Part shown: piece after piece, positions 1 to 64,000 of the stretch
Numbering within the stretch: the first letter of the stretch is position 1
How the letters are laid out: each line of letters opens with the position of its first letter
DNA from: Spirosoma luteum DSM 19990
Lineage (GTDB): Bacteria; Bacteroidota; Bacteroidia; Cytophagales; Spirosomataceae
Assembly (NCBI RefSeq): GCF_000374065.1
Contig: NZ_KB893311.1
Coordinates: 62,001-126,000, forward strand
Direction of reading: 5' to 3'
DNA length: 64,000 bases
The notes under the pieces: generated by a model
What the model was told of the DNA's origin: nothing
Database searches by the model: none
The model's input: the letters and a program-made list of their open reading frames with translations, nothing else
Made by a program: the position numbers and the translations under genes

Positions 1-1037
1 GGTGTCATATCGGCAACGACGGCAACGGCGGGCAGCAACTCAATCACATCGGTATTTCGCTGACTCATTACACTGACGTTTCCATGCCAGTGTGCGGTAT
101 GCACGCCCTGCACATCCCCCAGACCCAGCAAATACCACCGCACATGCTCCCCTTTGTTCATCGTCAGTCCGGGCAGGTTACCCATTATATACCCGTTGAT
201 GCTGTGCATTTTATTGCTCATCATAAAATCGGCGGGATTGGGATTGGTAAAACCGGGCAGATAAGTGGCAATGTTCTTCTTTAGGTAAGGACTTTCGTTT
301 TCGTCGAAGATATTGTAAAGTGTTACCAGTTCCCGGTCCACATCCTTGGGCCTGGCGTCGGCAGTAGCCATGTCCCGTTTCGTTACGACGATGGCCCCAA
401 CCAGGCCCGCGTACATGTCCGTTTGCGTAAAGTTGACTCCGGAATGGTACACCCATACCACCGAACTACCCTGATTAGGCCCTGGTCCCGATTCATTCCG
501 GGCAAAAAACTGGTAGGTATGCGTTCCGTTTGGAGCCACTAAGCTGGCGGGGTCGCCGGAGGAATTACCGGACCCCTCCGAACTTTTGGGGTAGAGCAGG
601 CCGTGCACGTGGATACTGGTGGTAATTGAGGTCTTGTTTTTGAAGACAACCTTCACCGAATCCCCTACCACCGCCCGAATGACGGGCCCCAGTATGCCTA
701 AGTGGGTCCACTCCGGGGTTGTTGGTTTAGGCGTGGTAAAGGAGGCATCGGTGTACTCCACGTAGCGGGCTTTCAGGTAGCTACTGCCAATGCGGGGGTG
801 GGGACCCGATGGGCTGCGAACGGCAAATACCGAATCCATCTTGGTGAATGGCTCTCCCGAAAACACGTTTCGGCCTTCCGGTACGTAATTCCAGACAACT
901 TCTTCGGCAGCAATGTAGTACATCCGCGTCTGCACCGCAGGAGTACCAGAAGGGGGAATATGGTCCTGTATACTACAACCGGCCAGCGTCAACAGGGAAG
1001 CGGCCAATAAAAGGGATTTACGTACGTCTTTTTTCAT
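1..1037 (-). CDS. Multicopper oxidase, ceruloplasmin/hephaestin-like (3' end outside window)
   Basis: Lipoprotein-type secreted copper oxidase. Translation from the ATG at 1037 gives a signal peptide with a lipobox-like LAGC ending at Cys21, then cupredoxin sequence with the copper-ligand motifs HVHG (about residues 143-146), VYHSG (about 196-200) and AHWHG (about 324-328). The spacing and the long first-domain insert resemble the ceruloplasmin/factor V type rather than CopA. The frame stays open to the window edge, so the C-terminal cupredoxin domain is not visible. Such enzymes oxidise Cu(I) or Fe(II) in the periplasm or on the cell surface; the substrate here is inferred only from the copper-rich context. 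Confidence 0.8.
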   Translation of the reverse strand, partial: MKKDVRKSLLLAASLLTLAGCSIQDHIPPSGTPAVQTRMYYIAAEEVVWNYVPEGRNVFSGEPFTKMDSVFAVRSPSGPHPRIGSSYLKARYVEYTDASFTTPKPTTPEWTHLGILGPVIRAVVGDSVKVVFKNKTSITTSIHVHGLLYPKSSEGSGNSSGDPASLVAPNGTHTYQFFARNESGPGPNQGSSVVWVYHSGVNFTQTDMYAGLVGAIVVTKRDMATADARPKDVDRELVTLYNIFDENESPYLKKNIATYLPGFTNPNPADFMMSNKMHSINGYIMGNLPGLTMNKGEHVRWYLLGLGDVQGVHTAHWHGNVSVMSQRNTDVIELLPAVAVVADMT

Positions 1038-1529
1038 TGTGCATAACGTGTTAAAATGTTTGGTATAATGTTTGGTACAGCGGGTAAAAACTTAGTTTGC
1101 CCGGCTCAGTAATCTTTTAGGAAACGGGCTGGCCTTTGTTTTGTTGACTCGCTTTCGAGTCATGGTTAGCCCTATACTTACCATAGCAGTAAACACTTTT
1201 ATACCTGTAGGGCCTCCTCCCTGGATGGATGTTTGCTACAGTATTTAGGCCAAATCAGACTTCCAGGGCAGTTTGGTACGCCTGTTGGTGGTAAAACTGG
1301 CATGAATGCCCATGCGTTTTCAACCCTACTTTGGAGTGTAAATAAACCGCAATAACGAGTTGGGATTCACGCTACGCCCAAATATTCTACAAGCCGACTG
1401 AGTAATCTTACAAAAACCCTATCCGATACAGGGAGTTTTTTAGACAGTGTCAGGCCGTTCGTTGACTCAACCTGGCGTTATTTCATAAGCGAGTCGCTGT
1501 CTGTTCAATAACCTCAACTAACACTGATT
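1038..1529. other. Intergenic region between divergent genes
   Basis: About 490 bases separate the leftward oxidase from the rightward lipoprotein gene, so both promoters must lie here. Apart from the direct repeat at 1055-1078 I see no coding sequence and no clear Bacteroidota -33/-7 promoter. Confidence 0.5.
1055..1078. promoter_or_regulatory. Direct repeat upstream of the multicopper oxidase
   Basis: Two copies of aatgtttggta start at 1055 and 1068 (period 13), 18 to 41 bases before the oxidase start codon. Position suggests a regulator or promoter element, but no known operator was recognised. Confidence 0.3.
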
Positions 1530-3197
1530 ATGCGCATCAGTAGAATTACCAAACTAACTCAAGAACCCTGGTTGCTTGTCGGAAATCGTTACCCGGTGTT
1601 CGCTGTCCTACTAATTGTTAGCCTTCTACTGTTGCTCCCGGGTTGCGCTACGAAAGATAAAGCAGGGGGTGAAAAAAAGGGGGCTGAGTCAGAAGTTCAA
1701 TCCGCAGGTCAGCGCAAGGTAAATACGGACGACGTTGTTGTTCCAGCAGGTTTGCAGATTGAAGCCGTCGCCACCGGTTTAAGTTACCCCGTAGATGTTA
1801 CGTTCGATGAGCAGGGAAATACCTACGTTGCCGAAGCGGGCGGTCATACCTACGGAACGATGCCCGAACGCGCTCCCCAAGCCCGCATCCTGCAATTGAT
1901 GCCCGACGGTACCACGAAGGTGCTCTACGACAAGGTGGTACCCATGGATGTCATTAAAGGAAAAGCGTCATCGAACGATATAGAAGAGGGGCTGATTCCG
2001 CCCCTCACCGGCGTTACCTACCACGACGGTAAGCTGTTTATTGCCCATCGGTCGCGCTACTCCACCTACGACTTAGCCTCCGGAGAGTTTAAAACCATCA
2101 TCAACGGACTGCCTTCCTGGGGGGAGTTCCTGAACGCCAAGCCCATCTTTAAGGATGGCAAGATGTACTTTTTTCTGTCAACACAAGGCAATTCGGGGGT
2201 TATCGAAGAACACTGGGTCAAGGTAGTCGACGAATTTAACAAGCCAAACGCCCACGAAGTACCCGGCGAGGACGTAGCCCTGACCGGAAAGAACTTCTGG
2301 GTGCCGACCGACAAGATGAAATCTGTTGATGCCGACTCGGTAGAGACCGGCGCCTTTGTGGCCTTGGGCGAGAAAACGAAGCCGGGACAGGTCGTTAAGG
2401 GCGAAAAAATCTGCAACGGTGCATTCTTCAGCTGTAATCCCGATGGCAGCAATATCCAGCGCATTGCCTGGGGCCTGCGTTCCAGCTTTGGCTACCGGTT
2501 CTCGCCCGATGGCAGGCTCATCACGACCATGAACAGCGCGAACCCGATGGCCCCGCGCGGCCTTTATTTTGATTACGAACCTGTGTATGAGGTGGTGCAG
2601 GACGAGTGGTACGGTTGGCCCGATTATTACAGCGGCATACCCATTACTGACGAGCGGTTCGGGGTGAAGAAGGAAGACCGGGCGTTTGTTTTGACCGACG
2701 CTACCCACCGGAAACTGCTCCGGGGTAAAGACAAGCCCCGGCAGCCGATTGCCCGCCTGCCCGTTCACAGCGCAGCCGAAGGCATGGTGTTCGGCAACCG
2801 CACTCTGGGCGTACCGGAACAGGATATTCTGGTGGCTGAGTTTGGCGTAATCATTCCTTTCTTTAAGGGGCCAGCATACCACCCGAAACTACCTGCGGGT
2901 GTACCGACAGCGCAAAATGCACCGCCGGGCGTCAAATACGATTGGCCCGGATTCAAGGTACAGCAGGTAAACCTTTCGACCGGCAATGCCACCGATTTCA
3001 TTCACAACAAAAATAACCTGCCTGCTTCGGCCAAAGGCACCGGGGGGCTGGAACGCCCAATTCAGATGGAGTGGAGCAAAGAAGGCAGTCTCTACATCGT
3101 AGATTTTGGCGTGGTCGAATTCGATGATTCGGGGATGAAGGCTCATCCGAACACCGGCGTAGTTTGGAAAGTCAGCAAATCACAACCGGCCAACTGA
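1530..3197 (+). CDS. Secreted beta-propeller protein, sugar/sorbosone dehydrogenase-like lipoprotein
   Basis: A 555-residue protein with an N-terminal hydrophobic segment ending in a lipobox (LLPGC, Cys about 39), so probably anchored in the outer or cytoplasmic membrane facing the periplasm. The mature part starts with propeller-blade sequence (GLSYPVDVTFDEQGNTYVAE) and has further NHL/PQQ-dehydrogenase-like blades (GLRSSFGYRFSPDGRL; VVEFDDSG near the end). It lacks CxxCH haem motifs. The fold assignment is fairly secure; the substrate is unknown. It precedes the copper oxidase at 3502, but a link to copper is only contextual. Confidence 0.65.
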   Translation: MRISRITKLTQEPWLLVGNRYPVFAVLLIVSLLLLLPGCATKDKAGGEKKGAESEVQSAGQRKVNTDDVVVPAGLQIEAVATGLSYPVDVTFDEQGNTYVAEAGGHTYGTMPERAPQARILQLMPDGTTKVLYDKVVPMDVIKGKASSNDIEEGLIPPLTGVTYHDGKLFIAHRSRYSTYDLASGEFKTIINGLPSWGEFLNAKPIFKDGKMYFFLSTQGNSGVIEEHWVKVVDEFNKPNAHEVPGEDVALTGKNFWVPTDKMKSVDADSVETGAFVALGEKTKPGQVVKGEKICNGAFFSCNPDGSNIQRIAWGLRSSFGYRFSPDGRLITTMNSANPMAPRGLYFDYEPVYEVVQDEWYGWPDYYSGIPITDERFGVKKEDRAFVLTDATHRKLLRGKDKPRQPIARLPVHSAAEGMVFGNRTLGVPEQDILVAEFGVIIPFFKGPAYHPKLPAGVPTAQNAPPGVKYDWPGFKVQQVNLSTGNATDFIHNKNNLPASAKGTGGLERPIQMEWSKEGSLYIVDFGVVEFDDSGMKAHPNTGVVWKVSKSQPAN

Positions 3198-3505
3198 TAG
3201 GGCTGTCACTGTTGGCAATCGTATTTTTTTGTATCCACGTTGCTGCTGGTTCATCTGTTGCCGGGCCTGATGAAATAGCCGTATCCGATCCTGTCATTTT
3301 TCGTGGCGTGATGGTTATTTATGCTGCGTACCAATCCGTCATTGGTTACGACCCTTCGTTTCTGACCGTAGCTGTACCCATACATTTTACATTGCTTCTG
3401 CCGGTGTACCTTATAGAATTAGATAGATCCTTTGTAGAATTTATGGACACTGTGCTTATCTCCCCTACAGCGTGTTATAACTATATAACTCAACATTCAA
3501 TATGA
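3164..3505 (+). CDS. Possible small membrane protein, 113 residues
   Basis: This frame opens at a TTG inside the end of the preceding gene and overlaps the start of the next by four bases. It has a hydrophobic helix (LIGLSLLAIVFFCIHVAAG) and a second near residues 66-82. No family was recognised. It fills the otherwise empty gap between two genes, which is the main reason to list it; it could equally be a remnant or chance open frame. Confidence 0.25.
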   Translation: MESQQITTGQLIGLSLLAIVFFCIHVAAGSSVAGPDEIAVSDPVIFRGVMVIYAAYQSVIGYDPSFLTVAVPIHFTLLLPVYLIELDRSFVEFMDTVLISPTACYNYITQHSI

Positions 3506-6051
3506 CAAAAAATAAGATTTTTCTGTTAACCAGACAGCAGCGAACCAAAATCGAAACGAGTAGTAACCTTTGGCTTCACTTAATCCTGATTTGTTTCATC
3601 AACGGATCCGCTTTTGCCCAGAATACCGACAACCGGCCCGTACATGAGTACACCCTAACCATCCGAAAGGAAATGGTCAACAAAACCGGCAAATCAGTGC
3701 CGGGTATTACTGTCAACGGCACCTCGCCGGGGCCAACCATCCAATTTACCGAAGGTGAATACGCCGTTATTCACGTAAAGAACGAAATGGATGTGGAAAC
3801 GTCGGTCCACTGGCACGGGCTGCTGGTTCCCAACTTTTACGATGGCGTACCGTATTTGAATATCCCGCCTATTGAACCGGGAAAAACCCAGAAATACGAA
3901 TTTCCCCTCAATCAATCAGGCACGTACTGGTACCACGCCCATACGATGTTGCAGGAGCAAAGCGGCCTGTTCGGGTCTATTGTAATCGAGCCAAAAGAAA
4001 AAACGCTCACTTACGACAAAGAACAGGTACTGATCTTTTCGGACTGGACCGACCAGAAACCGGAAAATGTGATGCGTAACCTCAAGCGGGGCAACGAGTG
4101 GTACAACATTCGCAAAGGCACCTCCACGCCCCTGAACCGGGTTATTCGCCGGGGGGCGTTTGGGGCGCAGTTGAATTTTTGGAAACAGCGCATGGAAAGT
4201 GCGGGCATTGCCGACGTGTATTATTCGGCCTTCATTGTCAACGGTCAGAAAACGCAGGACTACCCGGACTACAAACCGGGCGAACGGGTGCGGCTGCGCA
4301 TCATCAACGGCTCAGCCTCGTCGCAGTTCTGGCTCACCTTCGGAGGTGAAGACCCGCTGCTGGTCGCGGCCGACGGGTTGAATGTGGTACCGGTGGTCCA
4401 CAACAAAACCTTCATCGCCATTGCCGAAACGTATGACTTTATCGTGACTGTTCCCAAAAGCGGCAAGCTCGAAGTACGGGCATCGGTGCAGGACGGTTCG
4501 GGTACAACTTCGGCCTATCTTGGGCAGGGTGCCATTGTGGCCGCGCCTATCGTACCCCGGCCCGACAAGATTGCCATGATGCAGCAGATGGCAAAGATGA
4601 ACATGCGCATGGGTGCCCCGGCCATCAAGTTTAATCTCCACGAAGTAAGTCCGCAGCAGATGATGAACAACTGGGGAATGCAGATGGGCAAAATGAAGGG
4701 CATGGAAATGTCTGATAAGTCAATGGATAGTATGGATATGTCGGATAACTCCATGCCGGACAAGACTAAGAAGCAGGGCAACAAGTCGATGAACGGGATG
4801 ACGATGTCTGATGACTCGACGGGGAAGCCCCCGATGGATCACTCAAAAATGGACCACGCCAAAAATGGTTCTATGGCGAATATGGACATGAGCAAACCGG
4901 CTGACAAGCCGATGGGTGGCATGGATATGTCGAATGGTAAGCGGGATAAGGGTATGAGTGGAATGGCGATGAAAGGCGATGCGTCGGGAAAGGATATGAG
5001 CAAATCCATGCCGGGCATGAAGATGTACGCCGATTACAATTACGACTACCTCAAATCGCCGGAGAAGACGACCCTTGACCCCAACCGGCCCGTGCGGAAT
5101 ATCCTGCTCAACCTGACGGGCAATATGCGCCGGTACATCTGGAGCATGAATGGTGTGCCGCTCGCCGAAGCCGATAATATCGAAATCAAAAAAGGGGAAA
5201 CCGTCCGGCTGACGCTCAACAACCTCACCATGATGCACCACCCCATGCACCTGCACGGGCACTTTTTCCGGGTCATCAATAAATACGGGGACTACTCGCC
5301 CCTGAAGAACGTGGCCAACGTGCCGCCGATGCAGAAGATAACCATCGAGTTTGCAGCCAATGAGTATGGCAGCTGGTTTTTTCACTGCCACGTACTATAT
5401 CACTTAGTTGGGGGCATGGGCCGGGTATTCAGCTACGACACGGCGGCCCGCGACGACCGGCTGAAAGGATATCCTCTGAAAAAACTCACCCGCGAGGGCA
5501 ATGGGTTTTACAACTGGGGCGTGGCCGACGTAGCTTCGCACCTGGCCCAGCTCAATCTGGTATCGTCCAACTACCGCAACCAGTTTAACGTGATGGGCGT
5601 GCGGGGCTGGAACAAACGCTTCGAGGCTGAGGTATCGTACGGACGATACCTGTATGATTACTTACAGGTGTTTGTGGGCGTCAACGCCGAAAATGAACGG
5701 CAGAGTATGCCCAATGACGTAGTGACGACGGCTATTGCCGGTGTTCGGTACCTGACGCCCTACCTGTTTGCTCTGGACGTGCGCATCGACAGCCGCCTGC
5801 GCCCCCAGATCAGTTTGAGCCGGTCGATTATGATCTTCCCGCGTACGATGCTCTTCGGTGAATACGAATATCAGGCCGATTTTGGCTGGACCAAACGACC
5901 CCTACGAGAAGGCGTACCCGAGGTCAGTCCCTACATGCGATCAGTAACCTGGTCGGCGGGGGTCGAGTACTTCTTGTCCCGGAATGTATCCATTATGGGT
6001 AGCTACGCCAACCGTTTTGGAGCGGGGGGTGGGATGTCTCTGCGCTTCTAA
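3502..6051 (+). CDS. Multicopper oxidase CopA-type fused to CopB-like outer-membrane barrel
   Basis: An 849-residue periplasmic copper oxidase. A signal peptide ends at FAQ (about residue 40). Cupredoxin copper sites are visible: HWHG (103-106), YWYHAHT (142-148), HHPMHLHGHFF (about 577-587) and FFHCHVLYH (about 626-634). Between them lies a Met/Asp/His-rich insert (about residues 385-510) with repeated MDMS and MDHSKMDH motifs, typical of CopA-type Cu(I) binding. After the last copper site about 180 residues of alternating aromatic strands (AIAGVRYLTPYLFALDVRID and later strands, ending in LRF) match the pattern of CopB, normally a separate outer-membrane protein. It probably oxidises and binds Cu(I). 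A DUF2231 gene follows. Confidence 0.85.
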   Translation: MTKNKIFLLTRQQRTKIETSSNLWLHLILICFINGSAFAQNTDNRPVHEYTLTIRKEMVNKTGKSVPGITVNGTSPGPTIQFTEGEYAVIHVKNEMDVETSVHWHGLLVPNFYDGVPYLNIPPIEPGKTQKYEFPLNQSGTYWYHAHTMLQEQSGLFGSIVIEPKEKTLTYDKEQVLIFSDWTDQKPENVMRNLKRGNEWYNIRKGTSTPLNRVIRRGAFGAQLNFWKQRMESAGIADVYYSAFIVNGQKTQDYPDYKPGERVRLRIINGSASSQFWLTFGGEDPLLVAADGLNVVPVVHNKTFIAIAETYDFIVTVPKSGKLEVRASVQDGSGTTSAYLGQGAIVAAPIVPRPDKIAMMQQMAKMNMRMGAPAIKFNLHEVSPQQMMNNWGMQMGKMKGMEMSDKSMDSMDMSDNSMPDKTKKQGNKSMNGMTMSDDSTGKPPMDHSKMDHAKNGSMANMDMSKPADKPMGGMDMSNGKRDKGMSGMAMKGDASGKDMSKSMPGMKMYADYNYDYLKSPEKTTLDPNRPVRNILLNLTGNMRRYIWSMNGVPLAEADNIEIKKGETVRLTLNNLTMMHHPMHLHGHFFRVINKYGDYSPLKNVANVPPMQKITIEFAANEYGSWFFHCHVLYHLVGGMGRVFSYDTAARDDRLKGYPLKKLTREGNGFYNWGVADVASHLAQLNLVSSNYRNQFNVMGVRGWNKRFEAEVSYGRYLYDYLQVFVGVNAENERQSMPNDVVTTAIAGVRYLTPYLFALDVRIDSRLRPQISLSRSIMIFPRTMLFGEYEYQADFGWTKRPLREGVPEVSPYMRSVTWSAGVEYFLSRNVSIMGSYANRFGAGGGMSLRF

Positions 6052-6092
6052 AATTTCGGCTCATACTTTGCTAATGACGCAATTCAGATCCA

Positions 6093-6749
6093 ATGAAAAA
6101 CGCGATCAAAAATCTCAATAAGGGTATTCTGTTGCTGGCAATGCTTTTCGTGGCGGTGGCGGCACTGGCTCACGGCGGTGACGACGAAGACACGATCCGG
6201 CAATCAGCAGCCACTCAGGTTGCTTCGGCACCAAACGTTTCTTCGGCTGTTTCTGCTGACCATGACCTGAAGCTTACCGCCGATCTGGACGATTTCCCCA
6301 ACCTGCATCCGTTGGTCGTTCATTTCGCCATCGTACTGCTTTTAGTGGGCGCGTCGTTGCAGACGGCTAACGTTTACTTCATGCGCCCGGCAATTGCCTG
6401 GATTGCTTTCTGTATTGCAGCTGCTGGTGCACTGGCGGCTTATTTAGCGGGTGGTCCATACCACGCCCACACGCATGGCCTGCCTGAACAAGCCAAATTG
6501 GTCTTGGCGCAGCATGACTCCTGGGCCGACTGGACGCTCTATTTGGGCGGGGCCGGGGTGGTGTTGCAGGGTCTCAATTTAGTTTGCCTGACCAACAAAC
6601 GATGGGCTGTAGCGGGCGTTGCAGCCGTACTGCTGGGGTCGGGATTTTCGGTAGCGAAGGCTGGTCACTACGGTTCGCAACTGGTGTATATTGAAGGTGT
6701 TGGCCCACAGGGCAGGTACGTCGAGTCCGAATCGACCCACGCGCACTGA
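6093..6749 (+). CDS. DUF2231-type membrane protein
   Basis: A 218-residue protein with a signal-like N-terminal helix followed by a His/Asp-rich stretch, then the DUF2231 signature NLHPLVVHFAIVLLLVG (about residues 69-85) and three more membrane helices. Conserved histidines (HPLVVHF, HAHTHG, the QHDSW stretch) are typical of the family, whose function is unknown but which often sits beside cytochromes and copper genes. It lies 41 bases behind the MCO gene and before a DUF3347 lipoprotein, suggesting one transcript. Confidence 0.75.
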   Translation: MKNAIKNLNKGILLLAMLFVAVAALAHGGDDEDTIRQSAATQVASAPNVSSAVSADHDLKLTADLDDFPNLHPLVVHFAIVLLLVGASLQTANVYFMRPAIAWIAFCIAAAGALAAYLAGGPYHAHTHGLPEQAKLVLAQHDSWADWTLYLGGAGVVLQGLNLVCLTNKRWAVAGVAAVLLGSGFSVAKAGHYGSQLVYIEGVGPQGRYVESESTHAH

Positions 6750-6836
6750 GGGCAGGTTAATCACCGACATGATCCGCGCTAAATCATAACTGCATTTACT
6801 TGTTTATTTATTTTCACCCGTTAACCGTTAAGTCCA

Positions 6837-7481
6837 ATGAAAAGAATCCTTTTAACCCTGGCCGTTGCAGGCGTACTCTCCTCCTGCGGCAACAACGACA
6901 CATCGAAACAGGCTGCCGATCAGACCGAAACGGCGCATAATGCTACTGAACATGAGGAGCATGGTGACCATGATGGGCATGGTGACCATGTCGCTTCTTC
7001 AGTCTCAGGTAATACTTCAGTGAATGGCCCGGTCAGAAAGTCAGACCAGGCTTCGGCTATTCTTGATGGCTACCTGGCCATGAAAGACGCATTGGCATCT
7101 GACAACAGCGCAAAAGCGGCCGCTTCCGGCGAAATGATGGTGAAGGCTTTCGCAAGTTTCGACAGAGCCTCTCTGGACCCGAAGCAACAGGCCTCCTACG
7201 ATGATACTGTGGACGATGCCCGCGAGCATGCTGAACACATTGGCACGAACAGCGGTAAAATTGATCATCAGCGGGAACATTTCGATGTCTTGAGCAAAGA
7301 CATGACCGACCTGATCGCCGTCGTCGGATCAGATCGCACGCTCTATCAGGACTATTGTCCGATGTACAACAATAAAAAGGGGGCAAATTGGTTGAGCACA
7401 TCCAAGGAGATCAAGAATCCATACATGGGTAGCAAAATGTCGACCTGCGGAAGCATGAAAACTGAAATAGTACCCCAATGA
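6837..7481 (+). CDS. DUF3347 lipoprotein with His-rich N-terminus
   Basis: A 214-residue lipoprotein (lipobox LSSC, Cys19). Residues 36-51 are His/Asp/Glu-rich (HNATEHEEHGDHDGHGDH), a likely metal-binding tail. The C-terminal domain has the DUF3347 features: YLAMKDALASDNSAKA at its start and YCPMYNNKKGANWLS near the end. DUF3347 domains are often attached to, or encoded beside, CusB-type copper efflux adaptors, so a periplasmic copper-handling role is likely. Its stop overlaps the start of the next gene (ATGA). A second, IS-interrupted copy of this family starts at 22438. Confidence 0.8.
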   Translation: MKRILLTLAVAGVLSSCGNNDTSKQAADQTETAHNATEHEEHGDHDGHGDHVASSVSGNTSVNGPVRKSDQASAILDGYLAMKDALASDNSAKAAASGEMMVKAFASFDRASLDPKQQASYDDTVDDAREHAEHIGTNSGKIDHQREHFDVLSKDMTDLIAVVGSDRTLYQDYCPMYNNKKGANWLSTSKEIKNPYMGSKMSTCGSMKTEIVPQ

Positions 7482-7924
7482 GGTGGTTGAAAATAGCCGC
7501 CGTGGCTACGGTAGTTGTTTTGGTGGGTATCCAGTGGATACCCACTCCGCTTAACCGGGGTGACACCCGTGCGGATAAAGATTTCATCGCTCTTTACGCG
7601 CCCCCGGCCCGCACTGGCACACTGCTTAAAACGGCTTGCTACGATTGCCACAGTAACCATACTGACTACCCCTGGTATAGCAGATTTCAACCCGTGGCCA
7701 TGTTTCTGGGCAATCACATCGAGGAGGGGAAAAAGGATCTGAATCTTAGTGAGTTCGGTGATTACTCACCCCGTCGGCAGCGCAGTAAATTGAAAGCAAT
7801 GAGCAGCCAGATAGAGGATGGTGCGATGCCCTTAACTTCGTACAGGCTGATACATTGGAACGCCAACTTATCAAAGGCGGATGAGAAGGCCGTTCTTGGC
7901 TGGCTTAAATCTGAAATAAAGTAG
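7478..7924 (+). CDS. Haem-binding domain protein (haem_bd)
   Basis: A 148-residue protein with an N-terminal membrane anchor and one c-type haem site CYDCH (residues 54-58) followed by SNHTDYPWYSRFQPVAMFLGNH, the signature of the haem_bd family of small periplasmic cytochrome-like proteins. The C-terminal half (EDGAMPLTSYRLIHW, LSKADEKAVLGWL) is also typical. It is translationally coupled to the DUF3347 gene. It is probably a periplasmic electron carrier; its partner is unknown. Confidence 0.8.
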   Translation: MRWLKIAAVATVVVLVGIQWIPTPLNRGDTRADKDFIALYAPPARTGTLLKTACYDCHSNHTDYPWYSRFQPVAMFLGNHIEEGKKDLNLSEFGDYSPRRQRSKLKAMSSQIEDGAMPLTSYRLIHWNANLSKADEKAVLGWLKSEIK

Positions 7925-8485
7925 TAGCGATCGCTTGGCCTAACTTCTTTGTCCGAAAAGAAAATCAGTACGTATGCGCTACTCAGTCTCACCAGTATAT
8001 GGAGATGCGGGCCTGGGCCGTAAATGCAAAGGATTCTTATGAAAGTCGTTGGTACAACGTGCGAAGATCGCATAAATTGAAAGACGAAGAATTTTCGCTC
8101 ATGGAATTCGTAAAGTTGGCTCACGTTTGGGTAAGGTTAACACTTATTTTTTACCGCCCCGTATTCAACGATCACGAACTTACGGTCTCCTTTATCCAAC
8201 TGCATTGTGCAGAATACTGCCTGGAATGGTTCATTCGATCCGGCAAGGGGTTCATGCAGACCAGTCAGTGTCAGAGACTTTTTTTTTCTGGATGATTCCG
8301 ACGGAAGTTCGCTGAAATTGGCACTAACCTACATTACCAAGAAGCAGCAGGCATTCGGGAAGGTATCCCGCCGTTTCACTGAAAACTCTAACTTCACCTT
8401 CGCAACCCGGACATCTACGAAAACCAGGACCACAAGTAGTTGATCAGGCAGGTTATGGTCCTGTGTCACCCGGATAAGTATCCGG
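7925..8485. other. Gene-poor stretch with a terminator-like hairpin
   Basis: No supported gene in 560 bases; short open frames here have no recognisable domain. At 8470-8485 a perfect 7-base inverted repeat with a 2-base loop (ccggata/tatccgg) lies directly after the stop of the leftward DUF305 remnant and may end its transcript. Confidence 0.4.
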
Positions 8486-8938
8486 CTATTTTTCCATGCG
8501 GGCCAGAATAGCCTTCATCTCGGCAATTTCGCGCTCCTGTGATTCGATGATGCCGCGGGCCAGTTTTTGCACTTCCGGATCTTTTAGATTCGCTTACTGA
8601 CTGAAGAGAATAGCCGAGGTGTGGTGGGGAATCATAGCCCGCATGTACTACTCGTCGCGAATAAAGGTCTGTGTACGCAGCAGCGTCAGCACCCCGAAGA
8701 AAAGGACAATACTGCCCCCGATGATGAGCCCGTTCACGCGCTTGTTCTTGTACATCATGCCCATGAACCCCAGCATAATCAGAGCCATCGGCGCAATCAT
8801 CAGCGCGGTCATGTAAAAGCGGGTCAGACCAAAATAGAGGTGGCTGATCTGGTCGATGTTGAGATACATTACGCTGAACATAACAATGTACGATACGCCC
8901 AGCATGCCCATAAATTTTCGGTAGTCCCCCTGTTCCAT
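8486..8938 (-). pseudogene. DUF305-family membrane protein, two nonsense codons
   Basis: Reading from the ATG at 8938, two membrane helices (FMGMLGVSYIVMFSVMYL; MTALMIAPMALIMLGFMGM) and a third lead into the DUF305 core. The expected DEQYMRAMIPHH is interrupted by TAG at 8648-8650 exactly at the Gln codon. A second stop, TAA at 8594-8596, precedes ANLKDPEVQKLARGII. The frame then stays open to a natural stop at 8486-8488. Length (151 codons) and sequence otherwise match an intact DUF305 protein. Such proteins are common in copper islands; function unknown. Two separate C-to-T changes would explain both stops. Confidence 0.8.
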
Positions 8939-9029
8939 AATAAACTGATTTTCGTGAGTGAAAAATCTGACTACCGGCAAAATAATATCGGTAGTCAGAT
9001 CATAACAAGTTTCAGCCCGCTTTTGATTA

Positions 9030-9203
9030 TCAAAACGCCTGCTGAAAGGTAACGTTAGCCCGAAACGGCGGAGCCTGTTCGCCCAGGCCCGCCGTTCCGC
9101 CCAGCGACATCACCAGCCTGGGGTTTATCTGCCGCCGAAAACCGAGTTCGACCGAGTTCCCCATTTCACCAGCTAACCGAAACTGCTCCCGCACCCAACC
9201 AGG
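9030..9203 (-). pseudogene. C-terminal fragment of an outer-membrane-type protein
   Basis: A leftward open stretch ends with stop at 9030-9032 and reads as amphipathic beta-strands (ELGFRRQINPRLVMSLGG; PPFRANVTFQQAF), with a terminal Phe as in outer-membrane barrels. No start is present; upstream it runs straight into the unrelated rightward frame beginning at 9204. Probably the tail of a barrel protein cut by rearrangement. The family is not certain. Confidence 0.45.
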
Positions 9204-9991
9204 GTGCCGCCCTTCAATACGGCAATCATCAACGGCTACAATCGACTGTTCAACGTACGACGTAAGCTGGGTTCGTGGCCGGAGTATTTGGCCATCCGGG
9301 AAAAATTGATGGTGGTAAACAACGATTGTTGGCAGGTACTTTCCAACGATCTAGAGGCTTTGTCGGGGTTGTTATTCGAGATCGGTGCCGGTAATCTGTT
9401 GGGGCCGAACCTATATGAGCGACCAGCCGTCGACCGGAAAAAGATTCAGAAACAGCTTGCCAAACGGCACAAGGCCGTCGTTGACGAAGCCCAGGAGACC
9501 CAGACGCACAGTGAGATGCAGTATCATTTGTTGACCCTGGGCAGAGCCCTGGGATATGACGTGGTGGTGGCCCGAAAAGACAGGTCCCGGCAGTACAACG
9601 GGCAGCCTTTTTCGTTTTTGAGTCTGCCTAGTCTGCCCCCGCTGCCGGTCCCGCCCGAAACAAGTCAGACTATCAGCCTGATTGACATCATCTGGCTGGA
9701 AAAAGAGACGGGGCGCTTAATTTGCGCCTTTGAAGTGGAGAAAAGCACGTCGATCTATTCCACCATCCTGCGCCTGACGGACCTGACGTGTTCACTACTG
9801 GACCACGCGACAACGCTATATTTAGTTGTACCCGATAGCCGCCAGAAAGAGGTAGAAATACAACTCACCCGCCCCTCGATCCGGCAGACAAACACGCCTA
9901 TCCGGTACATACTCATGTCGGAGTTACGTATGCACTATGTCGATTCTGGGACAGCCACCTCGTGCTGGAAAAGATCGCCAAAGCCGTGTGA
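9204..9991 (+). pseudogene. Hypothetical protein with PD-(D/E)XK-nuclease-like core, frameshifted
   Basis: About 250 residues read in one frame from a GTG at 9204, with SLIDIIWLEKETGRLICAFE followed by VEKS. This is a D...EVEK arrangement reminiscent of PD-(D/E)XK nucleases such as restriction enzymes. Near 9945 the frame shifts by one base: in the shifted frame the protein continues FWDSHLVLEKIAKAV and stops at 9989-9991, a more natural end than the unshifted tail. The 5' end abuts the barrel fragment at 9203, so the N-terminus may also be missing. No methylase is nearby. Function is inferred only. Confidence 0.4.
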
Positions 9992-10368
9992 AGCTGTGAA
10001 CATCTACATACGCCCATTTCAGTCTATGGGAACTACTTACTTTTTACTTTGTTGGGTAACTTTGCATTGCAACTTATGGTTGCCAGTGGTATTGGGTACC
10101 TGGACAACCAATAATGCCGGTTAGAAATGGTTGAATCAAAGCTAAAAAAGCTCTTTGCGCTACTCCATTCAGTTAAACAGCTAACGTATGAGCCGTTAGC
10201 TTGCTCATCACCCCAGTCCCCCCACTCCTGTCATCCTGGTTATTCAATCGTACCTGCACAATCATTCCGTTTCAGGACAAGTCAAATCTGGCGTGTAGCT
10301 TAATCATACGTTGCTTAGCGAATGAACGAAACGGACCTCCGCGATTGGCCTGACCGGTAGGTCGAGAA
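9992..10368. other. Non-coding stretch
   Basis: No gene recognised in about 375 bases between the frameshifted nuclease-like gene and the leftward membrane-protein remnant. Confidence 0.4.
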
Positions 10369-10874
10369 TTAGAAGCTCAGGCGGTAAATCAAAACCGGCA
10401 GAATCGTAAATTGTAACACGGGAGGCCCACCTATCAGCCCGGAACAATAGGCATGCTTTCCGCATAAATCCAGTTCCCGGCTGATAGGTGGGCGATCTTC
10501 GACACTGTTGCTCCGGCACCACCCACGATCATTAACCACAGAACGTGGGAAATAGTCAGGGGCATGACCCAAAGGCTATTCCTGTAAATCAGTGCGAAAC
10601 AAAAAAAAGTAAACCAGCCTTTATAACGTCAGCAAGCGAAGCCAACGCCAAAAAAAAAGAAGTGCGGTAGATCATACGCGCATACTGTGTAGAGGGGGCA
10701 ATGGCCTATTTCCCAGGCATAGTTCAACAGAAATGACGAACCGGCTACTACACCAGCAAATCGCCTGAAGGCTGGTTTATCAACCGCTTTTTTCAGAAAA
10801 TGGATATACAATAACACGATGGCTGTCAGGGCGATAGTTGGTATCACAAACATGCCAGGGTTTAAGTCAACCAT
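10369..10874 (-). pseudogene. Multi-TM membrane protein, decayed copy
   Basis: Homologous to the intact protein at 32102 and the remnant at 20275. From the ATG at 10874 it reads MVDLNPGMFVIPTIALTAIV...FLLNYAWEIGHCPLY and then breaks. After an internal loss, the family's second half reappears as TISHVLWLMIVGGAGATVSK and HLSAGNWIYAESMPIVPG, is frameshifted again near 10445, and ends PPVLQFTILPVLIYRLSF at 10369. No HMBD tail is present. It lies 73 bases after the MCO stop with a 28-base hairpin between, so it was probably the second gene of that operon. Confidence 0.75.
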
Positions 10875-10877
10875 TTC

Positions 10878-10954
10878 TTTCTGATTGTAGTACGGTTCAT
10901 CGGCCTTCCAACTAGTGTTGTCGGCGGGCCGATGAACCGTACTACAATCAGAAA
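10878..10954. repeat. Perfect 28-base inverted repeat (hairpin) between MCO and next gene
   Basis: Arms 10878-10905 and 10927-10954 are perfectly complementary, with a 21-base loop. On the leftward transcript the first arm contains the MCO stop codon and the second ends three bases before the next gene's ATG. There is no T-tract, so it is not a classical terminator; it could stabilise mRNA or attenuate the downstream gene. Confidence 0.9.
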
Positions 10955-13881
10955 TTATAGCCCACCCCACCCCCAGCGGTACGATACCGGGTGTCGTAAT
11001 CGGTGTGGAGAAACAGGTTTTTGGTAACGGTATATTGCAGTTCGACGTGCGCCCGTACGTAGCCACCGATCAGCCACTGCGTTTGGTAGGTAAATTCCAG
11101 GCGAGGGAAAAGCAGTTGCTGGCCCGACAGTTGAAGCCGCACGTTGCCCCGCGCATCCACCTTCGCTTCGGACTCGATCAGGAAGGGCAGCATGTATCGG
11201 ATACCGGCCACCGCCCGCAGAATCTTCCGGTCACCGTTGGTAGCAGGCAGGCCATCCCCCTCGGCACGGACACGGCGTAAAAAGCGTTCATTACCCCCGT
11301 CCACACCTGCAAACACCCGAAACCAATCCCCGAAATAGCGCTCGTAGTCCAGATCGAACTCGAAGTTGTTGGAACGCCAGTCGTGGTCACCCCCGGCAAT
11401 GATGGCATTTTTATTATTCGAAACGTTTAGATTAAAGTAGTTGATCGGATAACCCGGTTGCACAAAACCCCATACGAATGGCTGGTTATCGCGCATATCG
11501 CGCAGGTGTAGTTTTTGGATGTTGGCAATGGACGAGTCGGGTTTATCGCCGTAGCTGACCACGCGCGCCATGCCACTAAGCATGTGATAAAGCAGGTGAC
11601 AGTGGAAAAACCAGTCCTTATCATCGTCGGCCATCAGCTCGATAGTAACACTACCCATTGGTGAGACGTTGACCGTATGCTTGAGTGGCGAATATTCACC
11701 CTGCCCGTTGAGCACGCGGAAATAATGCCCATGCAGGTGAATGGGGTGCATCATCATGGTATTATTCACCATTTTAATCCGTACTATTTCCCCCCGTCGA
11801 ATCTCGATCATGTCGGCCCGGGAAAGGGGTTGTCCGTTGAAGCCCCAGATGTAGCGAAACATATTGCCCGTTAAAGTCAGTGGTATCTCGCGGATGGGGC
11901 GGTTAGCTGGAAAGACAATTGGTTCAGTAGCCTTCAAAATGCTGTAGTCGATGGTATTCTGCTCGTCCATCATACTCATCTGACCCATACCACCCATGCC
12001 TTCCATCCCATTGGTACTCATACCCGGCATGTTGTCACCCGGCTTCATGCCGGCCATGTTGACAGACTTGTTGTCCATCTTCATCTGGCTGTGATCCATA
12101 CCCGGCATGGCTTCGGCCTTACCATCCATCTTCATACCTTTCATACCCGGCATAGTGTCCGTTTTGGCATCACCCATTTTCATCTGGCTATGGTCCATGC
12201 CCGGCATGTTATCCGATTTTTTGGGAGTCGTCGTCTTTTTATCGGCCATTTTCATCTGGCCATGATCCATACCAGTCACGTCCATTTTACCGTCCTTGTC
12301 CATCTTCATACCCACATCGGCCGGTCCGTCGGAGTGGGACCGAGACATATCCATTCCAGCCATTGATTTGCCTTTTTTCTTCGGTTTAGTAGCGCCCATG
12401 TCCATTCCTTTCATGTCCATTTGACTATGATCCATGCTCGACATAGCGTCCGCTTTTTTGGATTTTGCGGATACTGCCTTTTCGGGTTTTGGCTGACCCA
12501 TGTCCATTTTGCTATGATCCATACCTGACCTGTCCTTACCAGGCATATCGATACCCGGCATCGAGTCGGCTTTTTCGGGCGACGCTTTCGCGGGTTTAGC
12601 CGGGTTTTCGTTCATCCCACTCATTGCACCCGCTTGATGCACCATCGGGCCGTTCATATCACGATTAGCCTGGGCAGTGGTGTCTGATTGGCCCATGTTC
12701 ATTGTACCCATGCCCATACCTCCCATTTGGCTCATATTAGCCGTCAATTTATAGAGGTCCGGGCGGGGAATAGGCGGCGCGTAGTGAACCGGGCCACTAC
12801 CCAAAAGCGCTGTGGCATAACCCGAACCATCCTGTGCGGAGGCCCGCACCTCGAATGCCCCGCCTTCGGGGACAGTCACGATGAAATCATAGGTTTCGGC
12901 AATGGCAATGAGCCGACGGTTTACATCCACGGGTTGCACCTCTACGCCATCGGCGGCAATTAATTTCATGGGTCCCCCTGCGTAGTTGAGGTGAAAATAA
13001 GTAGAAGCTCCGGCGTTAATCACCCGCAGGCGCACCGTCTGGCCTGGTTTGATTTCGGGGTAACGGACCGTGTCCTTGCCATTAATCAGGAACCGCTCAT
13101 AGTACACGTCCGAAATGTCCATTGGAGCCATTTTTTGCATCGACTGCCGCAGGTAGGCGCTCACTGCTTTGTGCTTGATGATGCGGTTCAGCGACTGCAC
13201 GTTATCTTTTTTGATAGAATACCATTCATTCCTACGTTTCAGGTTTTTGAGGATATAGGCCGGATTCTCATTGGTCCAGTCCGACATCAGAATAACCAGG
13301 TCATGGTCGACTTTATGGACCTGCTGCTGGGGTTGAATGACAATGGAACCGTACACCCCAAGCTGCTCCTGATAGCGGGTATGCGAGTGAAACCAGAACG
13401 TTCCCGACTGCACCAGCGGGTATTCAAATGTTCGCGTTTTGCCGGCTAAAATAGGAGGTGTCTCTAAATAGGATACACCATCCTGGATGTTGGGTACCAA
13501 CAGACCGTGCCAGTGCAGAGAGGTTTCGGTTTTGAGTTTGTTATGCACCCGAATGACGGCCACATCGCCTTCCATAAACCGCATGGTCGGGCCAGGAATC
13601 CCCCCATTAATGGTCATTGCCCGCTTCGGCTTGCCGGAAATATTGACCGTCTGTTCATCAATCATCAGGTCGTACTCAATGCGCTTACCGGTCAATTTCG
13701 TTCTAGCTAAAGCCTGTGGCCGCGAAACAGGAAGCGTGGTGTTGACGGTCGGAAAGCTCGACTTATCGGCATCGCGGGGTTTGGCCGTTGCTTCACTGGA
13801 AGCATTCATCGAATGTTGCTGAGCAAAGCCAGTTGTCAGCAACAGGGTCAGACCAGCGAAAATCAATACAATAGATTTCAT
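10948..13881 (-). CDS. Multicopper oxidase with long Met/His-rich insert and CopB-like barrel
   Basis: A 977-residue paralogue of the oxidase at 3502. The ATG at 13881 is preferred because a signal peptide (MKSIVLIFAGLTLLLTTGFA) starts there. Copper motifs SLHWHGLLVP, FWFHSHT, MMHPIHLHGHYF and WFFHCHLLYHML are intact. The central insert (coded at about 11980-12740) carries at least five MDHSQMKM-like repeats plus many MGMK/MPGM units, longer than in the first oxidase. The C-terminal strands (VAGIRYMLPFLIESEAKVD; final GGGVGYNF) resemble CopB. It probably oxidises and stores Cu(I) in the periplasm, with the tail seated in or against the outer membrane. Confidence 0.85.
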   Translation of the reverse strand: MKSIVLIFAGLTLLLTTGFAQQHSMNASSEATAKPRDADKSSFPTVNTTLPVSRPQALARTKLTGKRIEYDLMIDEQTVNISGKPKRAMTINGGIPGPTMRFMEGDVAVIRVHNKLKTETSLHWHGLLVPNIQDGVSYLETPPILAGKTRTFEYPLVQSGTFWFHSHTRYQEQLGVYGSIVIQPQQQVHKVDHDLVILMSDWTNENPAYILKNLKRRNEWYSIKKDNVQSLNRIIKHKAVSAYLRQSMQKMAPMDISDVYYERFLINGKDTVRYPEIKPGQTVRLRVINAGASTYFHLNYAGGPMKLIAADGVEVQPVDVNRRLIAIAETYDFIVTVPEGGAFEVRASAQDGSGYATALLGSGPVHYAPPIPRPDLYKLTANMSQMGGMGMGTMNMGQSDTTAQANRDMNGPMVHQAGAMSGMNENPAKPAKASPEKADSMPGIDMPGKDRSGMDHSKMDMGQPKPEKAVSAKSKKADAMSSMDHSQMDMKGMDMGATKPKKKGKSMAGMDMSRSHSDGPADVGMKMDKDGKMDVTGMDHGQMKMADKKTTTPKKSDNMPGMDHSQMKMGDAKTDTMPGMKGMKMDGKAEAMPGMDHSQMKMDNKSVNMAGMKPGDNMPGMSTNGMEGMGGMGQMSMMDEQNTIDYSILKATEPIVFPANRPIREIPLTLTGNMFRYIWGFNGQPLSRADMIEIRRGEIVRIKMVNNTMMMHPIHLHGHYFRVLNGQGEYSPLKHTVNVSPMGSVTIELMADDDKDWFFHCHLLYHMLSGMARVVSYGDKPDSSIANIQKLHLRDMRDNQPFVWGFVQPGYPINYFNLNVSNNKNAIIAGGDHDWRSNNFEFDLDYERYFGDWFRVFAGVDGGNERFLRRVRAEGDGLPATNGDRKILRAVAGIRYMLPFLIESEAKVDARGNVRLQLSGQQLLFPRLEFTYQTQWLIGGYVRAHVELQYTVTKNLFLHTDYDTRYRTAGGGVGYNF

Positions 13882-13987
13882 TACGTATGGGGTAAACGAT
13901 TGGGTAGGCTGTAAACCAGCAATAATGCTCTGTCGGATGGCAGGGCCACTTACAGTAAGGGGAGACGGCATCGTATCATAGTTTGAC

Positions 13988-14384
13988 TTACCGGTCCAGT
14001 TCGTTCAGTTTAGCTTTCATCTGCCTGATTTCTTCTTCCTGAGCCTTAATGATATCCTCACTCAGCTTCCTGATCTCAGGGTCTTTTAGGGAGGCTTGCC
14101 CACTCATCAAAAATGGCAGCGGCATGGTGGGGTATCATTCCTTTTAAATATTGCCGGTCTGAAACGGCGGCCTGCTGCCGAATGAAAACGAAAAAAGCAA
14201 CTAAGGCAATATCACTTCCCGCCAGGATTGGGGCATTGCGTTTCTTATCCATATACATAGCCGACATAACTAACAGCTCAATAATAATCATGGGCATTGT
14301 CATCAACCCAGCCATATAGAACTGATTTATATTGGGGACAACATTAACAAAGCTATTTACCATTGAATACATAAGTACGTACAT
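13988..14384 (-). pseudogene. DUF305-family membrane protein, single-base frameshift
   Basis: Second DUF305 copy. The first frame gives a helix pair and SDRQYLKGMIPHHAAAIF, then goes out of frame at a run of five T (minus strand; 14109-14113). Removing one T restores the family sequence AILMSGQASLKDPEIRKLSE...IKAQEEEIRQMKAKLNELDR, ending at TAA 13988-13990. The N-terminus is also shorter than in the copy at 8938. A sequencing error in the homopolymer is an alternative to true decay. Confidence 0.75.
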
Positions 14385-14676
14385 ACATAGATATAAACTA
14401 CAACACGCCCATAATGAGGATTTTTTACATACTGTTGGGTAGGTAGGGCAGGCTTAGTTTGAGAATGCATCATGACATTTATTCGATTAAAAATATCCTC
14501 AGGGTGAAGATATCGGGTAGTAAATAGATAAAATAGTGCCGAATGCCCGCCTGACTTGTCGAGACAGACGTATATGAGACTAAAAAGTCACCCCATCGGA
14601 TAATGAAACGGCTTGTAAAATTCAACCGGGCTTTTGCGAAACTTTTGGATTCCTTGGTCAAGCGTACCCTCTTTTT

Positions 14677-14921
14677 TTAAGGTCGGGGTATCCGTTCGGC
14701 TTTATAGCCTGTCCGTTCGACGGCTTGTATAATGATATCTCCAATCCGATTATCAATAGTCTGCACGGTAAGAATTTTTCTCTGGGCTGTTGGTATCTAC
14801 ATTCCAGCCGTCCAGTTGCTCGAAATCGTCAAGAAATGGCGTAATCGATGCGGATTCCATGTCCGCACTAATGTTCGTTTTGAAATTGAGCGTTTCAATA
14901 GCTGTTACTGTCCGTTTTAGT
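14677..14921 (-). pseudogene. HMA-like metallochaperone without CxxC, frameshifted
   Basis: The reading IETLNFKTNI...ITPFLDDFEQLDGWNVD...SPEK, continued after a one-base shift by ILTVQTIDNRIGDIIIQAVE and RTGYKAERI, has the beta-alpha-beta pattern of HMA copper chaperones (usual form: FKTNINCGGCVAKVTP). Here the metal loop reads NISADMESASITP, so both cysteines are missing. The shift falls in a T-run at 14775-14779. No clear start codon was found. It lies 75 bases behind the P-type ATPase remnant, the usual partner arrangement. Confidence 0.6.
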
Positions 14922-14995
14922 AACCCTCAGACAGGTTAATTGCTCCGCTAAAGGACTTGTAATTTTAGGAAAAAAGCTTATAAAATTAAAAACGC

Positions 14996-16085
14996 CTATA
15001 GTTTAGCAGACCTCAGTCGCAGGCTATTCGTCACCACCGACACGGAACTGAGGGCCATATCCGCCCCGGCAAACATCGGATTAAGCAGAAAACCGTTGAT
15101 TGGATAAAGAACTCCAGCCGCAATGGGAATGCCAATGAGGTTATAGATGAACGCCCAGAACAGGTTCTGCCGGATGGTCTGCACCGTCCGTTTTGAGAGT
15201 TGCAGGGCTTTGGGTACGCTGTTTAAGTCCGAGGTGATGAGTGTCATCTTGGCGACATCCATGGCAATGTCCGACCCTCGCCCCATGGCAATACTCACAT
15301 CCGCCTGCGCCAGTGCCTGCAAGTCGTTGATGCCATCGCCAATCATGGCCACAATTTTTCCTGTAGCCTGCAATTCTTTGACGAAGTTGGCTTTATCAGC
15401 AGGAAGCGCTTCGGCCCGGTAATCCGTAACGCCTACTTCACTGGCCACGGCCCTGGCTGTTTGGGCGTTATCGCCCGTCATCATGTATACCGCGATACCC
15501 CGCCGTTGGAGCGTATGAACGGCCTCGAGGGAAGTAGCTTTTGTTGGGTCGGCATGGCAATCAATGCCAGCAGTTGTTCTGCATCAGCGAAGTACACGAC
15601 CGTATTAGCCGCTTGCTGCCAGTCGGCGGCTAATGCCTGGGCCTTATCCCCAACCGGGATTCGATGCTCGGCTAGCAGTCGGGCATTACCCACCACGTAC
15701 TGCTTTTCAGCGGAGCGGCCCAGTACACCCCGTCCAGTTAGGCTCTCGAACGTATCCAGCAGCGAACCGGTTATAGTGTCCTGTTTTAACCGTTCGACCA
15801 CGGCATCGGCTAGGGGGTGTTCCGATTGAGCTTCCAGCGCGTAGAGCACCCGCATCAGGGCTTTCTGGTCAGTGTCGGGTGCGAACCAGTGCAGCTTAAT
15901 GACGGACGGATTCCCTTCGGTCAGCGTGCCGGTTTTGTCCAGAATGACGGCGTTTACCCTAGAGCCTAGTTCCAGACTTTCGGCATCTTTGATGAGGATG
16001 TTATTTTCGGCTCCTTTACCTACGCCCACCCTAATCGCCGGTGTCGTGGCCAGCGGGGTGTGCCCCTGTACTCTGCCGGTAGGGC
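14996..16085 (-). pseudogene. P1B-type copper ATPase, 5'-truncated and frameshifted
   Basis: Only the C-terminal half of a CopA/ATP7-type ATPase remains. It begins abruptly within the CPC-helix region (PLATTPAIRVGVGKGAEN) and keeps the phosphorylation motif DKTGTLT, the nucleotide-domain HPLADAVVERL and, after a one-base deletion near 15555 (IA-IADP collapsed to IAM-P), MTGDN and GDGINDLQALAQADVSIAMG plus the last two helices, ending SLRLRSAKL. N-terminal metal domains, helices 1-5 and the actuator domain are gone. The truncation point coincides with the start of the oppositely oriented 16086 gene. Confidence 0.9.
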
Positions 16086-16643
16086 ATGGCGGGTTTGGTC
16101 AGTAGCAGCAGCCAAAATAACGCCAGCCAGCAGGGCTTTCGCATCGCGGCTGCTTTTTTCGGCGGTATCGTCATAAATCTAATGCTACTGGGTGCGCTGG
16201 CCGGTCGAATGGGTGCCATCCTGACCGAATCATTCGGGACTTACTGGGCGCTGGGGATGGCGGTTATATCCCTGCTGGCGGCCGGACTGTCGTTTTACGG
16301 CCCGCGCCTGAGCGAAACCCAGTTAGCGGGTCTCCGCAAACCGGGGGTTGGTGGGGCCTTTGTCTACGGCTTTATCTTTAGTTTGGGCACGTCGGCCGCT
16401 CCGTTGATGCTGCTGTTATCAGTCGCTGCGGCCACGGCCAGTCCGGTGTACGGGTTTGTGCTGGCCCTCGCCTTCGGCATCGGCCGGGGGCTGCCTTTTT
16501 TAGTGGTGGGCTTTTTCGCCGGAGCCGTGGCTCGTTTTGCCCGACTCACCTGGCTCCGGCGCAGCATTCAGTTTATCAGTGGGGGAGCGCTGCTGTTCGT
16601 TTGCTATTACTACACGCAGACTTTTCTGAGTCTGATTGGTTAA
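16086..16643 (+). CDS. CcdA/DsbD-like (SafE/UreH-type) membrane protein, probably 5'-truncated
   Basis: A 185-residue protein with five or six membrane helices (GFRIAAAFFGGIVINLMLLG; YWALGMAVISLLAAGLSFYG; GGAFVYGFIFSLGTSAAPLM; GFVLALAFGIGRGLPFLVVG), typical of cytochrome-c-biogenesis/sulfite-exporter-like thiol-transfer proteins. The usual N-terminal helices with the proline/cysteine motif are absent and the ATG lies exactly at the junction with the truncated ATPase, so this is likely the remaining 3' part of a longer gene. Confidence 0.55.
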   Translation: MAGLVSSSSQNNASQQGFRIAAAFFGGIVINLMLLGALAGRMGAILTESFGTYWALGMAVISLLAAGLSFYGPRLSETQLAGLRKPGVGGAFVYGFIFSLGTSAAPLMLLLSVAAATASPVYGFVLALAFGIGRGLPFLVVGFFAGAVARFARLTWLRRSIQFISGGALLFVCYYYTQTFLSLIG

Positions 16644-16901
16644 CGCCACGTTCTAACCAGACTCACTTGACTTCAGGCTTGAGCGACCTGGTAACGGCTC
16701 ATCAATCTGCTACCCCCGGTAGCCTGCAACGAGCAGGTTTTACTTGGGCCGGTGAAACCGTTCAATGTCAACATCGTGGCTACGGAAGCCATCATGATTT
16801 CTTTAGACCTTTTTTTACGCGTTAGGATGAATTCGTTACAAAGATGGGAAGGGGGATGGAGGGGGCTCCAACTGTTTTTCCAATAATATTTTTTTCAGGT
16901 G

Positions 16902-17237
16902 TTACTCGACCGCTTCGGCCTCTTTCAACCGCCGGGGTACCTCATCTAGGGGGATGTTAGGAAACATACTCCGCAACCGCTCGATCAGTTCTTCCTGCCC
17001 GCAACTTCCTGGGCAATTCTGTAAGGCGAAAGAGATTTTTTCCGCCATCGCCTTGCGATACACATCATCAAGCAGTAACAATACGCTCTTCGAGAGCAGC
17101 GCCTGGGCTGCTTTAAGCTGGAGCAGTTCCGCTTCGGGATCGCTACTTTCTTTCGCTGAGCGTAGCACCGATTGAAGCTGGCCAATGGCTGTAGCCAGAG
17201 CGGGCTTAAACTCGTTGAGCAGGTCGGTTGAAATCAT
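16902..17237 (-). CDS. Hypothetical protein, 111 residues
   Basis: A mostly helical, soluble small protein with a Cys pair in the middle (QNCPGSCGQEEL) and no signal peptide or membrane segment. No family was recognised. It precedes a lipoprotein gene in the opposite order on the same strand (31 bases apart), so the two may be co-transcribed. Confidence 0.5.
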   Translation of the reverse strand: MISTDLLNEFKPALATAIGQLQSVLRSAKESSDPEAELLQLKAAQALLSKSVLLLLDDVYRKAMAEKISFALQNCPGSCGQEELIERLRSMFPNIPLDEVPRRLKEAEAVE

Positions 17238-17267
17238 AATGGTGTCTTGTCTATAATCCTGCGTTGG

Positions 17268-17861
17268 TTAGTCCCCAAAAAGACCAAGTATCACGCCAAC
17301 GATACCGAACAGCAGGACAAACAAACCAATAAAACCAATAGTGCCATTTAATTGCTGGCCATTACCCATTATAATCAGCACTATCCCCCCAAGTAGCAGA
17401 ACAAGGCCGCTAATCAAACGTGCCCGGTTAGCAACCAGTACCTTCTCCGGGTTGCTGGGTGCCAGATGCTGGCCAATTCTTTTATTCACTTTTCTGAGCA
17501 TCAATCCTTCAACAAAAGTCGCTTTGTGAGGGGATTGAGACGCCGTCGGTTTGAGCGTTTGGGGGATTAACCGATACGTTACCCGGGCCATACGTTCGTT
17601 CAGCTTTGTGGCTGTTGCCAATTTACCCTCCTGTGGGAGGTGGGCTTCAATCTGTACAGGGGCTGCCTCAACCGGCATTCGAGTCCTTATTGGTGTTGCA
17701 ACGACCTGTACAGGGTTGGCGATGACCACTGGTTGAGTTTTAGGCAGAGCGGAGGCCGAGAAAGCTCCACGCTGAAAACTAGCAACTGGACGGCTGCAAG
17801 AAGAACAAATAGTAACTCCAATCAGAACCGCGCAAATTTTTTGAGTAAATGTATTGGTCAT
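17268..17861 (-). CDS. Hypothetical lipoprotein with C-terminal membrane helices
   Basis: A 197-residue protein with a lipobox-like N-terminus (VTICSSC), a low-complexity middle rich in Val, Ala and Pro, and two closely spaced hydrophobic helices at the end (LISGLVLLLGGIVLIIMG; GFIGLFVLLFGIVGVILGLFG). This layout recurs in Cytophagales proteins of unknown role. No function is assigned. Confidence 0.55.
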   Translation of the reverse strand: MTNTFTQKICAVLIGVTICSSCSRPVASFQRGAFSASALPKTQPVVIANPVQVVATPIRTRMPVEAAPVQIEAHLPQEGKLATATKLNERMARVTYRLIPQTLKPTASQSPHKATFVEGLMLRKVNKRIGQHLAPSNPEKVLVANRARLISGLVLLLGGIVLIIMGNGQQLNGTIGFIGLFVLLFGIVGVILGLFGD

Positions 17862-18752
17862 TATTTGATTTTTTTGGTACGGGAACTCGTCATTACAACG
17901 ACAAGCCCAAAAAGAAGTTCGCCTTATGGACTTGTAAGATTGTTAGTTTGGAGGGGCTACCCGCGAGAGTATACAGGCGGGTCGGTTGTCGGTACAAACC
18001 AAACTAATTAGCAAATGGCGTTAGTACAGGATAAAGTTTCTCGGTAAGCAGCCGTCAGGGAAACGGTTGGGGTCTGTGCCCGGCACCCAGCAAACGGGTA
18101 CCGTTTCGCTTATAATGTTGTAAGGATCGCTGATAAATTTACAAAACAGTTGAAAAATATTTCCTTTAACTTTATCGTAAATTATAGTGTACGATGGAAA
18201 CCAACGGCAATTTTCAGTCTAAGAGCTTAACTGACAAAGAGCTAGATGCGTTGTTTGTGTCGGCAAGTTGGCTTTGTGATTTTCCGTATACTCCCCTAAC
18301 CTGGTTGCTGTTGAGCCGACAAATGGATCTGCTTAACAGTACCGTTAAGTGCAAACAATCAACTGATATTAGCCATAACACGCCAATCAGATGGAGTAGT
18401 TTGTTGGCTGGTAAACCAACGTCCAAAAATTAAATCACTGGTCGTGTTAATTTACCAAGAACATCTTGATGAGCGGGCTAACCCAATGGTGGTGGCGCGC
18501 CGATCTCTTCACTAAAACGGAACAGCAAGAAGTCTCTCACACAACGGATTGCGTCGGCGTAACTTTCCGTAATTTTCCATCGCCTATCCACTATCTACAC
18601 ATCTGGAACCACGTACTAATAACCCATTACCAGTCGATGGTCGTAGTTACGGTTGCTGCTCGCTATCCTACTGAAAACCTCAAACTAAACCTTTAATGAT
18701 AGTATCTGTTACATTATGATAACTAATTAAACGTGAACTATGAGATTGTTTT
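17862..18752. other. Gene-poor region flanking the IS982 transposase
   Basis: About 890 bases without a convincing gene. An open frame 18194-18433 (79 residues, starting METNGNFQSKSLTDKELDAL) has an ATG but no recognisable domain and could be a short real gene or a remnant. Nothing else is supported. Confidence 0.4.
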
Positions 18753-19712
18753 CTAGGCCGCTAATGCCCAATTTGGTTCACCTGCCATTAGTAAGCGATT
18801 ACTCAAATCGACCTTAGCCACAGGTTTACGCTCGTAAAATGAGTAAGCAATCAGACTCGCGTAGACGTTCACAAACGCATTGGTCGCCGACCGATGGCGG
18901 GTGTGTTCTAAATTACAGACAGCCTTGCTTTGACCAATGACCGTCTCAATCAGGCTCCGCTTTTTAGCCCATGCTTTAGCCGCCAGGGGCCAGTCGGCTT
19001 TGGCCATCCCTTTACGGGGTTTGGCCGCGAAGATAACCTGACCCTGATGTTCGACAAAGGCTTGTTTTTCCGTATTGAGTAGATAGCCTTTGTCCCCAAA
19101 TACCCAACCCACCACATCGTGGGTTAGCTCAAAAAGTAGCTTAGGGTTGGCATCATGGGTACTGCCGTCGGTTATACGGACATGGACAAGTTGGCCTAAA
19201 TGGTTGATTAACAGATGGACTTTAAGGCCAAAAAACCAGCCTACCGACGTTTTTCCCCAACTGGCAAAACCCTTCAGGGTTTGATGCTGGTGGGCACGGT
19301 TAGGATGGCAAGCAGTCACAGGTGTTGAATCGATATAGTAGATCCCCGTTCGTAAACTGCGCTGGCAACGGTAAGCCATATACAACATCAGGGGGATCAA
19401 GGTACGAGGGATAAGGGCCACGAAACGATCATAACTGATCAGGTCTGGGAAGTCTCGTTTGAGATCCTCACTAACGTGGCGGGTATAGTAGGCTTTGAAG
19501 TTTTTGTAGGGACTCAGATGGTAGTACACCAAAATAGTCATCACTTCACTGAGTGAGAGTTGGCTGGGATGGAGCTTCTTATAGGCCCCGCAGTGGTGTA
19601 GGGCTTTAGCGATCAACTGCATCTTAGCTTTGCAAAAGTCATCGATATCAACGTAGATTTCGGTCAGCATATGAGTTCGAGATTTGGTAGGTTTTGATTG
19701 GTTAGCACCCAA
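18753..19712 (-). CDS. IS982-family transposase
   Basis: A full-length DDE transposase of about 305-319 residues. IS982 features: VDIDDFCK near the start, YIDSTPVTACHPNRAHQH (first Asp region), GKTSVGWFFGLKVHLLINHLG and KKRSLIETVIGQSK near the end with the conserved Glu. The more typical start is the ATG at 19670 (MLTEIYVDIDDFCK). No stops interrupt it, so it may be active. Terminal inverted repeats and a target duplication could not be fixed by eye. Confidence 0.85.
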   Translation of the reverse strand: MGANQSKPTKSRTHMLTEIYVDIDDFCKAKMQLIAKALHHCGAYKKLHPSQLSLSEVMTILVYYHLSPYKNFKAYYTRHVSEDLKRDFPDLISYDRFVALIPRTLIPLMLYMAYRCQRSLRTGIYYIDSTPVTACHPNRAHQHQTLKGFASWGKTSVGWFFGLKVHLLINHLGQLVHVRITDGSTHDANPKLLFELTHDVVGWVFGDKGYLLNTEKQAFVEHQGQVIFAAKPRKGMAKADWPLAAKAWAKKRSLIETVIGQSKAVCNLEHTRHRSATNAFVNVYASLIAYSFYERKPVAKVDLSNRLLMAGEPNWALAA

Positions 19713-19798
19713 AACTACCTTTTTCGGCTCATATGTACTTTAAATAGCTGTTTATCAGCACATCAATCCCATAGTTCGCGTTAATTAAGATAAATCTC

Positions 19799-20179
19799 AT
19801 GAAAAATCTAATGAACGTTTTTATCCTGATGCTATTGATCGGATTCATCAGCACAGCACAAGCACAAAGTACGGCACACTCCAAGTCGACTAACAGCACC
19901 ACAAAGTCCAACGGGATGGCCCAGGACTGCGTGATGATGAAAGACGGCAAGATGATGATGATGAAAGACGGCAAGATGATGGCTATGACCGAAGATATGA
20001 CTATGAGTGACGGCTCCATGTGCATGAAAGACGGTACCTGCATGAAGAAAGACGGCACTAAAATGGCCATGAAAGAAGGTCAGTGCATGATGATGGACGG
20101 GCGCATGACGACCATGGATAAAATGATGAAAGAAGGCAAAATGAAATCCGGCCACAAAATGGGTAAGGATAAGTCATAG
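19799..20179 (+). CDS. Secreted Met/Lys-rich DUF6799-type protein
   Basis: A 126-residue protein with a signal peptide (cleavage after AQA, about residue 22) and three or four repeats of the pattern MMKDGKMMMM / MCMKDGTCMKKDGTKM. Roughly 30 methionines and five cysteines in the mature part suggest binding of Cu(I) or Ag(I), consistent with the DUF6799 repeats seen in Bacteroidota copper regions. It lies upstream of a membrane-protein remnant. Confidence 0.7.
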   Translation: MKNLMNVFILMLLIGFISTAQAQSTAHSKSTNSTTKSNGMAQDCVMMKDGKMMMMKDGKMMAMTEDMTMSDGSMCMKDGTCMKKDGTKMAMKEGQCMMMDGRMTTMDKMMKEGKMKSGHKMGKDKS

Positions 20180-20183
20180 CATA

Positions 20184-20247
20184 ACCACTCCCAAGCAGCG
20201 TCTCGCCAGGACATAAGCCGATCCTATCGAAACGCTGCTGAGGGTGG
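20184..20247. repeat. Imperfect hairpin between DUF6799 gene and membrane-protein remnant
   Basis: Arms of about 18 bases (20184-20201 and 20230-20247) pair almost completely, with the core agcagcgt/acgctgct perfect. It occupies the gap between two genes, like the hairpins at 10878 and 59492. Confidence 0.55.
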
Positions 20248-20274
20248 CATTCGAGTTAATTCACCATAAAAAAA

Positions 20275-20825
20275 ATGATTGATTTGAAGCCAGGCATGTT
20301 TGTCGTGCCCGTTACTCCCCTGATCGTAGTCGTGTCCTTATTGATCTTTTTTGTCAAAAAGCGGCCGATAAGCAAGCCTTTAAGCACTTCATCGGCCCCG
20401 TAATCGTGCTTGCCTTTTTGCTCAATTATGGTTGGGAACTGAGCCATTGCACCTTGTACAAAGGGTTGGTTTAGGAGGGACCGTACATTGCTTTTTTAGC
20501 CCTGGCCTCGCTGGCGGATACGATCATGGCCCTTTTGCTGTACGTTGGCTTTTCACTAATCTACCGACAGGGCTTATGGATTGAAGGCGTAACGCCTCTT
20601 CAAATTTTTTCCGTAATGCTGGTCGGTGGCTTAGGTGCTACCGTGTCTGAACTCGCTCATCTGTCAGCGGGGAACTGGTCTTACACGAAGAACATGCCCC
20701 TTCTTCCGGGCATTGGGGTTGGCCTTAGTCCCGTGTTGCAGTTTACAATTTTGCCGATTTTGATTTATAGCCTGAGCTTGTACCGCACAAGGCGTAAAAC
20801 CACCCAGTCAGCTTCGGCTACGTAA
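20275..20825 (+). pseudogene. Multi-TM membrane protein, decayed copy
   Basis: Starts MIDLKPGMFVVPVTPLIVVV, shifts frame in the AAAAAGCGGCCG stretch near 20362, continues ADKQAFKHFIGPVIVLAFLL then NYGWELSHCTLYKGLV, meets an in-frame TAG at 20472-20474, and then reads cleanly to LYRTRRKTTQSASAT. The family motifs HLSAGNWSYTKNMPLLPG and LSPVLQFTILPILIYSL are intact. It lacks the HMBD tail of the intact copy at 32102. Confidence 0.8.
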
Positions 20826-21112
20826 TCGACTGATTCGTTGGGAGCTGGCCGCAAGGTGGAACCCCGAATCCCGAGAATTTACCCGCCATTGCTCTCCTTC
20901 TTCTCAATCAAGCAATTAAATTACGTCTTCATACCGGCCATCGGGGTGGCTTCCGCATTCCCGGATGAGTTAAACCCTTTTTCATTCCCCGCTGCGTGAA
21001 TTGTACAGTCCCAACATAGCCTGTGTCTATAAATTTTGTAAAGTCTTGCCCGAATCCTATAACACATTTGTTAGACAAAGGCGGTAAGTTTGCAGAACTA
21101 AAATCCAATCGA

Positions 21113-21559
21113 ATGAAAATCCCGTTCCATACTCGTCTGATTTGCTGTTGGCTGGCCCTTGTGGTTCTGCTTGGCAGCACGGGCTTTGGTATGGCTGACC
21201 ATTGGTGTCAGATGCGGGGACACACTAAGTCATTCTCACTGGTTAAAGAAGCCTGTGCTTCATCGTGTCAGTCAGGCGCAGTATCAGATCCGGTTTCGGC
21301 AGGACACCCGCTCAAAAAAATGCCCTGCTGTAAAGTGACCCTTTCCTACCAGCACCTCGACGTAAGTTCCTTTATCGTAGATCAACACCCGGTTGCGGCT
21401 CCTCAGCCCGCCGATTTTATTGCCAATCATGAGTTCCGCTTACTGCTGGCGGCTATGGTACCAACCGACAGGTTGCCGGTAGCTCACTCGCCTGCCGATG
21501 ACCCGCTTTCCCGAAGCAGCCGGTATCGACTTACTTCTCTCTGTACCTGGCTTATCTGA
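21113..21559 (+). CDS. HYC_CC_PP family secreted protein
   Basis: A 148-residue protein with a signal peptide (start at the ATG at 21113, MKIPFHTRLICCWLALVVLL). Landmarks of the HYC_CC_PP family are DHWCQMRGHTKSFSLV (the HYC-like motif), ACASSCQSG and KKMPCCKVTL. These small Cys-rich exported proteins of Bacteroidota typically accompany metal-efflux or TonB genes; the conserved His/Cys residues suggest metal binding but the function is unknown. Confidence 0.7.
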   Translation: MKIPFHTRLICCWLALVVLLGSTGFGMADHWCQMRGHTKSFSLVKEACASSCQSGAVSDPVSAGHPLKKMPCCKVTLSYQHLDVSSFIVDQHPVAAPQPADFIANHEFRLLLAAMVPTDRLPVAHSPADDPLSRSSRYRLTSLCTWLI

Positions 21560-21887
21560 GCCACTGTTGACCTGTTTCCTTGGCTATCGTATGCCCAAGG
21601 GATACCTGCGTCCTTTCGGAACAATCTGGATCACAGTGACCGGACCGGTGAGATAACGTCCCCTTTTGGACTATCTACCACCTACTTTTTCCCCCGAAAC
21701 ACAGTTTTGGTTAACCTGTTCTGTTGTAAATCACATCCAGGTCGGGGTGACTTCAAGGCTCGTTTCCCCATTGGCAAAAGCCCTGTGAGCCCCTTTCTCA
21801 GTAAGCCTAATTGATGTCATCCATGAATCAGGACAAGCGCAGCGGGGTACATACTTCATTCTTTTTAACTCATTCCAGTGTACTATC
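21560..21887. other. Non-coding gap
   Basis: About 330 bases with no gene or clear regulatory element seen. Confidence 0.4.
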
Positions 21888-22349
21888 ATGCAAAAATTCC
21901 TTAAAAAAACACGGTTCGCTTTGTTAGCCGCCCTATTACTGACCACGGTTTCAATTATGGCTCAAACCGCTAACTACAAGCAACCCTTTACCATTGACCA
22001 CAACGGGACGATTAAAGACAATGGCAGAACGTCGATTGGACTAATCACAAAAGACCAGCTTGTTAAAGACGCGAAGGGTCAGAAGATTGCCTTCGTCGAT
22101 GGACAGGGCAACTTAGTGGACGCAAAAACCGGCAAGAAGATGGGTCGTATGGGTAAAAACGGCAAAACCTATGCTAACGCGGAGGGTGAACTGCTGTTTA
22201 CCATTCGGGATAAGGCCGATAAAACCTGTGACATCTTCGACGGTAAAGGCAACAAGATCGGCAACGTTTACGACAGCTACAAAGGCAGCGCCTGCGCCCT
22301 CCATTGTTCCAACAATGGACTCAATAGTCGAACACACCGCCCTAACTAA
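21888..22349 (+). CDS. Secreted hypothetical protein with repeated DGKGN motifs
   Basis: A 153-residue protein with a signal peptide (cleavage after IMAQ, about residue 25). The mature part is built from short beta-repeats (AFVDGQGNLVDAKTGKKMG; KNGKTYANAEGELLF; CDIFDGKGNKIGNVYDSYKG), ending in CALHCSNN. It probably forms a small extracellular or periplasmic beta structure. No function is known; the Cys-His-Cys end may bind metal. Confidence 0.55.
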   Translation: MQKFLKKTRFALLAALLLTTVSIMAQTANYKQPFTIDHNGTIKDNGRTSIGLITKDQLVKDAKGQKIAFVDGQGNLVDAKTGKKMGRMGKNGKTYANAEGELLFTIRDKADKTCDIFDGKGNKIGNVYDSYKGSACALHCSNNGLNSRTHRPN

Positions 22350-22682
22350 GGCGGCCATCCCTCCATGAACCCTTCAGTCGGTGACAAGTCCCGACCCAGG
22401 CGAAAATTTCATTTTAAAAAAACGAGTTCAGCAACTTATGAAACCGATCCGATTCCTACTGGCCATTCCGGTCATCTGTTTTTTCTCACTAACCTCGTTA
22501 GCCCAGTCGAGCCTGGCTCAATCTACGGCTCCGGTACTGAGGGCCTACTATGGGGTGAAAGATGCGTTGGTTGCCGACGACGCAGCTAAAGCTAAACGTA
22601 AAGCGGATGAATTAGTCAAGGTGACCCGTCCTGAAAAGTGTTGACCGTTTATTGGTTATCCATCTTTTTGTTGACCACTAAT

Positions 22683-23606
22683 TTATACCCTATTTTCGCC
22701 ATCTGCCACATCCCTCACCTGCCTTTTGGGATAATAATTCTTCCACCTTCGCTTCAACTTTACTTCCCCTTTGTGAGCCTGGTCCGGAACCAGCATATCA
22801 CAGCTCAGGTGGGGTCGCTTATAGTTGTACAGAAAAACGGCTTGCTCCAAGACCAACTCGGCTTGGGCTAACGAGTACACCGCTCGATGAGCCAGGTACT
22901 CATTCTTTAAAATGCCATTCACCCGCTCCGCAATCGGGTTCTCTAGCGGATCACCCGTCTCAGTCATGCTGATTTGTACATGATAGTTGTTTAGCAACCC
23001 AATGTAGATAGCGCTGCAATACTGAAGGCCCCGATCAGAATGGTGAATCAAGGCTTTGGCCGTTCGCTTCTTTATCTTCTTGAGGGCCATTTCCAAAGCC
23101 GCTTTACAATGAACAGCACCCAACGATGAACCTACACTATACCCCATGATTCGTTTGGAATAGGCATCGGTTACCAACGAAATATACAAGCATCCACCCT
23201 GAGTAAACCAATAAGTGATGTCCGATACCCACAATTGGTTAGGCCTGTCCACCACTAAGTTCTTGATCAGGTTGGGATATTTACGAAACGGATGCCCCGA
23301 AAAGGTGGTCTTTACTTTTCGTCGACGCCTTCTAATCAGCATCTTATGCCTGGCTAATAGCTCGAAAAAGGCATCCCGACCCAATTTTATTCCCCTTTCC
23401 AAAAATTCAGGCTGCAACAAATAATACAGTTTTCGTCCGCCGATCCGCGGATGTAGGCGACGAATAGGCCTGACCAGACGCAATACATTTAAGTCATCGT
23501 CTACCCCCTCATTTTGCCGTTGCCAATATTGGTAATAGCCCTGCCGGGTAAAACCAAGCACATCTTCCAGCCGCCGAATCGCGATGTTAGGATGATTCGT
23601 CAGCAT
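22683..23606 (-). CDS. IS3-family transposase OrfB (DDE integrase core)
   Basis: A 307-residue rve-type transposase: HTH_21-like HPRIGGRKLYYLL, then the DDE catalytic core with RPNQLWVSDITYW (first Asp), ALIHHSDRGLQY (second Asp) and DPLENPIAERVNGILKNEYL (Glu). In the -1 frame it connects upstream to OrfA as KKVRYQAIRFMLTNHP, so the active product is the OrfAB fusion. Confidence 0.92.
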   Translation of the reverse strand: MLTNHPNIAIRRLEDVLGFTRQGYYQYWQRQNEGVDDDLNVLRLVRPIRRLHPRIGGRKLYYLLQPEFLERGIKLGRDAFFELLARHKMLIRRRRRKVKTTFSGHPFRKYPNLIKNLVVDRPNQLWVSDITYWFTQGGCLYISLVTDAYSKRIMGYSVGSSLGAVHCKAALEMALKKIKKRTAKALIHHSDRGLQYCSAIYIGLLNNYHVQISMTETGDPLENPIAERVNGILKNEYLAHRAVYSLAQAELVLEQAVFLYNYKRPHLSCDMLVPDQAHKGEVKLKRRWKNYYPKRQVRDVADGENRV

Positions 23607-24034
23607 GAACCGGATGGCTTGGTAACGGACTTTTTTTCGATGTCCACCCCCAGTTCGTGTTTAGCGATTCGAACTAAAGTTGAATAGTAAAGTGCCTTGA
23701 AGTTGGCCTCTTCCAACTGCTCTTCCAGGGTCAGTACCTTAGCACGCAATTCATCAACCTGTGATTTTGTCTTTGGCTTAGCGGGCCTGGCTGACCTTGG
23801 GGGCGGGGGCTGATCGATGTCGATGGCAGCCGTTTGCTGGCTGGCTTCGGCCTCCTCTTCAATTTTCTTCATCCAGCGCTGCACCGTCTGACGATTGACT
23901 TTCAGTCGTTCAGCGGCTTGGTCAATGTTGAGCTGACCGAGCAGAATTTGGGCGACAATTTGCCGCATGACACCTTCTGGCTGTTTCATGCGTAGCTTAA
24001 CGAGCCTGTCCATAAATTGACTGTTTATGGTCAA
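23600..24034 (-). CDS. IS3-family OrfA (helix-turn-helix protein)
   Basis: A 144-residue protein with an HTH (LLGQLNIDQAAERLKVNRQT and RWM) and a C-terminal coiled coil (VDELRAKVLTLEEQLEEANF). It binds the IS ends and, after frameshifting near its last codons, is extended into OrfB. Confidence 0.88.
   Translation of the reverse strand: MTINSQFMDRLVKLRMKQPEGVMRQIVAQILLGQLNIDQAAERLKVNRQTVQRWMKKIEEEAEASQQTAAIDIDQPPPPRSARPAKPKTKSQVDELRAKVLTLEEQLEEANFKALYYSTLVRIAKHELGVDIEKKSVTKPSGSC
23630..23637 (-). other. Programmed -1 frameshift site (A AAA AAG)
   Basis: The minus strand reads GAA AAA AAG in the OrfA frame. Slippage by -1 on A-AAA-AAG leads into OrfB, the standard IS3 arrangement. Position and heptamer both fit. 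Confidence 0.8.
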
Positions 24035-24352
24035 TATTTTTCAGGACAAGTCAAGGCCCTGAACATGATACCGATGGCTAGCCTATCGGCCGCTAACAAA
24101 AAAGCCTTCACCCTGGTTAAGACCAAAGCACTCAGCATAAGCAAGTTGGGCAGCGTAGTGGCGCAACGGGAAGAGTTTGCTGCCCTTTCGACGGGTATGA
24201 TAGCCGTGACCAGGGCTGCCAAACCGGCAAAAGCCTACGTGCAATACTGCCCCATGAAGAACGCTTCCTGGCTGAGCGATTCCAGAGACGTTCGTAATCC
24301 GTACTACGGTGAAAAAATGCTCAAATGTGGATCAGTGAAGGAAGAAATTTAA

Positions 24353-24652
24353 GGCAGACCGCGCTTTAAACAGCGCACAGGCTGTTTCCAACGCAATTGT
24401 GACCGATAGCCGTACCGTAAATCTACGAGCAGGAGCCTGGATTTTGCCCGCTGCCTCTTCGGTACGGGGCGAACCGGGGCGGCTGAGCGACACCCTTACG
24501 GAGGTAGGACTGGGGCGGGCGACGGCTGAACAATCGACATCCATGTAACCTCTATTGGGCCAGCCCTGAAAAATTACGGCATTGCCCCGCTAACGGACCA
24601 GCGAAACGATAATGAAAAGATTAAAATGGTCCGACGTATCGGACAACGCATT
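24353..24652. other. Gap before cusA
   Basis: About 300 bases. A small repeat aaacagc/gctgttt near 24374-24393 might form a weak hairpin after the DUF3347 gene. An open stretch to the TAA at 24547-24549 (ending GRATAEQSTSM) could be a remnant but matches nothing I recognise. Confidence 0.35.
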
Positions 24653-26053
24653 ATGATAGAAGGCCTGATAAAATTCTCGCTGCGTAACCGATTCATCGTG
24701 CTGCTGCTGGCCGCCGGGCTGTTCGGCTGGGGGGTGTACTCGGTAAAAACGAGCAAAATCGACGCCATCCCCGACCTCTCGGAGAATCAGGTTATCGTCT
24801 TCACCGAGTGGATGGGCCGTAGCCCGCAACTCATCGAAGATCAGATAACCTACCCGCTCGTGACCAATTTGCAGGGGTTGCCCCAAGTGAAATACGTGCG
24901 GGGCACCTCCATGTTCGGCATGAGTTTCGTGTATATCATCTTCAATGACGCCACGGATGTGTACTGGGCGCGGGAGCGGGTGCTGGAGCGACTAAACTAC
25001 GCGGCCCGGCTGCTGCCCGGTGGCGTAACGCCTACTCTCGGCCCCGACGGAACGGGCGTGGGTCACATCCTCTGGTACACGCTCAACGCACCGGGCATCG
25101 ACCTCGGCGAGCAGCGGGCCATTCAGGACTGGTACATTAAGTTCGGGTTACAAAACGTGCCGGGCGTGGCCGAAATCGCGTCGTTCGGTGGGTTCCAGAA
25201 GCAGTACCAGGTGACGCTCGACCCCAACAAACTGACCTACTACGGCCTGTCGGTGCCGCAGGTGATTGGGGCCGTTCGGGCCAACAACAACGAAGCGGGC
25301 GGGCGTAAGTTTGAGATGAGCGGCATTGGCTACATCATCAAAACTACGGGGTACTTACAGTCCGTCGAACAGATTCAGAACATCCCGCTCAAAACAGTCA
25401 ACAGTGTGCCGGTGCGCGTGGCCGACGTAGCCACCGTACAGATGACTGGTGAAACCCGGCTTGGCATTTTCGACCTCAATGGCACGGGCGAAGCCGTGGG
25501 TGGCATTGTGGTGATGCGCTACGGTGAAAACGCCGACGCCGTCATTACGAATGTCAAGAAGAAAATGATCGAAGTAGCGAAGGGCCTGCCCGATGGGGTC
25601 AGTTTCAACATCGTTTACGACCGCAGCGGATTAATTCAGGAATCGGTCAACTCCATCACGCACACGCTCATCGAAGAGATGATTGTGGTCTCCTTGGTGG
25701 TATTTCTGTTTCTGCTGCACTGGCGGTCGGCTATCAGCATCATCATTCAGATTCCCATCACCATTGCTACGAGTTTTATTCTGCTCAATGCCTTCGATAT
25801 TTCCTCCAATATCATGTCTCTCACGGGCATTGCGCTGGCCATCGGCGTGATTGTGGACAATGGCATCATTATGGCTGAAAACGCCTACCGAAACCTCGCC
25901 ATCCGGCAGGCCGAACTCACCGCCGAACGCGACCGGCAGGTGTCGGTTAAGCAACCGAAAAATGGGGCAGTACCCCACACAACCGGTACCGGTTCTGCCG
26001 GGATAACAACGGGAGTACCCAAACCGAAACCCACCCCCCAAACGCACGACTAA
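24653..26053 (+). CDS. cusA: CusA-type RND pump, N-terminal half
   Basis: First half of a heavy-metal RND transporter (about 466 residues from the ATG at 24653, MIEGLIKFSLRNRF). It holds TM1, the first periplasmic porter domains (IPDLSENQVIVFTEW; GVGHILWYTLNAPG; GFQKQYQVTLDP), TM2-TM3 and TM4 (SLTGIALAIGVIVDNGIIMAEN). It ends in a Pro/Thr-rich tail (GVPKPKPTPQTHD), and two bases later the second half begins in another frame. In most homologues this is one chain of about 1100-1250 residues with a cytoplasmic linker at this point. First gene of the cus operon. Confidence 0.85.
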   Translation: MIEGLIKFSLRNRFIVLLLAAGLFGWGVYSVKTSKIDAIPDLSENQVIVFTEWMGRSPQLIEDQITYPLVTNLQGLPQVKYVRGTSMFGMSFVYIIFNDATDVYWARERVLERLNYAARLLPGGVTPTLGPDGTGVGHILWYTLNAPGIDLGEQRAIQDWYIKFGLQNVPGVAEIASFGGFQKQYQVTLDPNKLTYYGLSVPQVIGAVRANNNEAGGRKFEMSGIGYIIKTTGYLQSVEQIQNIPLKTVNSVPVRVADVATVQMTGETRLGIFDLNGTGEAVGGIVVMRYGENADAVITNVKKKMIEVAKGLPDGVSFNIVYDRSGLIQESVNSITHTLIEEMIVVSLVVFLFLLHWRSAISIIIQIPITIATSFILLNAFDISSNIMSLTGIALAIGVIVDNGIIMAENAYRNLAIRQAELTAERDRQVSVKQPKNGAVPHTTGTGSAGITTGVPKPKPTPQTHD

Positions 26054-26055
26054 CC

Positions 26056-28008
26056 ATGATAAAGAAATTAAAAAGCTGGTTTAGCAAGCCCATGTTCGGG
26101 CCGAAGAACTACGTCGACATACCGGACGAGGAACGTATCGCCATCATCGAGCGGTCGAGCATTCAGGTATCGCGGGGCGTGTTCTACTCCACGATTATCA
26201 TCATCACGTCGTTTCTGCCCGTTTTTCTGCTCAGCGGTCAGGAAGGCAAACTGTTTCACCCGCTGGCCTGGACCAAAACGTTTATCCTGCTGGTGGATGC
26301 GTTTCTGGTTATCACGCTGGCCCAGGTTATGCTGTCGATTTTCATGAAGGGCCGCTTCAAGGACGACCACGCCAACCCCATCAACCGCTTTCTCGAACGG
26401 GTCTATGAGCCGGTGATTCGCTGGGTCATGCGCTGGCGCAAAACGACCATTGCCATCAACCTGCTGGCCCTGGCCATAAGCATACCGATGCTGATGAGTC
26501 TGGGGTCGGAGTTCATGCCGCCCCTGGATGAGCAAAGCATCCTGTTTATGCCCGTCACCCTGCCCGACATTTCCAACGCCGAAGTAAAGCGCATTTTGCA
26601 GGTGCAGGACAAGATTATCAAGTCGGTGCCGGAGGTGAGGCAGGTGCTGGGTAAAGCGGGCCGGGCCTCCACGGCTACCGATAACTCGCCCATCAGCATG
26701 ATTGAAACGATCATTCAGCTAAAGCCCAAGTCTGAGTGGCGGGCGGGGCTGACCAAGCGCGACCTCATCAATGAACTGGATGACAAACTCCAGATTCCGG
26801 GCGTAGTCAACGGCTGGACGCAGCCCATCATCAACCGGATCAACATGCTGTCTACAGGCATCCGTACCGATGTAGGCATCAAAGTACACGGGCAATCGCT
26901 GGACAGTATCTACGCCGTATCGGAGCAGGTAAAAGCCGCCTTGCAGGGCATACCGGGTATCAAAGACCTGTACGTCGAACCCGTCACGGGCGGCAAATAC
27001 CTCACCGTCGATATTAACCGGGAGGCTTTGGGCCGCTACGGGCTGAACGTGGACGATGTAAACAACGTGGTTGAATCAGCCATTGGCGGCTCCCCCATCG
27101 GGCAAACCATCGAAGGCCGCCGGCGATTCTCCATCAACGTCCGGCTGGCGCAGGATTACCGCAACAGCGTGGAGCGCATCCGGCGCATTCCCATCGCGAC
27201 GGCCGCTTTGGGAACCATCCCGCTCTCGGCGGTGGCCACGATCCAGTTTGAGAATGGCCCGCCCATGATCTCGTCGGATAATGCGCTGCTGCGGGGCGCC
27301 GTCATGTTCAACGTCCGCGACCGCGATTTGGGTAGCACCGTGCAGGAAGCCATCGCCAAAGTCGACCAGACTCTAAAACTGCCCAACGGCTACTTTCTGG
27401 AGTGGAGCGGGCAGTACGAAAACCTGATTCGCGGGCAGCGTACCCTGCTCATCATTGCCCCGGTGGTGTTAATCGTCATTTTCCTCTCGTTGTACCTGGC
27501 CTTCGGCTCGGCTCGGGAAGCGTTTCTGAGCCTGATTACCATTCCCTTCGCCCTCATCGGCGGAGCCTACATGGTTTATTTCTACGGCGTAAACCTGTCG
27601 GTGGCTGTCGCGGTGGGCTTTATCGCGCTGTTCGGCATTGCCGTAGAAACGGGCGTGGTGATGGTTATTTACCTTAACGATGCTATGAAGCAACTCGTGG
27701 CCCGGCAGGGCAACTCACGCGACACCATCACCCGCGACGACCTGCGAGAAGCCGTAATCAATGGCGCGGCCAAACGACTCCGGCCCAAAATCATGACCGT
27801 TTCGGTGGCCCTGTTTGGCCTGGTGCCGGTGCTGTGGTCCACCGGCGTGGGGAGTGACGTGATGCTGCCCATCGTGCTGCCCATGATAGGGGGCGTTCTG
27901 ACCTCTTCGACCCATATCCTGCTGGTGACCCCCTTAATTTTCTTACTCACGAAAGAATATGAACTTCGCAAATTTGGTAAGCTCGACGTACTGGAAGCGT
28001 CGCATTGA
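26056..28008 (+). CDS. cusA: CusA-type RND pump, C-terminal half
   Basis: A 650-residue second half. It begins with the rest of the cytoplasmic linker (FGPKNYVDIPDEERIAIIER), then TM5 (GVFYSTIIIITSFLPVFLL), TM6, TM7, the second porter/docking domain and TM8-12. Two of the three methionines used for Cu(I) in CusA seem present (INMLSTGIR and GPPMISSDNA); the third site reads GGSPIG instead of GGMNIG. This favours a monovalent-metal (Cu/Ag) pump. It has its own ATG, so translation probably restarts at TAA-CC-ATG. Overlaps the next gene by 50 bases. Confidence 0.85.
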   Translation: MIKKLKSWFSKPMFGPKNYVDIPDEERIAIIERSSIQVSRGVFYSTIIIITSFLPVFLLSGQEGKLFHPLAWTKTFILLVDAFLVITLAQVMLSIFMKGRFKDDHANPINRFLERVYEPVIRWVMRWRKTTIAINLLALAISIPMLMSLGSEFMPPLDEQSILFMPVTLPDISNAEVKRILQVQDKIIKSVPEVRQVLGKAGRASTATDNSPISMIETIIQLKPKSEWRAGLTKRDLINELDDKLQIPGVVNGWTQPIINRINMLSTGIRTDVGIKVHGQSLDSIYAVSEQVKAALQGIPGIKDLYVEPVTGGKYLTVDINREALGRYGLNVDDVNNVVESAIGGSPIGQTIEGRRRFSINVRLAQDYRNSVERIRRIPIATAALGTIPLSAVATIQFENGPPMISSDNALLRGAVMFNVRDRDLGSTVQEAIAKVDQTLKLPNGYFLEWSGQYENLIRGQRTLLIIAPVVLIVIFLSLYLAFGSAREAFLSLITIPFALIGGAYMVYFYGVNLSVAVAVGFIALFGIAVETGVVMVIYLNDAMKQLVARQGNSRDTITRDDLREAVINGAAKRLRPKIMTVSVALFGLVPVLWSTGVGSDVMLPIVLPMIGGVLTSSTHILLVTPLIFLLTKEYELRKFGKLDVLEASH

Positions 28009-29245
28009 GGGGGTTTTGTTTCTCCTGCTCACGACCCTCTCCCTCCAAGCGCAGCCCGTGCTGCCGCTCGACAGCATTCTGGTGCGTATCAACCAGGACA
28101 ATCCGCTGCTGAAACCGTTTGGCAGTCGGGCGGCCGCGGCTCGTGCCTACGCCGAGGGCGCGCGTAGCTGGATGGCGCCCATGGTGGGCTTAGGTACGTT
28201 TCGGGTGCCCTATCCGGGACAATCGCTCGCGGAAGGAAGCAACCGGGGCAGTCTGATCGTGGTGGCCGAGCAAACGATTCCCAATGCCGCCCGGCAGCGG
28301 GCAGAGCAAACGTATCAGCAGTCGAAAGCAGCCATCGACGTAGCGGCACGGGGGGTTACGCTCAACCAGCTTCGCAACGATGCCCGGCAACTGTATTACG
28401 ACTGGCTCGTGCTGGAAAAACAACGAGCGATCCTCCTCGAAAATCAGCGCATTCTGCAACTGGCCAAGAAGTTAGCCGACATCCGCTACCCCTATCAGCA
28501 AGGAAGTCTGGGCAGTATCTATAAAGCACAGGGTAGGCTCGAAGAACTGGTCAATATGCTGCTAATGAACGAAAGTACCGCAGCCCGTAAACGTATCGGG
28601 CTGAATACGCTGATGAACCGCCCCAAAACGGATACGTTTCAAATCGACACCACCAACCGCCCGGAAGAACCCCTGCTGACCCTGCCCACGACGGATGAAA
28701 TTGGCGAAGCCCGCTCCGACATTAAGCGCGTAGACAAGCAGATTCTGAGTATGCAGGCGGGCATCGAAGCACAGAAAGCCCGCGCCCGGCCCGACTTCAG
28801 GCTCAACTTCACCCATTTTTTGCCGTTTGTGGGGCCGGTCAGCCTGATGCCCCAGCAATTTACGCTGATGGGCATGATTTCGATTCCGATTGTGCCCTGG
28901 GCTGCCCGCGGTTACAAAGCCGAGATAAAAGGAATGCAGTTGGACATCGACGCGATGCGGTCCGAACGCGCCGGCATGCTCAACGACACGCAGGGGATGG
29001 TGGCTCAAACGCTCACCGATATCCGTACCCTGAAAACGCAGTTGAGCAATTACGAGACCCGGATTATTCCGGCTCTGCGCCGGAACTACGACACCCAACT
29101 GATTGCTTACGAGCAGAATAAGGGTGAGTTGCCCCTGGTTATTGATGCCTGGGAAACGCTGAACATGACCCAGATGGACTACCTGACCCGGTTGCAGGAT
29201 TACTACCGCATGATTGTGAGTTATGAAAAAGAACTGGAGAAATAA
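27959..29245 (+). CDS. TolC-family outer-membrane channel (CusC/CzcC type)
   Basis: A 428-residue outer-membrane efflux protein with a signal peptide (LLTTLSLQAQ) and two long coiled-coil blocks typical of TolC (ARQRAEQTYQQSKAAIDVAA; GMVAQTLTDIRTLKTQLSNY). It forms the exit duct for the CusAB pump. The start inside cusA and the 23-base overlap with the next gene indicate translational coupling. Its DNA continues the same GC-rich style as its neighbours. Confidence 0.85.
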   Translation: MNFANLVSSTYWKRRIEGVLFLLLTTLSLQAQPVLPLDSILVRINQDNPLLKPFGSRAAAARAYAEGARSWMAPMVGLGTFRVPYPGQSLAEGSNRGSLIVVAEQTIPNAARQRAEQTYQQSKAAIDVAARGVTLNQLRNDARQLYYDWLVLEKQRAILLENQRILQLAKKLADIRYPYQQGSLGSIYKAQGRLEELVNMLLMNESTAARKRIGLNTLMNRPKTDTFQIDTTNRPEEPLLTLPTTDEIGEARSDIKRVDKQILSMQAGIEAQKARARPDFRLNFTHFLPFVGPVSLMPQQFTLMGMISIPIVPWAARGYKAEIKGMQLDIDAMRSERAGMLNDTQGMVAQTLTDIRTLKTQLSNYETRIIPALRRNYDTQLIAYEQNKGELPLVIDAWETLNMTQMDYLTRLQDYYRMIVSYEKELEK

Positions 29246-30632
29246 ACCCGAATTTTGGCTTCCCGGTTGGGTGTTAGGGCTGGTACTGGTAACCCTCTCT
29301 GGCTGCCAGTCGGGCACCGAGAATAAGGAGAGCCAGTCCCCGGCTAATCCCATCACCAGCGACCGGCCCGCGCATAACCACGCGGGTGAAGCCGCCGAAT
29401 ACACCTGCCCCATGCACCCCCAGATTGTGCAGGACGCGCCGGGTTCCTGCCCCATCTGCGGCATGGACCTGGTCAAAAAGCACCCCGCCGGTGTTGGCGA
29501 CAGCATGGCGGTAGGGGCCGGCCTGAACGCCTTGCTTAAGCCGACCAATTCGGTGGTGGTGGCCAACATTGGTACCGTGCATCCCGAACGGCGCAATGAA
29601 CCCGTTGCCGTCGATGCCAACGGCATCGTCACCTACGACACCCGCCGACTGTACACCATTCCGGCCCGGTTTGGGGGGCGCATCGAGAAACTCTACGTCC
29701 GCTATAACTACCAGCCCGTTCGCAAAGGGCAGAAACTCCTGGAACTCTACAGCCCCGACATCGTAACGGCGCAGCGGGAGTTGATTTACCTGCTCGAATC
29801 CGATGCCACCAACGCGCCCCTGATTGCCGCAGCGAAGCAAAAACTACGGCTGCTGGGCGTAACGGACGGACAGATTTCGGGTCTCGTCAACACACACAAA
29901 CCAAGTTATTCCCTGGCCGTATTCAGCCCCTACGATGGCTACGTGGTAGAAGCAACGGCTCCCCCGCCAGACGCACCTACCCAACCCGGCATGGGGACCC
30001 CGTCGGGCAGAGGAATGGGGGGGGGGATGAGCAGTGGTACGGACGAAATTACCTTTTCTCAGCCCGCGCCCGCGTCGGAAAATATGGGTAGCCCATCGCC
30101 GTTGTTGCTGCGCGAGGGGCAGTACGTAACCACCGGGCAAACCCTGTTTCGGGTGGTCAACGCCGGTAAACTGTGGGCCGAGTTCCGGCTTTACGCCCGC
30201 GATGCTACTGATATCAAAACCGGTGACCCACTGACCATCACCTTCGACCAAACCCGGCAGGCTCCCCTGAAGGCGCGGGTCAGTTTGGTGGTGCCGTTTC
30301 TAGAAAATGGTACTCGCTTTACGACGATTCGGGTGTACTTACCCGGTGGAGCCAACACCCGCGTGGGGCAGTTGGCCCACGCCAAAATTCAACAACCGGC
30401 CACCAGGGGGCTGTGGCTTCCGGCCGCAGCGGTGCTGGATTTAGGGAATGAACAGGTCGCTTTTTTGCAAACCGGGGCGGGTATTTTCCAACCCGTTCGG
30501 GTGCAGACCGGCCCGCAGGCGGGTAACCAGATTGCCATCACGGGCGGACTGACCGCTGACCAGGCCGTAGCGGAGAACGCCCAGTTTTTAATCGACAGCG
30601 AAAGCTTTGTTAACGTAACTACCAAAAAATGA
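29223..30632 (+). CDS. cusB: CusB-type efflux adaptor with HMBD, first copy
   Basis: A 469-residue periplasmic membrane-fusion lipoprotein (lipobox LSGC). Residues about 59-83 form a heavy-metal-binding domain ([10 protein letters not shown]...SCPICGMDL) thought to bind Cu(I)/Ag(I). Then come a barrel-sandwich hybrid ([20 protein letters not shown]), an alpha-hairpin and beta-barrel domains, with a Met/Gly-rich insert ([16 protein letters not shown]) in the lipoyl region. It links the RND pump to the TolC channel. Two adaptors in one operon suggest a mixed hexamer or specialised roles. Overlaps the next gene by four bases. Confidence 0.88.
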
Positions 30633-31945
30633 AGACGCTCATTCAATTAAGTGCCGGGTTTCTGCTGTTGCTGACGCTTGTCTCCTGCACGAAGCAGGGC
30701 GATAACGCGCAAACGGCCGACTCGACGGTGGCCCTGAGCGGGCATACTGAAGGCCGTCAGCATCCGGCCGGTACGCAGTACACCTGCCCCATGCACCCCC
30801 AGATTGTGCAGGACGCGCCGGGTTCCTGTCCCATCTGTGGCATGGACCTGGTACCCATCAAAAAGAATGGCTCAGCGAATACCACCCTCGTGCTGAGCGA
30901 AAGCCAGATGCAGCTTGCCAATGTGCGGGTGCAGCCCGTATCGAGCGGCAGCATCGGTAACGCGACGGTGCTGAACGCCCGCCTGGCCGCCGACCAGGAG
31001 AAAACCGATGTCATCAGCAGCCGCGTGGCGGGTCGCATCGACCGGCTGTACGTGAAAGAAACCGGTCAGGCTATCCGCAAAGGGCAGGTGCTGTACGAGA
31101 TTTACAGCGAACCTCTTCTTACCGACCAGCAGGAGTACCTGGTGGCTCTGGCGCAGGAAGCGGCCTTTCCAGCGGAGAAAAAATACAGTCAGTTCCGGCA
31201 GGCCGCCGAGCAGAAACTCCGGCTCTACGGCATGACCCCGGCGCAGATTACCCAACTGGCCAGCACCAAAAAAGTGCAGCCGCGCATTCCGTTCGTGGCC
31301 CCGGCGGGTGGTACGGTTACGGAGGTAGCCGTTAGCGAAGGACAGTACGTGGCCGAGGGCGCATTGCTGTACCGGTTAGTGAACCTGAGCCAGCTATGGG
31401 TCGAAGCCGAGTTGTACGCGGGCGAATCGGGCTACGTAAAAGTAGGCGACCGGGTGCCGGTGGTCGTAGTAGGCAGCGAGAATTCGCAGCCACTCATGGC
31501 GCGGGTAGCGTTTATCAATCCCGAATACCGCGCCGGGAGTCAGGTGTTAACCCTACGGGCGGTGCTGCCCAATCCGGGTGGGCAGCTTCAGCCGGGGCAG
31601 CAGGCACGGGTGACCCTCCGGCACGGGGTTCAAAAAGGAATAACCCTTCCCACCACGGCTGTTGTTCGCGCTGGTGAAGGGGCGGTGGTGTTTGTGCAGA
31701 CCGACACCAACACCTTCCAGCCGCGCCGGGTGCAGCTGGGCACCGAAACCGACGAGCGTGTGGCCATCACCGGGGGCCTAACCGGCGATGAAACCGTGGC
31801 CATGTCGGGGGCGTATCTGCTGTACAGCGAAATGGTCTTAAAAAAAGGCATTAACCCGTTCACGAAACAACCGGATACCGAGGGCGTAAAAACAACGCCC
31901 ACCATCGAATCGAATCCAGCGCCTATGGCTGGCATGAAGATGTGA
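30629..31945 (+). CDS. cusB: CusB-type efflux adaptor with HMBD, second copy
   Basis: A 438-residue paralogue of the preceding adaptor: lipobox LVSC, HMBD ([10 protein letters not shown]...[13 protein letters not shown]), barrel-sandwich ([20 protein letters not shown]), hairpin and the C-terminal [16 protein letters not shown] block. The C-terminus is Met-rich (PAPMAGMKM). The 74-base HMBD-coding stretch (30779-30852) is almost identical to that of the first copy although the rest has diverged, pointing to gene conversion. Confidence 0.88.
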
Positions 31946-31975
31946 GGAACTGCTAACTGAAATCCGAATGGCGCG

Positions 31976-32101
31976 ATGAACAACATGATGGATACTACGA
32001 AAGGCTTTATGGGCCTGGGAATGGTGACTGGCGGAGTATTTCTTCTGGTTCTGATACTTCTGTCGATTTGGTTTGTCAAAAAAATCAGCAACAAAACGTA
32101 A
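31976..32101 (+). CDS. Small membrane protein, 41 residues
   Basis: Reads MNNMMDTTKGFMGLGMVTGG followed by a single helix (VFLLVLILLSIWFV) and a short basic tail. It fits exactly between cusB and the next gene (its TAA touches the next ATG), so it is very likely translated. Similar tiny Met-containing helices occur in metal efflux operons; the role is unknown, perhaps a pump accessory subunit. Confidence 0.6.
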   Translation: MNNMMDTTKGFMGLGMVTGGVFLLVLILLSIWFVKKISNKT

Positions 32102-32755
32102 ATGCAAGTACTTAATCCCGGTTTGTTTCTGGTTCCTGGTATCGCCTTATTTCTGGTGATTGTAGCTTATCTGTATTTTTTCCGACGAGTTCCCAACAAG
32201 TTTGCTTACCGGAAGTATATAGTTTTGGTAGCCGGGCTGGCTTTTCTATTGAATTTTCTTTGGGAAGTTTCGCAGGGTTTCCTGTATGTAGGCTACCAGT
32301 ACGACTGGAAGCATATATCTTTCTGTGCGCTGGCCTCTGTAGCGGATGTGGTAATGGTTTTGATACTCTTCTACGGCTTTGTACTGGTCTATGGGGAGAT
32401 AGGATGGACGCAAAATTTGACACCGATTCGGGTTGCACTACTGACCCTTGCCGGAGGGGCGGGTGCCATTGTGGCTGAAAAGATTCATACGGCAAGGGGT
32501 AGCTGGTCGTATACTGATGCCATGCCTATGCTTCTATGGGTGAATGTGGGCCTGATACCCGTGCTGCAATTCACCGTGTTGCCGCTACTTGTTTTTTGTG
32601 TTATACCAATGATGCGTATGCGACAGAGGAATTCCAAATCAAAAGAAAATAGGGGGAATGCAACTTACACATGCCCCAGGCATTTGGAAGTAAAATCAGA
32701 CAAGCCAGGCAATTGCCCTAAATGCGGAATGGCTCTTGTAAAAGGAGACAATTAA
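32102..32755 (+). CDS. Multi-TM membrane protein fused to a heavy-metal-binding domain
   Basis: The only intact copy of a three-member family in this window. It has about six helices (LNPGLFLVPGIALFLVIVAY; LVAGLAFLLNFLWEVSQG; ALASVADVVMVLILFYGFVL; VALLTLAGGAGAIVAEKIH; PVLQFTVLPLLVFCVI), then, after a Lys/Arg-rich linker, an HMBD (YTCPRHLEVK...NCPKCGMAL, about residues 189-213). In that HMBD the usual CPMHP reads CPRHL. Conserved motifs GSWSYTDAMP and PVLQFT mark the family. The HMBD suggests a metal-linked role; the membrane part has no known function. Confidence 0.7.
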   Translation: MQVLNPGLFLVPGIALFLVIVAYLYFFRRVPNKFAYRKYIVLVAGLAFLLNFLWEVSQGFLYVGYQYDWKHISFCALASVADVVMVLILFYGFVLVYGEIGWTQNLTPIRVALLTLAGGAGAIVAEKIHTARGSWSYTDAMPMLLWVNVGLIPVLQFTVLPLLVFCVIPMMRMRQRNSKSKENRGNATYTCPRHLEVKSDKPGNCPKCGMALVKGDN

Positions 32756-32803
32756 CCACTAACCAGTTAAAGCAAAAGGCAAATCATCAGCCTCATTGCC
32801 TCA

Positions 32804-32938
32804 TTGGTCTCGGCACTTATCATGATTGTAGGATTCATACTTCAGGTGAGGATCACCAGGAAACTTTTGAAAGAAGTAAATAAACTCAGTGACGCTCAAA
32901 ACAAACTGATAAGCCAGGCAAATACATCAGGTGCGTAA
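32804..32938 (+). pseudogene. Remnant or small membrane peptide
   Basis: An open stretch with a hydrophobic helix (ISLIASLVSALIMIVGFIL) and an amphipathic tail (KEVNKLSDAQNKLISQ) ends at TAA 32936-32938. Only a TTG (32804) or an internal ATG (32822) could start it, and the helix begins upstream of both, so it may have lost its start. Confidence 0.35.
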
Positions 32939-32972
32939 TCGTTCTTGTAAACATTTCAAAATAGATCTGACT

Positions 32973-33356
32973 ATGACAATCAATATGCAAATCTGCTGGC
33001 TTTTTATAGTAGCTATACCAATAGCTTGTGTAGCATGGACGGTAACTCATGAAGAGGTATTTCGCGAACCAAGAGAATATTGTGTTAAGCGCAGCCAAAA
33101 TGGTAAGACTTTGCTGGAAAGAAAGTTTTTCTATCTGTTTACATGCGAGTATTGTTTTAGCCACTACCTGGTCATTTTAGTACTGGCTTTTACCGGATAT
33201 AAACTGTTGCTGGAGGATTGGAGAGGTTATGTATTTGCTGGATTTGCATTGGTATGGGTAGCTACTATTTACATGAGTTTGTTTGGGTTAATACGCCAGG
33301 ATATAAAAAAGGAAAAAACTGAAATTCAGTTAATGAAAGAAAAATCTGATAAATAA
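32973..33356 (+). CDS. Membrane protein with CEYC motif
   Basis: A 127-residue protein starting MTINMQICWLFIVAIPIACV. Three helices flank a short loop with FTCEYCFSHY (about residue 50); the final helix (GYVFAGFALVWVATIYMSLF) is followed by a charged tail. The Cys-x2-Cys...His arrangement resembles DUF1360-type small membrane proteins. It is the first gene in the AT-rich segment and precedes the Cys-rich protein and the Nuo-like operon. Confidence 0.55.
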   Translation: MTINMQICWLFIVAIPIACVAWTVTHEEVFREPREYCVKRSQNGKTLLERKFFYLFTCEYCFSHYLVILVLAFTGYKLLLEDWRGYVFAGFALVWVATIYMSLFGLIRQDIKKEKTEIQLMKEKSDK

Positions 33357-33361
33357 TAAAA

Positions 33362-33405
33362 CCGGGTAACAGCGGAACTGAAGAGCCGGGCAACAGCGGA
33401 ACTGA
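33362..33405. repeat. Tandem direct repeat before the Cys-rich protein
   Basis: Two 20-base copies (33362-33381 and 33386-33405; core aacagcggaactga) with a 24-base period and one mismatch. They lie just upstream of the copper-storage-like gene and could be a regulator site or a small duplication. Confidence 0.5.
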
Positions 33406-33429
33406 TGAAGCAATTTAAACTGTATCAAA

Positions 33430-33750
33430 ATGGACAATCAACAAATGCAAAGCTGTATTGAGGCCTGTGATGCCTGTGCAGCAGCATGTGAAAAATGCGC
33501 AGAAGAGTGTCAGGGAGAACAAGGCATGGAACAGTGCGAAAAACTTTGCAGGGACTGTGCTGATGCCTGCCATAAATGTGCTGATGAATGCAGAAGCATG
33601 AGCAGTACAGCTTCTCAATCAGCACAAACATGCGCCGATGCCTGCCGTGCATGTGCCGAAGAGTGTGAAAAGCACAACAACGAAATGTGCAAAAAATGCG
33701 CAGAAGAATGCAGGAAATGTGAGGCAGAATGTAGAAAGATTGCGGCTTAA
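33430..33750 (+). CDS. Four-helix-bundle copper-binding protein (Csp/DUF326 type)
   Basis: A 106-residue cytosolic protein with 21 cysteines in CxxxC / CxxC register (SCIEACDACAAACEKCAEEC and similar), the pattern of copper storage proteins, in which Cys line the core of a four-helix bundle and hold many Cu(I) ions. There is no signal peptide, so it would store or buffer cytosolic copper. AGA/AGG and AAA-rich codons differ from the flanking GC-rich genes. A hairpin follows it. Confidence 0.85.
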   Translation: MDNQQMQSCIEACDACAAACEKCAEECQGEQGMEQCEKLCRDCADACHKCADECRSMSSTASQSAQTCADACRACAEECEKHNNEMCKKCAEECRKCEAECRKIAA

Positions 33751-33754
33751 ATTA

Positions 33755-33799
33755 AACAAACAGGCTATTAGAGAATGATAAACTGATAGCCTGTTTGTT
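33755..33799 (+). terminator. Hairpin after the Cys-rich protein gene
   Basis: Perfect 14-base arms (33755-33768 and 33786-33799) with a 17-base loop, starting four bases after the stop codon; followed by an A/T stretch without a clean T-run. Confidence 0.6.
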
Positions 33800-33890
33800 A
33801 AATTTATCAGCCATGAAAATAGTATTACAAAGCAATACAGATAGTGTTCTTTACAAGTAAGACAAATTCAAATTGCATAAATTGTTACCT

Positions 33891-34250
33891 ATGCCAAACA
33901 CTTATTACCTTATTTTATTGGCAATGTTACTTTGTATTACAGCTTTAGCTGGTTGTTTGTACCTGCTTAAAAAAAGCATGGGTATAATAATAAAGGAACC
34001 AGCCAAAGATGTACCTGTAGAAGCGGGTAGCCTACCACAAAAACCGGCATGGGTAAGGTTTCATGTGCATTATTACGGTTTTGCACTACTGTTCCTTGCC
34101 TTTGATATGGAAATGGCATTTATGTATCCCTGGGCGGTTGTTTATAAAGAGTTGGGCATAACGGCACTTATTGATATGGGTGTTTTCCTAATGATACTTT
34201 TTCTCGGACTGTTGTATACCTGGAGCCAGGGTGGTTTAAAAAGACAATAA
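33891..34250 (+). CDS. nuoA: NuoA-like subunit of a complex I-related membrane complex
   Basis: A 119-residue protein with three helices. The NuoA signature is clear: RFHVHYYGFALLFLAFDMEMAFMYPWAVVYKELG, including the acidic pair DMEM. It starts at ATG 33891, the first possible start giving a membrane-protein N-terminus. NuoA links the peripheral and membrane arms in complex I. First of eight tightly packed genes; two bases separate it from the fusion gene. Confidence 0.88.
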   Translation: MPNTYYLILLAMLLCITALAGCLYLLKKSMGIIIKEPAKDVPVEAGSLPQKPAWVRFHVHYYGFALLFLAFDMEMAFMYPWAVVYKELGITALIDMGVFLMILFLGLLYTWSQGGLKRQ

Positions 34251-34252
34251 CT

Positions 34253-36397
34253 ATGGAAAGTCAATCAATCAAGTACGGAAGCAGAAAAGGAAAACAAACT
34301 GCCTTTAAGCAACTGTTGTCAGGAGTTGCCAGTAAGTCACTGTGGGTATTTCCTGTTCCGGGTCTGAACGGTTTGTTAGCCAAAGGCTTTAATCCACATC
34401 AAAAAGGAGTAAACATTGCTACGACACCAAAGCATGCAAATGTATTGCTCGTTACTTCACCGCTGCCTGAAAAACTAACAACGTATGCAGCGAATGCATA
34501 TGCTCAAATGCCTCGTCCCCGTTTGCTGGTTTTTGTAGGCATTAGTTCCATTGATCCGCTACCGTCTCCCCACTTTGTTTTGTCTACTGATGAAATTAAT
34601 CTTCTTTCTCAAAAAATTTCTTTTTCCCATGCGTGGTCTGAAGAGGCTGTGGCTTATGAGCTTCCTGATACCGATGACGGCAAGAGCGTTTATACCTGCC
34701 CCATGCACCCAGAGGTTCAAAGTGACCAGCCAGGGAACTGCCCCAAATGCGGGATGGCACTGGTGAAAAAGGACGATGAGGTGAAGTCAATAGATAAGTT
34801 CGGCAACAAAGGGGAAAAGCAGCAGCATGAACACATGTACGCTGAAGTAAAGGAAGATAAAGACATTTTCACCTGTCCTATGCATCCTGAAATACAAAGT
34901 GATAAGCCCGGCAATTGCCCGATATGTGGAATGACACTGGTGAAAAAGCACCATGAAGAACAGCAAGCAGGTATGACTAAAAATGAAGTTGATGGACACC
35001 ATCTTCATGAACACAGGCGGGGAGTCATGAACCTTCGTGAACCTGAAAGCAAGCAATCCCTAAATAAAGAAGTGGCAGATGATAAAAATGTTTACACATG
35101 CCCTATGCATCCTGAAGTGCAAAGTAATGAAGCGGGTCAATGCCCTAAGTGTGGAATGAGGTTGGTGAAAAAGGAAGAGGAAAAAGGAAACGAGTTGAAA
35201 GGCGAAGAAGAAAATAAAAGCCAACACCACAATCAAGATACGCAAAATCATCACGGGCATCCAATTGAAAACGATGTGGATACTCACGACATGAACGTGG
35301 ATGAACAGAAAACGCAGGATGTGCAAGGGCATGATAAGAGTAAACATGAAGGGCATGAGGATATGGCAGGCATGAGTGGTAGGGAGGGTGGCTTTATGTC
35401 AATGGTGCAAATGACGAAGGATATGCCCCGAAGTGAAGATGGCCTGGCAATGGAGATGAGCGATGTTTTTTTTGGTCCGTTTCATCCCGGGTTACCGGGA
35501 GGGCTGCTGGTAAAAATGAAGCTGGATGGTGATACTGTCATGAAGGCAACGATTGAAAGGGATATAGCATCGCAGCATCTGTTACGTCCTTTTCCCAAAT
35601 TACTTTCGCAGCTTCCGCAGCATCTTTCCCAACTTAATCCTTTACTGCATTCAACTTATCACCTGTTGGTTTATAAAGCACTTTCTAATATGGGTGATAG
35701 CAATGATTTGGTGGATGAAGTTGCCTTTCTTGAAAAAGACCGCATAGGCAGCCACCTGAATTGGTTGAGCCTTTTTAGTAGAACGATTGGCGACCGTGAA
35801 TTACACTACCAGGCATCAAAACTATGCTATGAATATCAAACAGGAAAAGCAGCCAAAGCAAATATTTTAATGCTTACGGGTAACGCAGAGAAGACGCTTT
35901 ATCTCAAAAAGAGGCTAAATAATATTGGAATAATACCGGAACATCTTCTTCAATCAGTTACCGGACCAATTGCAAGAGCGGCAGGTATGGAGAAAGATAT
36001 GCGCCAGTCTATGCCTGCTTACCAACACAAAAATTTTAAACCAATAATGCTTCATGAAAATAATGCCTGGGGGCAGTTGCAGGTAAGGCTTGCAGAAATA
36101 GATCAAAGCGTAAAACTGCTTGGCGATGAAAATTTAAATAAGAAAATCATTCTTCCTGAAATCAATAATAGTGATTTGCCTGGGGAACAAAAAGGGGAAG
36201 CCGCGGTGGAAGCGCCCAATGGAAAATTACAATTGTCAATAGAAATAAATGATGGACAGGTGAAAAGCATTGCCATAGAAGCGGCTTCAAAAGTACTTGC
36301 CGACGTGGTGCCACAGATTACCAAAGCACAGGAACTTTCGAATGCATTGGTAAGCATTGCTTCATTGGATATTTCGCCCTGGGAAATGGATGCGTAA
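34253..36397 (+). CDS. NuoB-like / three HMBD / NuoD-like fusion protein without Fe-S ligands
   Basis: 714 residues. Residues 1-135 align by pattern with NuoB (KHANVLLVTSPLPEKLTTYA, QMPRPRLLVFVG) but contain no cysteine, so the N2 cluster ligands (CC, SC, CPPR) are all gone. Three heavy-metal-binding domains follow at about 147-172, 206-231 and 281-306 (YTCPMHPEVQ, CPKCGM etc.), joined by Glu/Lys/His linkers, then a His-rich stretch (325-370). From about 381 the rest matches NuoD: FFGPFHPGLPGGLLVKMKLDG, DRIGSHLNWLSLFSR, GPIARAAGMEKDMRQSMPAY, LDISPWEMDA. The quinone-site HGV motif and the GYLHRG/EK block are lost. Position between nuoA and nuoH equals B-C-D in complex I. Confidence 0.85.
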   Translation: MESQSIKYGSRKGKQTAFKQLLSGVASKSLWVFPVPGLNGLLAKGFNPHQKGVNIATTPKHANVLLVTSPLPEKLTTYAANAYAQMPRPRLLVFVGISSIDPLPSPHFVLSTDEINLLSQKISFSHAWSEEAVAYELPDTDDGKSVYTCPMHPEVQSDQPGNCPKCGMALVKKDDEVKSIDKFGNKGEKQQHEHMYAEVKEDKDIFTCPMHPEIQSDKPGNCPICGMTLVKKHHEEQQAGMTKNEVDGHHLHEHRRGVMNLREPESKQSLNKEVADDKNVYTCPMHPEVQSNEAGQCPKCGMRLVKKEEEKGNELKGEEENKSQHHNQDTQNHHGHPIENDVDTHDMNVDEQKTQDVQGHDKSKHEGHEDMAGMSGREGGFMSMVQMTKDMPRSEDGLAMEMSDVFFGPFHPGLPGGLLVKMKLDGDTVMKATIERDIASQHLLRPFPKLLSQLPQHLSQLNPLLHSTYHLLVYKALSNMGDSNDLVDEVAFLEKDRIGSHLNWLSLFSRTIGDRELHYQASKLCYEYQTGKAAKANILMLTGNAEKTLYLKKRLNNIGIIPEHLLQSVTGPIARAAGMEKDMRQSMPAYQHKNFKPIMLHENNAWGQLQVRLAEIDQSVKLLGDENLNKKIILPEINNSDLPGEQKGEAAVEAPNGKLQLSIEINDGQVKSIAIEAASKVLADVVPQITKAQELSNALVSIASLDISPWEMDA

Positions 36398-36447
36398 TTC
36401 CGGTCAGTTATATTGGGTTTAGGATAAAAAATTAAAGGAAAGGAACT

Positions 36448-37335
36448 ATGTGGATACTACTAATTGGTTTGTATCTCTTTTCTGTTTACTTCTTATCCGT
36501 TCTGGAACGGCGGATGGTATATAAAAAATGGAACTTTGCGGCTCCCTTTTCCACACTGGCATTTTTGCTGGTACAGGAAGATGTAAAGCCCCATCAACGG
36601 GATAGGATTTTTTATGAAACGGCGCCTGTTTTATTTATTGCCGCGGCATTAATGGCTGTTGGCGTTTTGCCCTTTGCCAAAGGCTTTATCATCACCGGAC
36701 TTTCAACAGGCGCTTTATTTATTAATGCCGCTTTTGCTTATATCATGGTAGCAATAGTGATGGCTGGATGGGCGCCAAACGGCGTATATAGCATGATTGG
36801 GGGGTGGCGATTTCTGGCACAGTTAATTGCCTACTCAATGCCCATTGTGATGGCGATTACCGCTACGGTAATGAGAGCGGAATCTATGAGCTTAGTGAAT
36901 ATTGTAGCTTCTCAAACACATCTATGGAATATCATTTACCAACCAGTTGGCTTTGTGCTTTTTTACGTTGCCGCGATGGCGCTTGCTTTCCTGCCGCCGT
37001 TTGATTTACCCCTGGCACCCGGCGAACTGGCAGAAGGAGTTTGGGCCGAATTTACAGGGGTCAAGTTACTGCTCTTCCGGCTTGGCAGGTTGATGCTGAT
37101 TTTATCGCTTTCGCTGGCAGTAACGGTTTTGTTTTTAGGTGGATGGGAAGGGCCCCTGTTGCCTGGGTTTGCATGGACCTTTATAAAAACAATTCTGGTC
37201 GCTGCTTCATTTTTCCTTTGCGGACAATATGTACCGCGTGTTCAACACGATGATCTGCTGGAATGGAGTTGGAAGCTACTGACACCGTTGGCTTTATTTA
37301 ATATTCTTTGGGTAGGTATTTTATTATTGTTATGA
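36448..37335 (+). CDS. nuoH: NuoH-like membrane subunit, degenerate quinone region
   Basis: A 295-residue, eight-helix protein with the ERR of TM1 (SVLERRMVYKKW), FLLVQEDVKP, the AQLIAYSMP segment and LPPFDLPLAPGELAEGVWAE, all in NuoH order. Changes are notable: the RxGPNxxG loop that lines the quinone entry is replaced by KKWNFAAPFS, AESEL reads APGEL, and the conserved AEY region reads LGRLML. It therefore probably anchors the fusion protein without reducing quinone. Its stop overlaps nuoJ (ATGA). Confidence 0.83.
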   Translation: MWILLIGLYLFSVYFLSVLERRMVYKKWNFAAPFSTLAFLLVQEDVKPHQRDRIFYETAPVLFIAAALMAVGVLPFAKGFIITGLSTGALFINAAFAYIMVAIVMAGWAPNGVYSMIGGWRFLAQLIAYSMPIVMAITATVMRAESMSLVNIVASQTHLWNIIYQPVGFVLFYVAAMALAFLPPFDLPLAPGELAEGVWAEFTGVKLLLFRLGRLMLILSLSLAVTVLFLGGWEGPLLPGFAWTFIKTILVAASFFLCGQYVPRVQHDDLLEWSWKLLTPLALFNILWVGILLLL

Positions 37336-37847
37336 ACATGGAACGAATAATTTTTTTGCTCTTGTTTGGCTCAACCGCTATCTGGTTTGCCTGGAGAGTG
37401 TTTATGACTAAATCCATGATACGTTCAGCTCTTTCTTTGCTGGCTTCAATGGTGGCAATAGGCATACTGTTTCTTGTGATGCAGGCTGAGTTTTTGGGTG
37501 TTTTGCACATTATGATGATGGCTACTGAAATGACGATTATGGCAATCTTTATGATGATGTTTATGATGGACCCCGGTGGTATGGGCGATATGGATATGAG
37601 CCATCAAAAGAAGTATTCCAGTGTGTTTGCTTTCCTTTCCGGTGCCAGTTATGCAGCCGCCATTCTTTTTACCCAATGGCCAATAACGGCAGATGCAGTG
37701 CCCGCACCTGCACAGCAAAACCACGACCTCGGTATCGAGCTAATGCAACGCTCCATGATGATTTTTGAAACGGCGGGCGTATCCATTTTAGTGGCGATGA
37801 TTGCAGCAACGGCAACGGCACTCTCATTTAATTCAGTAAACAAATGA
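37332..37847 (+). CDS. nuoJ: NuoJ-like subunit with Met-rich helix
   Basis: A 171-residue protein of the NuoJ fold (AEFLGVLHIMMMATEMTIMA corresponds to the AEFLAAVQVLVYAGAIMVLF region). In this helix and the following loop (residues 61-89) there are 13 methionines, ending MFMMDPGGMGDMDMS, and the usual YAGAI with its bulge-forming Tyr is replaced. Thioether-rich sequence of this kind is known from Cu(I)/Ag(I) ligands. It starts at ATG 37332, overlapping nuoH by four bases, and overlaps nuoK likewise. Confidence 0.8.
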   Translation: MNMERIIFLLLFGSTAIWFAWRVFMTKSMIRSALSLLASMVAIGILFLVMQAEFLGVLHIMMMATEMTIMAIFMMMFMMDPGGMGDMDMSHQKKYSSVFAFLSGASYAAAILFTQWPITADAVPAPAQQNHDLGIELMQRSMMIFETAGVSILVAMIAATATALSFNSVNK

Positions 37848-38155
37848 TGACGGAACTAATTATTGTACTGGTGATCGCGGCAGTTTTATTTGGGATTGGT
37901 GTTTACGGCGCGCTCAGTCAAACCAACCTGGTTATGATAATGATGGGTATAGAGCTGATGCTGGGAGCCGCCATGCTTAATCTGGTAGCCTTTTGGTTTT
38001 ACCTGCATCCTAAAACATTTTCGCTGCAAATGTTTGTGCTGGTAGTCATGACGGTAATGGCGCTTGAAGCGGTAGTGGGGTTTGGTGTGGCAACGCAACG
38101 GTTTCGCTCCAAAGGGTCGGTAGAAGTGGAAGAGGCAGCAGATTTAAAAGAGTAA
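37844..38155 (+). CDS. nuoK: NuoK-like membrane subunit
   Basis: A 103-residue, three-helix protein closely matching NuoK. Both buried glutamates of the central proton pathway are kept: the one in MGIELMLGAA (TM2) and the one in MALEAVVGFGV (TM3). It overlaps nuoJ by four bases, so the E-channel part of the membrane arm looks functional. Confidence 0.85.
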   Translation: MMTELIIVLVIAAVLFGIGVYGALSQTNLVMIMMGIELMLGAAMLNLVAFWFYLHPKTFSLQMFVLVVMTVMALEAVVGFGVATQRFRSKGSVEVEEAADLKE

Positions 38156-38185
38156 ATCAAGGAGATTAACATACTATACCAAAGA

Positions 38186-40075
38186 ATGCAAATACTGTTA
38201 CTTATTATTATACTCGCACCTTTTACGGCATCCCTGCTTACGTATATGCTGCGCATCCGGAACGGTCGGTTGCCTATCATTGCGGCATCTTTATCACTCG
38301 CTGCTGCTTTGTTCTTGCTGAATTCCGGGGGTAAAAGTCTTTCAGCAAATTATTTTTATCCCGGCTTGCCCAACCAACCCTTTCAATTACAGGCAACCAA
38401 TTCAGCGTTGGTGCTTACTACCGTAATTTTATTGGTAGCGCTATCCATTTTTATCTATTCACCGCAATACATGCGAAAAGAAAATGGCAAAAACTGGTTT
38501 TGGGGAGGTATCTCTTTGTTTCTGTCTGCTATGCTGCTGTTGGTATTTGCCGGCGATTGGGTGCTGTTCATTACCGCCTGGGAAATCATGGGTTTTGCTT
38601 CCTTCCTCCTGATAGCTACCTGGTATGAAAAGCCGGAAGCGCAACAGGGTGCAGTAAAGGCGTTCATGCTCACCCGGTTTACCGATATGGGTTTGTATCT
38701 CGGCATTTTTGTTGTTATACTCACTTCGGGAAACGCGCAGGTATTTCACGGTACAGCTTCACAAATCTCAACTTTGGGCGGCCTCTTTTTTTTACTTGCT
38801 GTGATGGGTAAATCTGCCCAGGTTCCATTTCAGAGCTGGCTGTCTGGTGCCATGGCAGGTCCCACTCCTGTTTCCGCATTGCTGCATTCCGCCACAATGG
38901 TAGCTGCTGGTGCGGTATTACTTTTCAGAATTTATCCACTGCTTAACGAAGATGTTTTGTTAGTTACCGGCTTGGTTGGGGGCACTACCATATTGGTTAC
39001 CGGGCTCACCGCTATCGCTTCCCGGGATGTAAAACAACTGCTCGCAGCCTCCACTTCCAGCCAGCTTGGGTTTATGCTATTGGCGATTGGCGCAGGCAGC
39101 CCCGGAGCAGCTTTTGCCCATTGGATAGCGCATGCCTTTATGAAAAGCAGTTTGTTTCTGGGTGCCGGTATTTTTCAGCATGAATACAACAGCACTTCTT
39201 TTCAAAAACTTGAGGGCACAGGAAAAAACAGGAAGGCAACCATGCTCGCCTTTTTCATTGCAGCCATCGCTTTATCCGGCATCCCGCCCCTGTTTGGTTA
39301 TTGGTCTAAAGATGGGATACTGGCAGCAACGTCACAGTCATCCCATACCGCTTTATTTTTTTCAGTGGCTATTGCCGGTGCATTTCTAACGGCGGTTTAT
39401 ATGGGCAAAGCGGTAAAAAGATTGTGGCAGGGGACGCCCAAAAACGAGGAAGGACCGGAGCCGAAACAAATGCTCACTGCCATTTCTATCCTTATCGCAT
39501 TTGTCATGGCGGGGGGCTTCTTCCTGGAGTACGTAGTAACGATTGCCGGTTACGGACTGCCATCAGACAGTTTAAGTAAGGTTGTTGGTATTGTTACAGC
39601 CATTGCAGGATTGGCAGCAGGCTGGCTTTTAAAAGAAAGTTGGTTTACTGGAAAGGTATGGAATACGGTAAGAGATAATTTTTCTATCGCCGGCGGTTAC
39701 CAGTATCTGGTGGTTAAACCCACGTTGGCATTCGCCGGATATGTTTATAAAGTAGAATTGCTGATGCAGTATTTTATTCAAAAAACAGGAACTTCCTTTC
39801 TACAAATTGCCCATGCTGCTTTTAACACGGATACGCTTTTGAATAACCTTATGAACGGGATGGGCACTGCCGGTATAGCCTTAAGTAACGGCACGAAATC
39901 TTTTGAAGAAGAGGCAGTGGAAGCGGGCGTTTACGGTATATCTGCCACTGTAAAGGAGAGCGGAAGATGGGGTAGAAAATTACAATCCGGTTTGGTACAC
40001 AAAGAACTGGTGATAACCGTTGCAGGTATGCTGGTTTTAATTTTTTTACTAATAGCCCTTATCAAGTATGCCTGA
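38186..40075 (+). CDS. nuoL: NuoL-like antiporter subunit
   Basis: A 629-residue antiporter-like subunit. Conserved ionisable residues are present: Glu133 in AWEIMGF (TM5), Lys219 in MGKSAQVPFQSW (TM7), the GAMAGPTPVSALLHSATMVA block, and the Lys-Asp pair in GYWSKDGIL (TM12). It therefore probably still moves protons or Na+. The C-terminal section (after about residue 480) has further helices, as the lateral helix HL would. Overlaps nuoM by eight bases. Confidence 0.88.
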   Translation: MQILLLIIILAPFTASLLTYMLRIRNGRLPIIAASLSLAAALFLLNSGGKSLSANYFYPGLPNQPFQLQATNSALVLTTVILLVALSIFIYSPQYMRKENGKNWFWGGISLFLSAMLLLVFAGDWVLFITAWEIMGFASFLLIATWYEKPEAQQGAVKAFMLTRFTDMGLYLGIFVVILTSGNAQVFHGTASQISTLGGLFFLLAVMGKSAQVPFQSWLSGAMAGPTPVSALLHSATMVAAGAVLLFRIYPLLNEDVLLVTGLVGGTTILVTGLTAIASRDVKQLLAASTSSQLGFMLLAIGAGSPGAAFAHWIAHAFMKSSLFLGAGIFQHEYNSTSFQKLEGTGKNRKATMLAFFIAAIALSGIPPLFGYWSKDGILAATSQSSHTALFFSVAIAGAFLTAVYMGKAVKRLWQGTPKNEEGPEPKQMLTAISILIAFVMAGGFFLEYVVTIAGYGLPSDSLSKVVGIVTAIAGLAAGWLLKESWFTGKVWNTVRDNFSIAGGYQYLVVKPTLAFAGYVYKVELLMQYFIQKTGTSFLQIAHAAFNTDTLLNNLMNGMGTAGIALSNGTKSFEEEAVEAGVYGISATVKESGRWGRKLQSGLVHKELVITVAGMLVLIFLLIALIKYA

Positions 40076-41546
40076 TAACTTTCCCTTTCTCACGATTATT
40101 TTGCTGTTGCCATTGGCAGGCATGCTGCTGATACTGTTGTTGAAATCAACCTATCCGAAAGCAGCTTACCCAGTTAGCGTTGTTATTTCGGGAGTTGCGT
40201 TATTGCTGACCATCTGGTTTGGCGCATCGGGCAGGGTGGGCAATTTCGCTCATATCGAAGAAGCAAGCTGGATCCCTTCCCTAGGTGCGGCATACCGTCT
40301 TGGATTGGATGGCATCAGCTATCCGCTGGTATTGCTTTCCACTATTCTGTTCTTTTCGGTTTTTATTTTTTCTTCAAAAATTGAAAAAGAAATACCACGT
40401 TATTTTTCGTTGCTGCTATTGTTGCAAGCTGCCTGCCTTGGCGTGTTTCTGTCGCTTGATTTATTGCTGTTCTACGTTTTTTTTGAAATAACACTGGTGG
40501 GCATGTATTTTTTAATTGCCGGTTGGGGGCACGAGAATCGCAAGAAAGCCGCCATCACCTTTTTTATATATACACTTATCGGTAGCCTGGTGCTGTTGCT
40601 GGCACTGCTTTCCCTTTACCTGAATACGACACCGCATACGTTTGATATGCGGGTATTAATGGAGAAACGTGCTTTAACCGGAACAATTGCTGCCTTTACC
40701 TTTTGGGGATTGTTCATCGCTTTTGCCATTAAAACGCCCTTATTTCCTTTCCATACCTGGCTTCCGTTGGCGCATACCGAAGCTCCGGCTACCGGCAGTG
40801 CTATACTTGCAGGCATCTTATTGAAATTAGGCACGTATGGCTTCATCCGTTTTGCTTTACAAATGATGCCCGAAACATTCCGGCAGTATGCCACCTATGT
40901 GATGGTTATTGCCGTGATTTCGGCAGTATACGGCGCACTGGTTGCAATGGCGCAAACCGATATAAAGCGAATGGTGGCTTATACCAGTGTAAACCACATG
41001 GGCTACCTGGTATTTGGTGTGGCTGTTGCAGCCGTTGCTCCGCCAACTCAAGGCGTGCAGGCGTTAGATGGCGCTGTACTTCAAATGTTCAGTCATGGTA
41101 TTGTTACCGGCTGTTTGTTTTTGCTGATTGGCAGCCTACAGGAGCGATTAACAACAAGAGAGATGCCCGCCATTCAGGGTTTATTAAGAACATTTCCCTT
41201 GCTAAGCGCACTTTTTATTATCGCTTCTTTTGCTTCGCTTGGCTTACCCGGACTGGCGCATTTTCCGGCAGAGTTTCAAATTTTTCTAGGGGGATACAGT
41301 GTCTATCCGGTTGCTGTTGGTGTTATGCTCATTGGTCTTGTTATCACTGCGGGTCTTTATTTGCGGGCCATTCAAATGTCGTTTATGGGCACGCCAGATA
41401 AAGCAATTTTTACAATACAAACCGATTTGAAAAGTTATGAGCAATGGGCTATCGTGCCCCTGATTATTTTAATTATTGCGGTTGGTTTATTTCCAAATAT
41501 TGTTTTATCCATTATTCACCAAACAACCAAACTGTTCGGCTTATGA
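40068..41546 (+). CDS. nuoM: NuoM-like antiporter subunit
   Basis: A 492-residue antiporter subunit with key residues kept: Glu140 in FFEITLVGMYFLI, Lys222 in AIKTPLFPFHTW, LLKLGTYGF (TM8 Lys) and the C-terminal Glu in LPGLAHFPAEFQIF. The HTEAPATGSAILAG block is canonical. It appears to be the best preserved proton-pumping subunit of this set. The stop overlaps nuoN (ATGA). Confidence 0.9.
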   Translation: MPDNFPFLTIILLLPLAGMLLILLLKSTYPKAAYPVSVVISGVALLLTIWFGASGRVGNFAHIEEASWIPSLGAAYRLGLDGISYPLVLLSTILFFSVFIFSSKIEKEIPRYFSLLLLLQAACLGVFLSLDLLLFYVFFEITLVGMYFLIAGWGHENRKKAAITFFIYTLIGSLVLLLALLSLYLNTTPHTFDMRVLMEKRALTGTIAAFTFWGLFIAFAIKTPLFPFHTWLPLAHTEAPATGSAILAGILLKLGTYGFIRFALQMMPETFRQYATYVMVIAVISAVYGALVAMAQTDIKRMVAYTSVNHMGYLVFGVAVAAVAPPTQGVQALDGAVLQMFSHGIVTGCLFLLIGSLQERLTTREMPAIQGLLRTFPLLSALFIIASFASLGLPGLAHFPAEFQIFLGGYSVYPVAVGVMLIGLVITAGLYLRAIQMSFMGTPDKAIFTIQTDLKSYEQWAIVPLIILIIAVGLFPNIVLSIIHQTTKLFGL

Positions 41547-42907
41547 ATATGGGAAAAGATATTGTATTGATTTTACCACAAATTATTGTCTTGCTTACAG
41601 CCGCAATGGCCTTGGTTTTTACCATGTTGTTCAAGCATAAAAATAGTATGTGGACTGTTATCACCGGTATGCTGGCTGCTGTTGTTATCACTGCCCTAAA
41701 ACTTAATCAGTACGCTACTGCATTTTCCGGCACCTTTAGAATAGACGCATTGAGTCAATGGGCAGTACTTATTCTTTGCCCCGCTGTGGCGCTTAGTTGT
41801 TTGTTGGCAAGAGATGAATTAAAAAACACGCCCAGGGAAGGTACTGTTTACGTCCTGCTGGCATTTTCTGTTTTAGGTTCTTTATTGCTGGCTGGAAGTG
41901 GTGATATCATGTTCATTGTGCTGGGATTATTAATTAGCAGTTTGAGTGGGTTTGCATTAGTTGCTTATCCTAAAACGGATGCGGCTACCGAAGGCGCTTT
42001 AAAATATTTTGTCTATGGCTCGGTTACGGGTGGCATTATGGTATTCGGGTTAACCTATTGGGTAGGTATGACCGGCAGCACGTTGCTATCCTCTCTTCAA
42101 AGTTTAAACAACTCGCCTTATATTTTAGTGATTGGGTTTGTTGCGCTGCTTGCAGGGATTGGATACGCTGCTTCCTTATTTCCCTTCCATTTCTGGACAC
42201 CCGATGCTTTTGAAGGCGCTCCGGTTTCTGTTGCTGCCCATCTTTCTGTGGTTCCAAAAATAGGGGCTTTGTTTGCACTCGCCCAGGTAATGAAAAACAT
42301 TCCGGATAGCGAAAGCATATCGTTACTTGTGGGCATCATTGCAGTGCTCTCCATGACCTTTGGGAATGTTGTTGCCCTATGGCAAAAGAATGTGGTTCGG
42401 TTGCTTGCTTACTCAACCGTTGCCCAGGCGGGGTATTTTCTATTGGCTATCACAGTATTTAAAAACAGCCGTTTGGCAGCACCTGCTTTAATCATTTTTG
42501 CATTGGCATACGCAGCCATGAATATTGGTTCATTTGCCATTGTACAATGGGCAGGCAAAAGCCTAGATGACTTTAAAGGATTGGCGCAGAAACATCCCAT
42601 AACATCAATTGACATGACAGTTTTATTGTTATCTCTTGTAGGTGTTCCGCCGTTAGCTGGTTTCGCGGGAAAGTTTTTATTATTCGGTGCAGCGATGAAC
42701 AATGGCTACGCGTGGCTGGCTATTGCCGCTGTCCTCAACAGTGTTATTTCTCTGGCAGTGTATCTGCGCATCATTGTTCCTATGTATGCTAAAGAAACGT
42801 TGGTAGAAAAAGAAAGGTCTCCAATTATTGTTGTTTGGAAAATCTGTGTTGTAGTAACCGTAGTGGCAGGTATAGGAGTACAATGGTTACTAAAGATAAT
42901 AGGATGA
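41543..42907 (+). CDS. nuoN: NuoN-like antiporter subunit with altered proton residues
   Basis: A 454-residue protein with clear NuoN blocks (FPFHFWTPDAFEGAPVSVAA; GVPPLAGFAGKFLLF). Two residues of the proton path differ: the TM5 Glu of LGLELL is replaced (VLGLLISSL, about residue 130), and the TM7 Lys before PFH is Ala (GYAASLFPFH). The TM8 Lys (VVPKIG) and TM12 Lys (AGKFLL) remain. It may no longer translocate protons. Last gene of the operon; a 600-base gap follows. Confidence 0.85.
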   Translation: MNMGKDIVLILPQIIVLLTAAMALVFTMLFKHKNSMWTVITGMLAAVVITALKLNQYATAFSGTFRIDALSQWAVLILCPAVALSCLLARDELKNTPREGTVYVLLAFSVLGSLLLAGSGDIMFIVLGLLISSLSGFALVAYPKTDAATEGALKYFVYGSVTGGIMVFGLTYWVGMTGSTLLSSLQSLNNSPYILVIGFVALLAGIGYAASLFPFHFWTPDAFEGAPVSVAAHLSVVPKIGALFALAQVMKNIPDSESISLLVGIIAVLSMTFGNVVALWQKNVVRLLAYSTVAQAGYFLLAITVFKNSRLAAPALIIFALAYAAMNIGSFAIVQWAGKSLDDFKGLAQKHPITSIDMTVLLLSLVGVPPLAGFAGKFLLFGAAMNNGYAWLAIAAVLNSVISLAVYLRIIVPMYAKETLVEKERSPIIVVWKICVVVTVVAGIGVQWLLKIIG

Positions 42908-43503
42908 TTTGTTTCAGATAAATTGTTAGCTTGACTGAAAGTTTTCGCGCTCTTTTCTGCTACGTTCAGTTTTGATCAGAGAAGCGTGAAATTTAATGAA
43001 TTGGCTGAATCGTCGTACCGAGAAATTGTAGTGATTTATCCTGCACAGTGCTGCTCAGTTTCCTACTGGCAAAAAAATAACTCGGTTACCCCTCGTCATG
43101 CTTCTGGTAAAGGTTGTGTCGCGTTTTCTTTACGCAACTTACCTGTTTAAATCTGTACAGCCCCCTCCTACTCAACTGACATTTCTGTCCAATAAAAGGC
43201 TTGTGAATGCTAATTAAAGAACCCGTTATTTGGCTATCAGTGAATGAGTTGTACACGATCAGCAACCGCTGGAAATCGTTCAGATAAACCTCCAATTCAA
43301 ATTGAAACCAGCTAGGATGTGAATTGGGAAGGAAACTGACTTTTCAGCTAACTGTACTGAACCAATCACTTCGCTCAGAAGCTGCACCAATCAAACCTGA
43401 ATGCGGCTTTTCGTGTCGACTACTGTGCCGACAAAATCACCAGTTTTTTTAATTAGGTTTATGCAGAGAATGCAGTAATGAATTAAGTAGTGAATCGACC
43501 GCC
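42908..43503. other. Gap between nuoN-like gene and hisD
   Basis: About 600 AT-rich bases. No gene, RNA or strong hairpin recognised; it marks the right edge of the AT-rich segment. Confidence 0.4.
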
Positions 43504-44793
43504 TTAGGAACAAATTAATGTTTGAAGCCGTAGCGAAATAGCCGCGCCATGACCCATTAACTCTTCCGCCAGGGCCATCCGTTCAACCAACGGGCCAATC
43601 AGCCGTAAGCCTTCAGGACTCAGTTGCTGGTAAGTAATTTTTTTGATGAAACTGTCCAGGGAAACCCCGCTGTAGGCTATCGCGTACCCATTGGTGGGCA
43701 GGGTATGATTGGTACCCGACGCGTAATCACCAACTGACACGGGGGTCAGGTTACCTAAGAAAACAGACCCGGCATTGTAAATACGTTGAGCGACAGCATC
43801 AACATCCTTAGTGACCACAATCAGGTGTTCGGGCGCGTACAAGTTGGTGAGAGCAATACCCTCTGCTAACGTAGGCACTAAAATCAGACGACCGTTTTTC
43901 AATGCCTGCCGGGCGAAAGCATTCCGGGGCAGGCCTTCCAGTTGCCGGACAACTTCTTTGTTTACCTGATCCAAGAGGGGCTCCGAGGTAGTAACCAGCA
44001 GACACTGGCTGTCAGGGCCATGTTCGGCCTGCGCTAAGAGGTCGGCCGCTATGAAAGCCGGATTGGCCGTGGCATCCGCCAGAATCAGTACCTCAGAGGG
44101 TCCGGCTGGCATATCAATCGCTATTCCGTCCCGGCTGACGAGCTGTTTAGCGCCCGTCACGTACTGATTTCCCGGTCCGAACAGTTTGGAAACGCGCGGG
44201 ATTGTTTCCGTTCCATAAGCCATTGCCCCAATGGCCTGAGCACCCCCGACTTTATAAATATGGTGAATGCCAATTAGTTCGGCCGTGTACAAAATGGCCG
44301 GATGGACAGTACCATCTTTAGCGGGTGGAGTACAGATGATAATTTCGGGGCAGCCCGCCAGGATAGCCGGAACACCCAGCATCAGTACAGTTGAAAACAA
44401 GGGGGCGGTACCCCCCGGCACGTACAAGCCGACCCGCTGAATCGGAACCGACCGGCGCCAGCACTGCACACCCGGCATTGTTTCTATAATCCGGGGCACC
44501 TCCCACTGGGCCTGGTGGAACGTAGTGATGTTCGCCTGCGCCTGCCGAATAGCGGCTTTTAACTGGTCATCCACCAGCCCGGCAGCAACAGCCTTTTCTT
44601 CCTGGGTGACTTCCAGGGCGGAAAGAGAAACCCCATCTAACTGCCGGGTGAGATCATAAACAGCCTGGTCCCCCTGGTTCTTTACGGCGTGAAGTAGGGC
44701 CTGAATACGGGCTTCCATTCCCCCGGAATTACTGGCGGGACGGGTAATGAGCTGGGGCCAATCCGAGGCCGGGCTATTTTTGTAGATGCGCAT
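43504..44793 (-). CDS. hisD: Histidinol dehydrogenase
   Basis: A 429-residue complete HisD, which oxidises histidinol to histidine in two NAD-dependent steps with a catalytic Zn. Signature blocks are intact: SVPIQRVGLYVPGGTAPLFS, DMPAGPSEVLILAD, LLAQAEHGPDSQCLL (catalytic Glu-His; usually QAEHDPDA) and YAPEHLIV. Length equals the family standard. No other his gene is near; it is alone in a metal island. A role in making histidine as a metal chelator is possible but only inferred. Confidence 0.92.
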   Translation of the reverse strand: MRIYKNSPASDWPQLITRPASNSGGMEARIQALLHAVKNQGDQAVYDLTRQLDGVSLSALEVTQEEKAVAAGLVDDQLKAAIRQAQANITTFHQAQWEVPRIIETMPGVQCWRRSVPIQRVGLYVPGGTAPLFSTVLMLGVPAILAGCPEIIICTPPAKDGTVHPAILYTAELIGIHHIYKVGGAQAIGAMAYGTETIPRVSKLFGPGNQYVTGAKQLVSRDGIAIDMPAGPSEVLILADATANPAFIAADLLAQAEHGPDSQCLLVTTSEPLLDQVNKEVVRQLEGLPRNAFARQALKNGRLILVPTLAEGIALTNLYAPEHLIVVTKDVDAVAQRIYNAGSVFLGNLTPVSVGDYASGTNHTLPTNGYAIAYSGVSLDSFIKKITYQQLSPEGLRLIGPLVERMALAEELMGHGAAISLRLQTLICS

Positions 44794-44857
44794 CGTTACT
44801 GCTGGAAAAGGGGTTGATTGATTTGATAGGTTCTATTTTACTGCCTGGGCAAACCAA

Positions 44858-46102
44858 CTACTGACCCGGAGATAGCTGCTTTTTAGGCCGAAAGACAACC
44901 AGTGCTGCCATGAGTAGCCCCAGGGTCAGCAAGCCACCGTAGAGAAAATTCTGGCCCGGAAACTGACTACCCGTGAACCCGGCGATGGGATAGGCAATGG
45001 CCCACCACAAATGCGAAAACGCGAAGTGCGACCCGAACACTTTGCCCTGCTGAGAACGCTCAATCTGTTCGCCAATGAGTGTTTCCGACGGGATTTCTGC
45101 CAGACTTTGCCCCAGTCCCGCCAGTACCCACAGCCCCAGCAACACCGGATAGCCCACGTAGTTGGCCCCGGTGATCGCCAACCCCAACAGCAATGCCCCC
45201 ACAATCAGCGATACTCGCCGACTCGTTGTTTTGTCAAAACCTCCACCAAAGGCGGCCAGCGTGGCTCCGACGCCGAAGGCCCCCATCACCCAGCCGTAGT
45301 AGGTGTCGGGCAGGTGCAGCCCGTCTTTAACATGGCCAATGGTATTCACCAGTATCTGCGCCCCGGCAATAGCTGACACAAACTCGATGGCCAGTGAAAA
45401 CCTGATTAGTGGATTGCCAAACAACAACCTGGCCCCATTGAGTACGTCGGCCCAGGCCGAGAGTGGTTTTTCGGGCCGCTCTTTTGCCGAAGCCGTATTG
45501 AGCAAATCACCGGGCAACAGCAGAATCAGCACACCCGCTACGACGAACGACACGGCATCGACAAAGAAAATATCCCGTGCCCCCAGCCACACGGCGAGAA
45601 TCCCGGCCAGCCCTGGCCCTAGTACGCCCAGCAGTTGAAACGTCGCCGTCGATAAGCCAATTGCCTGCCGGTAATACGCTTTCTCTACCACCTGCGGAAT
45701 GATGGATTTATAGGTTGGAGTGAAAAAGGCGTTGAACACATTCAAGAAAAAAACCAGTACGTAAATCTGCCACTCAGCGTTCACGAACGGCAGACAGGTG
45801 ACAATGCCCATCCGAATGAAATGGGTGACGTACAGGATTTTCTTGCGGTCGATGCGGTCGGCCAGCACCCCGGCGAAGGGCGAAAAAATGATAAATGCCG
45901 TCACCCGCAGCGTCAGGGCCGACGAGAGAATAATCGCCGACCGCTCACGCCCGAACTGATACGGAAGCAGAGCCAGCCCTACCCAGGTAAAGGCATCGCC
46001 GAGCAGGCTGATGGTCTGGGCGAAATACAACTTGGCAAACGTACGGCTGCGCAGCGACTGAAACGGTTCGAGCAGGAGCGAAAAGGGTGACGGGGTAGGC
46101 AT
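44858..46102 (-). CDS. MFS exporter (EntS-like)
   Basis: A 414-residue, 12-helix MFS transporter. The motif-A-like ADRIDRKKILYVTHF after TM2 and the general pattern (FAGVLADRIDRK; GVLGPGLAGILAVWLG) resemble MFS_3 drug/siderophore exporters. Last gene of the leftward czc operon, 20 bases after the decayed adaptor gene. The substrate is unknown. Confidence 0.8.
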   Translation of the reverse strand: MPTPSPFSLLLEPFQSLRSRTFAKLYFAQTISLLGDAFTWVGLALLPYQFGRERSAIILSSALTLRVTAFIIFSPFAGVLADRIDRKKILYVTHFIRMGIVTCLPFVNAEWQIYVLVFFLNVFNAFFTPTYKSIIPQVVEKAYYRQAIGLSTATFQLLGVLGPGLAGILAVWLGARDIFFVDAVSFVVAGVLILLLPGDLLNTASAKERPEKPLSAWADVLNGARLLFGNPLIRFSLAIEFVSAIAGAQILVNTIGHVKDGLHLPDTYYGWVMGAFGVGATLAAFGGGFDKTTSRRVSLIVGALLLGLAITGANYVGYPVLLGLWVLAGLGQSLAEIPSETLIGEQIERSQQGKVFGSHFAFSHLWWAIAYPIAGFTGSQFPGQNFLYGGLLTLGLLMAALVVFRPKKQLSPGQ

Positions 46103-46122
46103 AATCTGTTTGTTACCTGAGT

Positions 46123-46900
46123 TTAGTTGATGTTGCCCGTACCGAGGATAACGATGCGGTCACTGGCTTGCAGGCCGCTGACTACCTCAACGATATCGCC
46201 CTGCCTGGTCCCCGTTTTAATGACCTGTTTCAGAAAGCGTTCCGGGGTTTTCTGTACGAAGACATACACCCTGTCGTTTTCGGATACCAACGCCGATTGC
46301 GGCACCGACAGCACCGACGTCCCCCCCCCTTTTCCGGCTCATAACGGGTGCCGTAGCAAACGGCTCAAACCACGATTTTTCTTTATTGTACCCAATCTCG
46401 CCGGTGGTGGGTTCGGGGGCGGGTTGGCTGGCAATGGCCGTTGGTTCGTCGGCATACACCGTTACGTCTTTGACCACAAACTGTTCGGTATAAGCCGGGG
46501 TAACCAGATCAATCGTCACGGTGCCGCGTCCGGCCGTTGCGGGTTTCAGCGCAAAGCGGAAGTTGCCGGGAGCTACGGGCTTGATGAGTGTTTCGGTATA
46601 GTCTACTTTACCGTCGATAGTCAACGTCAGCGTCACAGTGGCTTCGGTATAGGGGCTAAACGTCTGGCCCAGCCGGGTCAGGTGCGCCGTAAAGCGGTTG
46701 GGCCGCCCGACCACCGGTGGGCGATATTCGGCAAAAAGCTCGGTGTGTTCGGTGTACATCGTGCTTGATTTGGCCCGTAAAGCCGGGTTTGGGGCTACAG
46801 TGCTGGTGGCCGTCGCGGGCGTGGTGGTTTGGGCCATCAGGGCGTTACCAGATAAAGTGATGACCGTTAAAAGACTTCCAAACCGGTGATTAGTTTTCAT
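46123..46900 (-). pseudogene. CzcB-type adaptor with internal deletion
   Basis: The N-terminal part (signal peptide, then LFAEYRPPVVGRPNRFTAHL and the first beta-domain, up to KEKSWFEPFATAPV) and the extreme C-terminus (LSVPQSALVSENDRVYVFVQ, VVSGLQASDRIVILG) of an efflux adaptor are both present. They are joined at a run of ten G on the minus strand (near 46318-46328), out of frame. The barrel-sandwich and hairpin domains (about 200 residues) are missing. A deletion at the G-run is the simplest explanation. Confidence 0.75.
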
Positions 46901-46940
46901 AAAGATTCGATTTTTGGTTAGTTATGGTGACGGCGTTCAT

Positions 46941-48164
46941 TTATTCCTCTTCGCCACTGTTGTTCTGCTGGGAGAGCAAACTATAGGCTCCTTTCACGAC
47001 AACGGGCGTTTTGACATCCACAGTCAATGGCAGGTTGACGGCTGTGTAGCCGTTTTGTGCTACGCCCGGCTTAACTTCGACCTGCCGGAAGCGGTAGCTC
47101 ACGGGCTGGCTACTTTTGCTTTCCAGCAGATAGACGTAGGATTTACCCCCGAACCCAACGATAGCCGCGTCGGGCAGCACGGATAACGGATTGCTGGTCA
47201 CGGCGACCTGCGCTGACACGTAGGCACCGGGAATAAAATCGTCCGAGACCCCCAGCGGACGGGCCAGCACGGCAACGGTCCGATCGGCATCAATCGACTT
47301 GCCCTTCATGAAAATCGTCGCCTGATGCATCGGTGCGCCGGCGCCACCCAGGCCGAACCGCACGGTTTGACCGGTACGAATGTGCGTAATGTCTTTTTCA
47401 AATACATTCAGGTGGACGTGCAAATCGCTCACGTCCGTCACCTCAATAATTACATCGGCCGGATTGACGAAACGACCATTATTGACGGGAACGTCGGTCA
47501 CGTAGCCATTGACGGGCGAAGGAACCCTAACGGTACGTATCAAGTGGTTGGCCCGCAGCGTGGCCGGGTTGATGTGCAGCAGCGATAGGCGTTGGCCCAT
47601 GCCAGCCAGTTGGGCCTGCAAACGCTGACGGTCAGAGCGGGTTTTCTGGAGCACTTTCAGCGCATTCACGTTTTCGCGGCTCAGTTCCTGCTGCCGGGCG
47701 AACTCCAGGTCGGCGTATTCCAGTTGGGCTTTGACGTCTAAATAATCCTGCTGCAACTGGATGAACTCAGGATTTTCGAGCACGGCCAGCGTTTGCCCCT
47801 TGCGGACTTTCGCGCCGGGTTCGAGCTTAATGCTTCGGATATAGCCCCCGACCGGCATCGATACACTCACCCGGCTTTGGGGCGGTACGTCGAGAACCCC
47901 GGTCAGCTTCAGCATCGTGCCAAGCGTCCGCGATTCGGGCTGGCCCAGTTGAATATCAGCAATGGTGTACTGTGCCTGCGTCAGGTTTACAACGGTCGGC
48001 GAACCGGCGTCTGGTGATTCAGTTGAATCAGCGGTGGACGCGGGTTGCTTCGCCGATGAGTCATCGGCGAACTTTTCGCTGCCACTGCAACCGATAAAGC
48101 TGACCGCAACAACCAGCGTGTACAGAAATGGAACTATATGGGCAAAAAAAACGGGACGTTTCAT
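46941..48164 (-). CDS. czcB: CzcB-type efflux adaptor
   Basis: A 407-residue membrane-fusion lipoprotein (start at ATG 48164, MKRPVFF; lipobox SFIGC). It shows the usual order: beta-domain, barrel-sandwich (VGGYIRSIKLEPGAKVRKGQ), alpha-hairpin (LENPEFIQLQQDYLDVKAQL), and C-terminal domains. No HMBD is present, unlike the two cus adaptors. It links CzcA to its fused TolC channel for export of Zn, Co, Cd or Ni. Directly downstream of czcA. Confidence 0.87.
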   Translation of the reverse strand: MKRPVFFAHIVPFLYTLVVAVSFIGCSGSEKFADDSSAKQPASTADSTESPDAGSPTVVNLTQAQYTIADIQLGQPESRTLGTMLKLTGVLDVPPQSRVSVSMPVGGYIRSIKLEPGAKVRKGQTLAVLENPEFIQLQQDYLDVKAQLEYADLEFARQQELSRENVNALKVLQKTRSDRQRLQAQLAGMGQRLSLLHINPATLRANHLIRTVRVPSPVNGYVTDVPVNNGRFVNPADVIIEVTDVSDLHVHLNVFEKDITHIRTGQTVRFGLGGAGAPMHQATIFMKGKSIDADRTVAVLARPLGVSDDFIPGAYVSAQVAVTSNPLSVLPDAAIVGFGGKSYVYLLESKSSQPVSYRFRQVEVKPGVAQNGYTAVNLPLTVDVKTPVVVKGAYSLLSQQNNSGEEE

Positions 48165-48201
48165 GGATCGACGGATTGGGAGAAAAATGAATAAATTGGG
48201 A

Positions 48202-51200
48202 TCAGGGCTGGCCGAGCAGGTATTCAATGTAAAGCACCGACTGGTTGTACTGGTTGAGCAGATCGAGGTAACTGGCCCGGATGGTCAGCGATTGTTGCAG
48301 GGCCAGCGAAAATTCCACGTACCCAATGTCGCCCCCCCCGAAGGCCTTGCGGGCGTTGTCCAGAATTAGCCGGGCCTGCGCCAGGCCGTTCTGCTCATAA
48401 TACGCCAGCGCCGTGCGGTACTGTTCGTACTGCTGAAAGGCTAGTGTGCCCTGTTGCTGCAAAGCCCGTCGCTGGGTCGCCAGTTCGGTTTGGGCGATCT
48501 GTTCACCCAACCGGGCGGCCTCGATCCGGGCCTTTTGTGGTTTGGCCAGCAGTGGCACCAGCACCCCAATCTGCCCGCTCACGAACCGATGTCCAGGACC
48601 GTAGTAGGTCTCGTTGCCATCATAGATTTGCGTCCCGATGATGGTCTGGGTGGACAATCCCACGATGAACTCGGGTTTTAGCCGGGCCTGCTCCACGCGA
48701 CGGCTTTGTTGGGCCACCACGATCTGCTGCCGAAGTTGCGCCAGCAGCGGATTGTTGGTCGTACCACTGCTATCCACGACTACGCTCAATTTCCGTTTGG
48801 TGAGTGGGCCGGGTGCCACCTCCAGTTCATCCGTACTGTAGAGCGCGGTTTGAAGCCGGGTACGGGCCGCAGCCAGGTTAGCCGTATTCTGGGCGAGCCG
48901 AACCAGTCCGTCGGCCCGTTGGCTTTCGGCGGTAGCCTTTTCGAGTGAGCCGGTTTCGCCCACCCGGAAGCGCAAATTAGCCGCCTGCACAAACTCGGCC
49001 AGGACGGAGTCCTGCTGCCGAAGCAGCCCTTCCCGTTCGTGCCAGTACTGCACGGCATAATACGCCGATTTGACATCGTACTGCACCTCATTGCGGCTCA
49101 CGCCCACGGCCATTTCCCGACCCTGAATGGTGGCGTCGGCCAAATCGGCCTGCCGACGCAACAGGGCCGGATTGGGCAAAATCTGGCTGATGGTCAGGCC
49201 ATTGTCAAATTTTCGGCTATTGAACTGACCCAGTGTACTGCTGATGGTGGTGCGGCCATAGTCGTAGGCACTCTGGCGCAGGGCCCGCTGCTGGTTCACC
49301 TGAAGGCCGCCAATTTGGAGCCGGGCGTTACGGGTAGCCGCTTCCTGAAGGGCCTGATCCAGACCAACGGCCCGGATGGCGGGGGATTGGGCATTAACTC
49401 CTAAAGCGGCCAGCACCAAAGTGGCAATCATGACCAAACGGTTCGTTATTCCCGACGGTATCGGTTTTTTAGGGTCGATCCGCTCCAGTCCACGCTCGAA
49501 ATAGGTGTACAGGATGGGCAGCACGAACAGCGTCAGTAGGGTGGCCGTAATCAAGCCGCCGATGACCACTGTCGCCAGTGGCTTCTGCACTTCGGCCCCG
49601 CCGGAGTTTGATAGGGCCATCGGGATAAAACCCAGCGAGGCAACCAGTGCAGTCATAATCACGGGCCTCAACCGCACCTGGGTACCCCGCCGGATAATCT
49701 CTCTAAAGTCGGTTAGTCCTTCCTCGTGCCGCAGCCGGTTGAATTCTGCAATCAGCACGATACCGTTGAGTACGGCCACGCCGAAGAGGGCGATGAAGCC
49801 CACCCCCGCCGAAATACTGAACGGCATTCCCCGCAGCAGCAGGGCAAACACGCCCCCGATAGCCGCCATCGGAATGGCAGTGAAGATCAAAAAACTCTGG
49901 CGAACCGAGTGGAAGGTAAAAAATAGCAGGGCGAAAATCAGGGCCAGTGAGCCTGGTACGGCAATGGCCAGCCGCCGTTTGGCTTCGACTAAGTTCTCGA
50001 ACTGCCCGCCATAGGTGATCGAATAGCCGGGTGGCAACTTGATTTGCCGGGCTACTTTGCCCTGCAACTCGGTGATGATACTTTCCACGTCCCGCCCGCG
50101 CACGTTGAAGCCCAGCGTAATGCGCCGACGGGTATTGTCGCGCTGGATCTGGTTGGGTGCCTGTTCCATGGTCACGTCGGCCAGTTGTGTTAACGGAATC
50201 TGCTGGCCAGTGGCCGTTGCCACGTAGAGGGTACGCACATCGTCGATACTCCGGCGTTTATCAGCCGATAACCGTACCACCAGATCGAACCGCCGTTCGC
50301 CCTCGTATACCTGACCGGTCGATTGCCCGGCGAAGGCCGTGTTGATCGTGCGGTTCACATCGGCGACGTTCAGGCCGTATTTAGCGATCTGATCGCGGTT
50401 GAGTTTGACTAAGATTTGGGTCAAGCCTTCGACCTGCTCGACGTAGAGGTCTTTGGCTCCGTCGATGCCCCCAATCAGGTTACCCACCTTCTCGGCCTGC
50501 CGGGTCAGTTCGCCCAGGTCTTCGCCGTAGATTTTCAGGGCTACGTCCTGGCGGGCACCGGTCATCAGTTCGTTGAATCGCATTTGCACCGGCTGCTGGA
50601 AGCCAAAAGCTACGCCCGGGATGACGGACAGGGCTTCGGCCATTTTTTCGGCTAGTTTCTCGCGACTACCGGCACTGGTCCATTCGGACTTTGGCTTGAG
50701 AATAATCATCAAATCGGAGGCTTCGATGGGCATGGGGTCGGTTGGAATCTCGCCGGAACCGCTTTTACCCACCACCTGCTCCACTTCGGGAAACTGTTTC
50801 ATTAAAATCCGTTGGGCTTTGGTGGTCGCGTCGGCCGATTCGCTCAGCGAACTACCCGTCAGGACGCGGGTTTCCACGGCAAAATCGCCCTCGTCCAGCG
50901 TTGGTAAAAACTCACCACCCATGCGCGTGAACAGAAATACGCTGATGGCTAATAACGAAACCGCCACCGCCAGAATTAGTATCCGGAACCGCAACGCCCG
51001 CATAATCAGCGGCTCATAGCCCCGGTGCAGCCAGGCCATGAACCGGTCGGACAACGTATTCTTATGCCGGATGGTTTTGCTGAGTACCAGCGAGGAGACC
51101 ATGGGCACGTAGGTCAGCGACAGAATAAATGCCCCCAGAATAGCAAAGCCCACCGTCAGGGCCATCGGGCGGAACATCTTCCCCTCCACCCCCGATAGGG

Positions 51201-52608
51201 CCAGAATGGGCAGGTACACAATCAGGATAATAATCTCGCCAAAGGCGGCTGAATTCCGAATCCGGCTGGCCGACTCGAACACCTCTTCGTCCATCTGAAG
51301 CTGAGTGAGGGTTTTATCCCGGTTGCGCAGCAGCATATGGTGCAGCGTGGCTTCGACAATAATCACGGCCCCATCCACAATCAGGCCGAAATCAATGGCC
51401 CCCAGACTCATCAGGTTGCCCGACACGCCAAAGATGTTCATCAGCGCAATGGCAAAGAGCAGTGCCAGCGGAATGACGGAAGCGACCACGAAGCCCGCCC
51501 GCCATTCACCCAAAACCAGTACCAGCACGAAGATGACGATCAGCGCACCCTCGGCGAGGTTTTTGGTCACGGTGCCGATGGCGCTGTCTACCATCTTGGT
51601 GCGGTCCAGAAAGGGAATAATCTCAACGCCTTCGGGCAGCGTTTTACGGATGTCAGCAATTTTAGCCTTCACCAGCTTGATTACCTTGGCGGAGTTCTCG
51701 CCTTTGAGCATCATCACCAGGGCCCCCACCACTTCGCCCTGTCCGTTGCGGGTCACGGCTCCGTAGCGTACGGCACTGCCAATCTGTACGGTAGCCACGT
51801 CGCGGATACGGATGGGTAGTGCATTCATCTGACCGGGTTGGCCACTGAGTTTGATCACCACATTTTCGATGTCGGTGATGCTACCGATCAGACCATCGGA
51901 GCGGATGAAGTAGGCGTTGGGTTTCTTGTCGATGTAGGCTCCACCGGTGTTCTGGTTGTTGCGTTCGAGGGCATCGAAGAGGTCGGTAATGGTCAGGTTC
52001 ATGCTCCGCAGCCTGTCGGGGTCCACCGCAATTTCATACTGCTTGACCAGGCCGCCAAAGCTGCTCACGTCGGCCACGCCGGGCGTACCCAGCAGCCCAC
52101 GCCGGATTATCCAGTCCTGAATCGTACGCAGTTCGGTGAGCGGGTATTTCTGCTCGTAGCCTTTTTTGGGTACGACCGTGTACTGAAAAATCTCGCCGAG
52201 GCCCGTTGTGACGGGGGCCATCGTGGGCGTACCCACACCGGGCGGAATCTGGCTGACCACGTTTTGCAGCCGCTCGGAAATCTGCTGGCGGGCCGAGAAC
52301 ACGTCTATATCGTCCCGAAATACGACCGTAACAATAGACAGCCCAAAGCGCGAAAACGAGCGCAGTTCGATCAGGCCCGGAAGGTTGGCTAAGCCAATTT
52401 CGACGGGAAAGGTCACCAGCCGTTCGATATCGGGCGCAGACAGCGAGGGGCTGGTCGTAATGACCTGTACCTGATTGTTGGTAATGTCGGGAACGGCATC
52501 GATGGGTAGTTGGGTGATCGACCAGCCTCCCCATATAATCAGGGCTACGGTAAGCAGACCCACGATGAGTTTGTTCCGAATGGAAAATAGAATAATATGA
52601 TTGAGCAT
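48202..52608 (-). CDS. czcA: CzcA-type RND pump fused to TolC-like outer-membrane channel
   Basis: 1468 residues from the preferred ATG at 52608 (MLNHIILFSIRNKL). Residues 1-about 1040 are an HME-RND pump with the divalent-metal TM4 motif (DFGLIVDGAVIIVE: both Asp and the Glu present), GGEFLPTLDEGDF, and no Met triad, so a Co/Zn/Cd pump. After TM12 (FVLPILYTYFERGLERIDPK) a short linker with a helix and LGVNAQ leads into a complete TolC-type channel (coiled coils QAANLRFRVGETGSLEKATA etc.). Such fusions occur in Bacteroidota. With czcB it would form the entire export machine. Confidence 0.9.
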   Translation of the reverse strand: MLNHIILFSIRNKLIVGLLTVALIIWGGWSITQLPIDAVPDITNNQVQVITTSPSLSAPDIERLVTFPVEIGLANLPGLIELRSFSRFGLSIVTVVFRDDIDVFSARQQISERLQNVVSQIPPGVGTPTMAPVTTGLGEIFQYTVVPKKGYEQKYPLTELRTIQDWIIRRGLLGTPGVADVSSFGGLVKQYEIAVDPDRLRSMNLTITDLFDALERNNQNTGGAYIDKKPNAYFIRSDGLIGSITDIENVVIKLSGQPGQMNALPIRIRDVATVQIGSAVRYGAVTRNGQGEVVGALVMMLKGENSAKVIKLVKAKIADIRKTLPEGVEIIPFLDRTKMVDSAIGTVTKNLAEGALIVIFVLVLVLGEWRAGFVVASVIPLALLFAIALMNIFGVSGNLMSLGAIDFGLIVDGAVIIVEATLHHMLLRNRDKTLTQLQMDEEVFESASRIRNSAAFGEIIILIVYLPILALSGVEGKMFRPMALTVGFAILGAFILSLTYVPMVSSLVLSKTIRHKNTLSDRFMAWLHRGYEPLIMRALRFRILILAVAVSLLAISVFLFTRMGGEFLPTLDEGDFAVETRVLTGSSLSESADATTKAQRILMKQFPEVEQVVGKSGSGEIPTDPMPIEASDLMIILKPKSEWTSAGSREKLAEKMAEALSVIPGVAFGFQQPVQMRFNELMTGARQDVALKIYGEDLGELTRQAEKVGNLIGGIDGAKDLYVEQVEGLTQILVKLNRDQIAKYGLNVADVNRTINTAFAGQSTGQVYEGERRFDLVVRLSADKRRSIDDVRTLYVATATGQQIPLTQLADVTMEQAPNQIQRDNTRRRITLGFNVRGRDVESIITELQGKVARQIKLPPGYSITYGGQFENLVEAKRRLAIAVPGSLALIFALLFFTFHSVRQSFLIFTAIPMAAIGGVFALLLRGMPFSISAGVGFIALFGVAVLNGIVLIAEFNRLRHEEGLTDFREIIRRGTQVRLRPVIMTALVASLGFIPMALSNSGGAEVQKPLATVVIGGLITATLLTLFVLPILYTYFERGLERIDPKKPIPSGITNRLVMIATLVLAALGVNAQSPAIRAVGLDQALQEAATRNARLQIGGLQVNQQRALRQSAYDYGRTTISSTLGQFNSRKFDNGLTISQILPNPALLRRQADLADATIQGREMAVGVSRNEVQYDVKSAYYAVQYWHEREGLLRQQDSVLAEFVQAANLRFRVGETGSLEKATAESQRADGLVRLAQNTANLAAARTRLQTALYSTDELEVAPGPLTKRKLSVVVDSSGTTNNPLLAQLRQQIVVAQQSRRVEQARLKPEFIVGLSTQTIIGTQIYDGNETYYGPGHRFVSGQIGVLVPLLAKPQKARIEAARLGEQIAQTELATQRRALQQQGTLAFQQYEQYRTALAYYEQNGLAQARLILDNARKAFGGGDIGYVEFSLALQQSLTIRASYLDLLNQYNQSVLYIEYLLGQP

Positions 52609-52637
52609 CGCTACATCAATTGAAGAGTAAGACAAAG

Positions 52638-52673
52638 CCAGTTACTCCGATCTGGAGGGATCGGAGTAACTGG
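52638..52673. repeat. Perfect 15-base hairpin before czcA
   Basis: Arms 52638-52652 and 52659-52673 pair perfectly around a 6-base loop. It lies between the stop of the small His-rich protein gene and the czcA start on the same strand; perhaps an attenuator or RNA processing site. Confidence 0.8.
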
Positions 52674-52688
52674 TACGCGTCAATACAA

Positions 52689-53093
52689 TTAACTGATTTT
52701 GGGCGGTTGCCAGAAGGAAAGCGTCGGCTCAGGGAGCGCGGCCGATTGGTAATGAAACCCAGTTTTGGGTGCTATTACGGGACTTGCACAAAGCGCGTTA
52801 GTCCAAAAAGGAGAGCCGGGCAGGTAAACCGGAGCCCAGCCTGCATCGGCGCCGGAATGGGCGGCTTTGACGGGAAGTTTAGCGTGATCGTGGTGGGGGG
52901 CATGGTGATCCCCCCTGTCGCCGTAGTGCTCGGCCAAAAAGTCCAAAAATGAGTGGTCCGGTTCTTCGAGCCGGTGAAGCTGGTAATGCTGATATAGCTC
53001 CGGTAGTTTGGCGCACTCCTCCCATATCGACACTGGCAGTAAGCTGAACAGCGAGAGGTAAAGACTGATTCCGATGGTGAGCAGGCGCAACAT
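52689..53093 (-). CDS. Small exported protein preceding czcA
   Basis: A 134-residue protein with an N-terminal signal/anchor (start at ATG 53093, MLRLLTIGISLYLSLFSLLP). The middle reads SFLDFLAEHYGDRGDHHAPH and then HDHAKLPVK, a His/Asp-rich block found in small proteins that head czc operons in Bacteroidota. It probably binds Zn or another divalent metal in the periplasm. It is first in the leftward czc operon. Confidence 0.6.
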   Translation of the reverse strand: MLRLLTIGISLYLSLFSLLPVSIWEECAKLPELYQHYQLHRLEEPDHSFLDFLAEHYGDRGDHHAPHHDHAKLPVKAAHSGADAGWAPVYLPGSPFWTNALCASPVIAPKTGFHYQSAALPEPTLSFWQPPKIS

Positions 53094-53308
53094 TACGGGC
53101 AAAGATAGCAATAATAAGCAATTGGTGTTGCGAATGGCACATCGACGGTTGAAAGTAGCGCTGACTCATGGCCACGTAAATCAACTGCGACGCTCTGATT
53201 GCTGCCTTTGTCAATCGGTCTAACCACCGATTAGCAAAGGCCCGGTCAGTTTCTGTTTCCGGATACGCCCTCCCATCCACATGGTCATTTCTTTTGGTTA
53301 AAAGGTAA

Positions 53309-54340
53309 TCAATGTCGCATACCACCTTGATTGCCCTTGCCTAACTGGTCCAGCGTGGCCCGGAACCCTTTGGCCAGTTCAGTTGCCGGACCACGCCCGT
53401 AGTAGTGCAGGAAAATGATCCGGGGTTGTTCGCCAAGCATATGATGGTGCAAGGCGACAACTTCGATGCGGTGACTGCGCAGTGTTTTTATGACGCTGTT
53501 CACTTCGCTTTCCAGCATGGCCACGTCACCAGCCATGTGAGCCGCATCCTGTTTACCCGCAAACGATGCCCAGGTGTTCAGACCGATAGCGGCTGTCATC
53601 TCAGCTCCCATGTCCGTTACCGTCAGGTCGTCGCGGCCAATGGTGTATTTGTATGTCGGGCCGTTGACTACACCTTTATACTTGATCAGCTCATCGAGTA
53701 CGGGTAAGTCAAACAATTCCTTACCGGTTAGGGGCATACCCGCCTGGGGCGTACCCGTCGCGGCTGGGGTGGCATTACTACTGGTTTGTGCTGAGGAAGG
53801 AGTCGAAGCAGGCTGGTTAGCCGGAAACAGTTTAGTTTCCCGGATTGCCTGGGCATACTTTCTGGCTAGTTCGGCCGTATCGCCCAGGCCGTGCAGGTGC
53901 ATATAAAAAATGCGCGGTTGTTCGTAGAAAAAGTGATTATGTATGGCCCCTACTTCCAGCCCTGCTGTGTGGGCCGCGTCGATCAACGGGTTTACTTCGG
54001 CTTCGAGTAGTACCGTATCGCTCATTATCACGGTCTGTTTGCCGTCCAGCGTTTTCTTGAAGGCTACCCAGCCACCAAACCCAAACGGAATTGGTACGGA
54101 TTCACCTTTCACCGTTACGCTCAGATCATTACGGGGCAGCGGCACCGAATAAGTAGCCTGGGCTTCGTTGTAAGTGCCTTTTTTGCCAAGAGCCGTAGCA
54201 ATAGCATCCTGATCGGCCTGGGAAAGGGCGGGTGTTTTTCCGATGCCTGGTAAGGCGTCTGGATTGACGCCCGAAGTTGTGCAAAGGGGGATGGTGCCCG
54301 TGGCAACAACGGCGGAGCGAAGGAAGTTTCTGCGTTGCAT
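53309..54340 (-). CDS. DUF1259 (LppY/LpqO-like) exported protein
   Basis: A 343-residue protein with an N-terminal twin-Arg-like/hydrophobic start (MQRRNFLRSAVVATGTIPL) and two DUF1259 repeats: residues about 55-190 (DLSVTVKGESVPIPFGFGGW, AIHNHFFYEQPRIFYMHLHG) and about 225-335 (DLTVTDMGAEMTAAIGLNTW, ALHHHMLGEQPRIIFLHYYG). The repeated His triads (HNHFF, HHHML) are likely metal sites. Function is unknown; members often lie in metal-resistance regions. Confidence 0.8.
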   Translation of the reverse strand: MQRRNFLRSAVVATGTIPLCTTSGVNPDALPGIGKTPALSQADQDAIATALGKKGTYNEAQATYSVPLPRNDLSVTVKGESVPIPFGFGGWVAFKKTLDGKQTVIMSDTVLLEAEVNPLIDAAHTAGLEVGAIHNHFFYEQPRIFYMHLHGLGDTAELARKYAQAIRETKLFPANQPASTPSSAQTSSNATPAATGTPQAGMPLTGKELFDLPVLDELIKYKGVVNGPTYKYTIGRDDLTVTDMGAEMTAAIGLNTWASFAGKQDAAHMAGDVAMLESEVNSVIKTLRSHRIEVVALHHHMLGEQPRIIFLHYYGRGPATELAKGFRATLDQLGKGNQGGMRH

Positions 54341-55082
54341 ACGTAAGTAGAAAAGGGCTCGATGAGCAGATTAGTGCTTCTAAAAGTAAAGCCAAATTCT
54401 GAATTAAATTTAAACGCGCCAGACTTTAGAGATTCAACCAGTCGGTTAGTTTCAGAACCCGTGCCCGGTTCATGGGTTGAAACGCCCATACAACCCGCCG
54501 TTGGTCGTCTGTAGCTTGGTAGGCGTAGCAATTACCGTCAAGACGATGTATAGATTGCTAATGGGTTTAAACCGGCACTGAAACCGGATGTTGGTAATGA
54601 TATATTGATCTGGTTATTACATTGTAGGTAGGCTGTCAGAAAGAAAGCCCGCGAAAAGGAGAGGTCAAGCTTTGGGCCGATTAGCAACAAATCCGAGGTG
54701 GTGTAGGGTTTGGGTAGCTGGATGTGATTGTAGATAAAATGTAGTGATTTTATGAGTACAGTAAGATCAGTTACCCTATGCGTTGAAAATAGTTCAAAAC
54801 CTCTTTGTTAGGCTTCAGATGAATGGTACATACTGTTTTCTCACGTGATAAATATGTTTATATCCGTACAGGCATACCACTAACCCATCCGGCCATTTTC
54901 GGTCAATAAATGGGTAGCTAATGTAATTTAATGAACTCGTCATTTTGTTATAAATGAATGGATTGCATCAATGTGAACTACCGCTAAACGCATCCACAAA
55001 AACGTCCGATTCCGATCAGGACAAGACACCGGAACAAAGTGGTTTAAAACTTATCTCGTTTATAGAGTTAATCGGCAAAAGC
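54341..55082. other. Intergenic region, 740 bases
   Basis: AT-richer than its surroundings; no gene, RNA or long hairpin recognised. Confidence 0.4.
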
Positions 55083-55688
55083 TCACTTGTTGGCTGTTAG
55101 TTTCAGTTCAATATCAAAATCATCGTAAATCGCTTTGTCGCCAAGGGCGTCAAAGAAAGATGTCGAGCCGTACTTGATGTCGTATTTGGTTCGGTCGAGC
55201 GTCACTTTGCCCTGCGCTTCTACCGTGGCTCCATCTTGTTTCACCCGAACGGGAAACGTTAGGGGATTAGAAATCCCTTTGATCCGCATGTTACCCGTCA
55301 CCAGGTACGTAGCGGTTCCCTTCGGTATCGCCTTAGTGATCGTAAACGAGGAGGTCGGGTGCTTGCCCGTCGAAAAGAAATCATCGGACTTCAGATGCCC
55401 GATCAGTTTAGCGTTGTATTCCTGATCGATCAGATCAGAGCAGACAAGGCTATTCATATCGAACGTAAATTGTCCGCCTGTGAGCTTACGATCATCGAAT
55501 TGCAATGCGCCATCGGCAAGCTTTACCGTACCCATATGCTCACCCGTCACTTTCCTGGCCTTCCAGTGCAGGTTGCTTTTCAATACATCCACTTTGTACG
55601 TGTCTGAGTAAGTTGTGTGCTTACTGCGCGTGGCCATTGTGCCGACAGAGATGAGTAAAATAGCTACCAGTTGATAGTGAATTTTCAT
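55083..55688 (-). CDS. YceI-family lipocalin-like protein
   Basis: A 201-residue exported protein (signal start at ATG 55688, MKIHYQLVAILLISVG). It has the YceI pattern: YKVDVLKSNLHWKARKVTGE, GQFTFDMNSLVCSDL, LKSDDFFSTGKHPTSSFTIT, and GISNPLTFPVRV. YceI proteins bind isoprenoid/quinone-like lipids in the periplasm. It stands alone on the minus strand, with a possible operator upstream. Confidence 0.85.
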   Translation of the reverse strand: MKIHYQLVAILLISVGTMATRSKHTTYSDTYKVDVLKSNLHWKARKVTGEHMGTVKLADGALQFDDRKLTGGQFTFDMNSLVCSDLIDQEYNAKLIGHLKSDDFFSTGKHPTSSFTITKAIPKGTATYLVTGNMRIKGISNPLTFPVRVKQDGATVEAQGKVTLDRTKYDIKYGSTSFFDALGDKAIYDDFDIELKLTANK

Positions 55689-55844
55689 TTCAGATAGAGA
55701 TGGGTACATCCTGTATAGTGCAATGTACGCTAACGTTGAATGCATACGAAATTGTACCTACACGAATTTTCAGTAGATTGGACCGAATGGCGTTTAAAGC
55801 CATTTTTTAGGGTAAAATCAAGTGCTATTTAATCGTTTACTTAC

Positions 55845-55878
55845 GAATCTAAATATAAGTTTAGGTGAATCTAAACTT
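55845..55878. promoter_or_regulatory. Possible operator between yceI and the divergent gene
   Basis: An 8-base inverted repeat aagtttag/ctaaactt (55857-55864 and 55871-55878) overlaps two direct copies of gaatctaaa (55845, 55867; period 22), two DNA turns apart. It lies between divergent genes; the regulator is unknown. Confidence 0.4.
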
Positions 55879-55945
55879 TTTTCTACTCGGTTTGTTATGA
55901 GGATAGAAAAATGGGTTAATACATTATTGGCGGATTGCTATTCAG

Positions 55946-56347
55946 TTGTTAGCACGAGAGAACATACGGCAACGAATAGCCCGGCTCCTGCTGGGCTTAC
56001 TACTGTTGATGCAAATCAACTCGGTGGTGTTCCGGCATTCCCACCGCCTGGCCAATGGGCAGATTGTTACCCACGCGCACCCCTACAACCTCTTTAACAA
56101 CCGTGTCGCCGGGCGATCGTGTCCGTTGTCGGCTAACCCGCACACGACCCACGAATTGCTCCTGCTGGATGCGGTCAGCAACGCAGCGTTCGTACCCACG
56201 TTTGCGCTACTGATCGCCTTTCTGCTGCTATTGGTGCGCTTTATTATCCGTTCCATTCCTGCTGCCCCTACATACGGGATACGAACGGTATGCATGGCCC
56301 GGCCCACGCTGCGCGGCCCGCCCGCTTCGCTCTCTTTCCGGCATTAA
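55946..56347 (+). CDS. Small His-rich membrane-anchored protein
   Basis: A 133-residue protein with an N-terminal helix (ARLLLGLLLLMQINSVVF), a His motif FRHSHRLANGQIVTHAHPYN, the HTTHELLLLDAVS segment and a second helix (FALLIAFLLLLVRFII). A family of this pattern recurs in Bacteroidota. The start is uncertain: TTG 55946 is the best fit. It may bind metal through the His clusters. It precedes the di-haem oxidoreductase operon. Confidence 0.5.
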   Translation: MLARENIRQRIARLLLGLLLLMQINSVVFRHSHRLANGQIVTHAHPYNLFNNRVAGRSCPLSANPHTTHELLLLDAVSNAAFVPTFALLIAFLLLLVRFIIRSIPAAPTYGIRTVCMARPTLRGPPASLSFRH

Positions 56348-56444
56348 CAGGCCCTTCAGGTCTGGTTCTGGCACTCAGTAGCCCAATGGTTCATGACGAC
56401 CGGGGTGTACTGTGCCACTGTATTCACCTTTTTCCTGCTTTTTG

Positions 56445-57668
56445 ATGAAGAAGATAACACTACTGTATCTGTTCCTGTCGGCAGTCGTATTTGGCGTGGT
56501 GGCCTGCGAGGCTCTCTTGCCAGCAGCTCCTGCCGACGATGCCCTGCTCGACGGGCCGATTGCCGAACTAACCCCAGAACAGAATGCCCTGTTTCTGGCG
56601 GGGGATGTGGCTTTCAACGACGAAATTTTTACCCCGGCCACGGGCTTAGGGCCTACGTTTGTCGCCAGTTCCTGCGGTTCCTGCCACGCGGGAGACGGCA
56701 AGGGAACACCCTTTACCACGCTGGTTCGGTTTGGTCAGCACGACGACACAGGCAACCAGTTTATGGAGCGGGGTGGGCCACAACTGCAAAACCGGGCTAT
56801 TCCGGGCCATACTGCCGAATTATTACCTGCGGGTGCAGCTTTCTCTAAATTTACTCCACCCGCCAACACGGGCCTGGGTATGCTGGGTGCGCTGTCGGAT
56901 GCCCAGATTTTGGCGAACGCCGACCCCACCGATAAAGACGGAGATGGTATATCGGGCGTACCGAACTGGATTGATGCCCCCGATTATTTTAAACCTCAGT
57001 GGTTTCACAAACCACACAACGGGCAGTACGTCGGGCGGTTTGGTAAAAAAGCGGCTGCCATCGACCTGTTGCATCAGACCGTGAATGCCTACAAGCAGGA
57101 TATGGGGATTACCTCCGAATTCGACTCTGAAGACCCGATCAATTACTCTGTTTCGGGGCAGGCGGGCGACGGAGTAGATGACCCCGAAGTATCTACAGCG
57201 AAAGTCAACGCGGTCGTGTTTTACCTCCGAACACTGAAAGTACCCGTGCAGCGTACCCCCACCGACCCGATGGTAGTAGCGGGTAAGCAACTGTTTATCA
57301 GTCTGGACTGCGGCAAATGCCACACACCCGACTGGAAAACGCCCCAGTCAGACATTGCTGTGCTGTCGGACCAGACGTTTGCGCCCTATACCGACCTGCT
57401 GCTTCACGATATGGGCGCGGGCCTTGACGACGGCTATACCGAAGGAAGGGCCAAAACCACCGAATGGAAGACCCCCGCCCTTTGGGGCTTGGGCCTGTCG
57501 CAGAATTCGCAGGGGGGGCGGGTGTTCCTGCTCCACGATGGTCGCGCCCACTCTGTAGACGAAGCTATCCGCCTGCACGGGGGCGAAGCCAGCCGGAGCG
57601 TGGAAAAATACGCTAAACTGGCCGAAGCCGAACGCGGCAAACTACTTCGTTTCTTAGATTCTCTGTAA
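56445..57668 (+). CDS. Di-haem oxidoreductase (DHOR family)
   Basis: A 407-residue periplasmic lipoprotein-like enzyme (MKKITLLYLF; hydrophobic start ending VVACEA). Two c-type haem sites are visible: SCGSCH (about residue 77) and DCGKCH (about 288). Family blocks SGVPNWID, GRFGKKA and LHDMGAGLDDGYTEG match DHOR/thiol oxidoreductase proteins. It would transfer electrons in the periplasm. Followed at 19 bases by a Rieske protein and then a porin, clearly one operon. Confidence 0.87.
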   Translation: MKKITLLYLFLSAVVFGVVACEALLPAAPADDALLDGPIAELTPEQNALFLAGDVAFNDEIFTPATGLGPTFVASSCGSCHAGDGKGTPFTTLVRFGQHDDTGNQFMERGGPQLQNRAIPGHTAELLPAGAAFSKFTPPANTGLGMLGALSDAQILANADPTDKDGDGISGVPNWIDAPDYFKPQWFHKPHNGQYVGRFGKKAAAIDLLHQTVNAYKQDMGITSEFDSEDPINYSVSGQAGDGVDDPEVSTAKVNAVVFYLRTLKVPVQRTPTDPMVVAGKQLFISLDCGKCHTPDWKTPQSDIAVLSDQTFAPYTDLLLHDMGAGLDDGYTEGRAKTTEWKTPALWGLGLSQNSQGGRVFLLHDGRAHSVDEAIRLHGGEASRSVEKYAKLAEAERGKLLRFLDSL

Positions 57669-57686
57669 CCTCACCGCCTTCCGCTC

Positions 57687-58145
57687 ATGAAAAAAGAAAT
57701 GATACTAAACCGGCAGGATTTTCTGAAGACCTGTGGAATGGCCTGCCTGAGTACATCAGTGCTGACAGCCGTCTTGACGAGCTGTGCGAGCGTTTACTAC
57801 GCCCAGGCTCCACGCATCAAAGGCTGGGCTATTCAGATCAGCAAGAAAGAGTTTGACCTTGACCCCAACGGCAAACGGCAACGCCCGTTTATGGTGGTCG
57901 AAATGAAAAATCAGACTCACCCGATTTACCTGCGCCGGATTGGGGGCGACAATTACACGGCGGTATTGATGCAATGCACCCATCAGGGCAATGACCTCAA
58001 CGCCCACGACGGCTATTTGTCGTGCCCGGCCCACGGCAGCGAATACGACACCGATGGGCGGGTAACAGAAGGCCCCGCCGAGGATAGCCTTAAACGCTAC
58101 AGTGTGACAACCGACGAACAGTACATCTACATCAATATCGCCTGA
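57687..58145 (+). CDS. Rieske [2Fe-2S] protein
   Basis: A 152-residue protein with an N-terminal signal/lipobox (VLTSC) and a Rieske cluster site: CTHQG and CPAHGSEY, 17-18 residues apart, giving two Cys and two His ligands. The lack of the second Cys pair places it with non-bc1 Rieske proteins. It probably exchanges electrons with the di-haem enzyme encoded just upstream. Three bases separate it from the porin gene. Confidence 0.87.
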   Translation: MKKEMILNRQDFLKTCGMACLSTSVLTAVLTSCASVYYAQAPRIKGWAIQISKKEFDLDPNGKRQRPFMVVEMKNQTHPIYLRRIGGDNYTAVLMQCTHQGNDLNAHDGYLSCPAHGSEYDTDGRVTEGPAEDSLKRYSVTTDEQYIYINIA

Positions 58146-58147
58146 TT

Positions 58148-59485
58148 ATGAGAACACTCTATTTTCTGATTGGGCCTCTTTTGATACAGGTGGCTGCCCA
58201 TGCACAGCCTGACGCGGCCCGACCCATTTCGACCTCGGTTACGGCGGCTTCGGCGGTGACCGTACCCAAGCCGATGGAATCTGATTCGACCCCCATGCCC
58301 AAAGCGTTTGCCGATCTATTTTACCGGGATTCGACGCTTCGCAAGGGTAAGCAGGAAAAGGGAGCACTCAAGATCAACATGGATGCTACCTATGACCGAC
58401 CCTTTCTTACGTCGACGAAGGCACCCGTGTCGATTGGGGGCTATCTGGAAGCCAACAGCCAGTATATGCAGACCGATGGGGTGACAGACGGTCTTTCGTT
58501 TCAGGCCCGACGGATGACTATCTTCCTGGCATCGACTATCAACCGGCGGATCAAGTTTCTTTCCGAGATTGAGTTTGAGGATGGCACGAAGGAAATAAAC
58601 ATTGAGTTTGCCGCGATGGACATCGAACTGACTCCGCTGCTGAACCTGCGCGGGGGCATCATTATGAACCCGATAGGCTCCTTCAACCAGAACCACGATG
58701 GGCCTAAGTGGGAATTCATCGACCGGCCCATTTCGTCAATTACCATCATTCCATCCACCTGGAGCAACGTGGGCTTTGGGCTGTTCGGTAAGAAATACAC
58801 CGCCAACTGGGTGTGGGCTTACGAAGCGTACCTGACCAATGGCTTCGACGATCAGATCATCGCCAATACCCAGAACCGCACGTTTCTGCCCGCCACCAAA
58901 GCCAACCGCGACCGCTTCGATGAGAGCTTCAATGGGGTGCCGCTAGTTACGCTCAAAACGGCTTTTAAACGGCGGAAATGGGGTGAAATTGGCTTATCAT
59001 GGATGGGCGGGGTGTACAACAAATTCCAGGTTGATGGACTGGTACTCGATCAGCGTCGGCGGGTTGATGTGTGGGCGTTGGATTTCAACACGACCCTGCC
59101 TACGGGTACGTTCATCAACAGCGAGTTCGTATGGGCCAGCATCGACGTACCCCCGACGTACACCCAGCAGTTTGGCCGAATGCAGCAGGGTGGCTGGGTT
59201 GACATCGTGCATCCGCTGGTGAAAAAAACTATGTTTGGTTGGAAAAAGGCGGTCGTCAACGCGGCCCTGCGCGTCGAGCGGGTTGATTACAACGTAGGTA
59301 CGTTCACCGAGACGGGCGATCCGTTGCGGGATGATTTGTGGGCCATCGTGCCGGGTCTGAGCTTCCGCCCGTCGCCTACGACGGTGATTCGGGCCAACTA
59401 CCGCTACCACTGGCAAACCGACCTGCTGGGCAACCCGCCCGCTCGTACTGCCGGGTTTCAGTTTGGTTTTTCTACGTACTTCTAA
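58148..59485 (+). CDS. Phosphate-selective-porin-like outer-membrane protein
   Basis: A 445-residue protein with a signal peptide (AAHA) and a 16-strand-like barrel of OprO/P type: VSIGGYLEANSQYMQTDGVT, RIKFLSEIEFEDGTKE, GGIIMNPIGSFNQNHDGPKW, ending FQFGFSTYF with terminal Phe. It forms an outer-membrane pore. Third gene of the DHOR-Rieske operon; perhaps it admits the oxidised substrate. Confidence 0.8.
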   Translation: MRTLYFLIGPLLIQVAAHAQPDAARPISTSVTAASAVTVPKPMESDSTPMPKAFADLFYRDSTLRKGKQEKGALKINMDATYDRPFLTSTKAPVSIGGYLEANSQYMQTDGVTDGLSFQARRMTIFLASTINRRIKFLSEIEFEDGTKEINIEFAAMDIELTPLLNLRGGIIMNPIGSFNQNHDGPKWEFIDRPISSITIIPSTWSNVGFGLFGKKYTANWVWAYEAYLTNGFDDQIIANTQNRTFLPATKANRDRFDESFNGVPLVTLKTAFKRRKWGEIGLSWMGGVYNKFQVDGLVLDQRRRVDVWALDFNTTLPTGTFINSEFVWASIDVPPTYTQQFGRMQQGGWVDIVHPLVKKTMFGWKKAVVNAALRVERVDYNVGTFTETGDPLRDDLWAIVPGLSFRPSPTTVIRANYRYHWQTDLLGNPPARTAGFQFGFSTYF

Positions 59486-59491
59486 CCAATT

Positions 59492-59565
59492 GGGGTTTAG
59501 GAGTACACATAGCCCCCCCAGTCTGCCTAATCTCAACGTCCTGGCTATGTGTACTCCTAAACCCC
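59492..59565. repeat. Perfect 23-base inverted repeat between porin and next gene
   Basis: Arms 59492-59514 and 59543-59565 are perfectly complementary with a 28-base loop. It starts seven bases after the porin stop and ends seven bases before the next ATG, just like the hairpin at 10878. No T-run follows. Confidence 0.9.
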
Positions 59566-59571
59566 GTTGCC

Positions 59572-59898
59572 ATGAAATTGCTGTACTGTCTGGCATTGTC
59601 CCTGTCGATTGGTCAGGGGCAGCCACACCTGCTGAATCCGCCCGATACGCACCGACACTGGTGCGATCAGCCCGTTCGTAAGCTATGCTGGCTAAACCAG
59701 AAGATTCAAAACGCCCAATCGTGGTCACCGTATCATTACGGCTGGGAGGTGCATCAGGCCCGACAGCGCGAGCAGGAAGTGTTCGTGCTGCATCTGTGCC
59801 GCTACTGTGGCAGCAGCCGGGGGTTTTTGCTCTATAATCACCACGGCGAGCTGATCGGGCGGGGCAATTCAGGGCTTCACACTAGCCCTCCACTATGA
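59572..59898 (+). CDS. Small exported protein with CxxC motif
   Basis: A 108-residue protein starting MKLLYCLALSLSIGQGQ (signal-like). The mature part is rich in Trp, Cys and His and includes HLCRYCGSSRGFLLYNHHGE. No family was firmly recognised. It follows the porin across the hairpin and converges with dps (its stop abuts the dps stop). Confidence 0.5.
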   Translation: MKLLYCLALSLSIGQGQPHLLNPPDTHRHWCDQPVRKLCWLNQKIQNAQSWSPYHYGWEVHQARQREQEVFVLHLCRYCGSSRGFLLYNHHGELIGRGNSGLHTSPPL

Positions 59899-60483
59899 CT
59901 ATTCAGCTTTGGTCAGGGGCGTATCAACGACATGTTCGTATACAAACCACGCCTGTAGTTCGTTCGTCCGTAGTACCTGACTAACCAGCAGGTCGTTGGT
60001 ACCGTCGTCACCCGCTTCATCCGCCTGTTTGGCAGCCTCCCTAACCTCGGTTAACAGCAACTCGTGGGCATCCAATAGGCGCGAAATCTGCACCGGCACT
60101 TCTTCCCGATCACGTGGCGGGCGGGGAATTTTGGTCATCTCGGCCACATCTGCAGCCATCGCGATGCTCAATCCACCCAAAAGCTGTATCCGCTCCGCGA
60201 TGGCATCGACTAATTCGACCTGTTCCTCATAGTGCTTGTCGAACAGCAAATGAAGTTGATAGAATGTAGGCCCTACCAACTGCCAGTGATGCTTTTTATA
60301 GAGATCACGTAGTGTCATGCTATCAGCCAGTATCTGGTTAAGAGCCTGTACACTGCTTTGACGAATTGGTTCCTCCAGGGCAAGGGGTACTCGTTTAAGT
60401 ACCGTATCGAAGGCTTGTAAAATTTCGCCTTCCTGGTGAAGGCGTGGTTCGGCTAAACGGGTGCTGTGCTGATTAGTTGCCAT
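59899..60483 (-). CDS. dps: Dps-family DNA-protecting ferritin-like protein
   Basis: A 194-residue Dps from ATG 60483 (MATNQHSTR). The ferroxidase motif is intact: KKHHWQLVGPTFYQLHLLFD followed by KHYEEQVELVDAIAERIQLLGG (His, Asp and Glu ligands). The C-terminal part is longer than in E. coli Dps. It binds DNA and stores iron, limiting Fenton damage, which would help under copper stress. Fourteen bases behind the Cys-rich protein gene, so co-transcribed. Confidence 0.9.
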   Translation of the reverse strand: MATNQHSTRLAEPRLHQEGEILQAFDTVLKRVPLALEEPIRQSSVQALNQILADSMTLRDLYKKHHWQLVGPTFYQLHLLFDKHYEEQVELVDAIAERIQLLGGLSIAMAADVAEMTKIPRPPRDREEVPVQISRLLDAHELLLTEVREAAKQADEAGDDGTNDLLVSQVLRTNELQAWFVYEHVVDTPLTKAE

Positions 60484-60497
60484 AAGGTCGGTCGCGT

Positions 60498-60851
60498 TTA
60501 TGCCTGCGTAATTTTTTCGTGATGCTGATGGCAGGCTTCCGCACACGTCCGGCAAGCGTCGGCGCATTCCCGGCAGTGGTCGTGATCGTGTTTGCCACAT
60601 TCATCCGCGCACATCCGGCAGATTTCTTCGCAAATGATCAGGAACTGATGGCTTATTTCGGCGTTTCGTTCTAAAAGCCGGGCTCCCTGGAAGCAAATAT
60701 CGGCGCAGTCCCGGTCAAGGGCAATGCAACGGCTCATCATTTGTACGTCGGAATCCTGCAAACAGGCTGTTGCGCAATAGTCACAGGCGCGGGCGCAATT
60801 GATCAATGTCTGGATGAGCGTATCATCCAGAGCGTCTTTATGCTGGTGCAT
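60498..60851 (-). CDS. Four-helix-bundle copper-binding protein (Csp-like), second copy
   Basis: A 117-residue protein with 16 cysteines (INCARACDYCATAC, CEEICRMCADEC, CRECADACRTCAEAC) and a His-rich tip (GKHDHDHC). ATG 60851 is chosen because it begins the family sequence MHQHKDALDDTLIQ. It has no signal peptide, so probably stores or buffers Cu(I) in the cytosol. Paralogue of 33430 but with GC-rich codons. Upstream of dps. Confidence 0.87.
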   Translation of the reverse strand: MHQHKDALDDTLIQTLINCARACDYCATACLQDSDVQMMSRCIALDRDCADICFQGARLLERNAEISHQFLIICEEICRMCADECGKHDHDHCRECADACRTCAEACHQHHEKITQA

Positions 60852-60948
60852 GGTCTTATAGGTTTTGTTTCTGTTGCTTAACCAACGCCTGAAGGTTTGG
60901 TTGTAAAAGATTAGGGTATGGACATCCTGTTTTACCCCGATCCCCCAA

Positions 60949-61053
60949 CTAACGTCGTCGGTTTCGCCAGCGATGACCAACTAGCACAATGCAGAAAATC
61001 AGGACACCGATAAAAAAGGAATACATGCCGTAAGACCAATAAATGCTTTCCAT
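60949..61053 (-). CDS. Small membrane protein, 34 residues
   Basis: From the ATG at 61053 it reads MESIYWSYGMYSFFIGVLIF and then CIVLVGHRWRNRRR, one helix and a basic end. It is upstream of the Csp-dps pair on the same strand and might belong to it. It looks like a genuine single-helix peptide. Confidence 0.45.
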   Translation of the reverse strand: MESIYWSYGMYSFFIGVLIFCIVLVGHRWRNRRR

Positions 61054-61203
61054 ACAACAACCAGGTTAAGAACTATAAAGCGAGCGATTCCGGTTTCTGA
61101 TTTTTTTTGATAAATAAGTTGCGTTAGACCAGTTCCGGCGGATCAGTTTTAAAACAAGTGCAGAAGAAAGAAGTTAAGTGAAAACAACAAAACTCAGTTT
61201 ATC

Positions 61204-61425
61204 ATGGCACACGATCATCACAAGGAAGCCGCTTATCATTTCGGCGAAGCCGCTAAGCACCACCAGAAAGCGCAGGAACTCCACGAAGCGGACGAGCATG
61301 AGAAAGAAGCTCATGAAGCCTATCAGGCGCAGGGACACCATAATCTGGCCGATCATCACGCCAAAGCGGCGGCTGAACACCATGCCGAAGGTCACGACAA
61401 AGAACACAGCGATTCCATTGCCTGA
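61204..61425 (+). CDS. His-rich small cytosolic protein
   Basis: A 73-residue protein starting MAHDHHKEAAYHFGEAAKHH, with about 17 histidines alternating with Ala/Glu in an amphipathic helical pattern (HHNLADHHAKAAAEHHAEGH). Likely binds metal; similar proteins occur in Bacteroidota and Proteobacteria without known function. A rho-independent terminator follows. Confidence 0.65.
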   Translation: MAHDHHKEAAYHFGEAAKHHQKAQELHEADEHEKEAHEAYQAQGHHNLADHHAKAAAEHHAEGHDKEHSDSIA

Positions 61426-61447
61426 CCAAACAGACCAACGTATCAAC

Positions 61448-61482
61448 AAAAAAGGACGTGTCGGCATGATGCGTCCTTTTTT
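61448..61482 (+). terminator. Rho-independent terminator
   Basis: Arms aaaaaaggacg and cgtcctttttt flank a 12-13-base loop and end in a T-run, 23 bases after the small His-rich gene. Confidence 0.85.
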
Positions 61483-62209
61483 ATTGGCGATTTTTGGCAA
61501 AACCAGCAACGTACCCGGTAGCCCGGATCAATCGACCTTCACAGTCAGCGCGTAAGCCGTGCGGATGGCGGGGTAATCTTTGCCCTGGTATTGACCGGGG
61601 GTTTTGTCCATCTGCCCGGCTTCGACAATGTACAAACCCGGCCCCGACGGGGTGAAGCGGGCCACGCCCCCAGCATCCGTAGTCAGCATCTTTTCCCAGC
61701 CCTGCGGGTTCTGAATGGTGAGTTTGGTTTTGGCCAGCGGCTGCCGTTTGGCAAAGGCCGTCAGCACCACCTGCCCACTTTCGTTGCGGGCCAAAACATC
61801 CAGATCAGTCTGTGGTTTGGCGTTGGCAGCAGCCATACCACTACCCGCCATATAGTCGGCGCGGAGGTATTCGATGGGGCGAACCACGCCGAGTCCGTGC
61901 CTGGTCCAGTCCTGTACATCGCGGGTATCATTTACACCAAACACCTGATAGTGACCGGATTTGGTAGGTTTAAACCGGCCCTCCCAACAGGTTTCGGTCT
62001 GCGTGAGCGCAATAGGTTGTTGTTGCCCGGCAGGGTCGATTACGTAGGCCCGGAACTTCTTCATGCCTGCCAGAGACGCACCCTTCTCGCGGATGTTGTT
62101 TTCGTATTCGCCAAAGAAAATTTTCACGGTTACGTCTGCGCCGGGCTTGCCGTTACCAACTAATTCGAGTTAATAGCCGTGGGCCTGTACTAATACTAAG
62201 TTGAATTGA

Positions 62210-62734
62210 TTATGACGTATTTCTGATGTACGGATAAGCGGCTAGTTGGATTACTCGCTCAGGGCTATCAAGGTAGATTTGTAAAACTCGCTCGACGCAC
62301 ACCTGAGCCTCCCACAAAGAATCAAAAACGCGACTTTTGAGTTGCCGACGCAGTTCCTCAAAAAAACGCTCTACCGGATTTAGTTCAGGACACGCAGTTG
62401 GTAAATGAGTCAACACTAAATGCGTCTCAGTAAGCAATTTAGCTTGGTGAGCTGTAGCCCGGTCTGCGATCAGTAGCGTTGGCTGGCTGACCTCCTGATT
62501 GAGTTGTTGACCAAAATGCTGGAAACAAACTTTGTTCAGCTCAGGCAGAAACATGGCAAACACCTGCCCCGTCAAGGGAGCCAGAGCCACAAAGAGATGG
62601 GTAAACTGATAGCCGATATGGACTGGCCCAAGCGGGCGGTGAGCGCAAGGACCCCACTTTCGACCTAACTCAGTTCGGGTGCCGACGCGCATTTCGTCTT
62701 GGAAAAAAATGGCTTCTGGGGGATAAGCCCGCAC
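62210..62734 (-). CDS. IS630-family transposase, C-terminal DDE part
   Basis: A 174-residue DDE_3-type catalytic domain: AIFFQDEMRVG (first Asp), LLIADRATAHQAK (second Asp) and LPTACPELNPVERFFEELRR (Glu). The start given is a GTG; in fact it probably is made as a fusion with the upstream frame through -1 slippage at a run of seven A. Confidence 0.88.
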   Translation of the reverse strand: MRAYPPEAIFFQDEMRVGTRTELGRKWGPCAHRPLGPVHIGYQFTHLFVALAPLTGQVFAMFLPELNKVCFQHFGQQLNQEVSQPTLLIADRATAHQAKLLTETHLVLTHLPTACPELNPVERFFEELRRQLKSRVFDSLWEAQVCVERVLQIYLDSPERVIQLAAYPYIRNTS

Positions 62735-63222
62735 TAAGTCAGCAAAGTTTTTTTAAAAGCCTCCCGGCCTGCCAGGTCTTGTCGTCGATTGACCGGGCGG
62801 GCCGTTTTGGGTTTGATTTGCAATCGTTTACAAAGTTTACTAAGGCCACTAATCAAGTAGGTAATGGCCCACCGCTGCTGGACATAGTCTTGGATATGGG
62901 TCAATGTTTGTGCCTGATCAAGCCGTAGCCAAGCCTGGAGTTGGGCAATCTGGTAGGCCGATAATTTAGCGAAGGCGGGTGGTTGAGTTGGTGCCAGCAA
63001 TCCGGTCATGCCTTTTTGGGTATAGGTTTGCCAAAGGCGTTGAGTCCGCCGTTGAGCAAGGCCAATAGCCAGGCCGGCTTGTTTTTGGGAGCGAGCGGTG
63101 TTGTCTTTAAGCAGGCGGATAAAGCGTATCCGGTCCCGATTTCGGGCCAACTTTTGACGGGCTTCGAGTTGTTTCAGGTCATCGACGGATTCACGAATTC
63201 GGGCGTTGTAGTCCATGCTCAA
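62734..63222 (-). CDS. IS630-family transposase, N-terminal DNA-binding part
   Basis: A 162-residue HTH protein (QKQAGLAIGLAQRRTQRLWQ; GMTGLLAPTQPPAFAKLS; VQQRWAITYLISGLSKLCKR). The end GREAFKKTLLT contains AAAAAAA, after which the -1 frame leads into the DDE part as KNFADLVRAYPPEA. Confidence 0.85.
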   Translation of the reverse strand: MSMDYNARIRESVDDLKQLEARQKLARNRDRIRFIRLLKDNTARSQKQAGLAIGLAQRRTQRLWQTYTQKGMTGLLAPTQPPAFAKLSAYQIAQLQAWLRLDQAQTLTHIQDYVQQRWAITYLISGLSKLCKRLQIKPKTARPVNRRQDLAGREAFKKTLLT

Positions 63223-63323
63223 AAATACGTCATACCAAATTCAAATTAGTATAAGAAAGGGAGTAAAACAAAAAGCGTAGTGAGAAGGCGATTTTTCATG
63301 ATGATAACTGGTTTGTAGTAAAT

Positions 63324-64000
63324 TTAAACTTGTATGGGTTTGCGCGACTGAGGGATCATTTGCTTTTGATGCTGTGACCTGCGTTTGGTACGCCAGATCA
63401 GAAAGCCGGTTACGGGCAAACTCGCGGCAATCAGACCAGACAGAAACGCCAGGCATTTTCCAGCGAAACCCAGTATCCGGCCCGTGTGCAGTTCGTAATC
63501 CGACTTCCAGAACCGTTGGGCAAACGTCATTTCCGCGTACCGTTTCGCATCGAGAAGCCGGGCAGTGGCGGGGTCGAAGGCAAACGCGCTTTCACGTCGC
63601 AGACCCGCCGTGGGGTAAGTTATCGTTACGCGTAGCGGGTTCAGGCTGTCTTTGGGCAGGTTCACACGAACAGTCTCAAATGCATCGGTTTTCAGCACCG
63701 ACGATACTGCTTTGTCAACCACCACCGGAGAGCTAAGGTTTTGATAAACAACAGATTTCTCTTTCTTTTTCTCGCCGTGCGAAGCCATGTCAAGGCCCGT
63801 TATCACGATCAGCAACAGGCCCGGAATGGCATAAAAACCCAGCACCGAGTGTAAATCGTAGGTGCGTTTGGTTGCCTTTGCCTGCCACTTCACCGTCAGC
63901 GCGTTCCTGAGTTGCCTCAGCCGTGCCGGGAGCCACAGCACAAAGCCGGACATTAGCATGGCCAAAAAAATCCAGGCATTCCAGTAAATGATTTTCTTGC
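63324..64000 (-). CDS. PepSY-associated membrane protein (5' end outside window)
   Basis: At least 225 residues; the frame is open to the window edge. It has a helix (IYWNAWIFLAMLMSGFVLWLP), the TKRTYDLHSVLGFYAIPGLL segment, a PepSY domain (RRESAFAFDPATARLLDAKR and YAEM) and LHTGRILGFAGKCLAFLSGL then SLPVTGFLIWRTKRR. PepSY-TM proteins are tied to siderophore-iron reduction and uptake. First gene of the pair with DUF4198. Confidence 0.85.
   Translation of the reverse strand, partial: KKIIYWNAWIFLAMLMSGFVLWLPARLRQLRNALTVKWQAKATKRTYDLHSVLGFYAIPGLLLIVITGLDMASHGEKKKEKSVVYQNLSSPVVVDKAVSSVLKTDAFETVRVNLPKDSLNPLRVTITYPTAGLRRESAFAFDPATARLLDAKRYAEMTFAQRFWKSDYELHTGRILGFAGKCLAFLSGLIAASLPVTGFLIWRTKRRSQHQKQMIPQSRKPIQV

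What the first reader, a model, noticed from the sequence alone, without database searches (positions are those of the whole stretch)
33891..42907. Complex I-derived operon with a NuoB/NuoD-like fusion that carries three heavy-metal-binding domains and no Fe-S ligands
Gene order nuoA-[B/D]-H-J-K-L-M-N copies complex I, but C, E, F, G and I are missing. The fusion has no cysteine in its NuoB-like part, and its NuoD-like part has lost the HGV and LHRG/EK motifs, so NADH oxidation and quinone reduction by the usual route look impossible. Three HMBDs and a His-rich linker sit exactly where the redox core would be. I infer a machine in which Cu(I)/Ag(I) binding is coupled to ion movement through the NuoL/M-type antiporters. 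Related Ehr complexes are known to lack catalytic ligands, but I know of none with HMBDs. It might alternatively be a plain ion antiporter.
Basis: partly seen in the sequence, partly recalled or inferred. Interest (0 to 1): 0.96.

Follow-up and report, generated by a model that had tools for sequence, protein, structure and literature searches.

The report
Redox-less complex I for copper
Bacteria of several phyla carry a relative of respiratory complex I that lacks the ligands for its iron-sulfur and quinone chemistry but has metal-binding domains and a strictly conserved row of methionines along one predicted membrane helix, so it likely moves copper or silver ions across the membrane using the proton gradient, which would be a new job for complex I.

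Summary
Window 33891-42907 encodes NuoA, a NuoB/NuoD-like fusion with three HMBDs, then NuoH, J, K, L, M, N; C, E, F, G and I are absent, and canonical nuo genes lie elsewhere in the genome. It is not a one-off: the fusion gene was found in 80 kept loci from Bacteroidota, Balneolota, Chloroflexota, Actinomycetota, Deinococcota and Pseudomonadota, and on 11 plasmid records, and it is enriched beside copper genes (12 of 20 loci, against 0 of 20 canonical nuo and 2 of 20 random loci of the same genomes). None of 113-117 aligned relatives keeps an N2 cysteine or any of three quinone-binding residues. New here: the E-channel is rebuilt. NuoJ TM3 carries nine methionines, each in 82 of 82 loci (seven never Met in 30 canonical NuoJ of such genomes), plus an invariant new Glu and an M-x-M-x-H loop. 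Conserved Met gains concentrate in A/H/J/K (27 of 693 columns), not L/M/N (8 of 1481). NuoL and NuoM keep their proton-channel residues. Best explanation (inferred, 0.5): a proton-coupled Cu(I)/Ag(I) translocator with an HMBD/His antenna. A 2021 Marinobacter paper saw one such cassette, co-expressed with copper genes, without these features.

The parts
33891..34250 (+). NuoA homologue; TM2 D78-M79-E80-M81-xx-M84 (numbered from the ORF start at 33873)
   Evidence: PF00507 5e-27; Met at 79, 81, 84 in 73 of 73 family loci; 0, 0 and 1 of 21 canonical
34253..36397 (+). NuoB/[metal insert]/NuoD fusion, 714 aa
34253..34684 (+). NuoB-like part, no cysteine; aligned loops that hold three of the N2 Cys are gaps
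   Evidence: hhalign 96.5% to canonical NuoB over residues 48-134; Cys in 0 of 113 at all four columns
34688..34771 (+). HMBD 1
   Evidence: PF19335
34868..34948 (+). HMBD 2
   Evidence: PF19335
35090..35173 (+). HMBD 3
   Evidence: PF19335
35180..35392 (+). His/Met-rich linker, residues 310-380, low-confidence in the model (likely disordered)
   Evidence: pLDDT under 50; insert H+M+C mean 20.8% vs 4.9% in flanks over 118 relatives
35393..36394 (+). NuoD-like part; quinone residues H38, Y87, D139 (Nqo4 numbering, recalled) replaced
36448..37335 (+). NuoH homologue; E157 (E. coli numbering, recalled) is Ser, quinone-loop Glu largely lost, Lys206, Arg211, Arg214
37308..37847 (+). NuoJ homologue, 12.8% Met
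   Evidence: PF00499 1e-20
37494..37568 (+). NuoJ TM3 (residues 63-87) with the methionine ladder M69/70/71/75/78/82/84/86/87 and Glu74
   Evidence: 82 of 82 loci; helix in the model
37569..37604 (+). NuoJ TM3-TM4 loop DPGG...M-D-M-S/T-H
   Evidence: M95, M97, H99 in 82 of 82 loci
37844..38155 (+). NuoK homologue, both E-channel Glu kept, Met around them
38186..40075 (+). NuoL homologue, the eight channel residues checked are kept
40068..41546 (+). NuoM homologue, the seven channel residues checked are kept
41543..42907 (+). NuoN homologue; TM5 Glu lost; TM7 Lys is Ala here

Best explanation
This operon encodes a complex I derivative without the usual ligands for redox chemistry that likely works as a proton-coupled exporter of soft metal ions, probably Cu(I) or Ag(I). 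Proposed steps: (1) HMBDs and His/Met linkers of the NuoB/D fusion, on the cytoplasmic side, catch the metal [domains shown; binding and side inferred]. (2) The metal is handed to the invariant M-x-M-x-H loop of NuoJ at the junction of fusion and membrane arm [residues shown; role inferred]. (3) It passes along the Met face of NuoJ TM3, with Met of NuoK, NuoA and NuoH beside the E-channel acids, toward the periplasm [residues shown; path inferred]. (4) Protons returning through NuoL/NuoM, whose channel residues are kept, drive it by running the complex I coupling in reverse: charge changes in the E-channel and movement of TM3 gate the metal step [inferred]. In the cell it would act beside CopA and Cus in metal resistance.
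For: Met ladder: positions 69, 70, 71, 75, 78, 82, 84, 86, 87, 95 and 97 are Met in 82 of 82 NuoJ (loci; one record counted twice, L030/L086); 30 canonical NuoJ from such genomes have Tyr at 71 and Ala at 74 in 30 of 30. Positions 71, 75, 78, 82, 86 lie within 80 degrees of one helix face. NuoJ Met 11.0% [9.5-14.0] vs 4.2% [1.7-5.7]; NuoK 9.2% [6.8-11.7] vs 4.4% [3.0-6.9], touching at the edge; NuoL, M, N are below canonical (2.8 vs 4.2, 3.8 vs 5.0, 3.4 vs 5.2), so it is no composition bias. Conserved Met gains 27 of 693 columns in A/H/J/K vs 8 of 1481 in L/M/N, Fisher 4e-8; L, I, V, F, A show no such skew. 14 of 17 Met-dominated NuoJ columns are invariant (98% or more) against 14 of 74 for L/I/V/A. 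The insert is richer in H+M+C than the flanks in 118 proteins (minimum 14.9% vs maximum 9.9%). Copper genes 12 of 20 vs 0 of 20 and 2 of 20. A Marinobacter cassette of this kind is co-expressed with copper genes (PMC8233155, passages; same family inferred from gene content). For CusA, of the proton-driven RND exporters, movement of Cu(I) along a methionine ladder has been suggested (PMC7558416, passages). TM3 of ND6/NuoJ is described as the gate of the water wire that couples complex I (PMC7613608, passages).
Against: No metal binding or transport was measured. No multimer model was available, so a continuous path through A/H/J/K is not shown; the E-channel of complex I is described as dry on both sides. 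No copper-panel gene near 23 of 40 long loci, 13 of them Gammaproteobacteria, among these both Marinobacter loci L055 and L061. HMBDs could hold Zn. One member, L034, has a short insert with little His or Met (10.4%). NuoN has lost its TM5 Glu (68 of 69) and, in the window and 6 of 69 relatives, its TM7 Lys, so the route from proton flow to the E-channel is altered. NuoH and NuoA as whole subunits are not clearly Met-enriched (3.3 vs 3.9%, 4.5 vs 3.8%). Six of 84 loci gave no single signature ORF and L022 and L032 read as two ORFs; draft errors or real breaks, not resolved. The NuoJ model is of modest confidence (pLDDT 71, pTM 0.49). Members descend from one ancestor, so 82 sequences are not 82 independent events. 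Direction (export) rests on context only.
Confidence: 0.5

Rival explanations
1. Metal-gated proton (or cation/proton) antiporter: metal bound by the insert and by NuoJ opens or closes an ion path through NuoL/M/N, protecting pH or ion balance under metal stress, but metal itself does not cross.
For: NuoL and NuoM channel residues kept; Mrp antiporters are non-redox relatives (PMC7419157, search listings with start of abstract only); single loci have envelope genes nearby (fatty-acid cis/trans isomerase in L049; cyclopropane-fatty-acid synthase in L087; patatin in several).
Against: A sensor would hardly need invariant Met along a whole predicted transmembrane helix.
Confidence: 0.22
2. Copper-redox pump: Cu(I) held in HMBD/Met sites is oxidised to Cu(II), the electron going to quinone or another acceptor, and the energy pumps protons (the guess printed for Marinobacter).
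For: Proposed in PMC8233155 (passages); His/Met sites suit copper.
Against: No N2 cysteine in 0 of 113 and none of three quinone-coordinating residues in 117 aligned relatives; six conserved acids of NuoH are lost or rare; no electron-carrier gene inside the operon of the window or of five annotated plasmids, although a cytochrome c and an azurin-like gene lie about 4-5 kb away in L090.
Confidence: 0.12
3. Same machine run for uptake or insertion: it imports or inserts copper for cuproenzymes, or moves another metal such as Zn, Ni or Co.
For: HMBD and His tracts are not metal-specific; some members have almost pure His tracts.
Against: A row of thioether ligands favours Cu(I)/Ag(I) (established chemistry); where metal genes are near they are mostly of copper detoxification: P1B-ATPase, MCO, CopB, CsoR, Csp.
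Confidence: 0.1
4. Decayed complex I or oxidant sink: non-catalytic remnant, or methionines that scavenge oxidants.
For: The redox ligands tested are gone; a few draft loci have broken ORFs.
Against: Strict conservation across phyla of NuoJ Met and of NuoL/M channel residues; an oxidant sink would not fix Met positions on one helix face.
Confidence: 0.05

Closest known systems
Respiratory complex I (NDH-1), membrane arm and NuoB/NuoD
   Same: Gene order A-B/D-H-J-K-L-M-N, fold of the NuoD part, proton-channel residues of NuoL and NuoM, both NuoK Glu, NuoA Asp/Glu
   Different: No C, E, F, G, I; no N2 cysteines; no quinone residues; metal insert between B and D; Met/Glu/Arg-rebuilt E-channel
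Complex I-like 'NuoADHJKL' cassette in the Marinobacter atlanticus copper operon (PMC8233155; passages read)
   Same: Gene content, the name Ni,Fe-hydrogenase III large subunit, copper context and co-expression; Marinobacter contigs L055 and L061 are members here. The sequences ACP86_11540-11570 were not compared
   Different: The passages report nuoM/N missing and mention no fusion, HMBD or methionine pattern ('heavy metal' occurs 0 times); copper redox is proposed as energy source; L055 and L061 show no copper-panel gene within their flanks
[quoted passage not shown] passages read)
   Same: Group-4-type large subunit without catalytic metal ligands beside Mrp-like subunits
   Different: Those are suspected to couple redox reactions of a partner to ion movement; no partner here, and NuoA and NuoJ of complex I type are present
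Mrp cation/proton antiporters
   Same: Non-redox use of NuoL/M/N-type subunits
   Different: Here NuoA, H and a NuoB/D fusion are kept; the Mrp subunits E, F, G (recalled) were not searched for
CusA heavy-metal RND exporter (PMC7558416; passages read)
   Same: Works-like: proton-driven family, suggested methionine ladder for Cu(I)/Ag(I); CusB-type partners with HMBD in this window
   Different: Unrelated protein family (RND), not a complex I derivative

Membership tests
Respiratory complex I (NADH:quinone oxidoreductase) | Genes C, E, F, G, I with the complex | tested here: not met
   tblastn of own canonical B, C, E, F, G, I: 0 of 84 loci at E 1e-8 (loci 3-32 kb long, many cut)
Respiratory complex I (NADH:quinone oxidoreductase) | Four Cys ligands of cluster N2 in NuoB | tested here: not met
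   Cys in 0 of 113 aligned relatives at each of the four columns; no NuoB part of 118 has more than 3 Cys
Respiratory complex I (NADH:quinone oxidoreductase) | Quinone-coordinating His38, Tyr87, Asp139 of NuoD (numbering recalled) | tested here: not met
   0 of 117 at each position: P 116/A 1; P 111/R 4/L 2; Q 75/L 27/T 13/V 1/M 1
Respiratory complex I (NADH:quinone oxidoreductase) | Membrane subunits A, H, J, K, L, M, N with proton-channel residues | tested here: met
   all seven over Pfam cut-off; NuoL and NuoM residues kept; but NuoN TM5 Glu lost in 68 of 69 and NuoH acids changed
Ehr / group 4 [NiFe]-hydrogenase relatives | Large subunit without Ni-Fe Cys ligands next to antiporter-like subunits | tested here: met
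   NuoD part of the window has 1 Cys; L/M/N present
Ehr / group 4 [NiFe]-hydrogenase relatives | Fe-S small subunit and an electron-donating partner (recalled as typical) | tested here: not met
   no N2 Cys; no partner oxidoreductase gene in the operon of the window or of five annotated plasmids
Mrp cation/proton antiporter | MrpA-G gene set | not tested
   Mrp-specific subunits were not searched for; NuoA, H, B/D present instead
HMBD metal-binding domain proteins (PF19335) | HMBD over the Pfam cut-off | tested here: met
   three domains in the window, 5e-45; 119 of 120 listed relatives by a loose pattern (that list is ranked by likeness to this HMBD-bearing query), but none in 12 members found by the NuoD part with the insert in view
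Proton-coupled metal transporter (function) | Measured metal transport coupled to protons | not testable with these tools
   needs the bench tests listed

The most novel reading that the evidence does not exclude
A new class of membrane transporter: complex I with its redox arm replaced by a metal-catching arm and its E-channel turned into a methionine-lined conduit, so that proton flow through NuoL/M exports Cu(I)/Ag(I). It occurs in at least six phyla and rides on plasmids in two of them.
Probability: 0.45. Interest if true: 0.97.

Novelty: new variant of a known kind. Interest (0 to 1): 0.9.

Why it matters
How complex I couples quinone chemistry to distant proton channels is a long-standing question. 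Here the proton channels and the coupling helix are kept, while the ligands for redox chemistry are gone and the E-channel is rebuilt with methionines. If it moves metal, the coupling machinery can run without electrons, and the E-channel/TM3 gate becomes testable with a soft-metal probe. It would also be a widespread copper/silver system, also plasmid-borne, that annotation hides under names such as NADH-quinone oxidoreductase or Ni,Fe-hydrogenase III.

Tried and rejected
Ordinary complex I with subunits elsewhere: rejected, because 35 of 36 genomes with the fusion also hold a separate NuoD match with E at or below 4e-58 (the exception is G427), and the NuoH tree puts all 83 family tips in one clade, support 0.985, apart from 18 canonical ones. 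The NuoK tree is less clean: the smallest clade holding all 82 family tips spans 111 of 112 tips, and a clade of 81 tips round the window has support 0.64.

HMBD as the defining feature: rejected; 12 members found by the NuoD part have none with the insert in view (L006, L007, L008, L009, L014, L021, L034, L039, L040, L053, L071, L073). Most have His- or His/Met-rich tracts instead; L034 has only a short one (H+M+C 10.4%).

Copper-gene panel: the queries came from the window and five annotated plasmids, so those five loci (5 of 5 positive) and L030 (same record as L086) were left out of the 79-locus count (29 of 79 with a panel gene); the matched 20 include L030; without it 11 of 19, Fisher 0.002 against the random stretches. 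The random stretches lie about 40-50 kb from canonical nuoD. The canonical control stretches hold less flank, as the nuo cluster is longer. My first neighbour clustering was spoiled by antisense ORFs in GC-rich contigs and was replaced by the panel. Recurrent DUF6629, patatin and sigma-factor neighbours in Rhodobacterales were not explained.

One search lists 6 of 395 genomes of the host's phylum; two (G200, G267) match weakly over part of the profile (E 1e-21) and may be ordinary NuoD, so I count 4 including the window's own.

Fold check: the VIA-align rows test the NuoD part (373-714) only; the NuoB part rests on sequence profiles. Canonical controls for NuoL are few (7 sequences). The 82 NuoJ loci count one record twice (L030 and L086). 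The count of 6049 hits is mostly not this family, as HMBDs alone match, and was not used.

Prior print: searches turned up only PMC8233155 for such a cassette, and I saw no mention of the fusion with HMBD or of the methionine ladder; most hits were seen as listings only; subscription papers and preprints are not held. PMC12361115 (passages) surveys complex I gene fusions (CD, BCD) and mentions neither heavy metal nor copper.
Full report

2. Surroundings. The window is a metal island: two multicopper oxidases, CusA-type RND genes, two CusB-type fusion proteins with HMBDs, two Csp-like DUF326 proteins, and HAD-domain pieces that look like a broken metal ATPase. The operon was found in none of the 20 same-genus genomes listed and in 1 of 200 genomes of the family examined, the window's own, so it is most likely a recent arrival.

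3. A widespread family. A scan of named genomes with the NuoD part alone (so that HMBDs could not drive it) returned 111 related stretches, of which the best 80 became loci, from Bacteroidota, Fodinibius and Gracilimonas, Chloroflexi, Rubrobacter and other Actinomycetota, Trueperaceae, Alpha- and Gammaproteobacteria (some phylum names recalled from genus names). Eleven plasmid records carry the fusion (H1-H11); five were read, from Rubrobacter, Paracoccus, Nitratireductor, Sulfitobacter and Roseovarius, two of them typed conjugative. In 84 loci (80 plus four plasmid stretches, one of them the same record as L030) NuoH was found in 83, NuoJ in 80, NuoK in 79, NuoL in 77, NuoA and NuoM in 71 each, NuoN in 69, many contigs being cut; canonical NuoB, C, E, F, G, I in none. 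35 of 36 such genomes have another, canonical-type NuoD. Six of the 84 loci gave no single ORF with the signature, and L022 and L032 read as two ORFs; this was not resolved.

4. No ligands for redox chemistry. Cys stands in 0 of 113 aligned relatives at each of the four N2 columns. At the three quinone-binding positions of NuoD none of 117 keeps the complex I residue. NuoH has lost the E-channel Glu (A 57, S 27 of 84; E in 18 of 18 canonical), three Glu of the quinone-loop region are acidic in under 20%, and Arg stands where canonical has Glu (82 of 82).

5. The insert looks metal-binding. In 118 proteins the insert has 20.8% His+Met+Cys (minimum 14.9%) against 4.9% in the flanks; that list is ranked by likeness to this HMBD-bearing query. 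In 54 genome loci with the insert in view the median is 22.5%, the lowest L034 with 10.4%. HMBD number runs from 0 to 11. Twelve members with the insert in view have no HMBD, most of them a His- or His/Met-rich tract in the same place.

6. The methionine ladder (new). In the family NuoJ TM3 reads Q-I-M-M-M-A-T-E-M-s-i-M-A-I-F-M-V-M-f-M-M-D-P-G-G, followed by M-D-M-T-H. Met at 69, 70, 71, 75, 78, 82, 84, 86, 87, 95, 97 and His99 are present in 82 of 82 loci. In 30 canonical NuoJ, 84 is Met in all, 95 in one, 87 has no counterpart in the alignment, and the others are never Met; Tyr71 and Ala74 of canonical NuoJ (30 of 30 each) are Met and Glu here. Positions 71, 75, 78, 82, 86 share one helix face. 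The helix is predicted at 63-87; the loop after it has 2.3 K+R but also 2.2 D+E per sequence, the loop before it no K or R, which suits a cytoplasmic side for the M-x-M-x-H loop. NuoK gains Met beside both of its kept Glu, NuoA at 79, 81, 84 beside its kept Asp and Glu, NuoH at 131 beside the lost Glu. Gains of conserved Met: 27 of 693 comparable columns in A/H/J/K against 8 of 1481 in L/M/N (P 4e-8); Leu, Ile, Val, Phe, Ala are not skewed, Gly and Arg slightly (P 0.007, 0.03). A few of these family gains are not Met in the window itself (for example NuoJ 54, NuoK 76 and 95). L, M, N have less Met than canonical; A and H as whole subunits hardly differ. Nearly all loci were chosen by the NuoD part, so the NuoJ pattern is independent of the search. 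The family is one clade in the NuoH tree, so conservation, not repeated origin, is the argument.

7. Proton channels. Of eight residues checked in NuoL, five are invariant in the family and three differ in 1, 1 and 5 (Asp to Glu) loci; the seven checked in NuoM are invariant. NuoN keeps TM8 and TM12 Lys in 69 of 69, has lost TM5 Glu in 68 of 69 and keeps TM7 Lys in 63 of 69; the window and its Bacteroidota/Balneolota kin have Ala or Thr there. NuoK keeps both acids (E37 81 of 81; E75 as Glu 77, Asp 4).

8. Link to copper. Copper-panel genes lie within about 10 kb of 12 of 20 fusion loci, against 0 of 20 canonical nuoD loci and 2 of 20 random stretches of the same 20 genomes (Fisher 4.5e-5 and 0.002). 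Over all 40 loci of 17 kb or more it is 17; of the 23 without, 13 are Gammaproteobacteria, the Marinobacter loci L055 and L061 among them. One published transcriptome in Marinobacter atlanticus shows a cassette of this kind inside the copper operon and up together with it (PMC8233155, passages); that it is the same family is inferred from gene content.

9. Mechanism. In complex I the E-channel subunits couple the quinone site to the antiporter-like subunits and TM3 of ND6/NuoJ rotates as the gate (PMC7613608, passages). CusA belongs to the proton-driven exporters and is suggested to move Cu(I) along a methionine ladder (PMC7558416, passages). The simplest reading of a metal-catching arm, a Met-lined gate helix and kept proton channels is a proton-coupled Cu(I)/Ag(I) exporter. 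Shown: genes, domains, residues, conservation, context. Inferred: metal binding, the path, coupling and direction. A metal-gated antiporter and a copper-redox pump stay open.

10. Novelty. The parts belong to the complex I superfamily, hence 'new variant of a known kind'; a metal-transporting complex I would be a new class. In print I found only the Marinobacter cassette, without fusion, HMBD or ladder in the passages seen; subscription papers were not searchable.

Noticed in passing
window 24626-28008: CusA-type RND gene lies as two ORFs in different frames (N-half 24626-26053, C-half 26056-28008).
   Followed up: partly
window 14996-16029 (-): Two HAD-domain fragments in different frames that look like a metal P-type ATPase without its N-terminal part: a broken gene.
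   Followed up: partly
window 48202-52635 (-): 1477-aa natural fusion of an RND pump with an outer-membrane efflux protein (CusA-CusC type).
   Followed up: partly
window 3502-6051 (+) and 10948-13971 (-): Two multicopper oxidases with long Met/His-rich inserts and a C-terminal stretch beyond the oxidase domains.
   Followed up: partly
window 32102-32755 (+): Hydrophobic protein ending in a single HMBD, upstream of the nuo-like operon; no Pfam family besides HMBD.
   Followed up: no
window 33430-33750 (+) and 60498-60980 (-): Two Cys-rich DUF326 (Csp1-like copper-storage) proteins; the first directly precedes the operon, with an inverted repeat (seen by eye) at about 33755-33801 between them.
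   Followed up: partly
L024, L035, L042, L045, L062, L066, L074, L087, L089, L090: DUF6629 protein, patatin-like phospholipase and, less often, a sigma-70 factor recur beside the operon in Rhodobacterales.
   Followed up: no
L022 6836-8020 (-), L031 17523-18683 (+), L032 17492-18676 (-): About 390-aa hydrophobic protein recurs beside the operon in Gammaproteobacteria; the L031 copy has no Pfam match at E 1e-4.
   Followed up: partly
G403, G412, G430: Some genomes appear to carry two copies of the fusion operon.
   Followed up: no
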